Shown: positions 1 through 64,000, counted from the first letter of the stretch. The stretch is DNA of 64,000 nt from a virus (IMGVR_UViG_3300025128_005882:1-64000), one strand, 5' to 3'. Numbers and translations: made by a program. Notes: generated by a model not told the origin, from the sequence alone.

Positions 1-3000
1 TTTCCGAAGGGTCAAATAGTAATGTGCCATAAGCTTAGCGGCGGTGAGTGGATAATTATGGACTTTGGGGCTGCGAACATAGATCAAAAAAGTTTTGAGT
101 TTGGCAAGTGGCAATTCTGGAAATCAATAGCAAATAAAGATGCATACAGAAGAGACGATAGATTTCACTATGACCCTAACGTCATAGAATATCATGATAA
201 AATTTTAAATGATGCTACATATGAAGGATTGTTCAGAGCCAAGTTTTATCAAGGCGTAGATGACGCTATGAACATTGTCGTTGATGACACGATAGGAACA
301 CCGGGCGTAACATTATATAGGATTCCAATAGATGCGGCAAATAGACTATCTTCATCTGCAGGTAACCCTAACAGCTTAGGTGTCATGAACGGCGCATTTA
401 AAGAGAAAACATTTGATATCGGCGGCGGCCAGTCCATCACATTAAACGTGCGCGTTCCTGTTGATTTTGTTGGTAGTAGAAGATATCAACAAACAACATC
501 TTTTGATCAGATGTCTAAGACCGCAGGTGGGTTATCAACCAACGAGCTTATAGGACTGGCCAATCCTTTTAGGGGTTTAGACGGTAGTACTATTGAGGAC
601 GTTACAGACATAGCTCAGGCACCTCACTCAAATGTATATCCTCACTGGGGGCCAATTCTAAATCATGGCTATAATGTCACTGGCGTCACCAACTTGGGCA
701 CTGATAGCCAAGGCAATGGTCGGATAAAGGGCTATAGATCCGGCGGCGTAGATCATGCTGGAGGTGCTGCGGCTGGAGGCCTTCTAAATGATAGTGACAT
801 GTCTTTGTCAAACATAAAAAATAGCAACAATGCTAGGCTAGGAACTAATATACTTTCACAATCTGACGGGTTGGGCATACACCTGCCAGCCGATGTTGGC
901 ACCAACGCTGCGCCCTACTCTGAAAATGGATCTCCTATTGAAGACTTGCAAGAACTTTTAAGATGTGTTAATGTTGATGACGTGGACGTAGGTGGCCTAC
1001 AGGCGATAGCGGGTAACTTCGGCCAGTTCGGGATATCGCAAGCAGCCGGAAACGGCGCTGACTTCATGGACAGCTTAGGCGCAAAAAACTTGGCTCTTGG
1101 TGTTAGAGAATATCTTTCTGATGTTGCTGATGAGAAAGACATACTTTCATCTTATGCAGGATTACCTTCGCCATACTGGTTTAACGCTAGCTCAGCCACT
1201 GCTATTCAAGCAGCAAGAGGCGGCAAGAAAAGTTGGCGTAATGGAGAAAGACCCAATCAAGGTAGGTGGGTCTATGTAGCTAAGGATACAAACGCCATCC
1301 CAACTGGAGCCAAACCAGATAGCGCCTACAACCTTAAGCCTCAAGTTGCCAACAGGATTACCTTCATTCCTTTGGCCGCTGAACATTGTGGTACTTTTGA
1401 TAACAGATCAACCAACTCTGAGGTTCTTGGACACAGAGGAGACAGTTCTTACGGCGGCCTTCTGGACTTGGGGTCTCAAAATTATTCACTAAGGACTAGT
1501 GATCGTGTAGCCATGAACGACGCTGCTGCAGTGATAGGTGGTCTTGGCGCAGTAGGCCAGCCAGATAAAACGGTATTTCCTATAGAGTTTATACAGAGAA
1601 GCGTGAATTTTGGTTACTCAAAACAATACGGGGCTGGAGATTTTGGTGGTGACAAAATTAAATATGCAGGAGGAGGAGGGTTTCATGGAGACGACATAGC
1701 TTCTATGCGATTAAACCATTTATCTTTTGGCCAAGATGCAAATGGTAATATGCTTTTAGGTGCAGATGGTGACTTGGTTGAGTCTGTTGATGGACACTCT
1801 GTAACCAATGGGAGCAACGGTTTTGGCATACCCTACGGGATATATTGCAGACATCAGCATGAGTATGGAGACAATGGTCAGGGGTTTGCTCCAAATGATT
1901 TGTGGAGCTTTGGAAATGATGGTTTATCAACAGTTGGTATAGCATCTGCTAAATGTACTGTTAAGGTGCGTGGCTACGAGTTAGCTATAAAGACATTGAT
2001 GAGCGCTGGCATTTCTGCTCAGATTCCACGAGGCTATCAAAGGTGGGGATCGTCTGGCGATGGTCAAATGGACTTTGGTACTACTGCTGGATATGTAAAG
2101 GTATATGATGCTTGGCCTGAAGAACAAACTATATTTGATCCTAGATATTTTGCGGTGATGCACTTTAATGCTGGCCAACTAATGACACTTGCGGGTGGCG
2201 AGTTTGTTGGAGATCCAGATCAAGATGATAGCAGTAAAATGGACGAATATACAAATATGTATAGATGGGTTGACAATGAAGAGTTCGACGTAGATTACAG
2301 AGTGCCAACAGTTTCTGGTAATCCGGGAGATGTTGATCTTATTGAAGTTGAAGAGGGTAGAGAAGTGTTCAGTGATTTTGCTCACAGTCAACAAACAGGC
2401 CTAGCTGGTTTAATTAGACCTAAAGAAGAGTGGAAAGTAGTTACTACAAGAAGAGGTATGTTATTGCCATTTAAATACAGAAAGAAAACACTCTGTCTAA
2501 CAAGTACTGACGGCAACGTTGCGTCTGCTTTTGGCCACAACCTCCAAACCTATGTCGCAGGGATTGCGGGCACAAGTGAGATGTCTAACATAATAAATAA
2601 CGATGATGGCACAGCTAACCTCGTTTCGTGGCGCCATGAGCCTTCAGTTTGGATAGCTGCTTCTGGCGAAGGCTACAAAGTTGGCGATGTATTTGATATG
2701 ACTGGAGGTGACGAAGATGTAACAGGGAAAGTTGTAGTCACAAAGGTAAATACAGTTGAAGACAACGTGCGACTTGAACCCACTCAGGGTGGAGGCCCTG
2801 TAGGTGCCATTATAGAGATTAGGCCGGGAGATCACCCCACTAGTCCCTCAAACATTTCTTTTGGAGAGGGTTATGATGCTCATAAATTTGTAAGTTTTAG
2901 CGATTACCAGAAGATTTTAAAAATGGATGCTAATGATCCTGTTTCTGCCGCCCCTCAAATACAAGGCTTACCCGCTATAAACCCACAAGGACAGGCAAAC

Positions 3001-3300
3001 GCAGGTATTGGAGCTGTGATTTACGCGCTACACGGCGTCTGCAGCACCGTAGACAAGCTAGATGTTGGCCCGCTAAAACAGCAGTCAGCAGTAAGATTTA
3101 CACCTGCCTCAAATGGCAAACAAGGCAGGAAAAAACTAGCCCCATATGCTAGAAAACTAAGCATAGCTAGACCTAATAAAGACTTTGCCTATGACGTATT
3201 TTTACAACACCATAACGATGTTAGTCATGTATTTATGCATAGTGACCTGAATCCAGATCACATTAGACAATTTACAGACGTAGAAATCATAGGTGTATAA
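1..3300 (+). CDS. Large virion structural protein (5' end probably outside the window)
   Basis: The reading frame is open from base 1, with codons in frame before the first ATG at 22, so the gene probably begins upstream of the window; 1099 codons are visible. ATGs at 22 and 58 are the only internal start candidates and neither has a convincing ribosome site. The protein is rich in Gly, Asn, Asp and aromatic residues, with no signal peptide or enzyme motif that I recognise. A segment around residue 880 with the pattern GEGYKVGDVFDMTGG resembles beta-rich repeats common in phage tail and fibre proteins. Same-strand neighbour at 3353 is also virion-like. Role as a virion or tail component is inference from size, composition and position. 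Confidence 0.6.
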   Translation, partial: FPKGQIVMCHKLSGGEWIIMDFGAANIDQKSFEFGKWQFWKSIANKDAYRRDDRFHYDPNVIEYHDKILNDATYEGLFRAKFYQGVDDAMNIVVDDTIGTPGVTLYRIPIDAANRLSSSAGNPNSLGVMNGAFKEKTFDIGGGQSITLNVRVPVDFVGSRRYQQTTSFDQMSKTAGGLSTNELIGLANPFRGLDGSTIEDVTDIAQAPHSNVYPHWGPILNHGYNVTGVTNLGTDSQGNGRIKGYRSGGVDHAGGAAAGGLLNDSDMSLSNIKNSNNARLGTNILSQSDGLGIHLPADVGTNAAPYSENGSPIEDLQELLRCVNVDDVDVGGLQAIAGNFGQFGISQAAGNGADFMDSLGAKNLALGVREYLSDVADEKDILSSYAGLPSPYWFNASSATAIQAARGGKKSWRNGERPNQGRWVYVAKDTNAIPTGAKPDSAYNLKPQVANRITFIPLAAEHCGTFDNRSTNSEVLGHRGDSSYGGLLDLGSQNYSLRTSDRVAMNDAAAVIGGLGAVGQPDKTVFPIEFIQRSVNFGYSKQYGAGDFGGDKIKYAGGGGFHGDDIASMRLNHLSFGQDANGNMLLGADGDLVESVDGHSVTNGSNGFGIPYGIYCRHQHEYGDNGQGFAPNDLWSFGNDGLSTVGIASAKCTVKVRGYELAIKTLMSAGISAQIPRGYQRWGSSGDGQMDFGTTAGYVKVYDAWPEEQTIFDPRYFAVMHFNAGQLMTLAGGEFVGDPDQDDSSKMDEYTNMYRWVDNEEFDVDYRVPTVSGNPGDVDLIEVEEGREVFSDFAHSQQTGLAGLIRPKEEWKVVTTRRGMLLPFKYRKKTLCLTSTDGNVASAFGHNLQTYVAGIAGTSEMSNIINNDDGTANLVSWRHEPSVWIAASGEGYKVGDVFDMTGGDEDVTGKVVVTKVNTVEDNVRLEPTQGGGPVGAIIEIRPGDHPTSPSNISFGEGYDAHKFVSFSDYQKILKMDANDPVSAAPQIQGLPAINPQGQANAGIGAVIYALHGVCSTVDKLDVGPLKQQSAVRFTPASNGKQGRKKLAPYARKLSIARPNKDFAYDVFLQHHNDVSHVFMHSDLNPDHIRQFTDVEIIGV

Positions 3301-3308
3301 CATTTTTC

Positions 3309-3318
3309 GTGTATAATA
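3309..3318 (+). promoter_or_regulatory. Late-promoter-like motif GTGTATAATA
   Basis: The 10-mer GTGTATAATA lies 35 bases before the ATG at 3353 and is identical to a minus-strand copy at 53293-53302, also in front of a virion-type gene. Both copies are followed by an AT-rich stretch and AACAG or AAACAG. No sigma70-type -35 box is visible at either copy. Phage late promoters often consist only of an extended -10 element, so a phage-specific late promoter is a reasonable inference. Confidence 0.45.
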
Positions 3319-3352
3319 TATAACAGACGACCTTTTACTAGGAGATTAAATA

Positions 3353-4111
3353 ATGGCTGAGATTAGATTTTACGCCCAAGGCGTGAGCAATACACAAGTT
3401 TCAGACGGCGGATATGGCGATATCACGCATGAGGCTGGATCTGGACTTGGTTTTTTTGGTAGCAACATTGGCGTTTCTGTGCCAGTAGGTGACTATCAAA
3501 CCACTACATTCCATACTAACGGAGACGGTACGGATGTAGCCAATTCAACAAGATTAAAAAATAGCAGATATGTAAGTGATACTGGCGTAAGTATTGATGA
3601 AGGTGCGGCTCTTGAGCTTGATAAAATGTGCAATTTTCAGGCACCTTTAAATATCAGATTTGTCCATAGCGAGGACGTTATGGTAAAAACATGTCGCTTA
3701 AGAATATTCGATAGAAATGATATTGCCAAAGCTGCTTCTGGTGTTACCACCAAAGCTTTTGAAACAAGGCGGTATTCTAGCAGCAATGCGGGAGATCTAC
3801 AACTAGATCATGTGGCTGCTGCGTCACCTAACCAACCAAGTCCATCCACCAAGTGGACTCCTTTCGTTGGTAGCGCAGCTGGTGATGGTGATGAGATGTA
3901 CCTAACTGACAGTCCGGGCGTGAGTGGTGCAAATACCACCGCTGGTGATAACGTAGCAACAAAGGTCGCTGGCTACGTTGGAACAGTACCCCAAGAAGGC
4001 GCAACCCACAGAGCAATGCGCCATGACTGGTATCTAGCTGTGAGCGCATCTCCTGACAGCATTGGTGCAAAAACCAGCTATGGTATGTACTTTACATGTG
4101 AGTATCTCTAA
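3353..4111 (+). CDS. Putative virion structural protein
   Basis: A 252-residue protein preceded by a good ribosome site (AGGAG, 9 bases before the ATG). It is Gly/Ser/Thr/Asp rich with short alternating hydrophobic stretches, as in beta-sandwich virion proteins, and has neither signal peptide nor transmembrane segment. It begins MAEIRFYAQGV and ends with an aromatic-rich tail (YGMYFTCEYL). I do not recognise the family. It follows the large virion-type gene on the same strand by 52 bases, with a late-promoter-like motif in that gap, and is followed by a terminator, so the pair probably forms the end of a virion operon. Virion function is inferred from context and composition. Confidence 0.55.
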   Translation: MAEIRFYAQGVSNTQVSDGGYGDITHEAGSGLGFFGSNIGVSVPVGDYQTTTFHTNGDGTDVANSTRLKNSRYVSDTGVSIDEGAALELDKMCNFQAPLNIRFVHSEDVMVKTCRLRIFDRNDIAKAASGVTTKAFETRRYSSSNAGDLQLDHVAAASPNQPSPSTKWTPFVGSAAGDGDEMYLTDSPGVSGANTTAGDNVATKVAGYVGTVPQEGATHRAMRHDWYLAVSASPDSIGAKTSYGMYFTCEYL

Positions 4112-4126
4112 TATTCTTATGCCATT

Positions 4127-4164
4127 AAAAAAAGCCCCTTCCTCGCGGTTGGGGCTTCCTTTTT
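4127..4164. terminator. Bidirectional intrinsic terminator between convergent genes
   Basis: A 7-bp stem, AAGCCCC at 4132-4138 with GGGGCTT at 4151-4157, is flanked by an A-run on the left and a T-run on the right. It can therefore terminate both the plus-strand virion operon ending at 4111 and the minus-strand operon ending at 4167. Confidence 0.85.
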
Positions 4165-4166
4165 GG

Positions 4167-4502
4167 TTACTCGTTTTTCTCAGTCTTTGGGTTCCATTTA
4201 ACCCATCCTGAATCGGGCAACCAGTTTCCGTCACCGTCCTTGCGTCTTGGGAATAACCCACCGCCTTTCTTGTGAGCGCCAAACGCTAGTCTAGCTCCGC
4301 AGTTCGTACACCTTAGCTCGTAGTATTGGTTATCTTCAACCGTTCTAACTACGAAGCGTAGATTTTCGTGACCACATTTGCCACATACACTCTGCTCAAA
4401 TACTTCTTGAAATTTACTGATCTGTTCAAAAATGTCTCGCTGTGAATCACCTTCAAACTCAACAGTAATACGCTTGTTGCTTGTAGTATAGTTTACTTTC
4501 AT
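4167..4502 (-). CDS. Zinc-ribbon protein of unknown function
   Basis: A 111-residue protein with two CxxC pairs, CGKC near residue 40 and CTNC near residue 66, about 26 residues apart: a classic zinc ribbon. The C-terminal part is basic then polar, with a Trp-rich segment (GNWLPDSGWVKW). The ATG overlaps the stop of the upstream gene by four bases (ATGA), so the two are probably translationally coupled and may cooperate. That neighbour looks like an annealing protein, so a DNA-transaction role is possible, but nothing in the sequence proves it. Last gene of the leftward operon, directly before the bidirectional terminator. Confidence 0.75.
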   Translation of the reverse strand: MKVNYTTSNKRITVEFEGDSQRDIFEQISKFQEVFEQSVCGKCGHENLRFVVRTVEDNQYYELRCTNCGARLAFGAHKKGGGLFPRRKDGDGNWLPDSGWVKWNPKTEKNE

Positions 4503-5281
4503 TGACTACGCCACTCCTCTATATAACCTAAAATTGCCTCTGGGATAGTTGATTTATCCCTCTGATAATTATTCAACGTGTCAATAATCTCACTAGCTAT
4601 CTTCTTAGATATCTTGCGATTATTATCTACATTGAAAACCGTTTTAAATAGTTCACGACCATTAATATTTAGCTGCTTACACTTAACATCAATAAAGTTG
4701 TACTGTGCGTCAGACATACGACTAGAGTCATCATAACCACCATCAGATGTATCCTTTTTAGATGACAATTCTCGTACTATCTTAGCAGTATCTTTTTTGG
4801 TCATTTCTTCCGCAGCTACAGCTCTAATCCTCAAGGCTTTACGTAAAGCTCTACCTTCAGCACGAGTGCTTGCAGTTGCAATAGCATAGGCACAGAACAT
4901 GTCGTCTGTGTTGCCTTCCCAGCAGTCCGCTACTTCTGAGTAGCGCATTCCATTTTCAAACTCCACAGTAAAGACAACAGTTGCTCTACCATGATGATCA
5001 TCTCGCTGTGGTGGGAAAACTTGAGTCGGGCCGCTATAGACAATGGGGCCAATAACAAGTTCTGCCACACGACGCAGACCATTAACAAGTGGATTACCAT
5101 CATACAGTTCTTTTGATGTGAACATCGACATAACGTACTCGTTCCACTCTGGATCTGTAATTGCCGGAGCGCTCTCCTCTGTACTAATAACATCCTTAAC
5201 AGAAGTATCAGTATCAATAGGAGTTTCTAATTCCACAGTTTCAAATAACATATCTTCCATTTCTCTATCCTTATCTATCAT
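4499..5281 (-). CDS. Possible single-strand annealing (Rad52/Sak-like) recombination protein
   Basis: A 260-residue protein. A central segment (about residues 65-160) ends in STRAEGRALRKALRI, similar in pattern to the alanine/arginine helix of phage Rad52/Sak-type annealing proteins. After a Ser/Asp linker comes a small helical domain of the form SDAQYNFIDVKCKQLNI ... KKIASEIIDTL, a C-terminal module often attached to phage annealing and ssDNA-handling proteins. The acidic N-terminus is probably disordered. It is coupled by ATGA overlaps to the zinc-ribbon gene downstream and the nuclease gene upstream. The family call rests on pattern memory; a profile search could overturn it. Confidence 0.4.
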   Translation of the reverse strand: MIDKDREMEDMLFETVELETPIDTDTSVKDVISTEESAPAITDPEWNEYVMSMFTSKELYDGNPLVNGLRRVAELVIGPIVYSGPTQVFPPQRDDHHGRATVVFTVEFENGMRYSEVADCWEGNTDDMFCAYAIATASTRAEGRALRKALRIRAVAAEEMTKKDTAKIVRELSSKKDTSDGGYDDSSRMSDAQYNFIDVKCKQLNINGRELFKTVFNVDNNRKISKKIASEIIDTLNNYQRDKSTIPEAILGYIEEWRSQ

Positions 5282-6042
5282 AATTCTATTTCAATAAACC
5301 TCTTTGACTTAGGGGGGAATCTATTATCAATCTTCTCTAAGTGTTCCAATAAATTATTTATTAGCTCCTCCTTCTTGTTTAATGACACAAAGTCAGCCAG
5401 ATTCTTAACTCGGATAATAATATATCCTTTGCTTAGAATAAGTCCAGACTTTTGGCTGTCTGCAATGATCTGTTTCTGGAGCTTCTCTTCTCCCCAAATT
5501 GGAAAGAAGTGGGAAGGCCCGTCTATCTCTATTATAGTCTTATGGCTAGGAATATACAGATCTATTTCTAATTTTTGTGTAGGAATCAGGTTTTTTTTGT
5601 GAAACTCTACAGAGTATCCCTTGTCGGAAAGCGCCCGAGAAACAAACTTTTCAAGCTTTGAACCTTCTTTTCCAGCCCTTTGCACAGCTTCGATAGCTAG
5701 CGAGCAGATTCTACTTCTTTCCGTCTCCGGCATCTCGTGCCATCTTCGCTTGGCTTCTGAACACCTTTCGTTGTATTCATCTTCATCCATTGACGACCAG
5801 TATTCCTGAACTGAAGAACTAATCTTTAGTCTTTCTTCTTTTGTTCGCTTCTTTCCGCTGGTTGGGTGTGTGGCTCTGCCACTCTTCAAAGCATTTTTTT
5901 GTGCTTGACTTCTGCTCTTTAGCTCGACGCCATTCTTTGTAAGTATCCGCCTAATCTTGTTCGGATATGTTTTAAAGTGTTCGGCAATCTGGTAAGTGCT
6001 TCTGCCCTCCTCGTATAGCTGTATTACTTTTTGATCTTTCAT
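5278..6042 (-). CDS. EDxHD/Vsr-type endonuclease with N-terminal HTH (probable free-standing homing endonuclease)
   Basis: A 254-residue protein with three parts: an N-terminal helix-turn-helix (residues 5-35, STYQIAEHFKTYPNKIRRIL), a basic middle with spaced helices of the NUMOD type (about 60-120), and a C-terminal nuclease. The nuclease shows Glu in SKLEKFVSRAL, Asp in EIDLYIP, then EIDGPSHF and a late Lys/Arg strand (IIIRVKN). This is the Vsr/PD-(D/E)XK-like fold used by EDxHD homing endonucleases such as I-Bth0305I. No intron or intein is visible beside it, so it may be a free-standing invader between the recombination genes and the sugar cluster. A repair role is the alternative. Confidence 0.65.
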   Translation of the reverse strand: MKDQKVIQLYEEGRSTYQIAEHFKTYPNKIRRILTKNGVELKSRSQAQKNALKSGRATHPTSGKKRTKEERLKISSSVQEYWSSMDEDEYNERCSEAKRRWHEMPETERSRICSLAIEAVQRAGKEGSKLEKFVSRALSDKGYSVEFHKKNLIPTQKLEIDLYIPSHKTIIEIDGPSHFFPIWGEEKLQKQIIADSQKSGLILSKGYIIIRVKNLADFVSLNKKEELINNLLEHLEKIDNRFPPKSKRFIEIEL

Positions 6043-6482
6043 TTTATAACCTCTAATATTTTAGTGTCGAAATTCTCTACGACGCTAGCTGATTTTTTAC
6101 CAGTGAGTCGATATAACTCGTTTGCGTCATCTTCTGATCTGCAAATAATTTCAACATCTTTATTATTAGCCACGTTCAACAATCCAAGAACATCTTTCTT
6201 GCCTTCAAATCCGTAATAGAAAAATACAGAAAACCTATTCCCCACTTCAATGGCTTTTGCCGTTGTTTCTATCGTGGTTGTTATTAGTTTCCCAGTAAAA
6301 TTCCATATGTCCGCTGAGTTAAATACTGCGAACTTATACTTTTCATCGTTTGGCCCTATGCTATCATAAAAAACGCAAGCGTCAGAAACTTTGTTAGATT
6401 CGACAGCGCCATTTAATAGCTTTGTCATGTCTATTACCGCTTCATTTTTACATAGATGTGGTATATATACTCCTATATTCAT
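6039..6482 (-). CDS. Hypothetical protein in glycan cluster
   Basis: A 147-residue protein. I start it at the ATG at 6482, which overlaps the upstream stop as TGATG; a GTG lies one codon earlier. It begins MNIGVYIPHLCKNEAV and has alternating beta strands and helices (FAVFNSADIWNF, RFSVFFYYGFEG, DVEIICRSEDDANELYRL), which look like a Rossmann-like alpha/beta fold. No catalytic motif is visible. It is the last gene of the long nucleotide-sugar/glycosyltransferase run, so a role linked to glycan assembly is plausible but unproven. Confidence 0.6.
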   Translation of the reverse strand: MNIGVYIPHLCKNEAVIDMTKLLNGAVESNKVSDACVFYDSIGPNDEKYKFAVFNSADIWNFTGKLITTTIETTAKAIEVGNRFSVFFYYGFEGKKDVLGLLNVANNKDVEIICRSEDDANELYRLTGKKSASVVENFDTKILEVIK

Positions 6483-7303
6483 CACAGCCCTTTCTCTTTT
6501 ATATTAAAGTCTTTCATCTCTCTTATTTGTTCATGTAGCGTTGGAACGCTAGAAAAAGCCAGAGGCTGCGTATAGAATGTAGAAAGCGTCCTGTCGCACT
6601 CTGAGGCTGCGTCTACGGCGTTTATAATTAAACCCAAAGAATATATAGAGTCAAACAACTGTAGCATCTCAAGCTTACTGTGGCTTCTGTGAGTAAACAA
6701 GTGGCGCACGCCTTCCCAATAAACATTTTGTTCAATTAGCTGCTCAATTACCTTTGCAACCTGAAGGCATGTGACCCCGTTCCATAGGTGGTTTTTGAAT
6801 CCACTTACTTCTTTACCCGCTTGAGATAGAGCCCACTCAACTAGAGATCTAGAAGTGCTCTTCTCTTCGCCTATGATTGAAGTTCTAATCGTACAATGGT
6901 GTCCTAGCTCACCAAAATATTTGCTCAAACCATACTCATCGTATTGGGTTGGGCGATCCAGTTCCGTGTAGCTACCTTTTTCGCCGCTAAATATGCAGTC
7001 AGTTGTGATATGAAACATCTTTGCCTTTGCCCTAGCGCAAGTTTTATGTAGCATGTGAGGCCATAAACCATTGACTATAAAAGTGTTCATATGTCCTACA
7101 GACTCGACTTGCGGTTTAATAGTTCCAATGCAATTAATCACATAGTCACCCGCTTCTAAACTTAAAATCTTGCCGATCTCGTTTATATTCTCAACAGCGT
7201 CAATGTCTTTTCTAGTGTAAGGTACGCAGTCATACAAATCTTTTAAATATGTATAAACATAATTGCCAAGCATACCATTGGCGCCTAGTACGTGTATTCT
7301 CAT
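6482..7303 (-). CDS. RmlD-like sugar-nucleotide reductase (extended SDR)
   Basis: A 273-residue member of the extended short-chain dehydrogenases, close in layout to dTDP-4-dehydrorhamnose reductase. The dinucleotide-binding motif is G7-x-x-G10-x-x-G13 (GANGMLG); the catalytic pair is Y124/K128 (YGLSK), preceded by HITTDCIFSG, the usual Thr/Ser position. Length fits RmlD (about 280-300). It would reduce a 4-keto nucleotide sugar with NAD(P)H. The downstream half is variable, so the exact substrate cannot be read. ATGA overlap with the RmlC-like cupin upstream suggests that the two act in the same pathway. Confidence 0.75.
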   Translation of the reverse strand: MRIHVLGANGMLGNYVYTYLKDLYDCVPYTRKDIDAVENINEIGKILSLEAGDYVINCIGTIKPQVESVGHMNTFIVNGLWPHMLHKTCARAKAKMFHITTDCIFSGEKGSYTELDRPTQYDEYGLSKYFGELGHHCTIRTSIIGEEKSTSRSLVEWALSQAGKEVSGFKNHLWNGVTCLQVAKVIEQLIEQNVYWEGVRHLFTHRSHSKLEMLQLFDSIYSLGLIINAVDAASECDRTLSTFYTQPLAFSSVPTLHEQIREMKDFNIKEKGL

Positions 7304-7728
7304 CGGTAATCCTCGTTATTCCAAATGTCCCATTTTGCCCAGTCAAATCTAATGTCATCTCCCAGACTTTCCTCAAGAGAAGAAGTAGAGAAAATGATCA
7401 ACTGGTTGTTTTCAGTTAAGTTTTGAAAGCCGTTTGCATAACCTTCTGGTATATATAGTAACTGTGGTTTTCTTGAGTCTAGATAAAACTTGCTGACTTC
7501 TTCAGTCTCCATGTTGACAGCGCCAACACGAAATGTCCCATCAGCCGCATACATGTATTTACCTTCTTTCTCATGCCCATGCCAAGCGCGGATGTAGTTC
7601 TTTCTTATATTAGATATGTGGTAAAACCTCTTGATGCCGAATTCTTTGAACAGGAAATCATTGCAAAAGCTAACTGAGCCTCTGTCATCAAAAGATATTC
7701 CTCCATTAATAATTGACGGACTATACAT
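7300..7728 (-). CDS. RmlC-like nucleotide-sugar 3,5-epimerase/cupin
   Basis: A 142-residue cupin resembling dTDP-4-dehydrorhamnose 3,5-epimerases but shorter than the usual 180 residues. Visible signatures are the DDRGSVSF start, RAWHGHEKEGK with candidate catalytic H50 and basic R48, and the family end YIPEGYANGFQNL followed by the acidic block ESLGDDIRFDW. It is translationally overlapped (8 bases) with the SDR gene upstream and 4 bases with the RmlD-like gene downstream, giving an RmlC/RmlD-like pair. Product sugar is not determined; rhamnose or a related 6-deoxyhexose is the simplest guess. Confidence 0.75.
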   Translation of the reverse strand: MYSPSIINGGISFDDRGSVSFCNDFLFKEFGIKRFYHISNIRKNYIRAWHGHEKEGKYMYAADGTFRVGAVNMETEEVSKFYLDSRKPQLLYIPEGYANGFQNLTENNQLIIFSTSSLEESLGDDIRFDWAKWDIWNNEDYR

Positions 7729-8671
7729 TTACAGTCTCCTTTATATAACGTGCGTTTGAATATACAGAATCCGTAGTGTCTTTTATTCTTCCATCTTTAA
7801 GAATGGATGCCAGCTCATTAATTCCATCTTCAAGGTTAAATGCTGGATACCACCCCTTATTCCTGTAAGACCCTGACGACACTTTGTAGTTTCTCAAATC
7901 CTCAAACGGCATATCTTCGTAATTGATAGTTGCTTCAGGATCTACCACTTCTACAATTTTTTCAGCCAGCTGCTTTATCGTGTAGTTGTCTGAGTGTAAG
8001 TTATATAGACCTGTTATCTCACTTCTTATGCCGTGATTAATTGCTCTAGCAACATCCTTAACATGAAGTAATGGCCTCCATTGTTCGCCACCAAATACCG
8101 ATAAGGCTTCGCCCCTTACTGCTTTTAGTGTTAGTATGTTTGCCACTAAATCTAATCTAAGTCTGGAGTGCCTGTCGCTTATCCCAAACAAAGTGCCCAG
8201 TCTAAAAATTAAACAGTTATTGCTATTATTTAGCAGGTACTGCTCAGCTTTTAGTTTTGTTGAAGCATAAACTGACAAAGGATTTGTAGCTGCTTGCTCT
8301 GTAATTATTTCGTCATTGACTCCATACACCGAGCAGGTTGACGTGAATACTATTTTGCCATCGTAGTTGTCTGTTAGCCACTTGACCGACTCGTAGTTAA
8401 CTTTGTTAGTCAACGCTGGGTCTACTTGGCAGGCGCCATCGCCAACCAGTGCAGCCAACCAAACTATAACATCTGGTTGCCATTCCTCAATAGTTCTACC
8501 AAGTTTATCAGTGTCTGATATATCACCAAACACAAAAGGTACATCTTTTAGGTATCTATTTTCATATACCAATTTATCATATACCAATACATGTTTTGCG
8601 GTGGCGTTTAGATAATCTGTTAGGTATCCACCTATATATCCAGCGCCCCCAACAATCATAATTCTATTCAT
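7721..8671 (-). CDS. NAD-dependent nucleotide-sugar epimerase/dehydratase
   Basis: A 316-residue extended SDR. The ATG at 8671 is chosen because GGAG lies six bases upstream; the ATG at 8683 has no site. Motifs are GGAGYIGG near the N-terminus, FTSTCSVYG (catalytic Ser/Thr) and YASTK (catalytic Tyr/Lys). The GDISD box after strand four binds the adenine ring in this family. C-terminal region is typical of epimerases (HVKDVARAINHGI). It acts on NDP-hexoses; 4-epimerase or 4,6-dehydratase activity cannot be told apart here. It follows a short helical protein and precedes the RmlC-like gene. Confidence 0.8.
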   Translation of the reverse strand: MNRIMIVGGAGYIGGYLTDYLNATAKHVLVYDKLVYENRYLKDVPFVFGDISDTDKLGRTIEEWQPDVIVWLAALVGDGACQVDPALTNKVNYESVKWLTDNYDGKIVFTSTCSVYGVNDEIITEQAATNPLSVYASTKLKAEQYLLNNSNNCLIFRLGTLFGISDRHSRLRLDLVANILTLKAVRGEALSVFGGEQWRPLLHVKDVARAINHGIRSEITGLYNLHSDNYTIKQLAEKIVEVVDPEATINYEDMPFEDLRNYKVSSGSYRNKGWYPAFNLEDGINELASILKDGRIKDTTDSVYSNARYIKETVNV

Positions 8672-8672
8672 A

Positions 8673-9029
8673 TTATACTCCATATTTCTTTACTTCTGGA
8701 TTGTAGCCGGATTCTCCAGTGGTTAAAACCCGGTCTATCTCAGCTTTTAGTTTCTTATCTATACATCTTTTTAGTCGCGCTCTTTCCATAACCAAGTATA
8801 CATCTTGTTCTGCTGCCCACGACTTGAAACAATCGTCTTCAGATACCATAACGTCATCTTTAAGCTTGTATAATTTTATATTGACTATTGTAAGCCTGTC
8901 AGTTAGTTCACCAAGGCTTATCAACTCTTCAAAGTCATTTGACTCTTTATAGTCTGCAAAGTCCCAGTACTCCACGCTCTTACTTATGGCGTCATTTATC
9001 AGGTCGCTTACTGTTTGTTTTTCATCCAT
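8673..9029 (-). CDS. Small helical protein, DUF4254-like (uncertain)
   Basis: A 118-residue, mostly helical, acidic protein. The core LTDRLTIVNIKLYK and the later LKRCIDKKLKAEID match the pattern of the small protein at 11548-11793 (AIDKLVIENIKIFN and MVDKKAKEIY), so the two are paralogs. The pattern recalls DUF4254 proteins found in bacterial glycosyltransferase clusters, but I rely on memory for that. It is embedded between two epimerase genes and overlaps the upstream one by 22 bases. Function unknown; a structural or regulatory partner of sugar enzymes is possible. Confidence 0.6.
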   Translation of the reverse strand: MDEKQTVSDLINDAISKSVEYWDFADYKESNDFEELISLGELTDRLTIVNIKLYKLKDDVMVSEDDCFKSWAAEQDVYLVMERARLKRCIDKKLKAEIDRVLTTGESGYNPEVKKYGV

Positions 9030-10048
9030 TGTATAACCTCGTCTACACTTTCTTCTAGTGAAATTTCCGCCTCAAATCCAAAGACCTCTTTGGCTTTTTG
9101 TACGTCTGGACTCCTAACCTGAACATCGTATTCAAATGCTTCACAGTTTTCAAAGACTGGATCGCAACCGTGAATTCTGTTCCAGACTAATGTTGCTAGT
9201 TCTGCAACCGATGTCCTGACACTTGATGAGATGTTAAAATCTTCGTTTATTGTGTCCTCAGACTCAAGCGACATTCTTATACCTCTAGCTATATCTTTAC
9301 CGTTAGTATAGTGTCTAATCTGATTTCCATCCCCAAGTATTGGCATTTTATTTTCTTTATCTAGCAGAAGAGCCTTGTGTATTAGATCTGGAAGAACATG
9401 ACTCATAAGCATCTTAATGTTGCCCGAATAAACTTCTTCTTCGCCTAACGCCTCTTCCTCTCCCACACCCACACAATTAAATGGTCTGATAATTGTATAC
9501 GGCAGTTTGTACTGCTCCCAAGCGCCCAAGCAGAAAAACTCAGAAGACAATTTTTGGAACCCATATGTGCTACTTGGCGGTGGTGAGCTTTCTATGGCTG
9601 ACTCAGGTGTCGGGTATATTGAACAATTCTCAAAAACCATACTGCTAGATATAACTGTTATCTTTTTTAGCTGATATTTTTTGTGCAATGCTAACGCTAA
9701 GTCAAAAGTATTAGCAAGTATTCTCTCGTTTGTTGCTAGTAGGTCATAGGCATATTTATGAAAGTAGCTTATGCCTCCTATCATGGCGGCTCCAGCAATT
9801 ATATGATCTGCATCAGATAGTAGTGGATGGCTTGGTGTATGCAGCATCCACAGGTCAAGATCTTTAAGGCTGCCCGACAAGTCTACTTCAAGCAATTCAA
9901 AATTTTCGTGCTTGTCATGCGGTCTATTGACTTTGCCGTACTTCGAGTAGTTGTCTATCCCCACGACTTTATAACCGCTATCTAGCAGCTCTTGGCATAA
10001 ATAGGAGCCTATAAACCCCTGACTGCCTGTAACTATAACTTTTTTCAT
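9008..10048 (-). CDS. NAD-dependent epimerase/dehydratase (extended SDR)
   Basis: A 346-residue SDR with N-terminal GSQGFIGSY, an unusual active-site segment SSSMVFENCSIYPTP, and the Tyr/Lys pair in YGFQK. The downstream RPFNCVGVGEEEAL and GDGNQIRHYTNGKDIARGI are the usual substrate-binding and C-terminal signatures of nucleotide-sugar epimerases. A good ribosome site (AAGGA) precedes the ATG. It belongs to the same operon as the FdtA-like isomerase (10 bases upstream). Substrate is not evident; a dTDP- or GDP-linked keto-deoxy sugar is plausible from the neighbours. Confidence 0.8.
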   Translation of the reverse strand: MKKVIVTGSQGFIGSYLCQELLDSGYKVVGIDNYSKYGKVNRPHDKHENFELLEVDLSGSLKDLDLWMLHTPSHPLLSDADHIIAGAAMIGGISYFHKYAYDLLATNERILANTFDLALALHKKYQLKKITVISSSMVFENCSIYPTPESAIESSPPPSSTYGFQKLSSEFFCLGAWEQYKLPYTIIRPFNCVGVGEEEALGEEEVYSGNIKMLMSHVLPDLIHKALLLDKENKMPILGDGNQIRHYTNGKDIARGIRMSLESEDTINEDFNISSSVRTSVAELATLVWNRIHGCDPVFENCEAFEYDVQVRSPDVQKAKEVFGFEAEISLEESVDEVIQWMKNKQ

Positions 10049-10058
10049 ATTATCTTTC

Positions 10059-10454
10059 CTAGTAAATTTGTTGTAGCTGCGCTAGTTTTTTGAATTTGTC
10101 ATAATCTAAAATATAATCATCTATATCATATGCACTTGAGCAGATTGAAAGTAGTATACTATCTTCTGTTAAGAAGATCTGTGAGTCCCACACCATTTTG
10201 TCAACAAAGATACTTTCGCCTTCGTTAAGTATGGTATCTGTCTTATTAGTGCCGTTGTCAAGGCCTACTTTTATTTGCCCACGCACACACGTTAAAATCT
10301 GCTGTGTAGTGTGATGGGCGTGCATACCCCTCACCTGATTTTCTGGAACACCGTAGACGTAAAAAACTCTTTTAGGTTCAAATGGAATATCTGAAAATTC
10401 TATCGGAACCAGCGACCCTTCTGGGCCACTATGTTCTGGCCATTTTTTTGACAT
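10059..10454 (-). CDS. FdtA/QdtA-like dTDP-4-keto-6-deoxyglucose 3,4-ketoisomerase (cupin)
   Basis: A 131-residue cupin. The family signature RGMHAHHTTQQ is present (H45, H47, Q51), followed by GQIKVGLDNG and the second cupin box with FVDKMVWDSQ. Length matches FdtA (about 135-140). These enzymes shift the keto group of dTDP-4-keto-6-deoxyglucose to C3, the step before 3-amination. The aminotransferase gene directly upstream (10429-11355, 26-base overlap) is the expected next enzyme, and RmlB, which makes the substrate, is at 12549. That set of neighbours raises confidence in the pathway call. Confidence 0.8.
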   Translation of the reverse strand: MSKKWPEHSGPEGSLVPIEFSDIPFEPKRVFYVYGVPENQVRGMHAHHTTQQILTCVRGQIKVGLDNGTNKTDTILNEGESIFVDKMVWDSQIFLTEDSILLSICSSAYDIDDYILDYDKFKKLAQLQQIY

Positions 10455-11355
10455 TTTCTATAACCTTATTTACTTGTTGTTTTGTCATGTTTTCGTGATA
10501 TGGTAAACTTACTGTCGAAATAGATTCTAGCGCGGACTTTTGCAGGTCATATTTTATTTCAGTATTATAAAAGCTTTTATCGTGGCAATGCTCATAATGT
10601 ATGCCGCATAAAATACCTTCGTCCTTCATTTTAGATATGAAATTCTTATTGTTACGCACTCTAATTCTGTACAGGTGTCTGCTAGAGTTGTTTATGTAAA
10701 ATGCTTTATTATACATATCACTAATCTCATCCAGTCTATCATTCTTTTTATCTAGCTTACTTAGGTTTTCGTTTGCTATGTACGCTGATATAGAATTAAA
10801 ATGCATTTTATGTCCAGAGAATATTTGTTTGCGTTCCCAGTTATTTTCAGAGTAGCTCATGCCATTTAGCGTGAGCGCTTTATATAAGTCTATTGTTTCT
10901 TTATTATCTGAAACCACCATGCCTCCATCACATCCGCCTACTGGTTTAGTTGGGTAGAAGCTAAATATCATCTCTGCGTTTGGCTTTTCTAAATCCTTAA
11001 ACTGATTCTTTGTGACCTCCTGAGCCGAGTCAATTATTGTGCGATCATCATCTTCAAAAAGGCTGTACGCTTTGCCAACCCATTCAATGTCATCATGAAA
11101 CATATATCTAGCACCTGCCATCTCAAGCGCGTTGGGAACAACAGGCGGTATACAGCTAGGTATTGAGATCAGACCATCGCAGGACTTCATAGCCAAATAT
11201 ATCAAGCTAGACGCGCTATTTGCAGAGCAGGCGTATTTTGCCCCCACATACTCGGCAAACCTCTGCTCAAATTCAGAGACTATACTGCCGTGCAATAAAT
11301 TACCAAGGGCAGATGTGTCTACACTGTATTGATTTATATTAAATAAGTTTATCAC
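10429..11355 (-). CDS. DegT/DnrJ/EryC1-family (FdtB-like) PLP sugar aminotransferase
   Basis: A 308-residue protein, shorter than the usual 360-390. It starts with GTG, whose GTGA overlaps the upstream stop. Family features: LLHGSIVSEFEQRFAEYVGAK (N-terminal), SASS cofactor-phosphate region, IIDSAQ (D109) for the pyridine nitrogen, and FSFYPTKPVGGCDGG with the PLP lysine K137. The C-terminal RIRVRNNKNF, GIHYEH and SLPYHENM segments are also typical. It would transaminate the 3-keto sugar made by the FdtA-like cupin. Compactness suggests trimming of loops rather than truncation, because both ends of the fold are present. Confidence 0.8.
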   Translation of the reverse strand: MINLFNINQYSVDTSALGNLLHGSIVSEFEQRFAEYVGAKYACSANSASSLIYLAMKSCDGLISIPSCIPPVVPNALEMAGARYMFHDDIEWVGKAYSLFEDDDRTIIDSAQEVTKNQFKDLEKPNAEMIFSFYPTKPVGGCDGGMVVSDNKETIDLYKALTLNGMSYSENNWERKQIFSGHKMHFNSISAYIANENLSKLDKKNDRLDEISDMYNKAFYINNSSRHLYRIRVRNNKNFISKMKDEGILCGIHYEHCHDKSFYNTEIKYDLQKSALESISTVSLPYHENMTKQQVNKVIENVKKMART

Positions 11356-11585
11356 TTAAAATAATCCTCTATCTTATCAGTAAGTTTTACTAAGTCGGTA
11401 TTATTAGACTCTAGGAACTCACAAGCTTTCTTTCTCTCTGAGATGCTCAGGCTCTTATCTCTACTCTTCTTAAACATAACTGGAAACAACCACCAGAGAT
11501 ATGTCATTTTTGTTATTAAACATGACAGCTCTTCACTATCACATTCCTCAATCTTCGTAAGTTTTAATTTTTTTGATGTAGTCAT
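11352..11585 (-). CDS. Small helical protein of unknown function
   Basis: A 77-residue protein. I use the ATG at 11585 (MTTSKKLKLTKI); an upstream in-frame start at 11627 would overlap the neighbour by 80 bases. It is Lys/Glu rich, predicted helical, and contains a Trp-rich hydrophobic patch (LWWLFPVMF). It may be a distant relative of the helical proteins at 11548 and 8673, since it lies directly beside one, but the similarity is weak. Overlaps the aminotransferase start by four bases, so it is co-translated. No function can be assigned. Confidence 0.5.
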   Translation of the reverse strand: MTTSKKLKLTKIEECDSEELSCLITKMTYLWWLFPVMFKKSRDKSLSISERKKACEFLESNNTDLVKLTDKIEDYFK

Positions 11586-11793
11586 TAGGGTCTTTCCTGT
11601 AGTAAATTTCTTTTGCTTTCTTGTCAACCATGTCGCATATCATGCCTCTATTATCATTCATGCGCATCATCTTGTCATAAAGCTCTACATATTCTGTATC
11701 AGATAAATCTTCAGTCAAAAGTTTTTCTCTAGTATTAAATATCTTTATGTTTTCAATAACTAGCTTGTCTATTGCATCAGCTAAACTAAACAT
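11548..11793 (-). CDS. Small helical protein, paralog of 8673-9029
   Basis: An 81-residue protein starting at the ATG at 11793, which has AAGGA eight bases upstream and overlaps the glycosyltransferase stop by 8 bases. Its first helix (SLADAIDKLVIENIKI) and the later MICDMVDKKAKEIY line up with the 118-residue protein at 8673-9029. Both fall inside the sugar operon. The helix pattern suggests a DUF4254-like protein, found elsewhere near glycosyltransferases, but this assignment is tentative. No membrane segment or enzymatic motif. Confidence 0.55.
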   Translation of the reverse strand: MFSLADAIDKLVIENIKIFNTREKLLTEDLSDTEYVELYDKMMRMNDNRGMICDMVDKKAKEIYYRKDPNDYIKKIKTYED

Positions 11794-12559
11794 TATATTT
11801 TTCCTTATATCTTTGTTGAATAACTGGGTATGGATGAGTTTCATCTTTAAGTCTTATTATATTCGTATCGTGTACTGGTGGGTGAGGCATATGCTGTGAG
11901 CCCAGCTTAATGGCGCCCTCCCAGCCGTCCCAATGATTACCCCATTTTGATTTAAATCTACGCTCGTTTTCAAATGTATTCATTGGCAATCTATCTTCGA
12001 CAAAACCTTCTCTTCTTTGTTTTTCTTCTTCTGGTGGATCGTAGTGTCGATACCAATTTCTATTGCCTACATTTGATATGTGTATGCCAGCCTCTCTAGT
12101 TCGCATCATTAAGTCGCAGTCAATATGTGGCCCATGTCCGTATAGTTCGTCTAAAAAGCCAATTCGAGCTACTAACCTTTTAGATATCCCAAATAATGAG
12201 TGGTTGTCTGCAAGCACATAATCATGCTTTTCTAACTCTGCTTCTATTGCCTCACACCATCCTGAGCCCACAAAGAAACAATCGGAACTTGTGATGATAC
12301 AGTTGTCTGTGTCTGACAGTATAATCCCTAAATTTATTGCTTGCTGCCAAGTTGTGCCAGAGTGTGACTCACAAAGTCTTATATCTCTATCAATATTGCC
12401 TATGAACTCTCTAATTTCTTTTAGGCTATCACTGCTAGAGCAGCCATCAACCAACATAAAGGCTACGGACTTGGGGCATGTAGCATCAGCCGTCTTTATG
12501 GACTCGCATAATACTTCAGGTCTATTCTTAAAAGACCACAATAAAGTGCTATTTGTCAT
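11786..12559 (-). CDS. GT-A fold glycosyltransferase (GT2-like)
   Basis: A 257-residue single-domain glycosyltransferase. The N-terminal strand and nucleotide-binding region (LLWSFKNRPEVLCESIKT, then VAFMLVDGCSSSD) and the ITSSDCFFVGSGW segment, which occupies the DxD position, mark a GT-A fold. A later DCDLMMRTREAG corresponds to the usual acceptor/catalytic-base region. No membrane segment. Donor and acceptor unknown. It lies between rmlB and the small helical genes, so it could use one of the dTDP-sugars made by this operon. Confidence 0.7.
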   Translation of the reverse strand: MTNSTLLWSFKNRPEVLCESIKTADATCPKSVAFMLVDGCSSSDSLKEIREFIGNIDRDIRLCESHSGTTWQQAINLGIILSDTDNCIITSSDCFFVGSGWCEAIEAELEKHDYVLADNHSLFGISKRLVARIGFLDELYGHGPHIDCDLMMRTREAGIHISNVGNRNWYRHYDPPEEEKQRREGFVEDRLPMNTFENERRFKSKWGNHWDGWEGAIKLGSQHMPHPPVHDTNIIRLKDETHPYPVIQQRYKEKYNV

Positions 12560-13460
12560 TGCTTATCATACTCCTAACTCCTTCGTTGAATGGCGTTGGC
12601 TCAAAGTCAATGTATTGCAACATCTTATGATTTGTTATGCTATACCTGAAATCGTGCCCTAGCCTATCAGGAACATTTTCTACGTGGTCGCTCCAATTCA
12701 AACCCATTTCATCAAGTATAATCTCTATGACTTCTCTATTTGTTTTTTCGTCCTTAAAACTTATGTTATATATTTCATCTAGAGGAGCTTTTGATACAAT
12801 GTCGTATATAGCTTTTGATGAATCTTGTACGTATATCCAGTCTCTTATATTATCACCGTTGCCGTATAAAGGTATCTTATTTCCGTTTCTTATAGACCTT
12901 AATATTGTGGGTAAAAACTTTTCGCCGTGCTGTCTAGGCCCATAGTTATTACTCATCCTGATCATTTTATAAGGAAGATCAAACGTATTATTGTAGGCAG
13001 ACACTAGGTGTTCGGCAGCGGCTTTAGTCGCTGAGTAGTAATTCATTGGCCTAGCTGGAGCACACTCGTGAAAAGAACCCTCCTTGATAGGCCCGTAAAT
13101 TTCATCAGTGGATATTTGCACTAATACAATGTCCATGTTTTTACATATGTCTAAAAGGCTTTTAACTCCTTTTACATTAGAATCTATAAAAGAGTTATAT
13201 CCTTTTATTGAATTATCTACGTGTGACTCTGCTGCGAAGTTAATAATCTGTTCTATGTTGTGCTCTTTGCAAATTTCTCCCATCTTATCCGTGTCGCATA
13301 TATCATCAATATACAGCACAACACCTTCTGGTATATTCTTCATTTTCCCCGCATAGGTCAGCTTGTCAACACCGACAACCTTGTGACCACGTTCTAGAAA
13401 AAGCTCAGAAACATGACTGCCTATAAACCCAGCGCATCCAGTAATTAGAAAGTTAGTCAT
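12549..13460 (-). CDS. rmlB: dTDP-glucose 4,6-dehydratase
   Basis: A 303-residue extended SDR with all RmlB hallmarks: G8-x-x-G11-x-x-G14 (GCAGFIGSH), the AAESHVDNSI box, the catalytic triad segment T118-D119-E120 (QISTDEIYG) and Y142/K146 (YSATK), then SNNYGPRQHGEKFLP. It converts dTDP-glucose to dTDP-4-keto-6-deoxyglucose, the branch point for the FdtA/FdtB-like and RmlC/RmlD-like enzymes nearby. Slightly shorter than cellular RmlB (about 350). The ATG at 13460 overlaps the upstream stop (TGATG). No convincing RmlA is present, so dTDP-glucose may come from the host. Confidence 0.92.
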   Translation of the reverse strand: MTNFLITGCAGFIGSHVSELFLERGHKVVGVDKLTYAGKMKNIPEGVVLYIDDICDTDKMGEICKEHNIEQIINFAAESHVDNSIKGYNSFIDSNVKGVKSLLDICKNMDIVLVQISTDEIYGPIKEGSFHECAPARPMNYYSATKAAAEHLVSAYNNTFDLPYKMIRMSNNYGPRQHGEKFLPTILRSIRNGNKIPLYGNGDNIRDWIYVQDSSKAIYDIVSKAPLDEIYNISFKDEKTNREVIEIILDEMGLNWSDHVENVPDRLGHDFRYSITNHKMLQYIDFEPTPFNEGVRSMISNDK

Positions 13461-14257
13461 CACTCTTCCCTCATGCCTTCGTACACTGTAGTTTTATACT
13501 TAGAGTTTTCTTCTAGTATGCTATCAAAGAAACCTACATCCAAACCATTTTTAGCGCAAAAGGCTGCTATAGCCTTGGTGTCCTTTGGTAAACACATGCC
13601 ACCAAACCCCCTAAAGTTATCGTTGCAATCTAAATATATATCGTATATATGCTCTCTATTTACTATAGCGTCTTTGACTTTAGAATAGTCGGCCCCTAAA
13701 GATTTACAAACCTCATAGAAGCTATTTGCGAAAGTAACTAGAGTTGCATTATATATGTTGTTATAGTATTTTGCTAACTCAGCTTCTGTAGGTGACACAG
13801 AAATTACACTCTTCGGCAGCTTACCGTGCGCTTCTTTAATTACTGCTTGAGCATCTTTATTATTTGTTCCTATGATACACACGTCGTGATTCTCTACAAA
13901 GTCTACAGATGCACACCTTTCTCGCAAGAATTCAGGTACAAAACATATGCTATAATTATTATATTTGTCTATCAGGTCTTGAGTGGTTCCCGGAGATACA
14001 GTTGATTTTATAGCAATTACCCCAGAGTAGTCGAGCTTGTGTAAGTCTTCAATCACATTTTGTACTATAGACGTGTCACAGCTACCGTCTTCACTCGGTG
14101 GGGTTGGCACACACAAGAATACTATTTCTGCATCTACCAAATCCTCTATGTTCGTATTAAGAGAAATGTCGTGACCTACTACGTTATGACCTAGCTTTTC
14201 TAGACCATATCTAACGGCAGACCCTACAACCCCTAAACCTACAATACCTACGTTCAT
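13460..14257 (-). CDS. UDP-glucose/GDP-mannose dehydrogenase family protein lacking the C-terminal domain
   Basis: A 265-residue protein. The NAD-binding motif GIVGLGVVGSA (G7-x-G9-x-x-G12), VPTPPSEDGS, KSTVSPGTT, VPEFLRE and the catalytic GFGGMCLPKD box with Cys222 are all present and intact. Cellular UGDHs are about 390-440 residues; here only about 43 residues follow the catalytic Cys, so the C-terminal UDP-binding domain is missing. It may still oxidise a nucleotide sugar, possibly with altered binding, or act with a partner. The ATG at 14257 overlaps the upstream stop (TAATG). Confidence 0.85.
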   Translation of the reverse strand: MNVGIVGLGVVGSAVRYGLEKLGHNVVGHDISLNTNIEDLVDAEIVFLCVPTPPSEDGSCDTSIVQNVIEDLHKLDYSGVIAIKSTVSPGTTQDLIDKYNNYSICFVPEFLRERCASVDFVENHDVCIIGTNNKDAQAVIKEAHGKLPKSVISVSPTEAELAKYYNNIYNATLVTFANSFYEVCKSLGADYSKVKDAIVNREHIYDIYLDCNDNFRGFGGMCLPKDTKAIAAFCAKNGLDVGFFDSILEENSKYKTTVYEGMREE

Positions 14258-15054
14258 TATGTATAGACTCCATCTTTTTTGTTCTTTGTGGCTTCTAAGC
14301 CGCCGCAATGATAACTAATAGCATCTAATGCTTTAATCACATTTACGCCACCAGCTTTGCACCTGTTAAAAAAGTCTGTGTCTCCTGTAATGTTGTTAAC
14401 ATAGATCCCCATTGGGTCTGGACTATTGTCTACAGAAAATTTATTCATCGGGCCAAATCTCTCCCAAACATCTCTAGACAGCGCAAATGGCATAGCATCA
14501 AATCTATGACCATAGGCCACTTCATCTGTAGCAACTTGACCTTCCGCAGCCTCATATAGCGCATCAGCAAATGGGTTCCACTCATCCATCTTAAACTCTG
14601 AGTAATTGGTAACACCGAAGTTTCTACATGTATGTATTGAATATTGATTTCCCGGCTCTATTAGTTTGCAGTTTACGACTGTGTTTTCAGCACAATTCTT
14701 GTATAAATTGGCTAGCCAGTTTTTATGGAAGTAATGGTCTGTTGCTATTGGGCATACATAGTCTGCGTGCTCCAGCGCTATTGGATAACCTGCGTTCCAA
14801 CCTCTGTATAAATTCCACAAAAATCCTTTACCTTCGTCGTACCCAATTTCTACACTTTTGTAATTCTTATCTTTTAGCCACTGATGTGCTTCATCTGAAG
14901 ACTTCCAAGTTAGAAATACAATGTCAAAATCTTCTTCTGGCATACCTGCATTTTCTATTGCGCTTGTCACAGAAAATTCTGCTTCTTCTATGTATCGACC
15001 TATCTGGCAGTACATTACAATTTTTGGGTTTTCCCATTTGCCGTTATTATGCAT
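14257..15054 (-). CDS. Glycosyltransferase-like protein (GT-A)
   Basis: A 265-residue protein with a strong ribosome site (GGAG six bases before ATG). The fold pattern is IVMYCQIGRYIEEAEFSV, DIVFLTWKSSDEA, ALEHADYVCPIATDHYF (DxD-like ATDH position), and a late SGDTDFF-like stretch (NNITGDTDFFNRC). It resembles the 252-residue transferase at 15047, which it follows, in length and order of motifs. No transmembrane segment. Acceptor and donor unknown. Assigned from fold pattern and surrounding genes. Confidence 0.6.
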   Translation of the reverse strand: MHNNGKWENPKIVMYCQIGRYIEEAEFSVTSAIENAGMPEEDFDIVFLTWKSSDEAHQWLKDKNYKSVEIGYDEGKGFLWNLYRGWNAGYPIALEHADYVCPIATDHYFHKNWLANLYKNCAENTVVNCKLIEPGNQYSIHTCRNFGVTNYSEFKMDEWNPFADALYEAAEGQVATDEVAYGHRFDAMPFALSRDVWERFGPMNKFSVDNSPDPMGIYVNNITGDTDFFNRCKAGGVNVIKALDAISYHCGGLEATKNKKDGVYT

Positions 15055-15805
15055 CTTTTTCTCCTTCTATAATATGGTAAACCAGCGAATCAAAGGGTGT
15101 GATATGTCTCATTCCGTATTTAGCTTCTAAAACGTCGTGAAAGAAGAAATCATCACCAGCTTTAAACACCGGCCTGTCGTTTGGGTAGCCTGCTACTATC
15201 GTTCCGTCTTCTTCCAGAAATATGTTACCTCTTGGAAACATACCGGCTTCTATAAACCTTTGCTTTTCTACAAGGCAAGGCATGTACAGTCCTCCATGTG
15301 CTATGTGGTCAATAGAGTTTTGTTCAGCCCAAGCTTCCCATCCTGCGTCATCAAACTGGTTAGGGTGTCTCCCAAAGTGATTGGAGCCTAAATTAACTCC
15401 GTGCATACCACTAGCCATCTTGCCGCTTTCAATCAATCTACTGCAAGGTATGTTAGTGCCATCGTGGTGCTTCAGTAAATTTGATAACCACCCTTTAGAA
15501 AAGCGGTCGTCTGAGTTTACTAGAACCACGTTGTCGTATTCGCTAGATTCAACAGCATAATTATAAGCCCCATAAACTCTATTTAAATAGAATTCATCTG
15601 GGTCTGTATTATTGAATACCGAGTATGGTATATCGAGAGTAGCGAGCCTGTCCAGTACCTCTTGTGTTGCATCGTTTGCTACCACCCTAACCCCAACATC
15701 CCAACCGTCAGCAGTGCAAAGATCGCTCTTGAGTTGCTTTACTATAAACTCTAGGTAATCAAGAGATTTATATACTAACGTGACTACTTCCACGTTGTTA
15801 TTCAT
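15047..15805 (-). CDS. GT2-like glycosyltransferase
   Basis: A 252-residue GT-A protein. N-terminal VVTLVYKSLDYLEFIV and the nucleotide-binding VRVVANDATQEV precede the metal-binding VLVNSDDRFSKGWLSNLL (DD motif in the DxD position). The C-terminal KAGDDFFFHD corresponds to the acceptor-side acidic motif. No signal peptide. Overlaps the formyltransferase upstream by 8 bases and the transferase downstream by 8. Likely transfers a sugar to a growing glycan; specificity unknown. Confidence 0.75.
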   Translation of the reverse strand: MNNNVEVVTLVYKSLDYLEFIVKQLKSDLCTADGWDVGVRVVANDATQEVLDRLATLDIPYSVFNNTDPDEFYLNRVYGAYNYAVESSEYDNVVLVNSDDRFSKGWLSNLLKHHDGTNIPCSRLIESGKMASGMHGVNLGSNHFGRHPNQFDDAGWEAWAEQNSIDHIAHGGLYMPCLVEKQRFIEAGMFPRGNIFLEEDGTIVAGYPNDRPVFKAGDDFFFHDVLEAKYGMRHITPFDSLVYHIIEGEKDA

Positions 15806-16439
15806 AATATGCCTCTTTTATAAAAAGTTTTGTGCCGTCAGCACATTGTATATATGGGTTTGGATATGGGTCTTGTAAACACCTTATCTTATTATATAAT
15901 TGTTTTGCTGTCATGCAAGAAAAATCCTGTGATTTTATCTCACTATCTTTTGGTTTTCTTCTTCTGCAAATTGTAGCTTGGCTATGATCTTGTTCATACC
16001 CCTCATGCTCTGGGTTGTCTAATATAAACTCAATACCAAACCTACCAAGTATAGACATCTTAGCAAATATATATGTTAAGCTGCCCACGAGCTTCATTTC
16101 TTCTTGCCATAGTATTCTTCCGTGATCTAGCTCATTATCCATAATAAAAAACGTTACTGCGCTATCTGTCACACCATCTATAATTTGGTTTTGTATAGGT
16201 GATCCGCCTCTGTATTTTGGTAGAGCAGATGGGTGCATACATATGCACCTGCTAGACTCTAAAAGTTTTTCGTCTACTATCCAACTCCAACCTATGAAAA
16301 AAATAGTATCGTAGTCATTCTTTTCTGTAGCCTGTTTTAGTTCTTCTGGTGAAGAAACAAAATCCCAGTCTACACCTAACGTGTCGTAAATTCTCACTGC
16401 CCAATCACGATAGCCACAAAACAGTTTTAGTCCACCCAT
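15798..16439 (-). CDS. Sugar N-formyltransferase (methionyl-tRNA formyltransferase fold)
   Basis: A 213-residue formyltransferase core. The signature HPSALPKYRGGSP (H69) and ELDHGRILW (D105) are the His/Asp of the catalytic Asn-His-Asp triad. The Asn two residues before His is replaced by Cys67 (CMHPS), an oddity that may affect activity. Length fits the short sugar formyltransferases that act on dTDP-3- or 4-amino sugars. With RmlB, FdtA-like and FdtB-like genes in the same operon, the likely substrate is a dTDP-3-amino-3,6-dideoxyhexose, giving a 3-formamido sugar. Formyl-tetrahydrofolate would come from the host. Confidence 0.8.
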   Translation of the reverse strand: MGGLKLFCGYRDWAVRIYDTLGVDWDFVSSPEELKQATEKNDYDTIFFIGWSWIVDEKLLESSRCICMHPSALPKYRGGSPIQNQIIDGVTDSAVTFFIMDNELDHGRILWQEEMKLVGSLTYIFAKMSILGRFGIEFILDNPEHEGYEQDHSQATICRRRKPKDSEIKSQDFSCMTAKQLYNKIRCLQDPYPNPYIQCADGTKLFIKEAYYE

Positions 16440-17038
16440 CTTATTACCTCAAACGCTTCGGCAAATTCAAGATTGGCTTGTCTACCTCTGACTTTTGCTA
16501 ACTCTTCCACGAATTCAGGACTCCTGAAACTCCTAACCTGTGACTCTAGTGACAAATAAGCGCTTTTCTTTCTCTCCATGTCTATCGGCACAAAATAGTT
16601 TGGCTTAAAGGAAGAACTAATTGAGTGTGAGTGATCCCATAAAAATACGTGAGGCTGCTCATAGACTAATACTTTCTTTACAAAGAAGTTAATATCGTGT
16701 GGCCTCAAAGCTATAAGCGAAGCCTCGTATACCGCCTTGTGGTCTTGGTTGTAGGATGGGTATGGTATAAAAACTTTTTCTGGCTTCACCTTATTTATGG
16801 TGTCAGAAAGCTGGTCTATTATTGTTGACACGTCATAGCTGTTTACTAAATTTGAAAGAGTTTCAAACTCAAACCCTAATATTTCCTGCGCCTTTTTAAG
16901 TTCCTCAATTCTTCTGTCTCTAGAAACAATGTGAAATTTATCTACACCGCACTCTAGGACAAATGAATTACTATCCAGTATACCTCCGCAACCTAAGACT
17001 TCATCATCTATATGTGGGGAAATTATAAGTTTATCCAT
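16427..17038 (-). CDS. PIG-L/LmbE family zinc-dependent deacetylase
   Basis: A 203-residue protein with the family metal motif at the N-terminus: SPHIDDEVLGCGG (H9, D11, D12, E13 in the PHxDDExxGxGG pattern) and a distal His in YNQDHKAVYEA. PIG-L proteins remove N-acetyl groups from GlcNAc-type sugars in glycolipids, mycothiol and antibiotics. Here it would deacetylate an N-acetylated sugar, perhaps before N-formylation, because the formyltransferase gene is next downstream (13-base overlap). Cytosolic, with no signal peptide. Confidence 0.85.
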   Translation of the reverse strand: MDKLIISPHIDDEVLGCGGILDSNSFVLECGVDKFHIVSRDRRIEELKKAQEILGFEFETLSNLVNSYDVSTIIDQLSDTINKVKPEKVFIPYPSYNQDHKAVYEASLIALRPHDINFFVKKVLVYEQPHVFLWDHSHSISSSFKPNYFVPIDMERKKSAYLSLESQVRSFRSPEFVEELAKVRGRQANLEFAEAFEVIRWVD

Positions 17039-17804
17039 ATATTTCCTTAAGCGTTTTTAGTGTTGTTGGATCTGGAGTGTTAGAGTCTATAAATACAGGT
17101 AGTACCTCAGCCTCAGACTCTTGAACCTCAAGATCCTTCTCGCAAATCAATCTATCTAAATCCCAGCCAGTTTGACCCAACCCCTTGTATAAATTGTATC
17201 TATCCATTACTTGTTTGTCTGTAGCAAATCCGTAGTGTATCAGTTTTAGCCATCTGGCATCCACAATATTAGCTATGCCATAGGGCTCCTGATGTCCGTG
17301 TAAACCCTTCTCTTCAGGAAAGTAAAGCTCTCCATTATTTCTCCAGAATGGGACTCTACCCCACTCGTTGAATCCGTGATAGCTACTATCAAGTCTGTAA
17401 TGCTTATTACTTCGCCACAAATTATAATGCCCAAGTCTAACACCATCTGCACCAGATTCAGCAGATGTTTTTAACATGTCTTTTAAGAGAGCATAATCAT
17501 TATCCATCAGCCTCTGATCTATCATCGTATCGCCGTCAATCCAAAAAATCCAATCAGTATCAGGATGCTCTGACAGCAGTTTTTCTAGCATCTCTTTTTT
17601 GCACAAAATTTCTTCGTGAAAACGGTTCTCTTCTGACTGTATCAAGACTACGTTATCATGTTGTGAATATATATCATGGCTGCCATCGTCCGAGGCTTGG
17701 TCGAAGATATAGATGTAGTCGCATATTTCCATGCACTGAAACCAGTTCTCTAGATTACCTTTAGATAGCTCGTTTCTGAGTTGTGAAAATCCAATTATCT
17801 TCAT
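17031..17804 (-). CDS. GT2/GT92-like glycosyltransferase
   Basis: A 257-residue GT-A protein. It opens MKIIGFSQLRNELSKGN and has IFDQASDDGSHDI (nucleotide binding) and IFWIDGDTMIDQR (a DGD metal motif), followed by an aromatic-rich WRVPFWRNNGELYF-type region and HGHQEP. The layout matches glycosyltransferases that begin with a Q-x-R-N motif. No membrane segment. It overlaps the 2-epimerase gene start by four bases and the PIG-L stop by eight. Confidence 0.75.
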   Translation of the reverse strand: MKIIGFSQLRNELSKGNLENWFQCMEICDYIYIFDQASDDGSHDIYSQHDNVVLIQSEENRFHEEILCKKEMLEKLLSEHPDTDWIFWIDGDTMIDQRLMDNDYALLKDMLKTSAESGADGVRLGHYNLWRSNKHYRLDSSYHGFNEWGRVPFWRNNGELYFPEEKGLHGHQEPYGIANIVDARWLKLIHYGFATDKQVMDRYNLYKGLGQTGWDLDRLICEKDLEVQESEAEVLPVFIDSNTPDPTTLKTLKEIYG

Positions 17805-18874
17805 GTAGTTTCCTTTAATCTTTTTATTATCTCTATACTAGTATTACCACAACCAAGCCAGTCTGCACTCATATTTTTTGAAACATTTACGATAAAATCG
17901 CATATTTCCATCATTTCGACTTCTCCGTAGTCGAGCGGCAAATATCTAGAGCAACTGGCTGTGTAAGACTGTGGCCTTTCTGTGAATTCTCTTGGCACTA
18001 ACACCGGAGTTCCTAACAATGCAGGCTCTTCTTGCGCTGTTCCAGAATCTGATATGACAAACACAGCATTATAAACTGACTTGATGTATTCTTTGTAGGA
18101 CATTAAGTCGATGTGTTCTACAGAGTGCGTGTTTATTTCGTATAGATCTATGTAATCATACGTTCTAGGAAATTTTAACGAGATACACTTGACACCGAAC
18201 TCAACGGATAGGTCTCTGGCCCAGTCAAATATTGCTTGCAGTCTTTCAGGGTCTTTGAAGTTTTCAGGTCTGTGCACATCTAGAAGAATATGACCATTCT
18301 CTTTCTCTTTTTTCCTGAACTCAAGACTGTGCTTATTTACAACTTCTACTATAGTGTTACCTACATTCACAACTTTGCTTCTTGGTATATTTTCTTGAAA
18401 CAAATTATCAGAGTAGTCTTTGTGGTATGTAAATAACAGCTCGCTGGAGTGGTCGCACACAATTCTATTTATCTCTTCCAGCATCCTTCGATCTCCAGAC
18501 CTCATGCCAGCCTCTATATGCGCCACGTTGATACCCTCTTTCTTCAAAGATGGCGCAACTAATACTGAGTTTGAATCGCCTAGAAAAATAACCCAGTCTG
18601 GACACAGATCTTCACTTCTTATCAGTTCTATTAGCTTGACGGTGAGCTCAGCGTTTTGATGGAAGTGCTCTTTGCCGCTGCCACCAATTTCCAAGTTGTA
18701 GTCGGGCTCTCTAATATTTAGCTCCTGAAAGAATACACCAGAAAGGAGCTTGTCGTAGTGCTGTCCAGTGTGTATTAATATATGATTAATACTTGGATCA
18801 GAATCCAAAGCCCTAAATACTTCCGACATTCTTATGAAGTCAGGTCTAATTCCCGTTACAGTTATAATATTCAT
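17801..18874 (-). CDS. wecB: UDP-N-acetylglucosamine 2-epimerase family
   Basis: A 357-residue GT-B-like epimerase. Typical landmarks are TGIRPDFIRMSEV (N-terminal RP motif), HTGQHYD, GDSNSVLVAP (usually GDT), HIEAGMRSGDRRMLEEINR and ISDSGTAQEEPALLGTPVLV with RPQS. Full length for the family (about 370). It interconverts UDP-GlcNAc and UDP-ManNAc or, in the hydrolysing NeuC branch, starts sialic-acid synthesis. The CMP-sugar synthetase and GT29 genes at 57.9-59.3 kb make the latter attractive, but the sequence alone does not decide it. Confidence 0.85.
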   Translation of the reverse strand: MNIITVTGIRPDFIRMSEVFRALDSDPSINHILIHTGQHYDKLLSGVFFQELNIREPDYNLEIGGSGKEHFHQNAELTVKLIELIRSEDLCPDWVIFLGDSNSVLVAPSLKKEGINVAHIEAGMRSGDRRMLEEINRIVCDHSSELLFTYHKDYSDNLFQENIPRSKVVNVGNTIVEVVNKHSLEFRKKEKENGHILLDVHRPENFKDPERLQAIFDWARDLSVEFGVKCISLKFPRTYDYIDLYEINTHSVEHIDLMSYKEYIKSVYNAVFVISDSGTAQEEPALLGTPVLVPREFTERPQSYTASCSRYLPLDYGEVEMMEICDFIVNVSKNMSADWLGCGNTSIEIIKRLKETT

Positions 18875-19658
18875 TTTCTGGTGCTCTGTATAAAGTTTCG
18901 TTCTGTGTAATATTACGATACATACTGTGGTTTAGAAATGCCAGCCTATTCGCATCCAGATAATCGCCGTTTATTATAGCGCCGCTATAGGTAGACGTGT
19001 GATATTGATGTACGCTAAACGGGTCGTCGATATTTACAATTTCTAGACCTTTTCTTTTTATCCTATCTAAGAATTCGTTATCGTCAAACTCCATACCATA
19101 TTTATATCTTTCGTCAAAACCATTTATAGACTCTAGGTTTTTTCTGGTGATAGCTGTGGTAAAATGGAAGTCTACTTTTCTATAGCGTGAGTGATTATAC
19201 CAAGTTATTGCGTCGCCTTTAGACTGGTTGAATTCTTGAGGCAGCGATAATATAAAATCCTTTTTGTTTTCTGCGTTATAAAGCCTTTCTATGTCTTTTT
19301 CTACAACATTATAGCAAGCGTATGACAGGTATCTGTTGTCATCTATATTTTCGGCTACAGACTGCATTAATTCCCCCACATGCAAGCACTCAGGGTTTTG
19401 GATTATTATAACTTCTCCAGAGCACATGGAGAAAGCAGTATTGTAAACTATACAAGGGTTTTTATATGGGTTAGCTTGTACAGTTATGACTGTAAGAAAC
19501 GGAAATCTAGACTGCAGATCTGCTACCTTCTGTTCTGGATCGCTGGCGTCGTCAACAACTATTACCTCTATATCTTTGTATGATTGAGACTCAATAGACT
19601 CAAGAGTTTTTATTAGTTGCACTTTTCTGTTTTTATATGCCATAGCTATAGAAATCAT
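18846..19658 (-). CDS. GT2 family glycosyltransferase
   Basis: A 270-residue GT-A protein beginning at the ATG at 19658 (ATGA overlap); a GTG four codons earlier is less likely. Motifs: ISIAMAYKNRKVQLIKTL, IEVIVVDDASDPE (nucleotide-binding DD), IIIQNPECLHVGELM (replacing the DxD loop) and GFDERYKYGMEFDDNEF, which is the ED-type acceptor motif. This is the standard GT2 plan, with a QNPE variant seen in some capsule transferases. Overlaps the GT-D gene upstream. Confidence 0.85.
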   Translation of the reverse strand: MISIAMAYKNRKVQLIKTLESIESQSYKDIEVIVVDDASDPEQKVADLQSRFPFLTVITVQANPYKNPCIVYNTAFSMCSGEVIIIQNPECLHVGELMQSVAENIDDNRYLSYACYNVVEKDIERLYNAENKKDFILSLPQEFNQSKGDAITWYNHSRYRKVDFHFTTAITRKNLESINGFDERYKYGMEFDDNEFLDRIKRKGLEIVNIDDPFSVHQYHTSTYSGAIINGDYLDANRLAFLNHSMYRNITQNETLYRAPENEYYNCNGN

Positions 19659-20380
19659 GAGAACGAGCACTCCAAGTGGGCAAAAAATGTATTTGGATTT
19701 TGATATGGTCTAGTCATTACGTTTTTAGTGAAAACATCTAATGGAGATCCTACATCTATATATGTGTTGTTTGGATTGCTTTCGTATAGCTTGTCCACCA
19801 TAATGTTTGCCATAGGCCCAGCAGATACTAAGAACAGTGTGTCCTTATGGCGCTTAGAAATATCTTTAATCATAGCTAGTATCTCTAGCTTATAACTGTT
19901 ATACCATTCAATACATTCTTCTGAAACCCAAAGAGCATCAACTACGTTAAATGGATACTTCTTATCATACCCTTTTTCGTTCGCTATTAACACTACATCT
20001 CTTTCTAATTTCATTAAATATGTAGCAAATTTTCTGAAGTTGGCATTTACCAGAAGATTGGCGAATAGAACATTGTTATTAGTTATCATATCTAAATACT
20101 TGTTCTTGTTTTCTTCTCCGTGGCAGCAAACGCATGGGATTCCGTAGAAGAAATTATCTTCAGTGCGATTCAAAGAATTTCTCAAGTCTTTGGCAAAAAC
20201 ACCTGCATTACCATCAGTGTGCCAACCATCTATCTCGTAGGCTTGTGTATCCTTTCCTATTTCCCGACCTTCTATAATCGCAAGCTCCCCATCTCCATAT
20301 CTTGACAAGGAAAAGTTATCGCCAGAAGCTATCTTATCTATAATAAAGTCTACCTGATCTCTAAACTGTAAGTTTATCAT
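19655..20380 (-). CDS. GT-D fold glycosyltransferase-like protein
   Basis: A 241-residue protein with the GT-D family start FSLSRYGDGELAIIEG (the R-x-G-D-G-E motif in residues 25-40), then SLNRTEDNFFYGIPCVCC and VLFANLLVNANF, and a C-terminal LFLVSAGPMANIMVDKLY followed by YIDVGSPLD. These are hallmarks of the GT-D group first defined with DUF1792-type glucosyltransferases. Two Cys-Cys residues after GIP are unusual. It lies in a run of glycosyltransferases with four-base overlaps on both sides. Confidence 0.7.
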   Translation of the reverse strand: MINLQFRDQVDFIIDKIASGDNFSLSRYGDGELAIIEGREIGKDTQAYEIDGWHTDGNAGVFAKDLRNSLNRTEDNFFYGIPCVCCHGEENKNKYLDMITNNNVLFANLLVNANFRKFATYLMKLERDVVLIANEKGYDKKYPFNVVDALWVSEECIEWYNSYKLEILAMIKDISKRHKDTLFLVSAGPMANIMVDKLYESNPNNTYIDVGSPLDVFTKNVMTRPYQNPNTFFAHLECSFS

Positions 20381-21126
20381 ACTTCTTCCTTAATTATCTG
20401 ATAGCCTCTATCTCGAATATAATTCCAGTACTTGTTCATACCTTGATTATTGACATTATTCTTAGATATGGCGTTATCATCTTCCCCTATGCTGTGCCCA
20501 GTCTCTGGTTGAGATCCCCACATTTCTCTATCGTCTTTAGGGTGCGGAGGAACATAGCTGTGTAGCCCCAAATGCTTCTTTACTGCATACGAAAGATGCA
20601 TGTCTTCACCAAAGTGGTGAGGCGCTGGAATTGGAGCTTCGCCCCAAAAGAATCTTAGCCAATCAGTCTCGAAAAACCAAGAGTGACATAGCATATCGAC
20701 TCTTTCTACCTCTTCGTTTGGGCTTCCCCATCCGTGAGTTTCGTATCCATTGTAGGGGTAGTTACGATCATCTTCTGGGTTCATTACGACGCCTCTCGTT
20801 CCTAGCGGCCCTCTGTGACTTTCCATAGTCATCAGGCAGTTTTCAAGCCACTTTCTGCCGGGAATTGTATCGTCATCTATGATGTTGACATACTTGGTGC
20901 TAGCATTAAGCGCTAGCGCAAATCTACCCCATACACCATAGTTACTATTTGACATTGTTGACTCGCAGGCCTGCACTACATCTTTTGGAAAATCTTGCAT
21001 TTCACCATCAGGGCTATTAGTCCATAGCCATACATCTACATCATCAACTGTTTGATTTTTTATAGCCTCATATTGCTGCTTAAGCGCGTGAGCCCTTTTG
21101 TATCCGCTTAGTATAACAGTTATCAT
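20377..21126 (-). CDS. GT2-like glycosyltransferase with DDD motif
   Basis: A 249-residue GT-A protein. MITVILSGYKRAHALKQQYE and VDVWLWTNSPDGE form the donor-binding region; NIIDDDTIPGRKWLENCL carries the metal-binding DDD, as in exostosin-like and other hexosyltransferases; HHFGEDMHLSYAVKK is the acceptor-side acidic motif. The end is polar and Trp/Tyr-rich. No signal peptide. Part of the transferase run with four-base overlaps. Confidence 0.8.
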   Translation of the reverse strand: MITVILSGYKRAHALKQQYEAIKNQTVDDVDVWLWTNSPDGEMQDFPKDVVQACESTMSNSNYGVWGRFALALNASTKYVNIIDDDTIPGRKWLENCLMTMESHRGPLGTRGVVMNPEDDRNYPYNGYETHGWGSPNEEVERVDMLCHSWFFETDWLRFFWGEAPIPAPHHFGEDMHLSYAVKKHLGLHSYVPPHPKDDREMWGSQPETGHSIGEDDNAISKNNVNNQGMNKYWNYIRDRGYQIIKEEV

Positions 21127-22025
21127 TGCAGTTCTCCAATCTTCTCATCAAACTTTTGTTTAATTTCATGCCACCCAAGTTTGGCACATATCTTTTGCGT
21201 TCTATTAAAGCATGTATGCTTTTTAATTGTCTCTTCTCTAATCTTTTTATGAGAAAAACTCTCTCCTAACTCAAAACAACGTTCAACGCCTCTGTATATA
21301 TTTTGCAGGGAGTTCATAACCACTTGCGCCTGAGTCTCATATTTACCTTTGTAGAAAACATTTGCCCCATGATAAATACCGGAGAAGAGCGATTGAGGTA
21401 TACTCTGGTCGTCTCTAGAGATTATAATGTTTTTGTAGTTAGGGTAGAGCGCTTGCAGGTTTAATTCAGGTGCGGTTATGTCAATATGTTCTGTTAATTC
21501 TGCTTCGTTAGAAACAAAGTGGTGACTGGTTCCTTTAAGCTGGCTAGAAAACCTACTTCTTGAGTCATAGTTAGTTATGACACAATTATCAATGTCAAAA
21601 TCTTGCGGCTTAGGCTGTGTTGCTGCTGCAAAGATGTCTGCGGCTGGTAAAAGCTCTACAACCTCTAATACGGTAGACTTTAATTTGTTTATATCTTTAG
21701 GTGTGGATGTGAATATAAACTGGCAATTCAAACCCGTACTCCTCACTATCGCGTCAAGCTGCTCAACGTGATTTTGCTGAGCGCCTGTCATATTGAGAGC
21801 GCATTTTATGTTCTGATTTTCCGTAAGGTACTTGACGCAATCGGATGTCAGCCTACTGAAATGAGCAACAAAAAAGTTGGGCTGGAAAGAATCGAATATA
21901 TCATAAGCGCTGATTCTATCAGAATTCCACAGAGCAGCTTGGATGCCAATCGAATTGAAAGATTGACATAAGTACATGGGCTCTGTACTATTAGGACTTG
22001 AGTAATCTTGTATTAGTACGCGCAT
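21123..22025 (-). CDS. Hypothetical protein in glycosyltransferase cluster, possible GT-B-like
   Basis: A 300-residue alpha/beta protein with a good ribosome site (AAGGAAAA). It begins MRVLIQDYSSPNS and has a Rossmann-like N-terminal half (PNFFVAHFSRLTSDC, CALNMTGAQQNHVEQ), then NCVITNYDSRSRF and a C-terminal half with SLFSGIYHGANVFYKGKYE, in the place where GT-B or CgeB-like proteins bind a nucleotide. The helix-rich end could be a lid. I do not recognise the family; position between transferases supports a glycan role. Confidence 0.55.
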   Translation of the reverse strand: MRVLIQDYSSPNSTEPMYLCQSFNSIGIQAALWNSDRISAYDIFDSFQPNFFVAHFSRLTSDCVKYLTENQNIKCALNMTGAQQNHVEQLDAIVRSTGLNCQFIFTSTPKDINKLKSTVLEVVELLPAADIFAAATQPKPQDFDIDNCVITNYDSRSRFSSQLKGTSHHFVSNEAELTEHIDITAPELNLQALYPNYKNIIISRDDQSIPQSLFSGIYHGANVFYKGKYETQAQVVMNSLQNIYRGVERCFELGESFSHKKIREETIKKHTCFNRTQKICAKLGWHEIKQKFDEKIGELQ

Positions 22026-22764
22026 AAGTTTTCCTTACCTCGTGATACGTTTTTATGTTATCTAGTTTTAATATATTGTGTTTTTGGTTTTGAAGTGCTT
22101 GTATTCTGTGTTTTGATTTTAGTATGTCATTTAGAGCCTCGAATATAAATTTGTTCTTATATTCCATGTTGGAAATAAGTTTTCTCATATATTCTATAAT
22201 CAAAGGATTGCCGAGGAATAGTACTTCACACCATTTGTTTGGCATACCGTAGCAGAAGTGTTGGGGATTACCCTTTTGATCTATAGTAACACCGACATCG
22301 AACGCTTCATTCTTCTCTTCATACACGACAGAGGAGATCCTTACGTCTATCATTTTCAATAGATGATCCTGTATTATTATCTCCCCGTTGCATACCAGTA
22401 TCTTATCGTTTAGGGTGTTATTTAGGCATAGTCTCAAACTCTCACACGAGTTGGAATTGTTATGCATCTGATTTTCTACGAACCGCGCAGATATTTTCTT
22501 ATGATTTTCTCTTATGTGCTTAATAACTTTCTCAGCCTCAAACCCTCCGCAGATGATGAGCTCAAAGTTTTTCAACACCCTCTTTATAGCAGATATTTGC
22601 AAGTCTATAAGGGTTGTGTTACCTATCTTGGCAAGCGGAGTAGGGCCATATGATTTCATCCTGTGTCCAGCGTTTTCGCATAAAAGAACAACAGTCACTA
22701 AGTCATTTGACTCTTCTATAGCAACATGGTGGGGCGACGTTATAAAGTTTGTGTTTCTAGCCAT
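21991..22764 (-). CDS. Degenerate sugar-nucleotidyltransferase-like protein
   Basis: A 257-residue protein starting at the ATG at 22764 (the codon before is TTG). The N-terminal region VVLLCENAGHRMKSYG with TPLAKIGNTTLID matches the layout of NTP-transferases (usual GxGxRxxPLT..KP motif) but has lost the glycine-rich GxG and the signature Lys-Pro. Strands such as LIICGGFEAEKVIKHI and ILVCNGEIIIQDHL follow in the expected order. It may be an inactive relative, an RmlA-type enzyme with altered chemistry, or a regulatory protein. Confidence 0.55.
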   Translation of the reverse strand: MARNTNFITSPHHVAIEESNDLVTVVLLCENAGHRMKSYGPTPLAKIGNTTLIDLQISAIKRVLKNFELIICGGFEAEKVIKHIRENHKKISARFVENQMHNNSNSCESLRLCLNNTLNDKILVCNGEIIIQDHLLKMIDVRISSVVYEEKNEAFDVGVTIDQKGNPQHFCYGMPNKWCEVLFLGNPLIIEYMRKLISNMEYKNKFIFEALNDILKSKHRIQALQNQKHNILKLDNIKTYHEVRKTYARTNTRLLKS

Positions 22765-23506
22765 CAAATCGCTTATATAAACTGGTTTCTTTAGACTCTT
22801 CTCTCAGGGCGATCTGCATCTTATCGTAGTCTCTGTGGTCTAAATATCTGTTATTAATAGCTTTGAATAATATTGTAGAAGAACTTGAGTCTTCAAAGAA
22901 TACATACCTTTCTAGTAAGTCGTTTACGGACTTATCTATTTTCTTATATGTGTCCTTTTCAACAACCTCTCCCACATTTAGCTTAGTTATGTAATTTTGG
23001 ACAGCTATCTTTTTAAATGTGTCGTAGTCTCTCTGTTTTTCGTTTCCATAGACTACTACCTTGATACTGTGAAACCCAGCATCTTCTAGACTTCGCATAT
23101 GCTTTCTCATATTATTTGTGAACTCAGGACAAAGCATTTTATATGAGTGTGAGAGACAAACATAAATACTGCCGTGGTCGTAGTTAATATCGCATATAGA
23201 TTTGATCGTTTCTTCTAGGCCGTCTGTTTCTTCTTCTATGTAAACCGCTATTCCAAATGTCTTTTTTCTTATCTTCTTGATTTGTTCTAGCGACAAGTCG
23301 TATCGTTTGTCAACTTTGTACGAGCATAGTGTGTTTATAACATAAAACTCTTTATCTTTGTCATATGCCTCAAAGCCCATACCTTTTTCCATATAGGCCT
23401 CAGCCCTGCCAGCCTCACATCCAGTCTGCGTTTTGTCTTCATATATGGCGAACTTGCAGTCTTTGCAACTCGTTTCGGCTACTTTATCTAGTTGCTTCGA
23501 TTTCAT
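22757..23506 (-). CDS. GT-A-like protein with N-terminal four-cysteine module
   Basis: A 249-residue protein. An N-terminal module carries Cys14, Cys17, Cys30 and Cys61 (CKDCKF, TGCEAG, NTLCSY), a set that could bind zinc or an Fe-S cluster. From about residue 83, FGIAVYIEEETDGLEETIKS, GSIYVCLSHSY and HSIKVVVYGNE give a GT2-like N-terminal half, but I see no clear DxD. The combination with glycosyltransferase neighbours suggests a sugar-transfer partner or degenerate transferase. Function unassigned. Confidence 0.55.
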   Translation of the reverse strand: MKSKQLDKVAETSCKDCKFAIYEDKTQTGCEAGRAEAYMEKGMGFEAYDKDKEFYVINTLCSYKVDKRYDLSLEQIKKIRKKTFGIAVYIEEETDGLEETIKSICDINYDHGSIYVCLSHSYKMLCPEFTNNMRKHMRSLEDAGFHSIKVVVYGNEKQRDYDTFKKIAVQNYITKLNVGEVVEKDTYKKIDKSVNDLLERYVFFEDSSSSTILFKAINNRYLDHRDYDKMQIALREESKETSLYKRFDG

Positions 23507-23900
23507 ACCTGTATCCTTGATAGCTGGTTGAAGAAACTTTTAAACCTAAAGATTGTAATAGAGATTTAATCGAGCTCATATCCAAACACGATCTTCCACG
23601 AAAGATAACCTCATTGGCTTCTGCAGAATTTATCTCTCCAGAAACAATGGCTCTTGACAGTAGCCTTATGTCTGTTCCGCCGATGCAGATCTTGCCGCCA
23701 CGACGAGTCTTGCTCTCAATAAGTTTTACAAACCCCTGAACATTGCCAACGGGAACCTCGTCTAATATATCAGAAGCAAGAATAAATTCACACTCGTTCA
23801 TTGCTAGATTATTAAGGTCAACAGAGCCATTAATAACCTCAACCTTTTGGTATCCGTCAACTGCCTCTGAGCCTTTCGGTACAATATGTATCTTTGTCAT
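23484..23900 (-). CDS. Short methyltransferase-like Rossmann protein
   Basis: A 138-residue protein starting at ATG 23900. It resembles the latter half of class I SAM-dependent methyltransferases: ECEFILASDILDEVP (strand four with acidic turn), a helix, then RRGGKICIGGTDIRLLSRA and a terminal beta hairpin. The glycine-rich SAM-binding motif I is not present, so it is either a truncated enzyme, a partner subunit or a non-catalytic relative. It overlaps the downstream gene start by 23 bases and is embedded in the glycosyltransferase run. Confidence 0.55.
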   Translation of the reverse strand: MTKIHIVPKGSEAVDGYQKVEVINGSVDLNNLAMNECEFILASDILDEVPVGNVQGFVKLIESKTRRGGKICIGGTDIRLLSRAIVSGEINSAEANEVIFRGRSCLDMSSIKSLLQSLGLKVSSTSYQGYRYEIEATR

Positions 23901-23902
23901 CA

Positions 23903-24958
23903 CTAAGCCTTTTTGTAGAAGTTGTTATTTTTTATGTTATAAGCCTCGTTGAAAATTTTACTCCAGTTCGATATAAAACTTTCTTCAGAGAACTGTTCAA
24001 TTACTGTCTGACGTGCATTTTCGCCAAGCCTATTTCTAAGGTCTTCGTCTCCAAGTAGCTGTTCTATGTATGATCTTAATTCCTTTTCGTCGTTTGAAAT
24101 CATGCCATTCTCACCGTGTTTCACAACATCAGGTATCATACATGTTGCGGTTGTCACCACTGCGCAGCCGCACGCCATTGCTTCCAAAAGAGATGTAGGA
24201 ATTGGACTTACCGTTGTAGTATTTAGATACACCTGAGTGCTTGCGTAATCTTTTACAAGCTCCTCAATACAGCTAGCGGGCTCAGAAAAACCGTCTGGAC
24301 TACTCCCTATAACTTTAGTTTCGATTCCATTCGTTATTCTTTCCCAACCAGAGTAATTTAAACAGTAGTCTCTGTTCTTAAAGTCGTTAGCTACGGTTAG
24401 CACTACAGGACTTCTGTCATAGCCCCCCGGCTTGAATAGTTCTACATCAACTGCATGGTGAACCACCTGTTGATTGTCTGACTGTATTTTCCATTGCTCC
24501 CTAGACCAGTCAGAGATAAATACATTTATATCTCCTGCCATTCCCTTTATTTCTTCTAGCCACTCTTGTTTTAGAACTGAGGTGGGAGCTGTGTGTTCTA
24601 GCGCTATAATTGGAAGATTTAATTTTTGATTTATTAGTTCGGCCACTTGGAACTGGCCAAATTTACTTTGAGCCAAAATAAAGTCAAACTTGATGCCTCT
24701 GTACAGTGTCTCTTTTGGGAGGGCGTAGAAGTTATCGGGCACTTTGCCATAATCTTCATTCCATACTTTTATACCTTCAGTCAAAAAGCCGTAAAAGTTG
24801 TGACCAGTTTTAGCCATTAGCGTCTGGTATCTTTCGTGCGTAGCAAATGTAAGTATGTTATACTTCTCTCTTTTGCCAGAAGTCGCATCGTCTATGAGTC
24901 TAGAAACATAGTCACTTGGCGGCATCTCTGGTACACGTACTCTATGTGTTCTAGGCAT
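23903..24958 (-). CDS. GT4 family glycosyltransferase
   Basis: A 351-residue GT-B protein. The C-terminal half shows VVLTVANDFKNRDYCLNYSGW and SPIPTSLLEAMACGCAVVTT (the E-x7-E nucleotide-sugar site) with GENGMISND. The N-terminal acceptor domain carries ILTFATHERYQTLM and PIIALEHTAP. Standard length for GT4. Retaining transferase; donor unknown. It is the first of three consecutive GT4-type genes ending at 27754. Confidence 0.88.
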   Translation of the reverse strand: MPRTHRVRVPEMPPSDYVSRLIDDATSGKREKYNILTFATHERYQTLMAKTGHNFYGFLTEGIKVWNEDYGKVPDNFYALPKETLYRGIKFDFILAQSKFGQFQVAELINQKLNLPIIALEHTAPTSVLKQEWLEEIKGMAGDINVFISDWSREQWKIQSDNQQVVHHAVDVELFKPGGYDRSPVVLTVANDFKNRDYCLNYSGWERITNGIETKVIGSSPDGFSEPASCIEELVKDYASTQVYLNTTTVSPIPTSLLEAMACGCAVVTTATCMIPDVVKHGENGMISNDEKELRSYIEQLLGDEDLRNRLGENARQTVIEQFSEESFISNWSKIFNEAYNIKNNNFYKKA

Positions 24959-26078
24959 TTAAAAACTCCTTTATCTTATTTCCTACAGACTCATATGAGA
25001 ACTCTTTCGCTCTTTTTATGCCAGCCTGCCTATCAATGACGTGTCTGTTTTCATAATAATATCTCATAGACTTTTTAATTTCTACCTCGCTGGGGTCAAA
25101 CCACAGCTCTCTTCCGGTTAGTATTTCTGGGAAGGCTGCGTCTGGGCAGTCGCAAACTGCTAGCTGGCCGCCAACTAGTGTTCCGGTGCTCTTATCTTTA
25201 GGATCTATAAAATCAGCCGGCCCTCCAAAATTGCTACATATTGGCGTTTTTCCATAAGCCATAGCTTCAAAGGATGGTATAGACCAAGCTTCACCGTGAG
25301 ATGGGCACACAAAACAGTCTCCGTACTGATGTAAGGCCTTGACTCCTTCATCAGGTAGGTCGTCTGCTATGACTACTTCTGGCGCGTAATGCTCATCATT
25401 TCTGTATATCCTTAGTCTATTCCTTACCGCCGCACAAAGATTACCTACTTGTGACACTGTGTCCGATGGAGATTGACCGTACTTTCTAACTTTAATTATT
25501 AAGGATACGTTATCAGATCTTCCAAACTCAGAGTGGAAGCATTTGACTACAGATGCCAGATTCTTCCTCTCATTTAAGTCTCCAATATAATAAAATTTAA
25601 ACGTACCGTCTGCTTCGGGTATTTCTACTTGCTGACTAGCTGAACCAAAGAACTTAGCCATGTCGCTAGGGTGAGGCAAAACTTTTAACCCACCCTTTAC
25701 GACAACCCCGTCGTCGATTAGGCTAGACCAAGAGCTAGAATTTGGAACCCAAACTTCATCCATCTGACGCAAGTGAACAGCCCAAGGCTGCATTTTTATA
25801 TTAAGAGTTTCGCCTTCAAACCGAGCTACATTTTTCTTAAATTTGTCTGTACCAACCAAGTGGTGAGGTAGTAAGTGTTGTATACAATACTCAGCTCCCG
25901 CTACAGACTTCTTTTCTAGCTCCAGTATGTTTTCGGGCACTTGGTACTGTAGTCCAGTCAATGCAACATTGCGAGGCACTACATCTATACCTACCCGTTC
26001 CATTGCAGATATTGCATTTATTGAAGCGCTAGCCCAACCAGTGCCTTCTTTATAGTGACCTAAATATAATACTTTCAT
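24951..26078 (-). CDS. GT4 family glycosyltransferase
   Basis: A 375-residue GT-B protein beginning MKVLYLGHYKEGTGWASAS, a glycine-rich loop typical of the acceptor domain. The donor half contains FKFYYIGDLNERKNLASVVK and EAWSIPSFEAMAYGKTPICS with GGPADFI, which is the E-x7-E-type motif. The ATG overlaps the upstream GT4 stop (TAATG). Probably adds a hexose with retention of configuration. Confidence 0.88.
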   Translation of the reverse strand: MKVLYLGHYKEGTGWASASINAISAMERVGIDVVPRNVALTGLQYQVPENILELEKKSVAGAEYCIQHLLPHHLVGTDKFKKNVARFEGETLNIKMQPWAVHLRQMDEVWVPNSSSWSSLIDDGVVVKGGLKVLPHPSDMAKFFGSASQQVEIPEADGTFKFYYIGDLNERKNLASVVKCFHSEFGRSDNVSLIIKVRKYGQSPSDTVSQVGNLCAAVRNRLRIYRNDEHYAPEVVIADDLPDEGVKALHQYGDCFVCPSHGEAWSIPSFEAMAYGKTPICSNFGGPADFIDPKDKSTGTLVGGQLAVCDCPDAAFPEILTGRELWFDPSEVEIKKSMRYYYENRHVIDRQAGIKRAKEFSYESVGNKIKEFLNA

Positions 26079-27754
26079 TAAGATTGCATCCTTTGCTTCA
26101 TAGATTCCACTCTAATATTTTCCCAATGCATTCTTCTCTGATTGAGCTGAGAAAAATGATCGTATGCTATATCAAAGTTAAACGCCTGTCTAGTATTTCT
26201 GCCCTCAAAAGCTGCTGACTCCTCGTTAAAATACATGCCTCCGGTAGATGCGGTGGAAGTGTTGTAAATCAAGTCTCTTGTCAGTCTGGCTTCAAAGAAT
26301 GTATTTAAAAATCTGGGCTCTCTAAGCACCTCGACTATTAACCATTTTGCAACCTGCGATTGTGTCATTGTATTATAATCAACCTTTATCTTTGGAGCTG
26401 AAGGCTGAAGAAGTGGCTGAGATGCCCAAGTTTGTTCGATTGGCGGTATCTCTACGCTGTCAAAGTATGACTCCCAGACTTTGCCGCTTTTGTCCCACTG
26501 GTAAAACTCCTCAAAGTTACTGCGTGTATTGTCACTGTCGGCTTTTCTTTCGTCATCTGTTTTTGAGAAAAACTTAAGAAACTCTTTTGCTGTGTTTTCG
26601 TTGTCAGGCACTGCTCTAAAGCAACCCGTTTCAAGCTCTTTGTAGAGAGCTTTTGGTGGCAAAGGCGTGCCGCCCAGCTTTCTTATCACGCTCTCCATTG
26701 CTGAGTAATCTGTTGACATAACCGGAACACCGCAAGCCGCCGCTTCTACTTGAGGTAAACCAAAGCCTTCTGAATTTGCATACTGCACATACAGGTCAAA
26801 TAAATTAATGATGTCTGACAGCTGCTCGTAGGAAGCTCCAGACTTTACACTAGATAGCTCTGCGTTGAACTTCCTAGTATAAGGAGACTCAGTTACAGCT
26901 CCTCTAAAGATAGACACAAAAGGCATCCTTGTTTCTGGGCATATGTATGTAAATAGGACTTTGGAGGCTATACCGTGCTGATGAAGGAGTTCTGGCACGT
27001 CCCACCCTAAGTCTGGATAGCTAGTGTGGCAGTAAAGATAACAGTTCTTATCTTCACTTTTATCTAGAAACATTTTGAACGCTTCAAAGAGGTCAGGATA
27101 AAGCTTTCTCCTTTGGTTTCGCATCACAGTGCCTATGATCTTAGCGTTTGGATCTAGGTCATATTTTTCTCTAAGCTGTTTTTTGTCTTTTTGCTGATAG
27201 GCTGCGTGGGCAGAAGGAGGAGAGCTGCCAAGATAATTAATCTTTCCGCCAGACTGGTCGTCTAGTATGCCGCCGGCCCAGTCTGAGTATGTTAAACATG
27301 CGTCTGCAGATTGGTATGTGCTGATCCATTGTCTGGCTTGAGGGCGAGCATCTACGGTGGGCATGATACACCATTTAAAATATGGTCTATAAGGAGATCT
27401 CTCTGCAAAGTCAAGCATCCAAAAGTCTCTAATGTCACATACCACATCTGGTAGAAAATCAAGACACACCCTTTCAAACGCCCACTCACCGAACTGGTTA
27501 GTGGCTTTAGAGCCGTAGTCGTTTATTTCTTCTTGAGAAGATTTAGGCTCTGAGTTCATGTTAGGCATAGCGCCATAAAATTTCCAAGGTATTGAGTCGC
27601 CCCTTGCATCATTTAACTCGCCGTAGGCTGATAGCTCAGCAAGTTCGTATTTGCCTGTGCTGTGTAGGTATGTAAGTATCTCTCTATTGTATGTGGCATA
27701 TCCAGTATTTAAGAAAGTTGCTTCGCCACAAAAAAGTATACGTTTTTTTCTCAT
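26078..27754 (-). CDS. Large GT4 family glycosyltransferase with C-terminal extension
   Basis: A 558-residue protein. Residues 1-430 are a GT4 transferase: ILFCGEATFLNTGYATYNRE, KIIGTVMRNQRRKLYPDLFE and EGFGLPQVEAAACGVPVMST. A C-terminal extension of about 120 residues, rich in Arg, Asn and aromatic residues (RQAFNFDIAYDHFSQLNQRR), does not match a transferase domain I know and may bind an acceptor or partner. Its ATG directly abuts the SSB-like gene stop. Confidence 0.85.
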   Translation of the reverse strand: MRKKRILFCGEATFLNTGYATYNREILTYLHSTGKYELAELSAYGELNDARGDSIPWKFYGAMPNMNSEPKSSQEEINDYGSKATNQFGEWAFERVCLDFLPDVVCDIRDFWMLDFAERSPYRPYFKWCIMPTVDARPQARQWISTYQSADACLTYSDWAGGILDDQSGGKINYLGSSPPSAHAAYQQKDKKQLREKYDLDPNAKIIGTVMRNQRRKLYPDLFEAFKMFLDKSEDKNCYLYCHTSYPDLGWDVPELLHQHGIASKVLFTYICPETRMPFVSIFRGAVTESPYTRKFNAELSSVKSGASYEQLSDIINLFDLYVQYANSEGFGLPQVEAAACGVPVMSTDYSAMESVIRKLGGTPLPPKALYKELETGCFRAVPDNENTAKEFLKFFSKTDDERKADSDNTRSNFEEFYQWDKSGKVWESYFDSVEIPPIEQTWASQPLLQPSAPKIKVDYNTMTQSQVAKWLIVEVLREPRFLNTFFEARLTRDLIYNTSTASTGGMYFNEESAAFEGRNTRQAFNFDIAYDHFSQLNQRRMHWENIRVESMKQRMQS

Positions 27755-28069
27755 CTATTCTTCTTCTCCAATATTAGCAAAGTCAAACTCATTAATTCTA
27801 AATATAATGCCTTTTTCCCCTTTGCCGGGATTTCTAGCAGAAGCATGAACAGAAATCTTAGAGCCTTTTCTGGCAAACTTCTTGATTGTTTCTCCGCCCG
27901 TATGCCAAGCCTCACAATTTAAGAAGGTAGGTATTCTACTTTTTTCTCCTGTGCTCTTTGTTTTTCTGTAAGTGTAGGTTATCAAAGTGAATTCTACCAA
28001 GCTAACTCCGTTTACATTGGAGAGCTTGGGATCTTCAGATAGATATCCAGTAAAAGAACAGATGTTCAT
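27755..28069 (-). CDS. OB-fold ssDNA-binding protein (SSB-like)
   Basis: A 104-residue SSB-like protein. It starts MNICSFTGYLSEDPKLSNVNG, has VEFTLITYTYRKTKSTGE, then FLNCEAWHTGGETIKKF and KGSKISVHASARNPG, which follow the strand order of bacterial SSB. It ends in three glutamates but lacks the usual DDDIPF-type tip. It is the second OB-fold gene in the window (the other at 60253). Its neighbours are a transferase and a methyltransferase, so a dedicated replication role is inferred from sequence only. Confidence 0.8.
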   Translation of the reverse strand: MNICSFTGYLSEDPKLSNVNGVSLVEFTLITYTYRKTKSTGEKSRIPTFLNCEAWHTGGETIKKFARKGSKISVHASARNPGKGEKGIIFRINEFDFANIGEEE

Positions 28070-28087
28070 ATTTTGTATCCTTTTTGT

Positions 28088-28741
28088 TTATTCAAAAGTT
28101 ATATTAATAACTTCGTTGCAATCTATGTCTTCTTCTTTGTGGTGTTTATACTTTTCGTAAAGGTCTTCACTTACCCACCAATCTTCTATTCTTCCATATC
28201 CATTCAGCACAACATCTGCCCACAAAATGCTGTACCCATAACTAGCCAGTGTTTCACGATATTTTTTATACTCGTCGGCTATTCTCTTGCGGCGGTCTGG
28301 ATAATCTTTTGTAAATGGGCAGTGTTCAGTGGATTGATATAAATTGTGTTCTAAAGTAAGAACTTTAAACTTGTACTTAGACCAATCAAATTCATTGAAT
28401 ACTTTCCACTGTGCATCATCTACGTCTAAAGATATATAATCTATGTTTTCTGGACACCCAATAGATTCTAGAAACTCATTTATGTTGACTTTCAAAAGAT
28501 CTTCGCAGTATACAGTATCTGGTCTTGACTCCTTGACTGCGTTATACCATGCTCTATCATAATCTATCGCTATGCCACCCCACTGTCTATACTCCTCGAA
28601 AAAGTAAGTATTGCTAAAATGGCCAGCGAATAGTGGCGGCAGACCTCCTGTTCCAGCGCCTATGTCTAGGAAAAATCCTTCATCTTTATTCAACAGCTTA
28701 TCGACAAAAACATCTTGTCTTACTTGTGAATTATATAGCAC
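28088..28741 (-). CDS. FkbM-like SAM-dependent methyltransferase
   Basis: A 217-residue protein with a GTG start at 28741 (GGAG and AGG lie just upstream). SAM motif I is FFLDIGAGTGGLPPL, then GGIAIDYDRAWYNAV, DTVYCEDLLKVNINEFL and YISLDVDDAQWKVF, as in FkbM-family methyltransferases. These methylate sugars, lipids or polyketides. It lies between polymerase and glycan genes, so O-methylation of a sugar is the simplest guess. No membrane segment. Confidence 0.8.
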   Translation of the reverse strand: MLYNSQVRQDVFVDKLLNKDEGFFLDIGAGTGGLPPLFAGHFSNTYFFEEYRQWGGIAIDYDRAWYNAVKESRPDTVYCEDLLKVNINEFLESIGCPENIDYISLDVDDAQWKVFNEFDWSKYKFKVLTLEHNLYQSTEHCPFTKDYPDRRKRIADEYKKYRETLASYGYSILWADVVLNGYGRIEDWWVSEDLYEKYKHHKEEDIDCNEVINITFE

Positions 28742-28791
28742 GTCCTATCTCCATATTTATATATTACCCAATACATGCGAGTAAAAACACA

Positions 28792-30363
28792 CTAAATCTC
28801 AAAAATATTACTAACAATAAAAGAATTATCTTGTTCTGATACACTACCCGAGAATAGTAGATTATTACCCTCATATAACTGGTACTGAAATTTATCTCTA
28901 CATTCTGGGAATACAATTACACTATCTAAGGAACATGTTTCGTCTTCTATAGTTAAGAATGACATATACTTACCTTTTGACTTGCCCTTCTTTATCTTAT
29001 AGTCAGACACTCTTTTTATATTGCCGGCGAGCATTAAGCTCTTGCCCTTCTTTCCCTCCAGCACTTCTTTGCAGGTACTGTTCGCGCCTGATGTGTCGGC
29101 AGTCTCTACCTTAGACATGCTAATTGGACAGCCAAGATACTTAACTTCTTGACCTATGACCCAAGATGGATCGTCTGAAAGGTCATACGGAGGATTATTC
29201 AAGAAATATATCTCATTCTGTATTAGCTGACTTCGTTCTATCTTGCTAGTACCTCCACCTTCTTTCTTCGTTGGCGCGAGGTCTATAAGGCATTTCTCTA
29301 GCGTCGTCCATCTTTTCTTAGGATAGTTTTCTACGACCCACCTAAGCTCTGCGGCTGTCAAAGACCTGAATATTTCGTATTGATATAGTGCTTCATTTCT
29401 TGTAATTCTATCTCTAAAGCCACGAAAAAACCCTACTGACGCTAACGCTTTGAACGCAGTTGAATTTATCTTCTTTGACATATATACCAATACGTCCATC
29501 CACTTTAAATTTTCTGCATCCTTGCCTAGCTCATCAAGCAACTCGTCTACAGCAAGCAGAACTTTGTCCCCAGTTTTACCAGTCAGCGACTTAATGTCTT
29601 TTACGCCAAAGTATAGATTGCCTTTTCTCATGCAAAACTTTTCTGAGAAGTTAGATATATTTGGTGTCTTGGTTTCTATGTTGAATAGCTTAGCGTCACT
29701 AACCAGCTCATATATCTCTTCGTGGGGATCTTGCTTTTCACCCGCATGGTACAGATAGGACAGGAAGAACTCCTGCGTATTGTTGGCCTTGTGAAACGCG
29801 CTCCAATATGAACACATAGCATATGCTACAGCATGAGACTTGTTGAAAGAGTACCTGCTAGACTTCTCAATCCAGCTAAATATTTCGTCCGCTGTTGCTT
29901 CATCAACTGTACCTAGCTTCTTGCAACCCTTCACGAAATCCTTCTTGACTTTTGCCATCAAGTCGGCCTTCTTTTTACCAATAGCTTTTCTGAGGACGTC
30001 AGCTTCTTTTAGGTCAAACCCAGCCAGATTTTGTGCGATCCTCATGGACTGCTCTTGGTAGACTAAAACGCCGTATGTGGGTTTCAGAACATCCTTCAGC
30101 GATTCGTGTAGATAGCTAACCTCTTCTACGCCATGTTTTCTGTCAATGTATCTCTGCGTCATTGACTTACCGTCAGAAATCGCTTTCAGACATCCCGGCC
30201 TGATAAGAGCAACAAGAGCTGCAAGTTCTTCTATGTTGCTTGGCTTTAGCTTCTTAGACCAAGACTTACCAAGATTGCTTTCAAGCTGGAAGACACCTTT
30301 AGTTTTGCCTTCATGAAACAGCTCCCAAGTTTTCTCACACTTGTAGTTAATTTCTCTAGACAT
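28792..30363 (-). CDS. dnaE: DNA polymerase III alpha subunit, C-terminal part (split gene)
   Basis: A 523-residue protein matching the C-terminal half of DnaE. GVFQLES near residue 27 and LVALIRPG, VLVYQEQSMRIAQNLAGF, VLRKAIGKKK, RYSFNKSHAVAYA are typical finger-domain segments, and the end carries an OB-fold (LMLAGNIKRVSDYKIKKG ... FLTIEDET). A start at 30363 gives the usual 8-base overlap with the exonuclease stop, while the in-frame ATG at 30393 would overlap more. The palm catalytic aspartates are not here but in the partner gene at 31023-32657, so the two chains must assemble. Confidence 0.92.
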   Translation of the reverse strand: MSREINYKCEKTWELFHEGKTKGVFQLESNLGKSWSKKLKPSNIEELAALVALIRPGCLKAISDGKSMTQRYIDRKHGVEEVSYLHESLKDVLKPTYGVLVYQEQSMRIAQNLAGFDLKEADVLRKAIGKKKADLMAKVKKDFVKGCKKLGTVDEATADEIFSWIEKSSRYSFNKSHAVAYAMCSYWSAFHKANNTQEFFLSYLYHAGEKQDPHEEIYELVSDAKLFNIETKTPNISNFSEKFCMRKGNLYFGVKDIKSLTGKTGDKVLLAVDELLDELGKDAENLKWMDVLVYMSKKINSTAFKALASVGFFRGFRDRITRNEALYQYEIFRSLTAAELRWVVENYPKKRWTTLEKCLIDLAPTKKEGGGTSKIERSQLIQNEIYFLNNPPYDLSDDPSWVIGQEVKYLGCPISMSKVETADTSGANSTCKEVLEGKKGKSLMLAGNIKRVSDYKIKKGKSKGKYMSFLTIEDETCSLDSVIVFPECRDKFQYQLYEGNNLLFSGSVSEQDNSFIVSNIFEI

Positions 30364-31033
30364 ATAGTTCGCCGTCTGCAAATGCTTTATCAATAGTCAA
30401 GTTTCTATATACAGCTCTATGTGTCTTCATGAATTTAATCATGATATTGGCTGTATCTTTAACGTCTTGCAGTGCATCGTGAGCATTTTCTTTGCTAAGA
30501 CCCATTCTATCTCTCAATGAATCCATGCTAATAGACTTTATTGATGGGTCTCCTTCTGTCCACATAAACATATTATCCATCATGTCTACTTTATAGATCT
30601 TATTAAAAAGCTTTTGCTGCTGTCTTTCTTTGTCGTATGGGCCGTATGCTTTACATAGTCTATCTACGATAATCATATCAAACCCAATGATATTAAACCC
30701 AGCTGGGATTGGAGCAAAGAACTGCGTCCCCTTCCAGTTGTGCTGATTGACAAAATCACAGAACTTTTTCCATACAGTTTTTGGTAGTGGAGCTTTCGCT
30801 AGATCTTCTCTATTCTTACCAGTGATGCGAAGCGCTTCATCCTCTAATGGATCGAAGCCCATTTCAATAGCTTTTTCGTCGTCCAAGACTGGTCGAATCT
30901 CGCTATTAAAAGTACCTTTCAGCTTAAAGTTCCTGCCGTCTAGCGCCAGCGCCGCAATCTGAGTGGGCTGCGTCTTGCGTGGGTTTCTACTTCCAGTTTC
31001 AAAGTCAAATACGATATAGTCTCTAATTGCCAT
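30356..31033 (-). CDS. DnaQ-like DEDDh 3'-5' exonuclease
   Basis: A 225-residue proofreading-type exonuclease. The DEDDh residues are visible: D10 and E12 in FDFETGS, D119 in FNIIGFD, and H185/D190 in NAHDALQDVKDT. Its gene lies between the two halves of the split polymerase alpha subunit, with an 11-base overlap to the N-terminal half and 8 bases to the C-terminal half, so stoichiometric expression is likely. In bacteria this subunit (epsilon) binds alpha; here an alpha-epsilon complex of three chains is the natural inference. Confidence 0.9.
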   Translation of the reverse strand: MAIRDYIVFDFETGSRNPRKTQPTQIAALALDGRNFKLKGTFNSEIRPVLDDEKAIEMGFDPLEDEALRITGKNREDLAKAPLPKTVWKKFCDFVNQHNWKGTQFFAPIPAGFNIIGFDMIIVDRLCKAYGPYDKERQQQKLFNKIYKVDMMDNMFMWTEGDPSIKSISMDSLRDRMGLSKENAHDALQDVKDTANIMIKFMKTHRAVYRNLTIDKAFADGELYV

Positions 31034-32657
31034 CTAATACTTCCTCAATTTTCATAATCTTATCTAGTAAGTTAATTCCTAGTACGTCAAACTTTACGTG
31101 GCCTAGAGCTTCAAGATCAGCCATTTCTAGCCCTGCAATCTTTTCGCCTCCACTCCTTTGGTCTACCATTGGGCAAACCTCGTGTAATCTATCTGAAGAT
31201 ATAACAACGCCAGCGGCGTGCTTACCTTGGGTTTTGAATGTGCCTTCTAAACTAATTGCCTGATCAAAATAATCTGCGTAGTCTCCTTCAAGGTAGCCAG
31301 AGTCGTTCACAAAGCAATAGTCTCGCAACTCTTCTGAGTTATTAATAAGAGCAAATCTAATGATAGAACGATCTTCCTCGTCCATAGCTTGTAGTTGGTC
31401 GGATACGTCGGCTTCGTTAGGTATGCACTTTGATATTACATTCATTTCGCCAAACGAACACGCCTCGTTGATGCGTAATACTTCTTTCAGTGCGCTCCTA
31501 CCTTGCAGTCTACCAAACGTGAGCATCTGACTCACATTATCTTTGCCATATTTGCTTTTAAGGTAGTCAATAATTTCATCTCTTTTCCTGCCGGGAACGT
31601 CGATGTCAATATCAGGTAGTGATACGTGGCCTCCTGTGTTTCTACCGGCGTTATAGAATCGCTCAAATAGCAGGTCATACTCGATTGGGTCGATCTTGGT
31701 GATACCAATTAGATATGAAATCAAGCAACCCGCCGCAGATCCTCTTCCCGGCCCTGATAGCCAACCAGAGTCGTTTACGAAATTAATAATATCTCTAACA
31801 ATTAAGAAGTATCCAAATAGATGAGCGTCGTTGATAACATCGAATTCCGTCTTGAATCTATCCAGATACTTTTGTTTCATGTCTTCTTCAGCAACCTTCC
31901 CAGTTTTTATAAGAAGGTCTCTCCAGCCCTCACGACATAGCTGTTTTAGATAATCTTCTTCAGACTCGCCTGTTGGTGTGGGAAACTCAGGCAACATTGG
32001 AGAACTAAGAATGTCATACTCCTCGCATTTGTCTACAATTTGTTTAACATTCATATCCAAGTCCTCAGTCAGTATTTCACATACTTCTGTAGAGTCAGGA
32101 AGATAGAAGGTGTTTTGCTCAAAGAATTCTCTATTATCAAAATCTTCGTGCTTCGATAACAGTTTATTTATCTTAGGTACTGTCGTCTTCATTTTAGAAC
32201 ATAGTAGTATTCTATGCAGAGGTGCGTCCTCTTTATTTGTGTAATATGTTTCCATGAGTGCTGGCGTTCGTTTGTAGAAGTCCTCGCCCTTGATTGGCGA
32301 GTAGCCAGCTTTGTCTGCCACAGATATGAGGTTGCCTTTTGATGTGACCTTTAGCAAAAACTTTTTATCATAGTTGCCTTCTTCGTCTAGCGAGGACACA
32401 AGTTTAATTAGATCTAGCCATCCGTCTTTGTTTTTGGCGAATAGCGTGAATGTGTCGAACGTGCAGCCAATGATTGGCTTAATGCCGTTGCTTTTGCAGG
32501 CCATAAAGAAGCTGACTGCGCCTGAGATAGATTTATAATCAGCGATGCCACAAGCTTTGTAGCCGTTAGCCTTGCATTTCTCTGCTAACTGCTGTGGCTT
32601 TGAATATCCTTTTAGCAAGCTGTAGTGCGTATAGTTGCACAGTGGAGCCCATTCCAT
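31023..32657 (-). CDS. dnaE: DNA polymerase III alpha subunit, N-terminal part with PHP and palm (split gene)
   Basis: A 544-residue protein. A PHP-like domain (residues 1-100; NYTHYSLL, GIADYKSISG, KPIIGCTF) has lost one His of the metal motif (N8 in place of H), so its metal site is probably impaired. The palm follows: GPGRGSAAG (302-310), D349 and D351 in PDIDID, and D524 in GHVKFDVLGI. The chain ends about 12 residues after that, and the fingers and OB domains are encoded at 28792-30363. A structured leader and AT-rich promoter lie upstream at 32699-32769. Confidence 0.92.
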   Translation of the reverse strand: MEWAPLCNYTHYSLLKGYSKPQQLAEKCKANGYKACGIADYKSISGAVSFFMACKSNGIKPIIGCTFDTFTLFAKNKDGWLDLIKLVSSLDEEGNYDKKFLLKVTSKGNLISVADKAGYSPIKGEDFYKRTPALMETYYTNKEDAPLHRILLCSKMKTTVPKINKLLSKHEDFDNREFFEQNTFYLPDSTEVCEILTEDLDMNVKQIVDKCEEYDILSSPMLPEFPTPTGESEEDYLKQLCREGWRDLLIKTGKVAEEDMKQKYLDRFKTEFDVINDAHLFGYFLIVRDIINFVNDSGWLSGPGRGSAAGCLISYLIGITKIDPIEYDLLFERFYNAGRNTGGHVSLPDIDIDVPGRKRDEIIDYLKSKYGKDNVSQMLTFGRLQGRSALKEVLRINEACSFGEMNVISKCIPNEADVSDQLQAMDEEDRSIIRFALINNSEELRDYCFVNDSGYLEGDYADYFDQAISLEGTFKTQGKHAAGVVISSDRLHEVCPMVDQRSGGEKIAGLEMADLEALGHVKFDVLGINLLDKIMKIEEVLDGN

Positions 32658-32698
32658 AGTAAATCCTCAATATAAATTTCAATGTTAAAAACTTGGCA

Positions 32699-32750
32699 AC
32701 GGGACGAAGTCGTGAATCTAAAATGAATTAGATGACTAGCTGAATCCCGT
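32699..32750 (-). repeat. 52-nt structured element, copy 1 (in the dnaE leader)
   Basis: Palindromic architecture 7-10-6-6-6-10-7: outer stem ACGGGA/TCCCGT, a 10-nt internal segment on each side ending TGA, inner stem ATCTAA/TTAGAT and the hexaloop AATGAA (plus-strand reading). The outer stem can extend into GGC/GCC with one bulge. The same spacing occurs at 59911 and 63010. It lies between the AT-rich promoter at 32764 and the dnaE start at 32657, so it is transcribed in the leader. Confidence 0.75.
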
Positions 32751-32763
32751 GCCTCGTTATTAT

Positions 32764-32769
32764 ATTATA
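32764..32769 (-). promoter_or_regulatory. Possible promoter, TATAAT -10 box, for the split polymerase genes
   Basis: TATAAT is followed by ATAATAACG; no -35 box is obvious upstream. It resembles the -10-only motifs at 3309 and 61211, and it precedes the structured leader and the dnaE genes. Weak call. Confidence 0.35.
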
Positions 32770-32791
32770 GTCAAATCAAGCGTATAAAACA

Positions 32792-33097
32792 CTAGTTTCC
32801 AAGATATTCTATGGTTTTTATAGCACTGTCTTTCATTTGCTCTTTCATATCTTCGCAAGCTGGACACATTTCCTGCTGCATAGGCATATGTACTCCAAGG
32901 CGATGATGTGTTAGGAATATAGCCTTTAGTATGTGAGTGTCTCTAGATCTGCTTTCCTGTATTAGCGTCTGGAGCGCAGGGTCTGAGGCCAAGATAATAT
33001 CAGGCTCATGTAGTTCTTTGTACATCCAGCCATTAAAACCTAAACTTACTAAATTGATAAATACGAGTACATAAACAGCATTCTTGAAGAAATTCAT
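32792..33097 (-). CDS. Small membrane-anchored CxxC protein
   Basis: A 101-residue protein with an N-terminal transmembrane helix (residues 7-26, VYVLVFINLVSLGF), then a soluble tail with several His (TDTHILKAIFLTHH, GVHM) and a CPAC motif at 78-81. The N-in or N-out topology cannot be judged, but short Lys-containing N-terminus favours N-in with the CxxC facing outside. It might bind a metal or act in thiol chemistry in the envelope. It sits just downstream of DUF1501-A with an AAGGTG ribosome site, so it probably belongs to that envelope module. Confidence 0.65.
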   Translation of the reverse strand: MNFFKNAVYVLVFINLVSLGFNGWMYKELHEPDIILASDPALQTLIQESRSRDTHILKAIFLTHHRLGVHMPMQQEMCPACEDMKEQMKDSAIKTIEYLGN

Positions 33098-33106
33098 TTT
33101 TACACC

Positions 33107-34318
33107 TTAAGAAAATAGATCAGTAATCACTTTTCCTGAATTAGCTATTTTCATGGGTCTTCCGCTTTTGCTCGTAAATGTAGTGGTCAAGGATATACCA
33201 AGAGCTTTACATACAGATGCCATAATGTCTTGCGAACTATGGGGCTCTGTTTCAACTCGCGTGCCGTCTGAGTTGGTTTCACCGATGGCAATTCCACCGT
33301 TCATGCCAGCTCCTCCAACAGCGACGCTCCAGCTTCGTGCCCAGTGGTCACGGCCAGCGTTTTGGTTGATACGAGGTGTGCGACTAAATTCACCCATCCA
33401 GATTATAGCTGTATCCTCCAATAACCCTCTTTGCTCTAAATCCTCAACTAATGCGCTCATGCCTTTGTCTAACATGGGCAACTTATTGTCTCTTAATGTT
33501 GGGAATATATTCTGGTGATTATCCCAGCCTCCCAAATTGACTTCTATAAATGGGACTCCAACCTCAACAAGCCGTCTAGCCATTAAGCATGACTTGCCGA
33601 AGTTGTTGTCTCCATATCTATCTTTAACCGCCTCGGGTTCACCTGCCACTTTGAACGCTTCCATTTGTTCACTAGTCAGCAAATTGAACGCTTGCCTGAG
33701 TACGTCTCTGTGGTCGCTAGCTATTGAGCCTCTCTTTTGATTTATAAAACCATTTTCTATAACATCTAAAGCATAGGCTCTTTGAAAGAACCTTTGGTCT
33801 GGTTTGACATCTAGGTTACGAACTTGGCCATTGCTGTTAACTACAAACGGCGCATGATTCATACCTAGAAAACCAGCTCCAATACTTCCTCCACCTACAG
33901 AAACAAACTGCGGAATTTCTAGATTTTCTCGTCTTAGCTGATGCGATAAAACGGCACCATAGCTAGGATGCTCAATACTTGGGTTGGGAACATATCCAGT
34001 GTGCATGTAATATCGCCCACGCATGTGGTCAGCTTCACGAGTACTCATGGATCGGACAATGGCCATGTGATGCATTTGCTTTGCCATCAAAGGCATATGT
34101 TCGCAAATCTCCACATCTCCCGTTGTGGATATTGGTCTAAATGGCCCGCCTGTCGGCGCTTCTGGCTTTAAGTCCCAAATATCCATGGTCGAAGGGCCAC
34201 CACCCATCCATAATAATATAGCTGATTTATTTTTTTTCCTCAGCTCGTCAGCGTTTGCGCTTAATAGTTCTACGAGGGGAAGTGAAGAAAATCCTGCTAA
34301 AAAACTTCGTCTATTCAT
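33107..34318 (-). CDS. DUF1501 protein A with Tat-type leader
   Basis: A 403-residue DUF1501 protein (alkaline phosphatase/sulfatase superfamily clan). It begins MNRRSFLAGF, a twin-arginine leader, so it is probably exported folded. Landmarks are LLWMGGGPSTMDIWD (37-49), HMRGRYYMHTGY near 98, GGWDNH (263-268), GEFSRTP (309-315) and AGRDHW (321-326), and a GRP...GKVITD end shared with its paralogs. Function of the family is unknown; a hydrolase of phosphate or sulfate esters is inferred from the fold. A ribosome site AAGGA precedes the ATG. Tandem hairpins precede it at 34342-34427. Confidence 0.88.
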   Translation of the reverse strand: MNRRSFLAGFSSLPLVELLSANADELRKKNKSAILLWMGGGPSTMDIWDLKPEAPTGGPFRPISTTGDVEICEHMPLMAKQMHHMAIVRSMSTREADHMRGRYYMHTGYVPNPSIEHPSYGAVLSHQLRRENLEIPQFVSVGGGSIGAGFLGMNHAPFVVNSNGQVRNLDVKPDQRFFQRAYALDVIENGFINQKRGSIASDHRDVLRQAFNLLTSEQMEAFKVAGEPEAVKDRYGDNNFGKSCLMARRLVEVGVPFIEVNLGGWDNHQNIFPTLRDNKLPMLDKGMSALVEDLEQRGLLEDTAIIWMGEFSRTPRINQNAGRDHWARSWSVAVGGAGMNGGIAIGETNSDGTRVETEPHSSQDIMASVCKALGISLTTTFTSKSGRPMKIANSGKVITDLFS

Positions 34319-34341
34319 AATATTATTCCTTTACTTAGTAA

Positions 34342-34427
34342 GGCTTGAGCGCCCGATAAAATCCTTCTCAGCGAACGCCCAAGCCAATTTCGATGCTAGC
34401 TCTCGCCGCTCGGTCGAGATCGAAATT
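34342..34427. other. Two tandem hairpins between the lipoprotein and DUF1501-A genes
   Basis: Hairpin 1 pairs GGCTTGAGCG at 34342-34351 with CGCCCAAGCC at 34376-34385 (one mismatch). Hairpin 2 pairs AATTTCGAT at 34386-34394 with ATCGAAATT at 34419-34427, perfect over 9 bp. Neither is followed by a T-run, so a terminator is unlikely on either strand. In the leader of DUF1501-A they may act as an RNA stability or processing element. Confidence 0.6.
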
Positions 34428-34593
34428 AACTAATACAATTTTCACATTTGCAGATGTCAATGTCACAAATGCAATCCGTCTCTACACAAGGACAACCGTC
34501 TGCGCACAAAGCACAGGCGACAGGCTTATCACCCTGACAACCAAGTGTCATCATAAGTCCAAAAACAAAAATAAAACTAAGTAGTGTCTTCAT
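34426..34593 (-). CDS. Cysteine-rich lipoprotein, metallothionein-like
   Basis: A 55-residue protein from the ATG at 34593, which has a strong GGGGG-rich ribosome site; a longer frame upstream overlaps the neighbour and is not needed. Residues 1-18 form a signal peptide (KTLLSFIFVFGLMMTLG) with Cys19 as the lipid-modified residue, although the -3 position is Thr rather than Leu. Nine further Cys follow in the 36-residue mature part (27, 30, 34, 36, 41, 43, 48, 50, 53), in CxxC, CxC and CxCxC spacing, with acidic residues between. That spacing suggests metal binding. Its neighbours on both sides are the DUF1501 module, so an envelope metal-storage or delivery role is possible. Confidence 0.65.
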   Translation of the reverse strand: MKTLLSFIFVFGLMMTLGCQGDKPVACALCADGCPCVETDCICDIDICKCENCIS

Positions 34594-34606
34594 CTGGATC
34601 ACCCCC

Positions 34607-35638
34607 TTACCATTTTCTGCAAGACCAATAACGAGCTTTCCAGCGCGGGCCGGGATTATCGCAGTTATGTCTTGCTCTAAAACTTTTACGACGTTTTGGA
34701 TTATCCTTTTTAATTTCCATATTAGGATCTCCAAAGTTAACTTTAACAACGTTTCCTTTCTGATTTTTTACATAAACAGAAAACTTTTTTGGGCCATCAG
34801 GAGTTCTAAATGGTTTCCCAAGTTTGACTTTTCTACCCTGATACTCTGCAGCCTTGCCTTTGTATACTAGGTCAGTGCCGTCTTTTTTGTATACACCCTT
34901 TCTAGCGTAGTTGTAAATTTCTCCAGTCTTTGGGTTTTCATACTTGTATGCGGCTCTGGATTTCTTAGGATGACCCTTTGGTAACAGGTCATTGTCTTGA
35001 GTATAGTTTGAATTAGAAGGTCTGCCAGTCCTTAGAAGTTTTAGAAAAGCATTGACTCTAGCAATGGCCCAACCATGACGACTCATCTTGGGAGCATGAC
35101 TACTTGAGTATGCACCAGCGCCCCTTCTATAAACAGCCTTTAGCATCCCAAGAGAAGCTTTTGAACCTTTACCTTTGGCGTTATGCTCTGCAACCTTCTT
35201 AGAAAGTTGAGCAGTGACCTCTTTGCTAAAAGTAATCTTACCACTAGGATTCTTTGCGCTGTCTGGCTTATTTTTCTTAGAGCCTTTTTTCTGATCCTTC
35301 TTTGGAGCAGGAGTCCTGCGAGGATCTTTTGAACTAGGCTTGTCCGATTTAGCTTTTTTAAGTTCTTCTTGGCTTGGTCTACCTTCTTTTTCAGTCTTAG
35401 CTGGTTTGTAGTTCTTACCTTCTCGCTCTTTCTTCTTGCGAATGTTTTCCCAAAGACCGGGCTTTGCTTGTGACACGTCCCAGTCTTCGATTTCAGAATT
35501 TTCATAATAAACCTCAGAAGCCTGAACGTATTCGTCTTCTGTCGGTACATAAAAATTAGTTTCGTTTAACTCTTCTTCAGATCCATAATTATCAAAGTAA
35601 TATTTCTCATCTGCTTGAGCTATATAATTTTTAGACAT
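34607..35638 (-). CDS. Basic phage protein with DUF5824-like and DUF6321-like segments
   Basis: A 343-residue protein: an acidic, Tyr/Glu-rich N-terminus (1-60), a Lys-rich disordered middle (about 65-135), a globular middle domain (AVYRRGAGAYSSSHAPKM, HGWAIARVNAFLKLL) like DUF5824, and a C-terminal domain with VNFGDPNMEIKKDNP, FRARHNCDNPGPRWK and ARYWSCRKW resembling DUF6321. I recall such domains in phages and large viruses as uncharacterised; names are from memory. It has a GGAG site. It lies between DUF1501-B and the lipoprotein, interrupting the envelope set. Confidence 0.7.
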   Translation of the reverse strand: MSKNYIAQADEKYYFDNYGSEEELNETNFYVPTEDEYVQASEVYYENSEIEDWDVSQAKPGLWENIRKKKEREGKNYKPAKTEKEGRPSQEELKKAKSDKPSSKDPRRTPAPKKDQKKGSKKNKPDSAKNPSGKITFSKEVTAQLSKKVAEHNAKGKGSKASLGMLKAVYRRGAGAYSSSHAPKMSRHGWAIARVNAFLKLLRTGRPSNSNYTQDNDLLPKGHPKKSRAAYKYENPKTGEIYNYARKGVYKKDGTDLVYKGKAAEYQGRKVKLGKPFRTPDGPKKFSVYVKNQKGNVVKVNFGDPNMEIKKDNPKRRKSFRARHNCDNPGPRWKARYWSCRKW

Positions 35639-35647
35639 TGTTTACTC

Positions 35648-36955
35648 CTAAACTATTAAGTCTTGTATAACTTTGCCGCCATCTACGATTTCTATAGGTC
35701 TATCTCCGGGAGCCATTAATTCTTTATCAGCGACGATACCAATTCTGTTATATATTGTTGCTGCCCAGTCTTCAACAGTAAGGGCATTTTCTTCTGGTTC
35801 ACTTGCGGTTGCGTTTGATGATCCGTAGACCATTCCTTTTTGTATGCCGCCTCCAGCCATAACTACACTGAATACTTTAGGCCAATGATCACGGCCAGCA
35901 TTTGCGTTGATTTTTGGTGTGCGACCAAATTCAGATGCTAAGCATACCAATGTAGAATCTAACATTCCACGATCATCTAGGTCAGCAATTAGAGCCGCAA
36001 GACCTTGATCTAATGCGGGGACTTGTCTACGAATACCATTCTCAATGCTGTCGTGCATATCCCAGCCACCATAAGTCAATGTTACAAATCTTGTACCAGC
36101 CTCTACTAACCTTCTAGCAAGAAGCATCCTAGCACCTGCGGTGTTTCTACCGTACCTATCTCTAGTGGCAGCATCTTCTTTGTTGATATCGAAGGCATCT
36201 CTGGCTTTTTCGCTAGAGATTAAGCTATAGGCGCGGTCGTAGAAAGAGTCTACTGCGTCTAATGAATCTGACTTTTCTTTGCTGGCAAAATAATCATTTA
36301 CCGCACCAAGCATTTTACGCCTTGTTCCAAACCTGTTGTCATTCACGTTGTTGGGAAGTCTAAGGTCACGAACCTGAAAACCATCACTAGCTGGGTCAGA
36401 ACCCAAGCTAAATCCAGAAAACGAACTGCTTAAATATCCAGTGCCTGCAAACTCATTAGGCTGATTGGGGATACAGACGTAAGGTGGTAAGTTATGACGT
36501 GGGCCAAACTCATGTGCAACCACTGAGCCAATGGACGGATATTGGAGTGCTGGGCTAGGTCGATAGCCAGTAAACATATTATGTGTACCTCGTTCATGAG
36601 CTGCTTCTCCATGTGTCATACTACGAATGATGGTCATCTTATCTGTAATCTTAGCGGTCTTAGCTAACGTTTCATTTAATCTAATTCCGGGAACTACAGT
36701 TTCAATACTAGACATAGGGCCTCTATACTCTAGCGGAGCAAACGGCTTAGGATCAAAAGTTTCTTGATGAGCCATACCTCCGGGAAGATATATAAAGATT
36801 ACACTCTTAGCTGGGCCTTCTATACTTTCATAAAACTTCTGGTCAGCCTGAGCTTCTTGCATACGAAAGTAATCAGATAGAGAAATCCCTAGCCCTCCTA
36901 AGAATCCCACCTGTAAAAATGACCTTCGTCCTAAATTATTTCCTCTACATTTCAT
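35648..36955 (-). CDS. DUF1501 protein B with Tat-type leader
   Basis: A 435-residue DUF1501 protein. The leader reads NLGRRSFLQVGFLGG (RR at 10-11), a twin-arginine signal. It retains FIYLPGGMAHQETFD, HERGTHNMFTGY, LTYGGWDMH, ASEFGRTPKINA, NAGRDHW and the closing GDRPIEIVDGGKVI. Closest in motif spelling to paralog C, more distant from A, so the set is not a recent duplication. ATG overlaps the stop of C (TAATG). Exported hydrolase-like role is inferred. Confidence 0.88.
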   Translation of the reverse strand: MKCRGNNLGRRSFLQVGFLGGLGISLSDYFRMQEAQADQKFYESIEGPAKSVIFIYLPGGMAHQETFDPKPFAPLEYRGPMSSIETVVPGIRLNETLAKTAKITDKMTIIRSMTHGEAAHERGTHNMFTGYRPSPALQYPSIGSVVAHEFGPRHNLPPYVCIPNQPNEFAGTGYLSSSFSGFSLGSDPASDGFQVRDLRLPNNVNDNRFGTRRKMLGAVNDYFASKEKSDSLDAVDSFYDRAYSLISSEKARDAFDINKEDAATRDRYGRNTAGARMLLARRLVEAGTRFVTLTYGGWDMHDSIENGIRRQVPALDQGLAALIADLDDRGMLDSTLVCLASEFGRTPKINANAGRDHWPKVFSVVMAGGGIQKGMVYGSSNATASEPEENALTVEDWAATIYNRIGIVADKELMAPGDRPIEIVDGGKVIQDLIV

Positions 36956-38214
36956 TATAGTATTACCTTTGCTTCACCTTCCAATAAATATCTTGGTCTT
37001 CCACCGTTATCAACACGCTGAGTGCTCTGTTCTATTCCAAAGTGGTCAAACAGTGTAGCCTGCAAGTCAAGTGGGCCTACGGGGTTTTCGATTGGACTAT
37101 ATGATCTGTCTGAAGCCCCAATAGTTCTACCTGTTTGATAGGAACCTCCAGCCATCATCATTGGCGTAATAGCAGGCCAGTGATCTCTACCAGCGTTGGC
37201 ATTGATTTTTGTTCTTCCAAACTCTCCAGTCACTACTAGCAATACCTTTTCGCTCAGGCCTCGCTGGTCTAGATCTTCCAAAAATCCTGCGATGGCCTTG
37301 TCTATTGGGCTTACCTTGGTTTTCAGCGCGTTAGAGATGTTACTATGCATGTCCCATCCGCCATAATGAAGAGTTACAAATTTTGTACCATGCTGCACAA
37401 GGCGGCGAGCTAGCAACATTTGTTCGCCAATGTCATTCGCTTTTTCTGACCCATACAGGGCTTTAGTTTGTTCCGTTTCTTTATCTGTTGCAAACGCATC
37501 TTTGGCTGAACCAAGAATAACATCGTAAGCCTGACCTTTGTAAAACCCAACTGATTCAGCTCCTGTTCCAGATATATCTTTAGCCGCTGAGCCTATAGCT
37601 CCTAAGAGTTGTTTTCTGTTGCTGAATCTGTCGATTTCAATTCTTGGTGTGAGATTGTCTTTATTGGACGGATCAAATGGTTTAAATGCTCCACCCAGCC
37701 AAGCACCTTCATCACCTTCGATTTTACCTTGTTTAACATAAGTTGGTACTCCATTCTGGGGGTGATTCGCGCCATAGACAGAGGAAACAATAGATCCAAA
37801 AGAGGGGTACTTGGCTATAGATGTGGTTGTTCTTTCTGGGTTATAATGCCCAGTCATCATGAAGTGAGTACCCTGCCTATGAGATGAATCTTTATGGCTA
37901 AAAGAGTTGACGACATTGAGCTTGCTTGTGTGTTTAGCTAGCTCTGTCCAGTCAGCGCCAAGAGTGATGTTTGTTTTTGGGTCATGAATAGCTCCGTTGA
38001 TTGGCTGCCATTCAGTTGGAACTGTATCGTTAGGGGCGTGGAATGTTTCAAACTGAGTTGGCCCTCCTCCAAGCCACACCCAAACAACGGCTTTATCTTC
38101 ATACGACAGAGCGTCTTGAGCCAAGGCGTAATCAGACAAACCAACGGCACTTAGTCCAGCACCAATACTCCCTACTCGCAAAAAATTTCTTCTATCGTAT
38201 ATGAAGTCTAGCAT
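36955..38214 (-). CDS. DUF1501 protein C with Tat-type leader
   Basis: A 419-residue DUF1501 protein. Leader DRRNFLRVGSIGAGLSA has the twin-arginine pair at residues 8-9. Landmarks: VWVWLGGGPTQFETF, GTHFMMTGHYNPE, LHYGGWDMH, TGEFGRTKINA (the Pro after Arg-Thr is missing, unlike A and B), NAGRDHW and the final GRPRYLLEGEAKVIL. Co-transcribed with B, and its start overlaps the upstream nuclease-like gene by 7 bases. The loss of Pro is a point worth testing for activity. Confidence 0.88.
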   Translation of the reverse strand: MLDFIYDRRNFLRVGSIGAGLSAVGLSDYALAQDALSYEDKAVVWVWLGGGPTQFETFHAPNDTVPTEWQPINGAIHDPKTNITLGADWTELAKHTSKLNVVNSFSHKDSSHRQGTHFMMTGHYNPERTTTSIAKYPSFGSIVSSVYGANHPQNGVPTYVKQGKIEGDEGAWLGGAFKPFDPSNKDNLTPRIEIDRFSNRKQLLGAIGSAAKDISGTGAESVGFYKGQAYDVILGSAKDAFATDKETEQTKALYGSEKANDIGEQMLLARRLVQHGTKFVTLHYGGWDMHSNISNALKTKVSPIDKAIAGFLEDLDQRGLSEKVLLVVTGEFGRTKINANAGRDHWPAITPMMMAGGSYQTGRTIGASDRSYSPIENPVGPLDLQATLFDHFGIEQSTQRVDNGGRPRYLLEGEAKVIL

Positions 38215-38705
38215 TTTGATCTCCTAAATTCGTTGAGTTCTGAAATTGCAACGTTGTGACAATCTGCTCTTACAACAAAATTATTTGAGGGGTCTATCTG
38301 TCCCTTCTTTAAATGTCGGGACTTCTCGAAGTATTCATCATGCCCAAGCCAACCAAGAACCCAAGCCCTTCCCCATCGTCTATTTTTGTTTTCTACCCTT
38401 ACAAAGACATATCTATCACATTGTTGCTTTGTATTAAAATTAGCAACTGAGCAGTCATAGTATGGCTTTGGTTGTGAGGTACATCTCTTCGTTTTAACGT
38501 CGTACTTAGTTCCGTCGTTATCTACAATGTCGTAATCATAAGTGTTACTTATAGAACCTTCTATGACTACGTTTGCAATCTCTTCACCAATGAAGCCAGC
38601 TATATTGCCATCGCCCTTCATGATGGAGTTCTTAATAACTCCCATCTCTCTGGATTTGGCCCATGCTCTTTTCTTCATGTCCTCTGTGATTTCTACTTGA
38701 ATCAT
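38208..38705 (-). CDS. Possible PD-(D/E)XK nuclease-like phage protein
   Basis: A 165-residue protein starting at ATG 38705 (AAGGAAAA site). The segment GFIGEEIANVVIEG, then YDYDIVDNDGTKYDVKTKR provides a Glu and a D-x-K-T-K strand, the arrangement of the PD-(D/E)XK fold. The rest is alpha/beta with Trp-rich VENKNRRWGRAWVLGW. Related small proteins occur in other phages. A nuclease role is inferred from the motif; the substrate is unknown. Next to a RecB-like nuclease gene. Confidence 0.5.
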   Translation of the reverse strand: MIQVEITEDMKKRAWAKSREMGVIKNSIMKGDGNIAGFIGEEIANVVIEGSISNTYDYDIVDNDGTKYDVKTKRCTSQPKPYYDCSVANFNTKQQCDRYVFVRVENKNRRWGRAWVLGWLGHDEYFEKSRHLKKGQIDPSNNFVVRADCHNVAISELNEFRRSKC

Positions 38706-38715
38706 AGTATTTTCC

Positions 38716-39729
38716 TTATCCCGGAGCCTCATAGTGGCCCACGCTAAATCCTTTGGCGGTGCATCTTTTTACGGTTTCATTCATTCCGTGCTTTTTAAGG
38801 TGCTCCTCTGTATATATACACATATTTTGGTCTGTTCCCGGCCAGTTGTTCTTATAAAAATGACAAAGCTTATTGCACTTCCAATGTTTTCTTGAGTAAG
38901 ACATTGGCTTTGGCTCTTGATTTCTGCTGATCTGCTGAAATCTTAGCTTTAACATCTCCAAAAACTTTTCTTGGTCTTTCTTGTCAAAGCACATCGAGAA
39001 AGGCCCGCCATCTCTAATATAGAATATCGTCATGATTGACTGCTCATAATCAGGAAATAGTTTTGATATTGCGTAATTATATAGTAATAATTGGGGGTCT
39101 GAACATAGCTTCTCATATGTCTTCTCTTCGCCCGTTGCCCAGTCAAGCCTTCTTCCTGTTTTCCAGTCAACGACTTCAATTATACCATCGTCTACCTCAG
39201 TTACAAGATCTATCGTACCTTTTATTGCCAAGTTCCCTGTAATTTTTTGTCCATCGGGCATTTCGTAGTCGAACTTAGCCCAATCTTCTTCTATCTCAAT
39301 ATCAAAGTGTGGCTCAGCGGCAACAATCTTTCTGTTTCTGGGATCAAAAATCCCATTATTATATTCAATCGCTTCCCAAGTCAACTCTTTGCAGAATTTA
39401 TAATCTGACTTAGTATACTTATGAGTGCAGTTACTAGTGTACCAATCAAAACTTTGCTGCAAAATATCGTTTACAAAATCCTCACTTTTTAGTTTTTTGC
39501 GGTTAAACTTTATATCGCCAAGCGCATCGTCAGCAAGTAGCATCTTCTTGCTATCCTGCTGTAGGTGTTGACAACCCGCTAGCACCTCCATAACTTTGTG
39601 AACCACAGTCCCAAGCTGAGCTTTTTTGCCAGAGGTGGATTGGTGGCCAAGCACGTAAGTCAGAAAATATTGCATCTGACAATACGAGTAGTTATTAAAA
39701 CTTGAACTTCTTATGTAAGTCACTAACAT
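38716..39729 (-). CDS. RecB/Cas4-like PD-(D/E)XK nuclease with cysteine cluster
   Basis: A 337-residue protein. GTVVHKVMEVL (His of the motif), IEVVDWKTGR (Asp and Lys of the PD-(D/E)XK core) and QLLLYNYAI, the C-terminal Q-x3-Y segment, match the RecB/AddB/Cas4 nuclease family. One Cys near residue 17 (SYCQMQYFLTYVLG) and three near the C-terminus (WKCNKLC, QNMCIYTEE) fit the four-Cys Fe-S pattern of this family. In phages it processes DNA ends in recombination. No helicase domain is attached. Confidence 0.85.
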   Translation of the reverse strand: MLVTYIRSSSFNNYSYCQMQYFLTYVLGHQSTSGKKAQLGTVVHKVMEVLAGCQHLQQDSKKMLLADDALGDIKFNRKKLKSEDFVNDILQQSFDWYTSNCTHKYTKSDYKFCKELTWEAIEYNNGIFDPRNRKIVAAEPHFDIEIEEDWAKFDYEMPDGQKITGNLAIKGTIDLVTEVDDGIIEVVDWKTGRRLDWATGEEKTYEKLCSDPQLLLYNYAISKLFPDYEQSIMTIFYIRDGGPFSMCFDKKDQEKFLEMLKLRFQQISRNQEPKPMSYSRKHWKCNKLCHFYKNNWPGTDQNMCIYTEEHLKKHGMNETVKRCTAKGFSVGHYEAPG

Positions 39730-40475
39730 GTGATCTCCAGTTCGCTATAAATTTTAGCCAGAGCATTAAACAGACTAGTCATGTCTGTATTATTGACCAC
39801 GTAGTCAAAGTTGCTCCAGTCGTAGTTTTCTTTATCAAGAGCGTTTTCACTTGAGTGACTATCCTGAGTAAACTCTCTAGTCAATCTTATTACTTTGCCT
39901 CCAGCATCCTTTATTGATTCTACCTCGTTCGGAAATCTCACATCCGCTATTATGGCTAAGTCACTCTTTTCTCTGGTTATAGTTTTGATTGCATATTCTA
40001 CCCAAACATTGTTGTACATCTTCCTCATAATGTCAGTTCCAAAGTACTGCAATAATTCTCTTGAGGTCATTGCTCCTCTATTCTTATTAAGGCTGCTATT
40101 ACTCCAAGTCGGAACGTCCTCCCATAGGACTTTTGTCTGCGTGTTCTTATCGTCTTCGGTGCCATATACTTGGCTTCTAGTGAGACCGAAGAACTCCATA
40201 CACAACAATTTTAAGCCGTCAGCAAAGCTGTATAATTTTACATGGGGCCACATATTATAATTAGCATATTCAACAAAAGAAGAATCTTTTCTGGTGACAT
40301 CTAAAAGTCCATACTCCTCATCTCCTTCAATGTCTGTTTTAATTACAAGCGCGCCATTGTTGTCGATATTAAAATCTTCTACCATGCCCATTTTCTTTAA
40401 TACTAGCCCGTGAAGGTAGTTTGCGGCGGTGTTTTTGCCAGCTTGTTTCTTTCCAGATATTCCAATTATATTCAT
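39723..40475 (-). CDS. Deoxynucleoside monophosphate kinase
   Basis: A 250-residue P-loop kinase. GISGKKQAGKNTAANYL carries the Walker A, and IIADVRFPNEVESIKDAGG with VIRLTREF is the typical LID-side signature of T4 gp1-type dNMP kinases. It converts dNMPs to dNDPs for the ribonucleotide reductase and polymerase route. Length near the T4 enzyme (241). TAATG overlap with the primase gene. Confidence 0.85.
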   Translation of the reverse strand: MNIIGISGKKQAGKNTAANYLHGLVLKKMGMVEDFNIDNNGALVIKTDIEGDEEYGLLDVTRKDSSFVEYANYNMWPHVKLYSFADGLKLLCMEFFGLTRSQVYGTEDDKNTQTKVLWEDVPTWSNSSLNKNRGAMTSRELLQYFGTDIMRKMYNNVWVEYAIKTITREKSDLAIIADVRFPNEVESIKDAGGKVIRLTREFTQDSHSSENALDKENYDWSNFDYVVNNTDMTSLFNALAKIYSELEITC

Positions 40476-41491
40476 TAATACATACCTTTTAGTTGCGGTA
40501 ACACGTTTGTTTTTATATCTTCTACAGACATATCTCCAACATCTTTTCTAGATAGTCTTGGAAATACGACTTTGAACATTCTGCTCATGTCCCTTTGTAT
40601 TTTCATCTTCGCTTCTCTTCCGGCTTGATCGTTGTCAGTAAGAACAACCAGCTTTGTAATGCCACTTTTTTCAAGTATCGACTTCTGCACTGGACTTACT
40701 GATTTGCCAAATATACTTATGGCGTTTTTAACGCCAGCTTCGTAAAGTTTCCAAACATCCCCTTGGCCTTCAGTTATAAATAAACAAGACTTTTCTTGCG
40801 CTTTTTGTATAGCTCTATGATAATTGTAAAGGTATTTGTTTTTATTGAACCCTCTAGTAAAAAGAAACTTGGGCTTCAAAAAACTCTGCATTGACCTACC
40901 TATGTAGGCCACAACCTTTTCACCATTCAGCGAGTGTACTGGTATAATGGCTCTGGACACCATAGAAGATTTCTTCTGCACACAGTCGCCCACTTGGAAA
41001 TGAAGCAATGTAGAGTCTGCAAAGCCTCTTGACTGAAAGTAATCTGAGGGATGCATAACGTTACAATCTATCCGAACTTCCTGATCGTCGTAGGAGGGGA
41101 CGTCCTCTTTGGAGAACATCTTGACCATAGAGACAAACTGGTCATCCTCTTCTTGCTTTTCTACATGCACAGACTTATTATCTATATTCAATATTTTACA
41201 AGCCCATTTAAGTGCGCCGCTAAAACCTACGTCAGACTCTGCCTCAACAGATAAGACTCCTCTTATGAGTCCAAATATGTCATTGCCAAATTCTTGCTGG
41301 CATCCTCTAGTCCAACAGCTCCAGATATGCCTATCAGAATTGTAGGAAAAACTGTTTGGGTTATCACTGTCTTCATGTACTGGGCAAGAACAAGTTATAT
41401 TCTGTCCATTCTTTTGATAGTCTATTTCTAGCTCTGAAAATACCAACTCAAGATTATTCCCAAGGAGCTTTTTGATCTTCTTCAAGTCCAT
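40475..41491 (-). CDS. DnaG-like DNA primase (zinc finger plus TOPRIM)
   Basis: A 338-residue primase. The zinc module is CSCPVHEDSDNP ... IWSCWTRGCQQEFG (CHC2-type), and the TOPRIM domain is LFITEGQGDVWKLYEAG (Glu) then VVLTDNDQAGREAKM (DxD). The usual RNA-polymerase core lies between. Shorter than cellular DnaG (about 580) because the C-terminal helicase-binding domain is missing; the helicase is separately encoded next upstream. Start ATG at 41491 has a GGAGG site inside the helicase tail. Confidence 0.9.
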   Translation of the reverse strand: MDLKKIKKLLGNNLELVFSELEIDYQKNGQNITCSCPVHEDSDNPNSFSYNSDRHIWSCWTRGCQQEFGNDIFGLIRGVLSVEAESDVGFSGALKWACKILNIDNKSVHVEKQEEDDQFVSMVKMFSKEDVPSYDDQEVRIDCNVMHPSDYFQSRGFADSTLLHFQVGDCVQKKSSMVSRAIIPVHSLNGEKVVAYIGRSMQSFLKPKFLFTRGFNKNKYLYNYHRAIQKAQEKSCLFITEGQGDVWKLYEAGVKNAISIFGKSVSPVQKSILEKSGITKLVVLTDNDQAGREAKMKIQRDMSRMFKVVFPRLSRKDVGDMSVEDIKTNVLPQLKGMY

Positions 41492-42944
41492 CCTCTTCTA
41501 CCTCCTCGTTAACATTATCTAAGTTTTCAACATCTATTAAACCAGTATCTTCTGATGGCATCACAAGAAATTCATTTCTAGTTCTTAGCTCTTGCAGTTT
41601 TGCATGTTCGCCAAGCATCCGCATATTGATGTAGTCTCCGTCGTCTAAACCTGCGCCATGTCTTGAGACAATGGGAACAAGCTTCCTGTTCCCTGCTCTT
41701 GGGCCGTCTTCAGCCAGCTCCTCTGGCGATTTTATTTTAAATATGGAGAATGATGTACATAACCAAATAAGTCTGTCAGAACCGCTTACAGCATCGGTGG
41801 ACTCTTTTGTAATACCGTCTCTGTTTAATTGCACAAACGATAGGCAGGGGAAGTCGTACTTGACAGCCAAGTTATGAAGGTTTGTTATTTGAAAACCGAG
41901 AGCTTGATATTCTTGTATATTATTTGTTATTGATGTAGAAGACATAAGTTTTAAATAGTCATAAACAACTACACAATCATTTGTTCTTCCATTTTCATCT
42001 TGTTTTACATCTTGTATAATCCAGCGTTTAATAATATTTAGTATCTGCTCAAATGGTTTGCCCGCAACACTGACGTAGTTATAAGGTATGTCTTGTATCT
42101 GTTCAACAGCTTCGTGAACTCTCTGACTCTTCTCGTCGTCATCTACAAACTTACCAGTAGCTACTTCGTTGATCGGAACTCCGCTTAGGTTGGCTATGAT
42201 TCTGTTAAGATGATCCTCTTTTGACATTTCAGTATCTAGAACCAATACTGGTGTTCCTTCTCTTGCTACGTTGACGGCAACATTGTCTGCAAAAACACTT
42301 TTACCGACCTTTGGTCTAGCGGCTACCAGATCTACGCATTTTCTTCTTAGTCCACCGCCTATTGCTATATCGTATCTTGGAAACCCCGTTGGTACGCCTA
42401 TAACATCACACTTATTCTCAGATAAGTATTCAATGTAATCTGTTATATCTTTGCCAATCTTCTCAGGCTTTTCTCCTCCATCGTCCTCCCTGAGAAAATC
42501 CATTACAGGCTCTTCTAGTTTCTGGATAATTTCGTCGATAGTCTCGCTACCGTTGATTTTGTCTACGTCTTTGTGTATCTTGTCTGTTAGTTTTTTAATC
42601 TTGCGAGCAAACTCAAACTTCTTTATCTGTACAGCGAAATTAAAAATGTTGTCTTGACTTACTGGAAAATCAAAAAGAGACTTTATGTATTCAAGCTCTG
42701 ATTTGGACTCTACTCGTTCTGAGTGCCCAAGTCTTGATGCCGCAGATAATACAGATGGGAGATCAACGTCAAGATTGTTTTCAATTACATCTTTTACGCA
42801 AGTAAACAAAACTTGATTATTAGGAATACCAAATGTGTAGCTATCAACAATATCAGCAACTTCAACATAAGCATCTATGCCATGCTGAAATAATCCAGCA
42901 AGCAAAGCTCTTTCTGCTCCAGCGTCTGTTAAATGTTGTTCCAT
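41454..42944 (-). CDS. dnaB: DnaB-family replicative helicase
   Basis: A 496-residue helicase starting at ATG 42944 (GGGAGG site). The N-terminal domain (AGAERALLAGLFQHG, VSQDNIFNFAVQIKKF) is the usual DnaB N-domain; the RecA-like domain has Walker A ARPKVGKS, VLVLDTEMSKEDHLNR and the late SFVQLNRDGITKES with Q/R residues of motif H4. Overlaps the primase start by 38 bases. It unwinds DNA 5'-3' at the fork. Confidence 0.92.
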   Translation of the reverse strand: MEQHLTDAGAERALLAGLFQHGIDAYVEVADIVDSYTFGIPNNQVLFTCVKDVIENNLDVDLPSVLSAASRLGHSERVESKSELEYIKSLFDFPVSQDNIFNFAVQIKKFEFARKIKKLTDKIHKDVDKINGSETIDEIIQKLEEPVMDFLREDDGGEKPEKIGKDITDYIEYLSENKCDVIGVPTGFPRYDIAIGGGLRRKCVDLVAARPKVGKSVFADNVAVNVAREGTPVLVLDTEMSKEDHLNRIIANLSGVPINEVATGKFVDDDEKSQRVHEAVEQIQDIPYNYVSVAGKPFEQILNIIKRWIIQDVKQDENGRTNDCVVVYDYLKLMSSTSITNNIQEYQALGFQITNLHNLAVKYDFPCLSFVQLNRDGITKESTDAVSGSDRLIWLCTSFSIFKIKSPEELAEDGPRAGNRKLVPIVSRHGAGLDDGDYINMRMLGEHAKLQELRTRNEFLVMPSEDTGLIDVENLDNVNEEVEEDGLEEDQKAPWE

Positions 42945-42946
42945 CA

Positions 42947-43300
42947 CTACCTCCCTATACACCTATCGCAGCGCCAGAATTCTCCGCTGATTAAGCTAGG
43001 GTGTACCGAAAATACTTTGCCACATACGTGACACTTCTTTTCAACCTTGTGCGCTTTTTTCCTGTTTCTTGGAGTTGGCTCAATATCTGGAGTATCAATG
43101 TCTTTGTGTTCACCGTTGTCGCTCCAAGTATTCTTTCTAGCCTTTACAGTTTCTCTTCTCGGCCCTGATTCTTTTCGCTGCACTCTGAAGTTACTGTCTA
43201 CTGAAACATCCTCATCATCGGCAACGCTCTCTTGCACTTCTTCTTGTTTTTTAGCAAGTAGCTTTTGCAGCTCCTCTATGCTTAAATCTTCTGGATTCAT
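42947..43300 (-). CDS. Zinc-ribbon protein, replication-associated
   Basis: A 117-residue protein. A charged, disordered N-terminal 80 residues (EEVQESVADDEDVSVDS, PRNRKKAHKVEKK) precede a C-terminal zinc ribbon: CHVCGKVF and RCDRCIGR. No catalytic motif. It is located between the helicase and coiled-coil protein, with a four-base overlap; the conserved neighbourhood suggests a role in loading or regulating replication proteins, but this is inference. Confidence 0.7.
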   Translation of the reverse strand: MNPEDLSIEELQKLLAKKQEEVQESVADDEDVSVDSNFRVQRKESGPRRETVKARKNTWSDNGEHKDIDTPDIEPTPRNRKKAHKVEKKCHVCGKVFSVHPSLISGEFWRCDRCIGR

Positions 43301-43773
43301 AGTCTTTTAGCCCTTTCTAGCAAGATGTCGCCCTGACGCTTCAGTTCGTAAACCTTGCCCTCTAATGATTGTAACCTTGATTCCGCAACCAATCTCATTT
43401 GATCTACACTTGCGGCATAGCTATTTTCACGTATGATGATTTGTCTTTTTACGTCGTGTTTAGTATACTGATCAAAGTTATTTAAGTTTGCTGCGACCAG
43501 CTTTTCTATTTGGTCATTGCACCAACTCAGGGCAACCTTGTTCTTGTTGATTTCATCTTGGATATAAGTAGAATACCCATACAGCAAATATGCTGAATCA
43601 AACATTTCTTGAGATGTCATTTTTGACATATCGCCCGTGGTCAAATTAGAGGCCACGATATACTCTACATTAAAAGAAGAATAAGAAACATTGGACATAG
43701 CTATGTATTCATCTATGCCTTTTATGTGTTCTGCTAATCTTTCAGATGCCTTTAATTGTGTTTCTCCACTCAT
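43297..43773 (-). CDS. Coiled-coil protein near recombination genes
   Basis: A 158-residue helical protein. I choose the ATG at 43773 because GGAG is seven bases upstream; the ATG at 43779 is closer to the same GGAG. Helix segments include ASERLAEHIKGIDEYI, DEINKNKVALSWCNDQI and QSLEGKVYELKRQGD, suited to a coiled coil. No motif. Between the zinc ribbon and the EDxHD nuclease it could be a recombination mediator, an idea only. Confidence 0.55.
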   Translation of the reverse strand: MSGETQLKASERLAEHIKGIDEYIAMSNVSYSSFNVEYIVASNLTTGDMSKMTSQEMFDSAYLLYGYSTYIQDEINKNKVALSWCNDQIEKLVAANLNNFDQYTKHDVKRQIIIRENSYAASVDQMRLVAESRLQSLEGKVYELKRQGDILLERAKRL

Positions 43774-44164
43774 CGTCATTCTCCGAATATTTCAATGTAA
43801 CTAATTCAATATCGTTAAGTTCACACCACTCTATCTTGTCTTCATCTCTAGCCTTTGCAAGCAGAAAGTCTGCCTTGGTTGTATGGAAGAATGGTATGTG
43901 TTCGTAATGTTGCCTCCCGTGCACCTCAAAAGCTTTCCGTATGTTAGGAATAAAAAAATCTAAATACAATACAGAACGCTTGTTTGTTGAGGTACTTCCG
44001 GGAAGCTTTACTTCTTCAAGAAGTCTGTAGCTATGATAAATCTCCTTAATAAGATGTCTGGCTCTGATATGGTGTTTTGATCTTTTGCGGGTATCATTAG
44101 CCTTGACATCATACTTGGAGAGATTCAAATTGTACTCTCTACCATTGAAGCCTGTTACTTTCAA
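43742..44164 (-). CDS. Small EDxHD/Vsr-like nuclease
   Basis: A 140-residue protein with LYLDFFIPNIRKAFEVHG (Asp and Glu of the DxE core) then RQHYEHIPFFHTT (His) and a late DEDKIEWCELN/ELVTLKYSEND strand. This is the same nuclease fold as the C-terminal domain at 5278-6042, without the HTH part. It is located between the RecA-like gene (four-base overlap) and the coiled-coil gene, a placement that suggests a recombination nuclease rather than an invading homing element. Start and function from pattern only. Confidence 0.6.
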   Translation of the reverse strand: MKVTGFNGREYNLNLSKYDVKANDTRKRSKHHIRARHLIKEIYHSYRLLEEVKLPGSTSTNKRSVLYLDFFIPNIRKAFEVHGRQHYEHIPFFHTTKADFLLAKARDEDKIEWCELNDIELVTLKYSENDDEWRNTIKGI

Positions 44165-45264
44165 AACAGCTCCTTAATTTTCTCGTATATAAAGTCGCAA
44201 ACTTGTGGATTTTCGTTTAGGAATTCTGTAAGGTTGTTAACGCCTTGAAACTTGAAGAACCTTTCAATATCTTCTTCTTTCTCGCCCACCTCATTCGATC
44301 CTAGTAGTTTAGCTATGACTGGCTCTTCCTTCTCGTCAATAGCACACTGAATAGTGTACCAAGCTCCAGCAGTCTTTATCAACCTAAACTCACAAGCTAT
44401 CTGCACTACCTCTTGTACCTCGTCTATGCCTATGCCATATCTAATCCAGCTCTCGGCAGTAGAGTTTGGTATACCTCCGGCGTTTGAGGTTTTAATATTC
44501 CAGTTTGCGATTTGTCCTACGTGTGGCCCAGTCTGTGCAGGAACCTGCCATTTTCCACGATGTGTGATAATCATATTTGTTCCGGCTTGATATTGCAACA
44601 TATTACCGCAGTCTGCCATTTTCATTGGCGCGTATCTACTACCGCTAGTATTGGCGATATTGTGAGTGATGCAGATAATAATTGTTTTGTTCTTCGTGAC
44701 AGAGCCGCCAATGCGCTTAAAGAACATTGATAGGAGCCTTGGTAATGCGTTGCGAACTCCAGTTCTGACCTCTCCCTCAAGTTCAATTTTAGGAACCATA
44801 TTGGACATAGAGTCAACGATAATAACACACTCTGGATCATTATTGATATAGTATTCAATAATATTCAAGAAGTCTTCTGCTGATAAAACTCTATCATCTG
44901 TAGACTCTACGATTAGTATCTTGTCTGGGTCTAGCCCTTTGATGCCTTCAAAGTTTTGCTTAGCTAGACGACCCTCCGTGTTGGCGTAGATAATCTTCTT
45001 GCCTAACTTTTGACACTTGGCGGCAAAGCATAAAGCTGTTGTTGTCTTCCCACTCTTGGGGTCGCCTGTCATAACTACACAGCTACCCTCTCTTAAGCCA
45101 CCTCCTAGCGCTATATCCAACGCTGGAGACAATCCAATTACCTGTAGGTTGTTAAGATTGCTGAGGACTTCTGATCCCGTTCTTACCACGTCGCCATAAG
45201 TAGAGACGACGGTGCTGCTGACTACGTCTTCAACAAATTTACTTGTCTTCTTCTTTCTTGCCAT
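44161..45264 (-). CDS. RecA/UvsX-like recombinase
   Basis: A 367-residue RecA-family ATPase (ATG at 45264; the codon before is TTG). Walker A is GDPKSGKTTTALC, Walker B VIIVDSMSNMVP, and a late Gln/Thr-rich CITHNIANTSGSRY motif occupies the L1/L2 area. An N-terminal segment with VEDVVSSTVVSTYGDVV precedes the core, and the end is acidic. Full length for UvsX/RecA. It catalyses strand exchange in recombination-dependent replication. Confidence 0.9.
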   Translation of the reverse strand: MARKKKTSKFVEDVVSSTVVSTYGDVVRTGSEVLSNLNNLQVIGLSPALDIALGGGLREGSCVVMTGDPKSGKTTTALCFAAKCQKLGKKIIYANTEGRLAKQNFEGIKGLDPDKILIVESTDDRVLSAEDFLNIIEYYINNDPECVIIVDSMSNMVPKIELEGEVRTGVRNALPRLLSMFFKRIGGSVTKNKTIIICITHNIANTSGSRYAPMKMADCGNMLQYQAGTNMIITHRGKWQVPAQTGPHVGQIANWNIKTSNAGGIPNSTAESWIRYGIGIDEVQEVVQIACEFRLIKTAGAWYTIQCAIDEKEEPVIAKLLGSNEVGEKEEDIERFFKFQGVNNLTEFLNENPQVCDFIYEKIKELF

Positions 45265-45691
45265 CAATATCTCTCAATCTTTTCAAACTGTTTTTCTTAC
45301 CGTAGGATGAAGACCGAGACTTCGGCTTATCCTGTACATCTATTATAGTACGATTACGGTTTTCAGACTCAATTATTTTTTGATATTTATCAATTACGCG
45401 CTCAATATTTGGATACCGAAGAGAATATACGTTCTTCAGCTCGTTAGAATTTAGGGCTTTAACTATGGCGGCGCAGTCGTATTTAGATGCCAGCCGATTA
45501 GCTAGAATAACTTGGAATGAATAAGTCTTTTTCCACTTGTTAGTGTTCCAAAACTTGTAGGCTTGAGTGCCTTCATTTTCTTTTTGAGCCATGCGTGTAC
45601 ACATGATTTCAGCTATGTACTGCGAACACGTACAATATTCCCCAGTTGATGGAGAAACATACTTGCTTTTATCGCTTCGTTCCTTCGCCAT
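45239..45691 (-). CDS. Hypothetical phage protein with basic tail
   Basis: A 150-residue protein. The first 100 residues (CTCSQYIAEIMCTRMAQ, KFWNTNKWKKTYSFQVIL, DCAAIVKALNSNELKNV) look globular and helical; the last 40 are Lys/Ser/Arg-rich (KPKSRSSSYGKK). I do not recognise the family. It overlaps the recombinase start by 26 bases and the upstream gene by 23, so it is co-translated with recombination genes. Confidence 0.6.
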   Translation of the reverse strand: MAKERSDKSKYVSPSTGEYCTCSQYIAEIMCTRMAQKENEGTQAYKFWNTNKWKKTYSFQVILANRLASKYDCAAIVKALNSNELKNVYSLRYPNIERVIDKYQKIIESENRNRTIIDVQDKPKSRSSSYGKKNSLKRLRDIDGKKEEDK

Positions 45692-46094
45692 TGTAAATCA
45701 TCGCCTCTTCAAAACAACCTTCAATAGTATCTTCGTATTCTTTTTCAACAATTAACTCTGGAGTTAACCACATCTTTTTATGTACTACTCCGTCAACAAG
45801 TGCCCCAGTCGTCAGATAATCTTTAGATCTCTGCCCTATCTGCCCCATTACCGAGCGAACTAGATATACAGCGTCAGCATCAGCAATGTCAACTTCTTCT
45901 AAGTGAGACCTAAACTGTAAAGCTAACTTTATAAGCTCCAAACCTTCTGATGAACATATCTGCTTTACCTTTAGCCAGTCGTCATAATCAGAAAAGTATA
46001 TATCTCTGCCGTTAGATAGCTGGACGTTTATAAAAACTTCTTTTTCCCCAGCTCCTCTTATTACCTTCTTAAATTCCTGTTTTCCTTCTATCAT
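45669..46094 (-). CDS. Hypothetical phage protein
   Basis: A 141-residue protein. KEVFINVQLSNGRDIYFSDYDDW suggests a small beta sheet, then an acidic helical half (VDIADADAVYLVRSVMG, EYEDTIEGCFEEAMIYN). No signal peptide or motif. Four-base overlap with the HTH-like gene upstream. Confidence 0.55.
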   Translation of the reverse strand: MIEGKQEFKKVIRGAGEKEVFINVQLSNGRDIYFSDYDDWLKVKQICSSEGLELIKLALQFRSHLEEVDIADADAVYLVRSVMGQIGQRSKDYLTTGALVDGVVHKKMWLTPELIVEKEYEDTIEGCFEEAMIYNGEGTKR

Positions 46095-46402
46095 TCTTTC
46101 TTAGTTCCTGTAGTACAAGATTGTCTTTTAAGGTCTGCTCTAGTGATTGACTTACCTTTGCCTCTCATTTCGTCAGAGATGTTTGAAGCATTTTCTGTCA
46201 TTATGGTAATGCCATCTTGTCTAGCCATTTGTCCACCCGCCGTATGCATCTCAGGCTCTTTAGCTTTAGCCTTTTCAATATGCTTAGAAATGGAGTTAAC
46301 TGGTCTATCCAGCTCCTTTGCTATTTCCTTAGCTTCCATGGATTTGTAGTGTCCCTCGACATAGTATTTTTCCGCTTTTCCTAGTGGCCCTTTTTTAGTC
46401 AT
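46091..46402 (-). CDS. HTH-like small protein
   Basis: A 103-residue protein. Residues 10-45 (AEKYYVEGHYKSMEAKEIA then RPVNSISKHIEKA) form a plausible helix-turn-helix like those of small DNA-binding or regulatory phage proteins. The remainder is polar and likely disordered. It overlaps the neighbours by 4 and 8 bases. A DNA-binding regulator of this region is a possible role. Confidence 0.55.
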   Translation of the reverse strand: MTKKGPLGKAEKYYVEGHYKSMEAKEIAKELDRPVNSISKHIEKAKAKEPEMHTAGGQMARQDGITIMTENASNISDEMRGKGKSITRADLKRQSCTTGTKKE

Positions 46403-46742
46403 TTAAAAAGCTCCTTTGTGCTCTTGTTAAATATAATGAATTCTTAGTGTTTAAATATAGCATATAAAAGTCAAACGTGTTTTTACTCACTCTTGACATT
46501 TTTAATTCTATTGCTGATTCTCTATGCGAGTACATTCCATTTGGATCGTACAGACCTCCTTGAAATGTTTGCGCGTAGTATGATTGCTTTACCTCGCCCT
46601 TGTTAAACTTATCAACTATTACCTTAGACATTGGTGTTTCTCGCTTATTCAACACCGGCTCTCCATGTCTACCAAATAGTTTTTCAGTTTTGGTTTCTTT
46701 GTTTACAAACTTATCAACATTAGGGTCTAAGTATTTATTCAT
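46395..46742 (-). CDS. Hypothetical phage protein
   Basis: A 115-residue protein with a charged N-terminal half (DPNVDKFVNKETKTEKLFG) and a helical, Tyr-rich C-terminus (NTFDFYMLYLNTKNSLYL). No known motif. Coupled by ATGA overlap to the zinc-ribbon gene upstream. Not recognised. Confidence 0.5.
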   Translation of the reverse strand: MNKYLDPNVDKFVNKETKTEKLFGRHGEPVLNKRETPMSKVIVDKFNKGEVKQSYYAQTFQGGLYDPNGMYSHRESAIELKMSRVSKNTFDFYMLYLNTKNSLYLTRAQRSFLND

Positions 46743-47101
46743 TTCTTGCCTTTCATGATGTAATTAGTCTTTTGTTCAGGAGTCATTTTGTTTATTTCTG
46801 TCTTATTGGCTGTAGCGTGCTTACCCCACACATTCGTTTGCTCTTTGGCGGCTTGTTTTTCCTTTACCTTTGTTTCCATTTCCGACCTTTTGTAGTGTCC
46901 CATCTTTTTTGTGTTCCTGTCAGCAAGCTGACCTATTGTTGAAACATTTTCTACGAAAGCCGCGCGGCCACCAAAGATTACTCTAGCTAGGGCGTGCTCA
47001 CCACATTCTTCGCACAAAGTTAATGGGTCGTCTTTAATAGATTGTAGCACGTTTTTGACTTCGTGTCCACAGCTTTTACAAACATAGTCATAATTAATCA
47101 T
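46739..47101 (-). CDS. FmdB-like zinc-ribbon protein
   Basis: A 120-residue protein. The N-terminus has the FmdB-type ribbon: YDYVCKSCGHEV (C8, C11) and LTLCEECGEHALARVIFGG (C30, C33), followed by a polar helical tail rich in Lys and Gln. Phage and bacterial FmdB-like proteins are often regulators. It overlaps the PhoH gene start by 8 bases. Regulatory role is a guess. Confidence 0.7.
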   Translation of the reverse strand: MINYDYVCKSCGHEVKNVLQSIKDDPLTLCEECGEHALARVIFGGRAAFVENVSTIGQLADRNTKKMGHYKRSEMETKVKEKQAAKEQTNVWGKHATANKTEINKMTPEQKTNYIMKGKK

Positions 47102-47768
47102 AGTAATCTTCCTCTAGAGCCTCAAGGACTCTACCAATTATTCCGTTTCTTTGTATGTCTTCATAGTATAAGCGGCTAACGCCCACACCCTCTATTCCCT
47201 CAAGCTTATCGACACATTCTAGTAGGCCGCTAAACTTTTTTATATCCGTTTGCCGTATATCTCCATTAATTAAAACCTTAGAGTTCTCACCCATTCTAGT
47301 TATAAACATTTTTATTTGTGCTAAAGTACAGTTCTGTGCCTCATCTAGTATCATATACGCTTCATGAAATGTCGCGCCTCTCATTACTTCAAGTGGTTCA
47401 TATCTGATTCTACCGTCGTTAAAAAGTTTTCCGTAGTAGTCTCTACCGAGGAAGTGCTTTAGGTTTTCCTCCATAGGTAGTAAGTACGGTTTAATTTTTT
47501 CATCTAGCTCGCCGGGCAGTGATCCAATATCTTGTCCCGCACACACTAACGGTCTAGTCACTATGATCTGATCTACTTCATCTCTGTATATATGATTTGC
47601 AGCTATGCCTGCGGCAATATAAGATTTACCACTGCCAGAAGGCCCAGTACAAAATATAACATCGTTTTCTACTATATCTCTAATATAGTCTTTTTGGTTG
47701 ATAGTCTTAGCTGTTATAGGAACAATTCTTCGTCTATCGTTCTTTTGTTGCTTGCGAGATTTTCTCAT
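47094..47768 (-). CDS. phoH: PhoH-family ATPase
   Basis: A 224-residue PhoH protein. Walker A CTGPSGSGKSYIA, the VTRPLVCAGQDIGSLPGE loop, MRGATFHEAYMILDEAQN (Walker B with DEAQ) and LINGDIRQTDI are all characteristic. PhoH-like proteins are common in large marine phages; proposed roles are RNA or phosphate-starvation related, still unsettled. Next to dUTPase and the reductase genes. Confidence 0.92.
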   Translation of the reverse strand: MRKSRKQQKNDRRRIVPITAKTINQKDYIRDIVENDVIFCTGPSGSGKSYIAAGIAANHIYRDEVDQIIVTRPLVCAGQDIGSLPGELDEKIKPYLLPMEENLKHFLGRDYYGKLFNDGRIRYEPLEVMRGATFHEAYMILDEAQNCTLAQIKMFITRMGENSKVLINGDIRQTDIKKFSGLLECVDKLEGIEGVGVSRLYYEDIQRNGIIGRVLEALEEDYYD

Positions 47769-47780
47769 GCGAGCTCCTTT

Positions 47781-48227
47781 TTATTTGCCGGTACTTCCAA
47801 ATCCTCCCTCACCTCTGTCGGAGTTTTGTAGTATCTCGACTTCTTGTAACTGAAAATGCGGAACCTCTTGAAATAGAATTTGTGCAATTCTATCACCTTC
47901 TTTTATGTTCATCCATTCTCTGCTCGTGTTGAGCAGACATACTTTTATCTCTCCTCTGTATCCAGAATCAACAACCCCTGCTAAAACATCTATGCCATTC
48001 TTGACCGACATGCCAGAGCGAGGCCATATAAGTCCGACATACTCCTCTGGTATCTCCAAAGAAATGCCAGTTTTAATCGTAACCCTTTGACTTGGGGCTA
48101 TTGGTCTAGTTGTAACAGAATATAAATCCCAGCCTGCGTCACTCTGGTTTGACCTAGTTGGTACTATAGCTTTTTTTTCCGTCTTCTTTACTCTTATAGT
48201 TTTTCCTGCAAATCTTGCGTCTATCAT
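47781..48227 (-). CDS. dut: dUTP diphosphatase
   Basis: A 148-residue trimeric dUTPase with all five motifs: NQSDAGWDLYSV, PRSGMSVKNGIDV, GVVDSGYRGEIKVCL, KEGDRIAQILFQ and GEGGFGST. It hydrolyses dUTP to dUMP and pyrophosphate, keeping uracil out of phage DNA and feeding dTMP synthesis. ATGA overlap with nrdB indicates co-translation. Confidence 0.95.
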   Translation of the reverse strand: MIDARFAGKTIRVKKTEKKAIVPTRSNQSDAGWDLYSVTTRPIAPSQRVTIKTGISLEIPEEYVGLIWPRSGMSVKNGIDVLAGVVDSGYRGEIKVCLLNTSREWMNIKEGDRIAQILFQEVPHFQLQEVEILQNSDRGEGGFGSTGK

Positions 48228-49303
48228 AGTTTCAAATCTCCAAAGTCCATATCCTCAAGGTCGTTTGTGCTTGCTCCGATTTTGTATGAAGTTATTTCAT
48301 GCTCTTGCGGTGCTACCTGAACGCCCTCACTATTTATCCACGGCTCTGTCCACCCAGCTATTGGGTTTCTTATTCCAGAGTCGTAGGGTAGTTTAATTGA
48401 TTTTCTACGGCTCATGCACAACCAATCAATGTACTTATGCATAACTGGTTCGCTAAGCCCAATAATAGAACCATCTTTGAATAGGTACGAAGCCCATTTC
48501 TTTTCTTCTGATGCTGCGCTTTCAAACATCTTTATTGCATCTTCTTCGCACTCTTTTGCTATTTGCACAAAACCCTCAGACTTTTCATTTCTTAAAATCT
48601 TTAAGATCTGTTGAGTATTGTGGAGGTGTATTGCCTCGTCTCTTTTAATGAGCTTCACTATGTCGGCGTTGCCAACCATCTTTTTATTTTCAGCAAAAGC
48701 AAACGCGCAAATGAACGAAACATAAAACCGGACAGACTCTAGAATGTTGATACTAATTAAAGTTAGGTAAATCTGTTTTTTGATATCCTCTATCTTCTTG
48801 CTGTTGCTTAGCTTTCTTAGTTTATCATATTCTTTTACTGCCACATCTGCTCTAGCGACAATTTCTTTGTCTGTCAAACAGGAGTCTAGAACCTCACTTG
48901 GGTTTGGGTATACGTTCTTAATAATATAGGTGTAGCTGTAGCTATGTATCTGCTCAAAGAATTGCCACACGTTAAGACATGCCTCAAGCTCTGGATTAGA
49001 TACATACTCCTGAATCGTCGGCACACCTCTGCATATTACGGAGTCCATCATCGTTTGATACTTAAGGTTTGAAGTGAAGATAAACCGTTCATTGTCCGAC
49101 ATCACTGAGTCGTCCTTGAAATCGTTGCGGTCTTTCTTTAGCTCAATCTCTTCTGGTCTCCAAAAAAACTCAAGCTGCTTCTTGTATAGGTCAAAAAATA
49201 CTGGATACTTAAACTTGTCATATCTTTGAAGTGAAAGGTCTTCACCTAAGAATAATGGCTGCTTAAGGGTATCTACATTCATCTTGTTCAAAATAGTTTT
49301 CAT
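48224..49303 (-). CDS. nrdB: Ribonucleoside-diphosphate reductase beta subunit
   Basis: A 359-residue class I R2 protein. The diiron ligands are visible: NLKYQTMMD-type first helix (Asp/Glu), EACLNVWQFFEQIHSYSY (E, E..H) and KLIKRDEAIHLHN (E/D and H). The radical-Tyr position lies after the HSYSY segment. The C-terminal tail (DLEDMDFGDLKL) is the usual R1-binding acidic tail. Its ATG overlaps the alpha-subunit stop (TAATG). It generates the radical needed for deoxyribonucleotide synthesis. Confidence 0.92.
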   Translation of the reverse strand: MKTILNKMNVDTLKQPLFLGEDLSLQRYDKFKYPVFFDLYKKQLEFFWRPEEIELKKDRNDFKDDSVMSDNERFIFTSNLKYQTMMDSVICRGVPTIQEYVSNPELEACLNVWQFFEQIHSYSYTYIIKNVYPNPSEVLDSCLTDKEIVARADVAVKEYDKLRKLSNSKKIEDIKKQIYLTLISINILESVRFYVSFICAFAFAENKKMVGNADIVKLIKRDEAIHLHNTQQILKILRNEKSEGFVQIAKECEEDAIKMFESAASEEKKWASYLFKDGSIIGLSEPVMHKYIDWLCMSRRKSIKLPYDSGIRNPIAGWTEPWINSEGVQVAPQEHEITSYKIGASTNDLEDMDFGDLKL

Positions 49304-51534
49304 TATATCGCGCAGGCTCCACCTTCACAAGCTGTGTCTTCGTCTAGTTTACCATCACCGTCTGGGGTATTGCAATAATACAAATTCTTTACCCCATATT
49401 TATAGCTGGTGATATTGTCTTTAATTATTTGACTTAGCGGTATCGAACCATCTTCGTGATGGTCATAGTTGTAATATAGATTGGCACTAATGCTCATGTC
49501 TACAAACTTTTGCAACACCGCAACTATTTTAATTATAGCATTGTTGTCGCGCATATCAAACGCTAAGGAGTAATATTTCCTACCTTTATGATAGTTCGGC
49601 ACTAGTTGTTTTAGCACACCATTCTTGGCTTTTTTATAAGAAAGTAACTGTCTAACTGGTTCAATGCCGTTCGTGCTATTCTGTATAACTGAACTTGATT
49701 CGCACGGCATAATGGCGGATAGTGTGGAGTGTCTCAATCCAAACTCTTTTATTCTACCCCTTAGCTCTTCCCAATCCATATTGTATTCAGGTTTAACAAT
49801 TTCGTCAACTGTTTTCTTATACCAGTCAATAGGGAGTATGCCTTTAGAATATTTAGTATCTCCAAACTTTTCGCACGCACCAAGTTGCTCGGCCAACCTG
49901 CAAGAAGAATCTAGTAGATACCATTGTATCTTCTCCATCGTCTCGTGGATTAACTTTGGTGTTTGTGGGTCGTCATAAGTAAGTTTGTTCTTAGCCAAAA
50001 AACCAGCCAAGTTAGTGACACCAATACCTAGCGACCTTCTGTTCTTTGTGAAGTTTTCGCCAGCCAAAATTGGGTAATCTTGATAATCAATTACAGATTC
50101 CAATGACTCTACTGCGTTCTTGCACGCTACTTGAATATCCTTGTCTGAGTTGAGTTCCACTAAATTTAGAGCAGACAATATGCAAATTCCAATCTCTCCG
50201 TCTGGGTCGTCAACTGAATTGATAGGCACAGTAGGGTGAATTATTTCTTGGCATAGATTACTCATGTGTACAGGAATATCCCAAGAACCATTTTCATTAC
50301 AGTTATCTATGTTCATACTGTATATACGACCTGTCTCTAGTCGCTCTCTAGCAAATACTTCAGCCAGCTTTCTTGCGCTAACCTTCTTCTTCATCTTAAC
50401 TGATCTAGAATTTTCATACTTGACATACAGTTCTTCAAACTTCTTGTTGTCACCAAATGCTTCGTACAAACCCTCTGCCTCATGAGGGTTGAAAAGAGTA
50501 ATATCCTCGTTCTTGATCAACCTATCGTAGAACAGCTTGCAGAATTGGATTGAGTAGTCTAACTTCCTAACTCTATTATCATCAGTACCTGCATTATTCT
50601 TTAGTACCAATACATCTTCAATTTCATAATGCCAGAAAGGAATGTGTACCGTTGCAGAGCCTCCTCTTAGGCCATTCTGAGATGTTGCCTTAACTGCGGA
50701 TTCAAAGATTTTCAGATATGGAATTAGGCCGGTGTGTATAACTTCTCCACCCCTGATAGGTGAATTGATTGGCCTGATCCTGCCTGCGTTAAGACCTATA
50801 CCAGCTCTTCTGGCTGTGTATTTACCAACAGCGTGGAGACTAGAAAAGATTCCGTCTAAATCGTCATCTACGTCTACAAGAACGCACGAAGCAAACTGCT
50901 TAATGGTTGATCTAACACCAGCCATGATTGGAGTAGGTAGGTTGACTTTGAAAGTAGAATAAGCATCGTATGCCTCCTTTACTCTTTTACTGTCTCCTGA
51001 GAACAAACACATCGCAATACACATGTACGCTATCTGGGGGGTCTCATATATAATCCCAGTTGTTCTATTCTTAATAAGATACTTATCAATTAACTGTTGT
51101 AGGCCAGAGTATGTGAACATGTTATCTCGTTCGTGCTTGATGTACGCAGCAAGTTCGTCTACATCTTCTCTAGTCCATTGATCTAGCATTTGTTCATCAT
51201 AAATGCCGTTGTCTATCATTAGACATATGTGGTGATGTAAGTCTGGGGGAGTCGTAGCGTGTTTCCATACGTTTTTTCTTAGCGACATATTGAGCAACCT
51301 TGCGGCTACGTATTGATAGTTTGGCGTTGATTCAGAAATCAAGTCGCTCGCACTTTTAATCAGTATCTGATGTATCTCTTCTGTAGATATTTTATCACGC
51401 ATAGAAAGATTCATGTTCATTTCTATGTCGGAAGGGGACACATTGTTTATGCCCTCTGTAGCCCATTCAACAACTTGGTGTATTTTTTCAACGTCATATA
51501 ATTCCAACTCACCATTTCTCTTAGTTACTTCCAT
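49303..51534 (-). CDS. nrdA: Ribonucleoside-diphosphate reductase alpha subunit (class I)
   Basis: A 743-residue R1 protein starting at ATG 51534 (AGAGGTAG site; the in-frame upstream ATG lies in the hairpin region). An ATP-cone N-terminus (VTKRNGELELYDVEKIHQ, STEEIHQILIKSA) precedes the barrel: GLNAGRIRPINSPIRGGEV, NNAGTDDNRVRKLDYS and MPCESSSVIQNSTNGIEP. The C-terminus ACEGGACAI holds the shuttle Cys pair. It pairs with nrdB. A promoter and hairpin lie just upstream at 51555-51628. Confidence 0.95.
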   Translation of the reverse strand: MEVTKRNGELELYDVEKIHQVVEWATEGINNVSPSDIEMNMNLSMRDKISTEEIHQILIKSASDLISESTPNYQYVAARLLNMSLRKNVWKHATTPPDLHHHICLMIDNGIYDEQMLDQWTREDVDELAAYIKHERDNMFTYSGLQQLIDKYLIKNRTTGIIYETPQIAYMCIAMCLFSGDSKRVKEAYDAYSTFKVNLPTPIMAGVRSTIKQFASCVLVDVDDDLDGIFSSLHAVGKYTARRAGIGLNAGRIRPINSPIRGGEVIHTGLIPYLKIFESAVKATSQNGLRGGSATVHIPFWHYEIEDVLVLKNNAGTDDNRVRKLDYSIQFCKLFYDRLIKNEDITLFNPHEAEGLYEAFGDNKKFEELYVKYENSRSVKMKKKVSARKLAEVFARERLETGRIYSMNIDNCNENGSWDIPVHMSNLCQEIIHPTVPINSVDDPDGEIGICILSALNLVELNSDKDIQVACKNAVESLESVIDYQDYPILAGENFTKNRRSLGIGVTNLAGFLAKNKLTYDDPQTPKLIHETMEKIQWYLLDSSCRLAEQLGACEKFGDTKYSKGILPIDWYKKTVDEIVKPEYNMDWEELRGRIKEFGLRHSTLSAIMPCESSSVIQNSTNGIEPVRQLLSYKKAKNGVLKQLVPNYHKGRKYYSLAFDMRDNNAIIKIVAVLQKFVDMSISANLYYNYDHHEDGSIPLSQIIKDNITSYKYGVKNLYYCNTPDGDGKLDEDTACEGGACAI

Positions 51535-51554
51535 ATTTATGCTACCTCTAGGTG

Positions 51555-51593
51555 TAAAAAAAACTCGCCTCAAGCGACATACCTGAAGCGAGT
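51555..51593 (-). terminator. Terminator-like hairpin in front of nrdA
   Basis: The stem pairs ACTCGCCTCA at 51563-51572 with TGAAGCGAGT at 51584-51593 (one mismatch) and, on the minus strand, is followed by eight T, ending 20 bases before the nrdA ATG. It fits an intrinsic terminator for the holin operon. The promoter at 51600-51628 starts transcripts right at it, so for nrdA mRNA it would be a 5' leader hairpin. Confidence 0.75.
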
Positions 51594-51599
51594 AATTAA

Positions 51600-51628
51600 G
51601 TTATACTTTTTCAATCTTCATGTGTCAA
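51600..51628 (-). promoter_or_regulatory. Sigma70-type promoter for nrdA
   Basis: TTGACA at 51623-51628, a 17-base spacer and TATAAC at 51600-51605, on the minus strand. Spacer and both boxes are near consensus. It would initiate close to 51593, immediately before the hairpin. Confidence 0.65.
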
Positions 51629-51669
51629 ACTCATTCTACTATATAAACCCTACAATGCAAACAAAAAAG

Positions 51670-51882
51670 TTAATCTTCTTTCTTGTTATTTTTTGCCCAC
51701 TGGGTAGCTGTACCCAATAGCAGAGTTGCGATAGGAACGATGAGGGCTGTTGAAGAGCCCCAGTCAACGTTTCCAACTTCTGTGCCTAAGTAAGTAAGGC
51801 CAGCAGCCAAAGAAACAAATAACGTGTTGAGGCCTAACTTTTTAAGATCCTCTCCGTTTAGTGACCATTTTTTTGAACCCAT
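51670..51882 (-). CDS. Small membrane protein, holin-like
   Basis: A 70-residue protein from ATG 51882 (AAAGGAT site). Two hydrophobic segments, LNTLFVSLAAGLTYLGTEVG and STALIVPIATLLLGTATQWA, flank a short acidic turn; the tail is NNKKED, positively charged then acidic. Size, two-helix layout and charged tail are typical of phage holins. The PAS-domain gene is 14 bases upstream. No lysozyme is visible in the window, so holin function is inferred. Confidence 0.6.
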   Translation of the reverse strand: MGSKKWSLNGEDLKKLGLNTLFVSLAAGLTYLGTEVGNVDWGSSTALIVPIATLLLGTATQWAKNNKKED

Positions 51883-51896
51883 AATACAATATCCTT

Positions 51897-52469
51897 TCAA
51901 GCATCTGTTATGCTTATTAAAAAACCGCCTTGTTCATTATCATTTAACCTGTAAGGATAACCAGTCATCCTCATTTCCATTCCATTGGAGGTTAGTACTT
52001 CTTTAGAAAACTTTCTATTCATTTTTAGACAAGACTCAAATTCTTGTAAGAACTCTTCTCTTTCGTCTTCATGAACATATGTTATCCAGTCATACCCTTT
52101 TATATCTGTTAGGGTTTGACCAGTTAGTTGGTAGAATGGCTCATTAGTCCAGACGAGTCTACCTTTTCTGTCTGTTTCAAATAAGGCTGTATTACTATAA
52201 TGCAGAGATGCTTTGCTTCTTTGCTCTATAATTTTTTGCCTGTTCTCTATTCTTCCACATGTAGTGTTCAGTTTTATCACTGCGTCTTTTAAACTAGAAC
52301 CACCATTGCAAGTAATTTCCTGTTCTATGTTTTCTATAGACTGCACAACATCGTCGTGTTTATCTATAAACTTCATAGCTGGTCTAAGCACTTTTAGCCA
52401 CACAGCGCCAAGAAACCCAAGTAGGGTAGTTAGCATTGTTAGGACTACTGTGAAATCTTCTATAGCCAC
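51897..52469 (-). CDS. Membrane-anchored PAS-domain protein
   Basis: A 190-residue protein. Residues 6-28 are a transmembrane helix (VVLTMLTTLLGFLGAVWL). A helical/coiled-coil region (about 35-85) leads to a C-terminal PAS domain (about 90-190): ALFETDRKGRLVWTNEPFY, LTGQTLTDIKGYDWITYVH, and GYPYRLNDNEQGGFLIS, which are classic PAS pieces. There is no kinase or other output domain. PAS domains sense ligands, light or redox. Directly upstream of the holin-like gene, which invites the idea of signal-controlled lysis timing; this is inference. Confidence 0.75.
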   Translation of the reverse strand: MAIEDFTVVLTMLTTLLGFLGAVWLKVLRPAMKFIDKHDDVVQSIENIEQEITCNGGSSLKDAVIKLNTTCGRIENRQKIIEQRSKASLHYSNTALFETDRKGRLVWTNEPFYQLTGQTLTDIKGYDWITYVHEDEREEFLQEFESCLKMNRKFSKEVLTSNGMEMRMTGYPYRLNDNEQGGFLISITDA

Positions 52470-52490
52470 TGCTGCGCCTCCAATAAGGTG

Positions 52491-52525
52491 AGACTACGTG
52501 ACCGCCCGAAGGCGGCCAAGAGTCT
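52491..52525. other. UUCG-type hairpin between PAS and virion-type genes
   Basis: CCGCC/GGCGG (52502-52515) encloses CGAA, which reads as the stable UUCG tetraloop on the minus-strand RNA. An outer stem AGACT/AGTCT (52491-52495, 52521-52525) surrounds it. No T-run follows, so it may be a mRNA stability or processing structure rather than a terminator. Confidence 0.6.
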
Positions 52526-52540
52526 TGAAAAGCATTAAGT

Positions 52541-53212
52541 CTAAGTTTCCTTAGCGTCTCTAGCTTTGTAGTCATCCTGTTTAGGAGTAACTCCACCCTG
52601 CATGTAGGCCAATTCACCCGGAACAGCTCTAGTAGGTTTGATGTTGTCAGCGTTAGACGGTTCGTCTCCGGTAACACCACTAGGGGTGATAAAGGTAATT
52701 GGGTTTCCAGCTCCGCTTCCTTTAGTTCTGTAAGGAGCGATACCACTACTGGTTGGCTCCAACACGTCGATTGCCGCGCCTGAACCGTACATCTTGGTAG
52801 TGTTCACGGTTTGAGCGCCGGACTTGCCAAGATTGATACCACCATACTTAGAACCGCCAGATCTAATGGTGTCATTTGAAACGCTACCAATTTTTGTGGA
52901 AACGCCTCTAATGATGAACTGCTGGTCGTCAGCGGCTCTAGTCTTAGGATCTGGTGTAAATGCGAAAGCTCCCGCTGAATTAGCGGCTTGAATACCAACG
53001 TGATCGTGGAATGGGTTTGTACCCCTATCAGTTGTTTGAACCTCTGAGCCGTATTCAGAACCAGTACCTGTTTCATCTAAACCGCCAAAAAGTCCGTTAA
53101 CGCCACTTGACATTGGACTGTCAGTACCGATGTTAGCGCCTTTAACACCAATTACGATACCACCATCATTGTTAATCGACCCTCCAGCCGATTGTGCTCT
53201 TTGAGTAGCCAT
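52541..53212 (-). CDS. Glycine-rich virion-type protein
   Basis: A 223-residue, Gly/Ser/Thr/Asn-rich protein of low complexity, with a strong ribosome site (GGAGGG) and a GTGTATAATA motif 80 bases upstream. It has no signal peptide, membrane segment or enzymatic motif; short beta-prone stretches (GIVIGVKGANIGT, QQFIIRGVSTKIG) alternate with Gly-rich loops. Composition and the shared late-promoter motif with the 3353 gene suggest a structural or decoration protein. Not recognised by family. Confidence 0.55.
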   Translation of the reverse strand: MATQRAQSAGGSINNDGGIVIGVKGANIGTDSPMSSGVNGLFGGLDETGTGSEYGSEVQTTDRGTNPFHDHVGIQAANSAGAFAFTPDPKTRAADDQQFIIRGVSTKIGSVSNDTIRSGGSKYGGINLGKSGAQTVNTTKMYGSGAAIDVLEPTSSGIAPYRTKGSGAGNPITFITPSGVTGDEPSNADNIKPTRAVPGELAYMQGGVTPKQDDYKARDAKET

Positions 53213-53292
53213 GCTGCTTCTCCCTCCAAAAGAGTTATTAAAAAGTTATTTTCCAAAAAATCCGAAGCAGTAAATCCTATCGTCCTGTTTAT

Positions 53293-53302
53293 TATTATAC
53301 AC
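53293..53302 (-). promoter_or_regulatory. Late-promoter-like motif GTGTATAATA, second copy
   Basis: Identical 10-mer to that at 3309-3318, here on the minus strand immediately after the stop of the sigma-like gene and 80 bases before the virion-type gene start at 53212. Confidence 0.45.
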
Positions 53303-53770
53303 CTATTTGAGTCTGCTTGCCAATACTTTTGAAGAATTTTCTATCTTTCTTCGTATTGTTTCTCTATTTATGCTATGCATATCAGAAATCTCTTTTATTG
53401 TATAGTTTTTAGCTCTATCAAGCATTATTTCAGCGTCTGGCAATGCTTCAATTTCGTCAATCATATCTACCTCACCAACGTGGTAATTACCACTGGAAAA
53501 TATATACTCTAACTCTTTGCCTCCTCGTCCATAATCTTTTTTCTTAAACTTGACTTCTCTTATACACTCAAACCTAACTCCGTTATAAAGGTACGTTGTG
53601 AACTTGGAGTTCTTACCTTCGTCCCAGTTTTTTAGGCTCTTCCATAGCGCATTAATCTTACAGGTATAAAGCTCGTCTTCAGATAACTGTTTGTTAAAAC
53701 TACTAGCGGCCTTGTTCATGATGCCGCCTAATTCTTTGTCTTTCAATGCAATTTCAATATCTCTATTCAT
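53303..53770 (-). CDS. Sigma-like transcription factor
   Basis: A 155-residue protein. Residues about 42-75 (ALWKSLKNWDEGKNSKF, TTYLYNGVRFECIREV) match sigma70 region 2, including the Tyr/Trp-rich promoter-melting helix. The C-terminus (KNYTIKEISDMHSINRET, then IRRKIENS) is a region-4-like helix-turn-helix for -35 recognition or other DNA binding. It is shorter than ECF sigmas (about 180). It may direct RNA polymerase to the GTGTATAATA motifs. Downstream gene is virion-type. Confidence 0.7.
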   Translation of the reverse strand: MNRDIEIALKDKELGGIMNKAASSFNKQLSEDELYTCKINALWKSLKNWDEGKNSKFTTYLYNGVRFECIREVKFKKKDYGRGGKELEYIFSSGNYHVGEVDMIDEIEALPDAEIMLDRAKNYTIKEISDMHSINRETIRRKIENSSKVLASRLK

Positions 53771-53779
53771 TTTTCTTCC

Positions 53780-54196
53780 TTATAATAATTTTTCTTCAAT
53801 ATTAGTTCTTACGTCTTTAAAATCAAACATTTTACCAACACCAATGAAGAACCTATATCTACTATTTATTTTTAGTATTTCTACGCCGTCAGCGGTGTCA
53901 AGTGTATCTCTTATGTTGTTTGTGATGTCAAAATTTGTATGCCCCACCCAACAGTCGAACTGAGCTAACATATTTACCTGTGATATAAAATCATCAGTAA
54001 GCGCCACGCTTTGTTGGGCTTGAGTATCATAGGATAATTCTTTTTGCAGGCTTTCTAACTCTTCGTACGTAAACTCCTCTGTGTTCAGCATCTCTACTGG
54101 AGGGCTTGTTATAGTCAAAAGTTCTTGCAAAATAGGGGAGGATAACTGGTCTTCAATAACATTCTCATATTTCTGCCAACCTATTTTTCTCTTCAT
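53780..54196 (-). CDS. Hypothetical protein near the sigma-like gene
   Basis: A 138-residue protein preceded by AAGGAG. Acidic N-terminal half (EMLNTEEFTYEELESL), then a beta-rich second half (DCWVGHTNFDITNN, GVEILKINSRYRFFIGVG). No motif recognised. It sits 12 bases downstream of the 54208 gene, in the same operon as the sigma-like factor. Confidence 0.55.
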   Translation of the reverse strand: MKRKIGWQKYENVIEDQLSSPILQELLTITSPPVEMLNTEEFTYEELESLQKELSYDTQAQQSVALTDDFISQVNMLAQFDCWVGHTNFDITNNIRDTLDTADGVEILKINSRYRFFIGVGKMFDFKDVRTNIEEKLL

Positions 54197-54207
54197 TGTT
54201 ACACTCC

Positions 54208-54597
54208 TTAGTCGAAAATGTCAGACGGACTTATGCAAGGCTTGTCGTCTGAGGATGTGTTTAGTACGCTGCCCAGCCTTGCGGCGACGGCTATATACAA
54301 TTCTGCTTTTCCTTGTTCTATAAATCCATCCTTTATCATTTCCAGTGTTTCTGCAAAGTAGTCGTTAGAATATATACCCTTTAAAAGCTCAGATAGAAAG
54401 AGCGTACTTTCAACGTCTGACTCAGCTATCTGTATATCTACAAATGGAACGCCTTCATTAGTTATGTAGTAAGTAATGGCGGCGCATATATCTTTAACAT
54501 CTAATTCTACTTTATCATCGCCTTCTTCTTCTTTTTCCTCTTTAGTATCTATCTCTAACTCTAGTTGCTCTTTGTGCTTCTTAAAAAAATTAAACAT
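54208..54597 (-). CDS. Hypothetical acidic protein
   Basis: A 129-residue protein. It begins with a Lys/Glu-rich charged tract (KEEKEEEGDDKVELD), then a helical domain (LFLSELLKGIYSNDYFAE, ELYIAVAARLGSVL). No catalytic motif. Overlaps the glycosyltransferase gene upstream by 8 bases, although its own function looks unrelated to sugars. Not recognised. Confidence 0.55.
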   Translation of the reverse strand: MFNFFKKHKEQLELEIDTKEEKEEEGDDKVELDVKDICAAITYYITNEGVPFVDIQIAESDVESTLFLSELLKGIYSNDYFAETLEMIKDGFIEQGKAELYIAVAARLGSVLNTSSDDKPCISPSDIFD

Positions 54598-55660
54598 TTT
54601 GTATCGCTTTCCGTATTAGCTTTGCGCTATTTTCCCAACTAAATCTTTTAGCTGTATCAACACCTTGAGGATTTGTTGATATGTTATTTTCGTGTACAAA
54701 CTTCATGCGATTAGCTAGCCTTGAGACTTCTTTATCGCCAAGTTTTGCCCACTCGCCAGTGTTTCCATCAAACCATTTACCATCATATGCTGGCTCTACT
54801 TCTTCTATCGGGATAAGAAAGGCGTTCTCTTCAGTGCAAAATTCTGTATGGGCTGAAAAAAATGTAGTTATTACGGGCTTGTTACAAGCCATCATTTCTA
54901 GTAGCTCTAAGTTCCACCCTTCAGCCCTAGCTGGAAATACACCACATGTGGTTTGTGCCATTATATTATACACCTCTTGCTGTGTTTCAACTCTATTCAT
55001 AATCTTTATTTTGCTACCAAGAGGACATGATTTATACATATCAATCCACCTCTTTTCCTCAGACTCTGTATTAAAAGGGTTTTGGCACATCATCCATAAT
55101 TCTACGTTATCCTGTTGAGAAAAAGCCTCACAGAAAGCTCTAGGCATTATGTCGTGGCCTTTTCTAACCTCCCACTTACCGCAGTTAAAGAATATTGTAG
55201 CATCTTTTTTTTGTATGTCAATGTCTTTATTTGAAAATACAGAAGAATCTACACCTAAAGGTATAACATGCACGTTTTGAGGTGATATGTTAATTCTACT
55301 GATTATGACCTGTCTTGCCCATTCAGAGCAAACAAATATTTTATCCAAGCTATTCAGGTGGTGTAGCTCAATTTCGTTAAAGTTGTTTAGCTCAAAGATT
55401 GGAAATCCTATTTTTATATTGTTACCAACAAATTGAGCCATGTCGTTCTGATGCCATATTCTTATGCAAGGCGCATCAAAGTCAGGTCGTTTAGAGTTTC
55501 TAATCATTTCGGCAACCCTGCTATGATCTTCCTGAGAAGTTACAGATGGTTGACCAATAGGCCATAAAGATACTGGCTCAATGTCATCAAGTTCTTTACA
55601 TATATTAAGTCCAGCTACACCGTAGCCTAGCTGATTAATTGGTGATATAATATTTAACAT
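54590..55660 (-). CDS. GT4 family glycosyltransferase
   Basis: A 356-residue GT-B protein with NQLGYGVAGLNICKELD (acceptor domain), VHVIPLGVDSSVF, FFNCGKWEVRKGHDIMP and EGWNLELLEMMACNKPVITT (nucleotide-sugar site). It opens the second glycan cluster and its stop overlaps the charged protein gene. Transfers a hexose with retention; specificity unknown. Confidence 0.85.
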   Translation of the reverse strand: MLNIISPINQLGYGVAGLNICKELDDIEPVSLWPIGQPSVTSQEDHSRVAEMIRNSKRPDFDAPCIRIWHQNDMAQFVGNNIKIGFPIFELNNFNEIELHHLNSLDKIFVCSEWARQVIISRINISPQNVHVIPLGVDSSVFSNKDIDIQKKDATIFFNCGKWEVRKGHDIMPRAFCEAFSQQDNVELWMMCQNPFNTESEEKRWIDMYKSCPLGSKIKIMNRVETQQEVYNIMAQTTCGVFPARAEGWNLELLEMMACNKPVITTFFSAHTEFCTEENAFLIPIEEVEPAYDGKWFDGNTGEWAKLGDKEVSRLANRMKFVHENNISTNPQGVDTAKRFSWENSAKLIRKAIQNV

Positions 55661-56589
55661 TAGTATTTTCCTGAGTATATAGTTGGTGTGTATAAAGCTA
55701 TCATGCTTGGGTTCATAAATATTCTACTACCTCTCTTCTTCATCTCATTGTGGAAATAAGCCCACTCGTTGACAACAGAGCCAGAGTCAGTCATAATAGC
55801 ATCAAACTTGCAATCTATAGCCTCGTCATATTTATATATTCCTAACCCATTAAAGTTTGAGTTAACCTCTACAGGGCTTTCACCTCTGTTAAAACTAAAC
55901 TCATTTACCTCAGCGGAAACTGGTACATCTTTCATCTTTGAGTCGATGTCTCTCCAAGCCCAAGTGTCATAGAAGAGTGGTTTGTATTCAGAAAAGGTTG
56001 TGCCATCAGTGCCGACATAAGTTGCATCGACATACTCTAAACCATTAGCTGTCATCGCAGACCAGTTATCGTATGAAAAGCTATGACATATACCATCATA
56101 AGACCATCCTCCTTCTAAGTCTAAATCTACAATAAGTATATAGTCTGCTGGAAAAAATTTATTGAGCAACCTTATGCCTTCAAAAGATATATTCCTAAGA
56201 CCAGCCAAGTATCTTGGTCTATCCAGCTCTCTCGTTTTGTCGAACATAGGAACACCTGTTGTCTCTTGAGCTAGAGTTGTCTTGGTGTCAGTTTCAAAAT
56301 ACTTTCTGAGAGCCTGAGTCGTACCATCATCTGAGTCATTCTCATAGATCAGCATCCTGTAATCGTTGAATAGCTCACCAGTCTTTCTAAGTCTAGCAAC
56401 TGTATGTCTCAGCACAGGCATTATGTTTCTACACAGGCCAGTAATTATAACATTCTTAGAAGAGGCTACGCAAGCACCTTGAGACACTCTTCGTAAGTAT
56501 TCTTTGTTGTCTTCTGCTGCGAACAGATCTTCTGGGAACCTGCTTGTTATGTTATCCGCATATTGGCAACTGCTTGTCAAATCCGTCAT
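55660..56589 (-). CDS. CAP59/GT69-like glycosyltransferase
   Basis: A 309-residue protein with the start at ATG 56589, which has GGAG eight bases upstream; an ATG at 56628 lacks a site. NVIITGLCRNIMPVLRHTV, RMLIYENDSDDGTTQAL and YILIVDLDLEGGWSYDGI (DxD) match the CAP59/GT69-type alpha-mannosyltransferase plan seen in fungal capsule enzymes and some phages. The C-terminus has NEWAYFHNEMKKRG. Acceptor unknown. Confidence 0.7.
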   Translation of the reverse strand: MTDLTSSCQYADNITSRFPEDLFAAEDNKEYLRRVSQGACVASSKNVIITGLCRNIMPVLRHTVARLRKTGELFNDYRMLIYENDSDDGTTQALRKYFETDTKTTLAQETTGVPMFDKTRELDRPRYLAGLRNISFEGIRLLNKFFPADYILIVDLDLEGGWSYDGICHSFSYDNWSAMTANGLEYVDATYVGTDGTTFSEYKPLFYDTWAWRDIDSKMKDVPVSAEVNEFSFNRGESPVEVNSNFNGLGIYKYDEAIDCKFDAIMTDSGSVVNEWAYFHNEMKKRGSRIFMNPSMIALYTPTIYSGKY

Positions 56590-57865
56590 CCATTCTTCTC
56601 CAATGTTTTCCAACTCTTTGATAATCACACGCCGAACACCTGAATTTTTCCCAACAAATCACAGGCTCGTTCAATCTTTCAAAAGTCCCATCTAGTATGT
56701 TTCCTAGCGGCTTGTAATGAGGCAGGGAATAGTTTCCAAATAGTTTTGATCTATCAACAGCACTCATACAGGTATAAGCATCACCAAGTGCGTCTACGTT
56801 TACTCTTAGTGATCCCGCCGGACAGAACACGGGGAGCCTCGACTCGTCCGACGTTGTGGGCAACGCTTCTCCTGACTGAACAGCTTTACTACTAAGAGAA
56901 GGAAAGTCTAGATTGCTTATGTTTTCAATTCTAATGATGTTGTCATATAGTGCCCTATCCGTACCGTCTTGGTTAGGATCTTCGTCGTCAAATACAGAAG
57001 TGTATTGATCTATAGCAAGTCTTATGTTGTAGCGTTCGCAAAAGTCCTTCAAGGTTTGCTCTGAAATTATTGCGGTATTCATAGGATGATTAACCATTTC
57101 AAGCTGAAACCTTTCGGAACCATAATGCTCTGTATATCTAAGAACCTTGTCGAAGAAAGCGTCTACATCTTTTATCTGCGTTGGGTGAACACTTGCGCAC
57201 ACGTTTCCCATTCTGTCGATAGGCACTTCCTCAAACCACTTTTCTAACCTAAACGATCCTGCAAAGTTTGTCGTCATGGAAAGGTTTATGCCTTCGTTTA
57301 TCATAGATATTAGTTTTGTTATATCTTTGTATAGAGTTGGCTCTCCTCCTGTAAAATACAACTCTATGGGATTAATATTATTAAAAGCCGAAGCCCAAGC
57401 TTCTACTTTTTCAGTATTGTGGCGCTCAGACCTGTAGACCTCTTCAGTCACTTCTTGCCAACAGTAATTGCATTTATAGTTACACTTCCAAGTTACAAAC
57501 CACTGAAGATATGGGCGAAGACCCTTAGAGCTTTCAATAACTTCCAGTTTATTTTTATCAAATGATTCTTTGTCTACACAATCCCACTCAGAAAGATTTA
57601 AGAAATCTAGTCTATCTTTTCTGTTGTGTATGGACATTATGTTAACTTCTACTTTGTGATCGTGAAGAAACTCAAGCTCCACAGACCCTATGCTATCTGT
57701 CTCATAACATATTAGTCGATTGCCTCCGTCAGATATTTTATAGTCGGATGTTTTACCAGACCCTAGCTCTACCACTCTAACGCTTGAAGCTCTAGCTCCA
57801 CGTAGCTGATACACTATATCAATATACCTAGACTTAAGATTGTTTATTGTAAATTTTGTTTTCAT
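56552..57865 (-). CDS. Radical SAM enzyme
   Basis: A 437-residue protein from ATG 57865, whose ATGA overlaps the upstream stop. The Fe-S motif WKCNYKCNYCW gives C-x3-C-x2-C; FTGGEPTLY is the SAM-binding GGEP. C-terminal Cys-rich segments (FCPAGSLRVN, YTCMSAVD, RCSACDYQ) suggest an auxiliary SPASM-like cluster. The N-terminal 130 residues are a separate beta-rich domain. The neighbourhood of GT29 and CMP-sugar synthetase suggests action on a glycan, but peptide modification is an alternative. Confidence 0.8.
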   Translation of the reverse strand: MKTKFTINNLKSRYIDIVYQLRGARASSVRVVELGSGKTSDYKISDGGNRLICYETDSIGSVELEFLHDHKVEVNIMSIHNRKDRLDFLNLSEWDCVDKESFDKNKLEVIESSKGLRPYLQWFVTWKCNYKCNYCWQEVTEEVYRSERHNTEKVEAWASAFNNINPIELYFTGGEPTLYKDITKLISMINEGINLSMTTNFAGSFRLEKWFEEVPIDRMGNVCASVHPTQIKDVDAFFDKVLRYTEHYGSERFQLEMVNHPMNTAIISEQTLKDFCERYNIRLAIDQYTSVFDDEDPNQDGTDRALYDNIIRIENISNLDFPSLSSKAVQSGEALPTTSDESRLPVFCPAGSLRVNVDALGDAYTCMSAVDRSKLFGNYSLPHYKPLGNILDGTFERLNEPVICWEKFRCSACDYQRVGKHWRRMDDGFDKQLPICG

Positions 57866-58626
57866 AATTGAGTTACCAATCCAGATTTCAAAATCATAGA
57901 CAACCACTTTTTTTCCTTACCTGAGTCATGCCCAACTGTGGTAAAACCTTGAGAATTGCCATTCTTACTATAATAATGTTGTGTTTCTAGTCCATCAAAG
58001 CCAGTAATGAAAATTTTGTACCCTCTTAGCATGTGATCCTTTTTGCATGAGCAACTGTTGCACGGTTTATCGTAAGACGTAATACCTGTCGATGCCCGCA
58101 CTGCGTGAGCTATTGCTTTCAATCCTGCTGTTGCTGATTTATGGTCTTTTGTTTTTGTTTTGTCCCAGTACAAAAACCGACTTCCGTCTGGGTTATCGAA
58201 AAACCCACTGCGGTCGGTAAAAGAGGGATAACATTTCAAAAATTCAAAATTCTTAATGTTAGATTCCTCAGCTATTCTTTCGACAGTTACAGGGCCAGTC
58301 TTCCAATTCTGGTGCTCCATCCTACCTTCCATCCAAGCCTTGGAGTTACAACCCCATACCGTTTCAACCGTCTTGACGTAATCGTCATAAGCAAAGCCAT
58401 TGTCTGCCCACCAATCGCAATTAGGATCGTTTCCTTTTTGTATCATATGTAGCAACTTAGGAAATGCTGAGTGGCACATTATATCTACTTTGGTTCCTAC
58501 ATGCTTTTCATACCCTGAGATACGAAAATCATTAAACCTTATAACAATGTCAAAATCGTCAATCGCATGACCATTTTCACTATTGAGTAAACAACCTCCA
58601 TTTCCTACTATAATCGCTCGTTTCAT
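57862..58626 (-). CDS. GT29 (sialyltransferase-family) glycosyltransferase
   Basis: A 254-residue protein. The L-motif-like AIIVGNGGCLLNSENG with DDFDIVIRFNDF is the GT29 hallmark; KSATAGLKAIAHAV fits the S motif, and TQHYYSKNG the VS-like His motif. It would transfer a sialic-acid-like sugar from a CMP donor. The CMP-sugar synthetase gene directly upstream (four-base overlap) fits exactly. A CNSCSCKKD Cys cluster near residue 190 is unusual. Confidence 0.8.
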   Translation of the reverse strand: MKRAIIVGNGGCLLNSENGHAIDDFDIVIRFNDFRISGYEKHVGTKVDIMCHSAFPKLLHMIQKGNDPNCDWWADNGFAYDDYVKTVETVWGCNSKAWMEGRMEHQNWKTGPVTVERIAEESNIKNFEFLKCYPSFTDRSGFFDNPDGSRFLYWDKTKTKDHKSATAGLKAIAHAVRASTGITSYDKPCNSCSCKKDHMLRGYKIFITGFDGLETQHYYSKNGNSQGFTTVGHDSGKEKKWLSMILKSGLVTQL

Positions 58627-59294
58627 TTTTTCTCCACGTAGTGAGCATATAAGTGCTGGGCAAATCTAAAATCTTTTTTTGTATCTATGTCTGAGCTGTG
58701 ATTGTTTGCGTAGTGCCATATTGGGTTCGTGCCTACCCAGTAGCCGCACTCTTTTATAGACGATCTCGTTAGAATAGACAGAACAAAAGTCATTCGGTAC
58801 ATTTCATTTATCTTTTGTGACGGCAAATGCCATCTCCCAAACTTAAAACCAACTGGCTCATATGTGCTGTCTAATATGTAATCTTTGAACGGATAAATAG
58901 CAACTAGAGAATCATTGTCCTTGGATAAGTCTCTGTCGTCCCATTTCTTAAAACACTGTTCGTGGTCATCAAAAAGAGGATCGGTCACACCGCACCAAGC
59001 TATATCATCGTCTCCTGAAATCTGACCGCAAACTCCGTTGAAAACATGATAGAAGTTAGTGTCATTGTCAGCAAGAACCTGATCCCTGAGTAAAAAGTTT
59101 ACGCCCCACTTCAAGGCAACTTCTTCTCTCTCAGGGTTTTCACAACTGATATAAATATCACTGGGGTCTAGGAATCTCAGCAACTTCTCAACAGTTATAT
59201 CCACCAAAGACTTTCCATCATAGAATTCTAGGAAATTTTTATTAGGTAGTCTTTTTGAGCTATCTTTAGCTGGGATTATCGCTTTCAAAATCAA
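58623..59294 (-). CDS. NeuA/KdsB-like CMP-sugar synthetase
   Basis: A 223-residue cytidylyltransferase. LKAIIPAKDSSKRLPNKNF is the nucleotide-binding signature of the NeuA/KdsB family, followed by IYISCENPEREEVALKWG and ISGDDDIAWCGVTDPLFD (acidic metal site). It makes a CMP-activated acidic sugar (sialic acid, legionaminic acid, pseudaminic acid or KDO). The adjacent GT29 gene implies a sialic-acid-like product. No synthase (NeuB) is in the window. Confidence 0.8.
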   Translation of the reverse strand: MILKAIIPAKDSSKRLPNKNFLEFYDGKSLVDITVEKLLRFLDPSDIYISCENPEREEVALKWGVNFLLRDQVLADNDTNFYHVFNGVCGQISGDDDIAWCGVTDPLFDDHEQCFKKWDDRDLSKDNDSLVAIYPFKDYILDSTYEPVGFKFGRWHLPSQKINEMYRMTFVLSILTRSSIKECGYWVGTNPIWHYANNHSSDIDTKKDFRFAQHLYAHYVEKK

Positions 59295-59827
59295 CCCTTT
59301 CTCATGGCAATTACTAGGAAATCCTGCACCGTTGCAATGTCATCAGTCAAGCTGTTCTTAACAATGTTTTTTGACTCTGTTTTATTATAGCCTAAAGCCA
59401 CCAAAGCGTCCACACAATCTTGCTGTAAAGGGTGAACTTTTGACACATTTTTTACAGGCTGAGACTGTTGCTTAGCCACCATCTTCTGCAACTGCTTTAT
59501 CTGATTCTCCAAGCTGTTTATCTTTTTGTCCTGCTCTCTAGTGCTAGATGCAGGCTTTGGCTTAGGAGCTGGCTTTGGTTTAGCTACAGGCGCTTGTATT
59601 ACCGGAGGAGGAACTACTGGTTCTTCGTAATCGAACAACATGAAAGCTGACGGCTCGCCAGTCTCTTCGTATGTAAATGCGGCATAGAGATCCGCTTCAG
59701 CTTGACTGGACATGGTACGCTGTGACACATGTCCTTGCTCTTTTATGCGTTTGGCTTCTTGTATAAAGCCTTGTATGAACAAAACTACAACTATAAACGC
59801 TACTATTGATCCGCCAATTTCAATCAT
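59291..59827 (-). CDS. Membrane-anchored protein with RuvA-C/UBA-like domain
   Basis: A 178-residue protein: N-terminal transmembrane helix (residues 5-21, GSIVAFIVVVLFIQG), acidic-polar linker, a Pro/Ala/Lys tract (VAKPKPAPKPKPA), a coiled coil (KINSLENQIKQLQKMV) and a C-terminal three-helix UBA/RuvA-C-like domain (DCVDALVALGYNKTESKN, IVKNSLTDDIAT). Similar small proteins occur in many phages. Function unknown. A sigma70-type promoter is 36 bases upstream. Confidence 0.7.
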   Translation of the reverse strand: MIEIGGSIVAFIVVVLFIQGFIQEAKRIKEQGHVSQRTMSSQAEADLYAAFTYEETGEPSAFMLFDYEEPVVPPPVIQAPVAKPKPAPKPKPASSTREQDKKINSLENQIKQLQKMVAKQQSQPVKNVSKVHPLQQDCVDALVALGYNKTESKNIVKNSLTDDIATVQDFLVIAMRKG

Positions 59828-59862
59828 AATAAAACACCTGTGGGGCTAAAGAATTTCTGTTT

Positions 59863-59890
59863 ATTGTAACATTTTCCTACCACTTGTCAA
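59863..59890 (-). promoter_or_regulatory. Sigma70-type promoter for the 59291-59827 gene
   Basis: TTGACA (59885-59890), a 16-base spacer and TACAAT (59863-59868), followed after about 28 bases by the ATG at 59827. It lies 20 bases downstream of 52-nt element copy 3. Confidence 0.65.
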
Positions 59891-59910
59891 GTGATAACTT
59901 TCCACTTTTT

Positions 59911-59962
59911 GCTAGATAATGGCTTAAATCTGGATCAAACCAAATGACATCGTGAATCTAGC
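59911..59962. repeat. 52-nt structured element, copy 3
   Basis: Same 7-10-6-6-6-10-7 architecture: outer stem GCTAGAT/ATCTAGC, inner stem ATCTGG/CCAAAT (one mismatch), hexaloop ATCAAA (plus-strand reading). It is directly upstream of the sigma70-type promoter at 59863-59890. Confidence 0.75.
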
Positions 59963-59988
59963 TTACAATTCTCGCCCCACTTTGGCGT

Positions 59989-60195
59989 TTATTTTCTGTT
60001 GTTGTAACGATTGGGGTCTGCTAGTCCGTTATCAAGACGATCTCTTAATGTCTTATATCGGCCAAGCTGATCCTCACACATTACTTCTTTTTCATTTAAT
60101 TCTTCAACTACCATGTCTACATGTGAACCAAACCAGCTTTTGCTTGTGATAGTGGTTCCAGTGACGTGTCTTTTTACACTTCTTGTTTTAGCCAT
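59989..60195 (-). CDS. Small charged protein of unknown function
   Basis: A 68-residue protein starting at ATG 60195 (AAAGGAAA nine bases upstream); a longer frame from 60225 has no advantage. Basic N-terminus (MAKTRSVKRHVTGTTI), acidic middle (VDMVVEELNEKEV) and polar end (DNGLADPNRYNNRK). No motif. A terminator precedes it at 60212-60238. Confidence 0.55.
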   Translation of the reverse strand: MAKTRSVKRHVTGTTITSKSWFGSHVDMVVEELNEKEVMCEDQLGRYKTLRDRLDNGLADPNRYNNRK

Positions 60196-60211
60196 TTCAA
60201 TGTTTCCTTTC

Positions 60212-60238
60212 AAAAAAAAGCCCATTTAAGGCTGGGCT
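60212..60238 (-). terminator. Intrinsic terminator after ssb
   Basis: Stem AGCCCA/TGGGCT (60219-60224 and 60233-60238) followed, on the minus strand, by eight T. It follows the ssb stop by 14 bases and precedes the next ribosome site, so readthrough or an internal start is needed for the 59989 gene. Confidence 0.75.
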
Positions 60239-60252
60239 AGACCTTTAACAAA

Positions 60253-60612
60253 CTAGAACGGCGTTTGCTCTTCGTCAACCGACTGTGTGCTGACAACTTT
60301 CTGACCGGCATTTGGGCCTAGAGAGATCTCGTCTGCCATAACACATACAGAGTTTCTTGGGTTACCGTTCTTGTCCTCGTACTCGTCAATCTTAATCTTA
60401 CCTTGAACGGATACGAGTCGTCCTTTTTGTAAGTGCTGAGTCAGGCTTTCTGCCATCTTCCCAAAGCACAACACGTTTAAGAAAAGAGTTTCATCGTTGC
60501 GACGATCATTTACCGCAAGTCTAAATTTACTCATGGATGTTCCCTTCTTAGTTACGCTCTGTTCTGCGTCTCTAGTAAGTCTTCCACATCCTAACCAAAA
60601 ATTTACATTCAT
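60253..60612 (-). CDS. ssb: Single-stranded DNA-binding protein
   Basis: A 119-residue SSB. OB-fold segments: NFWLGCGRLTRDAEQ, KFRLAVNDRRNDETLFLN and QKGRLVSVQGKIKIDEYED. The C-terminus VDEEQTPF is the acidic tip with the terminal Phe used to recruit partners. Start at ATG 60612 after the longer frame is rejected. It coats ssDNA in replication and recombination. A second OB-fold SSB-like gene is at 27755. Confidence 0.92.
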   Translation of the reverse strand: MNVNFWLGCGRLTRDAEQSVTKKGTSMSKFRLAVNDRRNDETLFLNVLCFGKMAESLTQHLQKGRLVSVQGKIKIDEYEDKNGNPRNSVCVMADEISLGPNAGQKVVSTQSVDEEQTPF

Positions 60613-60613
60613 A

Positions 60614-60937
60614 TTAAAGCTCCAATGCTGAACGAATCTTTCCACGTACTACTTGGCTATGACCTCGATTTGAGTGATTTGTCGTAGCCTGATACAAATT
60701 TTCTGTAAAGGTCTTTGACAAGCCCAATGCTCGCCCTGCTCGTAACGTCTCACGCTTGTTGTTAGCGTAGCTACCATGACCACCTCGGTGGGCAACTGCT
60801 GTTACTGCATTAAAAGTATGACCTTTCGCTTTTCCTCTTTTACCAGTCGCAACAATATTTTTATTATCGCCAATGCTAAACACATAAGTAGTGCTTGGTA
60901 GGCTTGACAACTGCTGATAAAATTCACTAATGTTCAT
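60614..60937 (-). CDS. Hypothetical phage protein, His/Gly-rich
   Basis: A 107-residue protein. N-terminal helix-strand (FYQQLSSLPSTTYVFSIGD), then a His/Arg/Gly-rich centre (GKRGKAKGHTFNAV, HRGGHGSYANNKRE) and a basic end. The pattern might bind nucleic acid, but no family is recognised. It ends one base before the ssb start. Confidence 0.55.
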   Translation of the reverse strand: MNISEFYQQLSSLPSTTYVFSIGDNKNIVATGKRGKAKGHTFNAVTAVAHRGGHGSYANNKRETLRAGRALGLSKTFTENLYQATTNHSNRGHSQVVRGKIRSALEL

Positions 60938-60955
60938 AAGAAACTCCTTAAAAAA

Positions 60956-61174
60956 TTACTTAAAAATGTTGCTAGTTGGCAACTCCATAGCCACAGGGCT
61001 ACTCTGTTGTTCAACTAAATTACTACTTCCGTTAAGTTCCGCAATGCCGTTTTCTAAATAAGTCCTCAGCGTAGCGATGTCTGTGTCGATTTGTGTCTTT
61101 GTGTTTTCTAAATCCGTGATTTGCTTCTGCACGTTCTTTAGATGTGCTTCAGCCATTTCTTTTATGTTTGCCAT
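60956..61174 (-). CDS. Small coiled-coil protein
   Basis: A 72-residue protein with heptad-like helix EAHLKNVQKQITDLENTK and IDTDIATLRTYLENGI, then a polar Gln/Ser-rich tail. Ribosome site GGAG precedes the ATG. A -10-like TATAAT and terminator lie just upstream. No function assigned. Confidence 0.6.
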   Translation of the reverse strand: MANIKEMAEAHLKNVQKQITDLENTKTQIDTDIATLRTYLENGIAELNGSSNLVEQQSSPVAMELPTSNIFK

Positions 61175-61210
61175 AATGTTTTACTCCAGTTTAGTTTTGT
61201 CCTATGTTAT

Positions 61211-61216
61211 ATTATA
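61211..61216 (-). promoter_or_regulatory. Possible promoter, TATAAT -10 box
   Basis: AGTATAATATAACATAGG on the minus strand, right after the terminator at 61219-61235. It lacks a good -35 box (TGTACC at the 17-base position), and would drive the 60956, 60614 and ssb genes. Confidence 0.4.
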
Positions 61217-61218
61217 CT

Positions 61219-61235
61219 AAAAACCGAGCTTCGGT
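61219..61235 (-). terminator. Intrinsic terminator after the small membrane protein gene
   Basis: Stem ACCGA/TCGGT (61223-61227, 61231-61235) with loop AGC, followed on the minus strand by a T-run, 13 bases after the stop at 61248. The downstream promoter follows at 61211. Confidence 0.6.
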
Positions 61236-61247
61236 ACACTTCTTTTT

Positions 61248-61400
61248 TTATTTTTTTCTAAATTCGTACCAAAGTAATCCTAAGTTTGCTAGTCCGTATG
61301 AAAACCACATCAGTGCGTGTGGGTAATCTTTGTCTTTAATGCACGAAGCACAGGTTACCCAGTACAGCAATGTAGTTGTTCCTATAGCGTAAACAGCCAT
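61248..61400 (-). CDS. Small membrane protein, 50 residues
   Basis: A 50-residue ORF whose TGATG overlap with the upstream stop and good codon run support it. Two hydrophobic segments, VYAIGTTTLLYWVTCASC and ALMWFSYGLANLGLLWY, separated by a charged KDKDYPH turn, indicate a two-helix membrane protein; the tail is EFRKK. Below common length cut-offs, so easily missed. No function assigned. Confidence 0.6.
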   Translation of the reverse strand: MAVYAIGTTTLLYWVTCASCIKDKDYPHALMWFSYGLANLGLLWYEFRKK

Positions 61401-61951
61401 CAGCTCATCCTCATCTTATCCTTGTTAAAGAAGAACCATCTTTTATAGTGATCTACGTCACCTTTGTGTTTATGTACATAGGCCAAGTATCCCATAAGAT
61501 TTTCCATCGAGTCAAATATATGCTGATGTGGCAACATGAAGAATAGCCAGTTCGGAGCTGCGGCCTTGCCTTGCTGACACCAAATAAGAACAGGTTTTTT
61601 CTGACTGTTGGCTACAGCTATCTCTTCGTAGGTTCCACAAGCATGGACATCTGTATCTACACTTACGATCAGGAAATCTGATATGTCTACACATCTCAAG
61701 TCTAGAGTTCGGATGACACCATATTCGTCTCTAATCTGCTGAAAGTTTCCTTCCACCTTCAGGCTTTCGATACGTTCTCTTGTACCCTCGTCCTCCTTGC
61801 CTATCTCTGATGGTTTATCACAGGGGTTTAATACTACTACCCCCATCCTTTCAAGTAGTGGTGTAATTTTATCTCTCCACCCAGCGCCTCCATCGGGAAC
61901 TCTGTCCATAGCACCGGCCAAGTAAGTTCTCATGCCTTTAAGTCTGTTCAT
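61400..61951 (-). CDS. Nucleoside 2-deoxyribosyltransferase-like protein
   Basis: A 183-residue protein. TYLAGAMDRVPDGGAGWRD, VVVLNPCDKPSEIG, DLRCVDISDFLIVSVDTDV and CGTYEEIAVANSQKKPVLIW are in the order of the nucleoside 2-deoxyribosyltransferase fold, with the catalytic Glu expected in the GTYEE segment. The enzyme cleaves or exchanges bases of deoxynucleosides in salvage. The neighbouring HAD protein suggests small-molecule metabolism. Some family members have other substrates. Confidence 0.7.
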   Translation of the reverse strand: MNRLKGMRTYLAGAMDRVPDGGAGWRDKITPLLERMGVVVLNPCDKPSEIGKEDEGTRERIESLKVEGNFQQIRDEYGVIRTLDLRCVDISDFLIVSVDTDVHACGTYEEIAVANSQKKPVLIWCQQGKAAAPNWLFFMLPHQHIFDSMENLMGYLAYVHKHKGDVDHYKRWFFFNKDKMRMS

Positions 61952-62648
61952 AACCTGCCTCTAAAAATTGCCTAGTCTCTTCAAAATTCTTAACCCAAAA
62001 TGCGTGAAACACATCTAGTTTACTATAGATTGGATAGTCATTTCCATTCTCTTGACAGCCATCACCATAGAAAAATACTTCTCCAACCATATCTTCTAGC
62101 ACTTGTGCTTTGTCTTTACCTTTTGGATAAATGTCTATGCTTATCTGCCCACCGATGGCAAAGTCTATATCTGGGTAATCAGCGGATAGTTTATCAACTA
62201 TGTATTCTCTTTCTTTCCATTGTTGATCCCACTCATAATAATATTCCCTTTGCTCTTGTGTACACTCACGTCCTATGGTTGTCATGTTCGCCATACCAAC
62301 GCGCTTTTCTATATTTGTTCCTGCCGTACCGTTCCATACGCTATTTCGGATTTGATTCTTAACAGACTGCTCTAGCCCTCCACAAAGCTCCCATTCGCTC
62401 TGTTTAATAAGCTGACCGTCAACATATAACTGATTGCCGCAGTTCTGATAAGAGCCATCAACGGAGTGCCATATGGCGTGCCCAACTTGTTCTATAGTCT
62501 TTTCTTTGTCTGACCCAGTAACTAGAAAAACCTTCTCGTCATCACCTTTGTTGCGCAACATTTTCATAAAGAAATGCTTAAAGTCATCTGTCATTGGCTG
62601 ACGGTGAGGGGTCAATGTTCCATCTACATCGAATAAAAAGTTTTTCAT
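61938..62648 (-). CDS. Eukaryotic-type phosphomannomutase-like HAD protein
   Basis: A 236-residue HAD-family protein. FLFDVDGTLTPHRQPM (DxDGT motif), VFLVTGSDKEKTIEQVG, then MANMTTIGRECTQEQREYY and IGGQISIDIYPKGKDKAQV with FFYGDGCQENGNDYPIYS match the eukaryotic PMM layout. It would convert mannose-6-phosphate to mannose-1-phosphate, supplying GDP-mannose, or act as a phosphatase. AAGGAT site. It is an unusual gene for a phage and fits the strong glycan content. Confidence 0.75.
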   Translation of the reverse strand: MKNFLFDVDGTLTPHRQPMTDDFKHFFMKMLRNKGDDEKVFLVTGSDKEKTIEQVGHAIWHSVDGSYQNCGNQLYVDGQLIKQSEWELCGGLEQSVKNQIRNSVWNGTAGTNIEKRVGMANMTTIGRECTQEQREYYYEWDQQWKEREYIVDKLSADYPDIDFAIGGQISIDIYPKGKDKAQVLEDMVGEVFFYGDGCQENGNDYPIYSKLDVFHAFWVKNFEETRQFLEAGYEQT

Positions 62649-62654
62649 AGTCTA

Positions 62655-62780
62655 TTAATCCTTACCGACTGTGAATAACAACATCATAGTTATTATAAAT
62701 CCAGTTATTGCTGATCCCACAGTCATAGATATTGAGTTCTGATGTTCTAATATTAAAACTACTCGCTCTTCTCTAGTCAT
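62655..62780 (-). CDS. Small single-span membrane protein, 41 residues
   Basis: A 41-residue ORF with GGAG six bases before the ATG. A charged N-terminus (TREERVVLILEHQN) is followed by one hydrophobic segment (ITGFIITMMLLFTV) and a GKD end. Short but well supported by its ribosome site and 6-base gap to the next gene. Function unknown. Confidence 0.5.
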   Translation of the reverse strand: MTREERVVLILEHQNSISMTVGSAITGFIITMMLLFTVGKD

Positions 62781-62867
62781 GTGAACTCCAAATGGCTACG
62801 GCTTTCGCGCGACATATCCGCATGTATCAGCTAGTACAAAAGCCCGCGCAGGCTAAAGTTAGTTAAG

Positions 62868-62939
62868 TGACCTCTAGGGGGATCGAACCCCTATTGCCAG
62901 CGTGAAAAGCTGGAGTCCTGACCGTTAGACGAAGAGGCC
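62868..62939 (-). tRNA. trnE: tRNA-Glu (anticodon TTC)
   Basis: A 72-nt cloverleaf: acceptor stem GGCCTCT with AGAGGTC (one G-T pair), anticodon stem CCAGC/GCTGG with loop TTTTCAC, so anticodon TTC, and a T-loop region GGTTCGATCC. The discriminator base is A. CCA is not encoded. It is the only tRNA in the window. Confidence 0.92.
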
Positions 62940-63000
62940 AGAGTTGGGGTGTTAGTTCAGGATGTTTCATGCACAAGGAATAAAACAAAAACCCAACTCT
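62940..63000. repeat. Long-loop inverted repeat 5' of tRNA-Glu
   Basis: AGAGTTGGG (62940-62948) and CCCAACTCT (62992-63000) form a perfect 9-bp stem with a 43-base loop, directly abutting the tRNA 5' end. It is not a tRNA. It may be a processing or termination element; on the plus strand a T4 run follows. Confidence 0.6.
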
Positions 63001-63009
63001 TTTGTAATA

Positions 63010-63061
63010 ACGAGATAGCGTCTTGAATCTAGACCAAACTAGATAACGTTCTGAATCTCGT
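63010..63061. repeat. 52-nt structured element, copy 2
   Basis: Cleanest copy: outer stem ACGAGAT/ATCTCGT, 10-nt internal segments AGCGTCTTGA and AACGTTCTGA, inner stem ATCTAG/CTAGAT, hexaloop ACCAAA (plus-strand reading). It sits between the tRNA region and the gene ending at 63065. Confidence 0.8.
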
Positions 63062-63064
63062 CTA

Positions 63065-63277
63065 TCATTTATAAAAACCTTTCTTATCCATACTTTCCAC
63101 TCTTGGTTTTACAGTATGTTTATAATAATATTTGAACTGCTTGTACAAATCTTTGATCTGCTTGAACGCTTCTTCCTCCGTTATCTTCCCGCCTTGTTCT
63201 AAGTCGCATATGATTGACATATGTATATTAAACGCTCTGAACGGATCACGGTATTGGTCAAAGATTATTTCATCCAT
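63065..63277 (-). CDS. Small helical phage protein
   Basis: A 70-residue protein. MDEIIFDQYRDPFRAFN and IHMSIICDLEQGG precede a Lys/Tyr-rich helix (KQIKDLYKQFKYYYKHTV). No motif recognised. Its 8-base overlap with the upstream gene supports it as real. Common type of small phage gene. Confidence 0.55.
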   Translation of the reverse strand: MDEIIFDQYRDPFRAFNIHMSIICDLEQGGKITEEEAFKQIKDLYKQFKYYYKHTVKPRVESMDKKGFYK

Positions 63278-63500
63278 TATGGAATCCTATTTTGCTTTTC
63301 TTTGCATTGTCGTCTATGATTTCTAGGATGTCGTCCTCTGCAAACCAGTCTCTTACTCTGGCTTCGCCTGACCACCAAGCGCACTCGTATTGTATTACAT
63401 TTGATGCGTGGATTGCAACAGTTATAACCTTAGCAATTAAATCATCGTCATTAAGTTTTACTTTAGTTCCAACTTCATAAATATTCAATGTGTTATCCAT
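63270..63500 (-). CDS. Small SH3-like phage protein
   Basis: A 76-residue protein. VGTKVKLNDDDLIAKVITVA, VIQYECAWWSGEARVRDWF and a DDILEIIDD end resemble small beta-barrel SH3/KOW-type proteins of phages. AAGGAG site. Function unknown. Confidence 0.6.
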   Translation of the reverse strand: MDNTLNIYEVGTKVKLNDDDLIAKVITVAIHASNVIQYECAWWSGEARVRDWFAEDDILEIIDDNAKKSKIGFHNG

Positions 63501-63669
63501 TCTTTAGCTCCTTAATACGTTTTTTCAATCTTAGTATAGTGTCTTCAAGCTCTCTCTGATTTTTCTTCTGTTGTTTGTATCTAAATTCCCACTTTCTCTC
63601 GCTCTTTGCTAGTTTTTCTCTCCATTCACTTACAATGTTTTGGCATCTTGAAAATTCTTCGTCTGGCAT
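63493..63669 (-). CDS. Small coiled-coil protein
   Basis: A 58-residue protein starting at ATG 63669, which has a strong AGGAGG site and a TAATG overlap; an upstream ATG at 63687 has no site. Helical, charged (SEWREKLAKSERKWEFRY, RELEDTILRLKKRIKEL). Function unknown. Confidence 0.55.
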   Translation of the reverse strand: MPDEEFSRCQNIVSEWREKLAKSERKWEFRYKQQKKNQRELEDTILRLKKRIKELKNG

Positions 63670-63935
63670 TACTTCCTCCTGTTCCATTTATTCCTAGCTT
63701 CTACCCAATCGTCGCCAGAGCCGCTGGCTCCACCACAGTCATCGCACTCGTACCAATACAGACCTATGCTATCCATCGCCTCTGCCTGTGGATGACCACC
63801 GCAGAATGGACATGGCAACAATGTATCTTTTGTAAATTCTACTACATCTATATCGTGTTCGCCACATTTGATACACCATATTGGTTTGTTATCTACGTCT
63901 ACAACTCGGTTGCAACATTTTATTAAATACTTCAT
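63669..63935 (-). CDS. Lar-like restriction-alleviation/zinc-finger protein
   Basis: An 88-residue protein with CIKCGEHDIDV and then LLPCPFCGGHPQAEAMD, WYECDDCGGASGSGDDW and EARNKWNRR. The LPCPFCGG...W.EC..C plus EA..WN.R pattern is the Lar family of small zinc proteins (restriction alleviation and related phage proteins). The N-terminal CC and CxxC pairs add a second possible zinc site. Function in this phage unproven. Confidence 0.75.
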   Translation of the reverse strand: MKYLIKCCNRVVDVDNKPIWCIKCGEHDIDVVEFTKDTLLPCPFCGGHPQAEAMDSIGLYWYECDDCGGASGSGDDWVEARNKWNRRK

Positions 63936-64000
63936 CTGTCAAACCTACATATAATAAAAAAATTGTCATTGCGATTATAGCTGGAAGCTGGACTGTCAGC
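63889..64000 (-). other. Partial gene end at window edge (frame uncertain)
   Basis: Two minus-strand frames are open to the edge. One ends at 63889 with a hydrophobic LPAIIAMTIFLLYVGL stretch, the other ends at 63932 with a four-base overlap to the Lar-like start. Either could be the 3' end of a gene that continues outside the window. Confidence 0.3.

What the first reader, a model, noticed from the sequence alone, without database searches (positions are those of the whole stretch)
28792..32657. DNA polymerase III alpha split in two around an exonuclease gene
The N-terminal gene holds PHP and palm with D349, D351 and D524; the C-terminal gene starts just before the GVFQLES segment and holds fingers and OB fold. 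The DEDDh exonuclease gene sits between them with 11- and 8-base overlaps. Thus alpha-exonuclease-alpha are encoded in one translationally coupled unit. The split point lies right after the third catalytic Asp, different from the known cyanobacterial split intein site as I recall it, and no intein sequence is present.
Basis: partly seen in the sequence, partly recalled or inferred. Interest (0 to 1): 0.65.

Follow-up and report, generated by a model that had tools for sequence, protein, structure and literature searches.

The report
Phage replicase split around its proofreader
A large group of uncultivated bacterial viruses makes its DNA-copying enzyme (a bacterial-type DNA polymerase III alpha) as two separate proteins, with the gene for a proofreading exonuclease between the two halves; the same break is kept in over two hundred distinct relatives, so it is real and stable, though other split phage polymerases are already on record.

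Summary
On the minus strand lie a 544-aa DnaE N-half (PHP, palm, thumb; D349/D351/D524), a 225-aa DEDDh exonuclease and a 523-aa DnaE C-half (fingers to OB fold), overlapping by 11 and 8 bases. The halves cover E. coli DnaE 12-564 and 594-1059, so the break is at the palm/fingers boundary. It is no artefact: in 206 distinct viral loci holding both junctions the order N-exonuclease-C is kept and the halves never share an ORF; 85 of 85 control dnaE genes are one ORF. The split polymerases form one clade (support 100). No intein flanks the break; no PolA, PolB or beta clamp was found in twelve family records. Best reading: a replicase assembled non-covalently from two chains, with the exonuclease as proofreader (assembly and activity inferred). 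Both joints attract endonuclease genes, and some relatives have further dnaE fractures with true split inteins. Precedents: phage phiT1 is split at the same boundary independently and without the exonuclease; Cellulophaga phages are split elsewhere; jumbo phages have a split minimal Pol III alpha (PMC7824862). New: the alpha-exonuclease-alpha unit as a clade-wide trait.

The parts
31023..32657 (-). DnaE N-half (alpha-N): PHP domain, palm and thumb with D349, D351, D524; 544 aa, ATG start, GAGG Shine-Dalgarno-like motif upstream
30356..31033 (-). DEDDh 3'-5' exonuclease (epsilon-like) gene, 225 aa, GAGG motif upstream
28792..30363 (-). DnaE C-half (alpha-C): fingers, tail and OB fold, 523 aa, ATG start at 30363 (the listed ORF opens at TTG 30393)
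31023..31033 (-). 11-base overlap of the N-half stop with the exonuclease start (ATGGCAATTAG)
30356..30363 (-). 8-base overlap of the exonuclease stop with the C-half start (ATGTCTAG)
27755..28069 (-). SSB-like protein downstream, probable co-functional replication gene (context)
   Evidence: PF00436
40475..42962 (-). DnaG-like Toprim primase (40475-41491) and DnaB-like helicase (41454-42962) of the same phage (context)

Best explanation
This is the replicative polymerase core of a large, uncultivated phage lineage. The DnaE (Pol III alpha) gene was broken once, in the common ancestor, at the palm/fingers boundary, and the gene of the proofreading exonuclease came to lie in the gap. The three proteins are made in order from one message. 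The N-half (PHP, palm, thumb, all three catalytic Asp) and the C-half (fingers, OB fold) fold separately and bind each other without splicing to rebuild the active polymerase; the DEDDh exonuclease supplies proofreading in trans, since the PHP metal site in the N-half looks degenerate. Shown: sequence, domains, split point, conservation, monophyly, purifying selection, absence of an intein and of another polymerase in the records searched. Inferred: one message, binding of the halves, polymerase activity, binding of the exonuclease. The junctions are insertion sites for homing-type endonuclease genes; whether such a gene made the first break is open.
For: The halves complement each other in E. 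coli DnaE (12-564 and 594-1059) with no motif missing at the break and each matches its Pfam domain nearly end to end. AlphaFold2 gives confident separate folds (N pLDDT 88.6, pTM 0.85; C pLDDT 86.9, pTM 0.67) that match Pol III alpha structures. 206 distinct loci keep both junctions, 0 in one ORF; 85/85 controls in one ORF. The N-half stop lies within -3 to +17 residues of the same position in 156 loci. One clade, support 100. pN 0.03-0.24 against pS 0.66-0.89 in all three genes. No PolA, PolB or beta clamp in 12 records up to 205 kb. DEDDh residues D10, E12, D119, H185 and D190 invariant. PHP motifs read THYS and GIADYK, while phiT1 keeps HLHSH and TNHG. An isolate phage is split at the same boundary.
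Against: No biochemical data. No co-fold of the two halves was possible. The records are classed linear and may be fragments, so another polymerase or a clamp could lie outside them. Synonymous sites are saturated, so dN/dS itself is not measurable. The C-half model has a modest pTM and matches full-length structures with high rmsd.
Confidence: 0.8

Rival explanations
1. The halves are rejoined into one chain by an unrecognised route (a split intein too diverged to see, or RNA trans-splicing).
For: Relatives carry true split inteins at other places in the same dnaE (GPGRG|SAAG in L051, L118, L174, L382, L391, L409; FNK|SHA in L040, L051, L056), so the enzyme tolerates trans-splicing.
Against: At the palm/fingers break the N-half ends within -3 to +17 residues of the profile end in 156 loci, leaving no room for an intein N-part; the window C-half starts 9 residues before its match to E. 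coli DnaE; no Rfam intron.
Confidence: 0.04
2. Programmed frameshifting or ribosomal bypass makes an N-exonuclease-C fusion protein.
For: Short overlaps at both junctions in the window.
Against: Overlap lengths vary (-19, -14, -11, -8, -5, -1) and in many relatives whole genes of 200-1300 bases stand in one or both junctions.
Confidence: 0.03
3. Assembly or sequencing artefact.
For: The window lies in an uncultivated virus record.
Against: A complete exonuclease gene in between; 206 distinct loci from many samples; a Flavobacteriales MAG contig (L275) with the same order.
Confidence: 0.01
4. The halves do not rebuild a phage polymerase but act singly, for example by replacing or disturbing parts of the host Pol III holoenzyme.
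For: No beta clamp was found in the phage records, so host factors are probably used.
Against: Both halves keep the polymerase motifs under purifying selection, are always together and in order, and no other replicase is seen.
Confidence: 0.07
5. On origin, compatible with the best explanation: a homing endonuclease gene or a split intein with its endonuclease made the original break and was later replaced by the exonuclease gene.
For: The same dnaE has been fractured at two other sites by split inteins with free-standing endonucleases, and endonuclease VII or HNH genes stand at the exonuclease/C or N/exonuclease junction in dozens of relatives. [quoted passage not shown]
Against: No member was seen with an endonuclease but without the exonuclease at this break; insertion after the split would look the same.
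Confidence: 0.35

Closest known systems
Rossellomorea phage phiT1 (PV767480), gp20/gp19/gp18
   Same: Isolate phage with DnaE in two genes broken at the same palm/fingers boundary (573 and 469 aa); no intein seen.
   Different: A 49-aa ORF, not an exonuclease, lies between; it falls outside the window's clade, with Bacillus/Geobacillus phages (support 80), so the split is independent; its PHP motifs look intact.
Cellulophaga phages phiST, phi19:2, phi13:1; Bacillus phage Jayan
   Same: DnaE in two neighbouring genes (sequence read for phi19:2 and Jayan).
   Different: Broken about 190 residues earlier, between N-half positions 343 and 348-351, around the first two catalytic Asp; no exonuclease in between.
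Split minimal Pol III alpha of jumbo phages, group 2.2 (PMC7824862)
   Same: Pol III alpha catalytic module made as two proteins proposed to rebuild the enzyme.
   Different: Minimal version, genes far apart, accompanied by a family B polymerase.
Cyanobacterial split-intein DnaE
   Same: DnaE encoded in two genes.
   Different: Break at FAEY|CFNK inside the fingers, halves rejoined by a split intein (N-intein half seen in L277, L290); here no intein and a break about 171 residues earlier.
Fractured genes with split inteins and a free-standing endonuclease (Dassa et al. 2009, cited in PMC10448857 and PMC6892783; the paper itself is not held)
   Same: Some relatives show this arrangement at other sites of the same dnaE.
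   Different: The break in the window has no intein and an exonuclease instead of a homing endonuclease.
PolC (polymerase with built-in exonuclease)
   Same: Exonuclease coded inside the polymerase region.
   Different: In PolC the exonuclease is a domain of one chain inserted in PHP (established knowledge); here it is a separate gene between palm and fingers.

Membership tests
C-family DNA polymerase, DnaE type | PHP domain followed by Pol III palm with three catalytic Asp | tested here: met
C-family DNA polymerase, DnaE type | Fingers and C-terminal OB fold | tested here: met
   the OB match is weak by sequence, and the model ends in beta strands that align with full-length Pol III alpha
C-family DNA polymerase, DnaE type | Single polypeptide | tested here: not met
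   two ORFs with a full gene between; works like a DnaE only if the halves assemble
C-family DNA polymerase, DnaE type | DNA polymerase activity | not testable with these tools
   needs purified proteins
DEDDh exonuclease (epsilon-like proofreader) | D-E, D, H-D motifs | tested here: met
   D10, E12, D119, H185, D190 invariant in 28 sequences; PF00929; phrog_192 DNA polymerase exonuclease subunit
DEDDh exonuclease (epsilon-like proofreader) | Binds alpha (PHP) and the clamp | not testable with these tools
   no co-fold possible
Split-intein (fractured) gene | Intein halves at the ends facing the break | tested here: not met
   met only at other sites in relatives
Split-intein (fractured) gene | Free-standing homing endonuclease between the halves | tested here: not met
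   exonuclease in the window; endonuclease genes at the junctions of some relatives
Jumbo-phage split minimal Pol III alpha | No PHP or other accessory domains, distant genes, family B polymerase present | tested here: not met
   PHP present, genes adjacent, no PolB found
PolC | Exonuclease domain inside the PHP domain of the same chain | tested here: not met

The most novel reading that the evidence does not exclude
The replicase core of this lineage is an obligate three-chain complex in which the exonuclease, made between the two alpha halves, helps join them at the palm/fingers interface during translation, so that gene order is part of the assembly pathway; in some members further split inteins raise this to four alpha pieces plus the exonuclease (L051).
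Probability: 0.15. Interest if true: 0.75.

Novelty: new variant of a known kind. Interest (0 to 1): 0.55.

Why it matters
It shows that a bacterial-type replicase can be permanently divided at the palm/fingers joint and kept so across a deeply diverged, widespread viral clade, with the proofreader gene fixed in the gap. It gives a natural split site for a C-family polymerase, a test case for assembly guided by gene order, and a locus where intein-free fission and split-intein fission of the same gene can be compared.

Tried and rejected
Intein at the break: rejected (no extra residues on the N side in 156 loci). Intron: no Rfam match. Frameshift fusion: rejected by variable overlaps and inserted genes. 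Assembly error: rejected. Exonuclease by phmmer in the PDB: no hit; by profile only weak partial matches to PolC exonuclease and exonuclease I. Search for Endonuclease VII in the window's record gave nothing, but the controls were silent too, so it is uninformative. Literature searches for a split phage DnaE with an exonuclease in between found none; Dassa 2009 and a replication review were not held.

Full report
What is there. On the minus strand of the window three genes follow each other: a 544-aa protein (31023-32657), a 225-aa protein (30356-31033) and a 523-aa protein (28792-30363). The first matches PHP and the Pol III alpha palm family, the second the exonuclease family, the third the Pol III alpha fingers family. 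Against solved structures the first covers E. coli DnaE 12-564 and the third 594-1059, the last part (OB region) only weakly. The three catalytic Asp are D349, D351 and D524. The break thus lies between palm and fingers; that this is the domain boundary in E. coli alpha (fingers from about residue 561) is from memory of the 2HNH structure, but it agrees with the borders of the two Pfam families. The gene overlaps are 11 and 8 bases. A GAGG motif precedes the N-half and the exonuclease, none is evident before the C-half, as expected if the C-half depends on reinitiation; that is inference.

Is it real. The N-half found 56 viral loci; profiles of the three proteins found several hundred, each scan hitting its limit. 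After removal of duplicates 214 distinct exonuclease sequences were seen; 206 of these loci hold both the 3' end of the N-half and the 5' end of the C-half, and in none are the halves in one ORF. With the same method 85 of 85 bacterial and other phage dnaE genes are in one ORF (the known split isolates phiT1, phi19:2 and Jayan were not part of that control set). In 156 loci the N-half stops within -3 to +17 residues of the same point. A tree of N+C puts 34 representatives, window included, in one clade with support 100 and a long stem. One ancestral break is the simplest reading. All three genes are under purifying selection (pN 0.03-0.24, pS 0.66-0.89; synonymous sites mostly saturated), and the exonuclease is the most conserved.

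How it probably works. Both halves give confident separate models and match Pol III alpha structures. Twelve records of the family, up to 205 kb, show no family A or B polymerase and no beta clamp, while the window codes for a DnaG-like primase, a DnaB-like helicase and two SSBs. The halves are therefore probably the phage's replicase, joined without a covalent bond. The PHP domain seems to have lost residues of its metal site as I read the motifs (THYS for HxH, GIADY for (T/A)DH), which fits proofreading by the separate DEDDh enzyme, as in E. coli. This last step is inference from established knowledge of PHP and epsilon.

Mobile genes at the joints. Only 45 of 156 distinct loci have both joints tight; 73 carry at least 150 bases between N and exonuclease and 50 between exonuclease and C. 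Among these inserts 26 at the second joint form one cluster whose tested member is endonuclease VII, others are HNH, one recurring type looks like a PD-(D/E)XK nuclease by eye, and an FkbM methyltransferase, glycosyltransferase-like genes and a uracil-DNA-glycosylase-like gene also occur. Elsewhere in the same dnaE real split inteins occur: at GPGRG|SAAG with a free-standing nuclease in L051, L174 and L382, and intein halves also in L118, L391 and L409; at FNK|SHA with a different free-standing nuclease in L040, L051 and L056; and L040 has in addition an uninterrupted intein at RPG|CTK. In L051 the polymerase is in four pieces around the exonuclease. FNK|SHA is four residues past the cyanobacterial split-intein site Y|CFNK; the N-side of that site was read directly in two cyanobacteria.

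What is known. No isolate phage has a close relative: best matches are about 30-40% identical, and the exonuclease has only six distant matches, in Bacteroides phages; in the one opened (DAC19) no dnaE lies next to it. But split DnaE as such is not new: phiT1 is split at the same boundary, Cellulophaga phage phi19:2 and Bacillus phage Jayan at another, and PMC7824862 describes a split minimal Pol III alpha in jumbo phages. PMC10448857 recalls a nucleotide reductase gene split by a homing endonuclease into two working peptides, the closest functional precedent. I found no paper on an exonuclease gene between the halves in the library searched.

Verdict. It is a new variant of a known kind: a clade-wide alpha-exonuclease-alpha replicase unit. 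Assembly and activity remain to be shown.

Noticed in passing
L051:721-3638, L174:2575-5345, L382:897-4030, L391, L409, L118: Split inteins at GPGRG|SAAG in the DnaE active-site region, with a free-standing endonuclease (weak T7 endonuclease I-like match in L051) between the halves in L051, L174 and L382.
   Followed up: partly
L040:8473-12112, L056:8409-11353, L051:4982-7694: Split inteins at FNK|SHA, four residues past the cyanobacterial DnaE split-intein site, with a second kind of free-standing endonuclease; L040 also has an uninterrupted intein at RPG|CTK.
   Followed up: partly
L440 (Rossellomorea phage phiT1, PV767480 gp20/gp19/gp18): Isolate phage with DnaE independently split at the same palm/fingers boundary, with a 49-aa ORF in between.
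   Followed up: yes
window 33107-38214: Three DUF1501 proteins in a phage record, a family I know mainly from Planctomycetes and relatives; may hint at the host or at horizontal transfer.
   Followed up: partly
window 4167-24958 and 54590-59294: A long block of what look like glycosyltransferase, epimerase and sugar-nucleotide genes, about a third of the record, suggesting glycan modification by the phage; only two members were tested.
   Followed up: partly
window 28088-28741; L174:5338-5991: The methyltransferase-like gene just downstream of the C-half in the window resembles, by eye, the gene inserted between N-half and exonuclease in L174: cargo genes seem to move around this locus.
   Followed up: no
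window 38208-38732; L065:4828-5319; L049:1380-1862: A 174-aa window protein resembles, by eye, a recurring insert at the dnaE joints of relatives; a DVKTK-like motif suggests a PD-(D/E)XK nuclease. No PHROG match.
   Followed up: partly
L092, L094, L137 between N-half and exonuclease: Insert that looks like a family 4 uracil-DNA glycosylase; in PHROGs it matches part of a DNA polymerase family.
   Followed up: no
window exonuclease against L004:7631-8296: Exonuclease 95% identical to L004 while the flanking halves are 75% and 79%: possible recent exchange of the exonuclease gene, though it is the most conserved of the three everywhere.
   Followed up: partly
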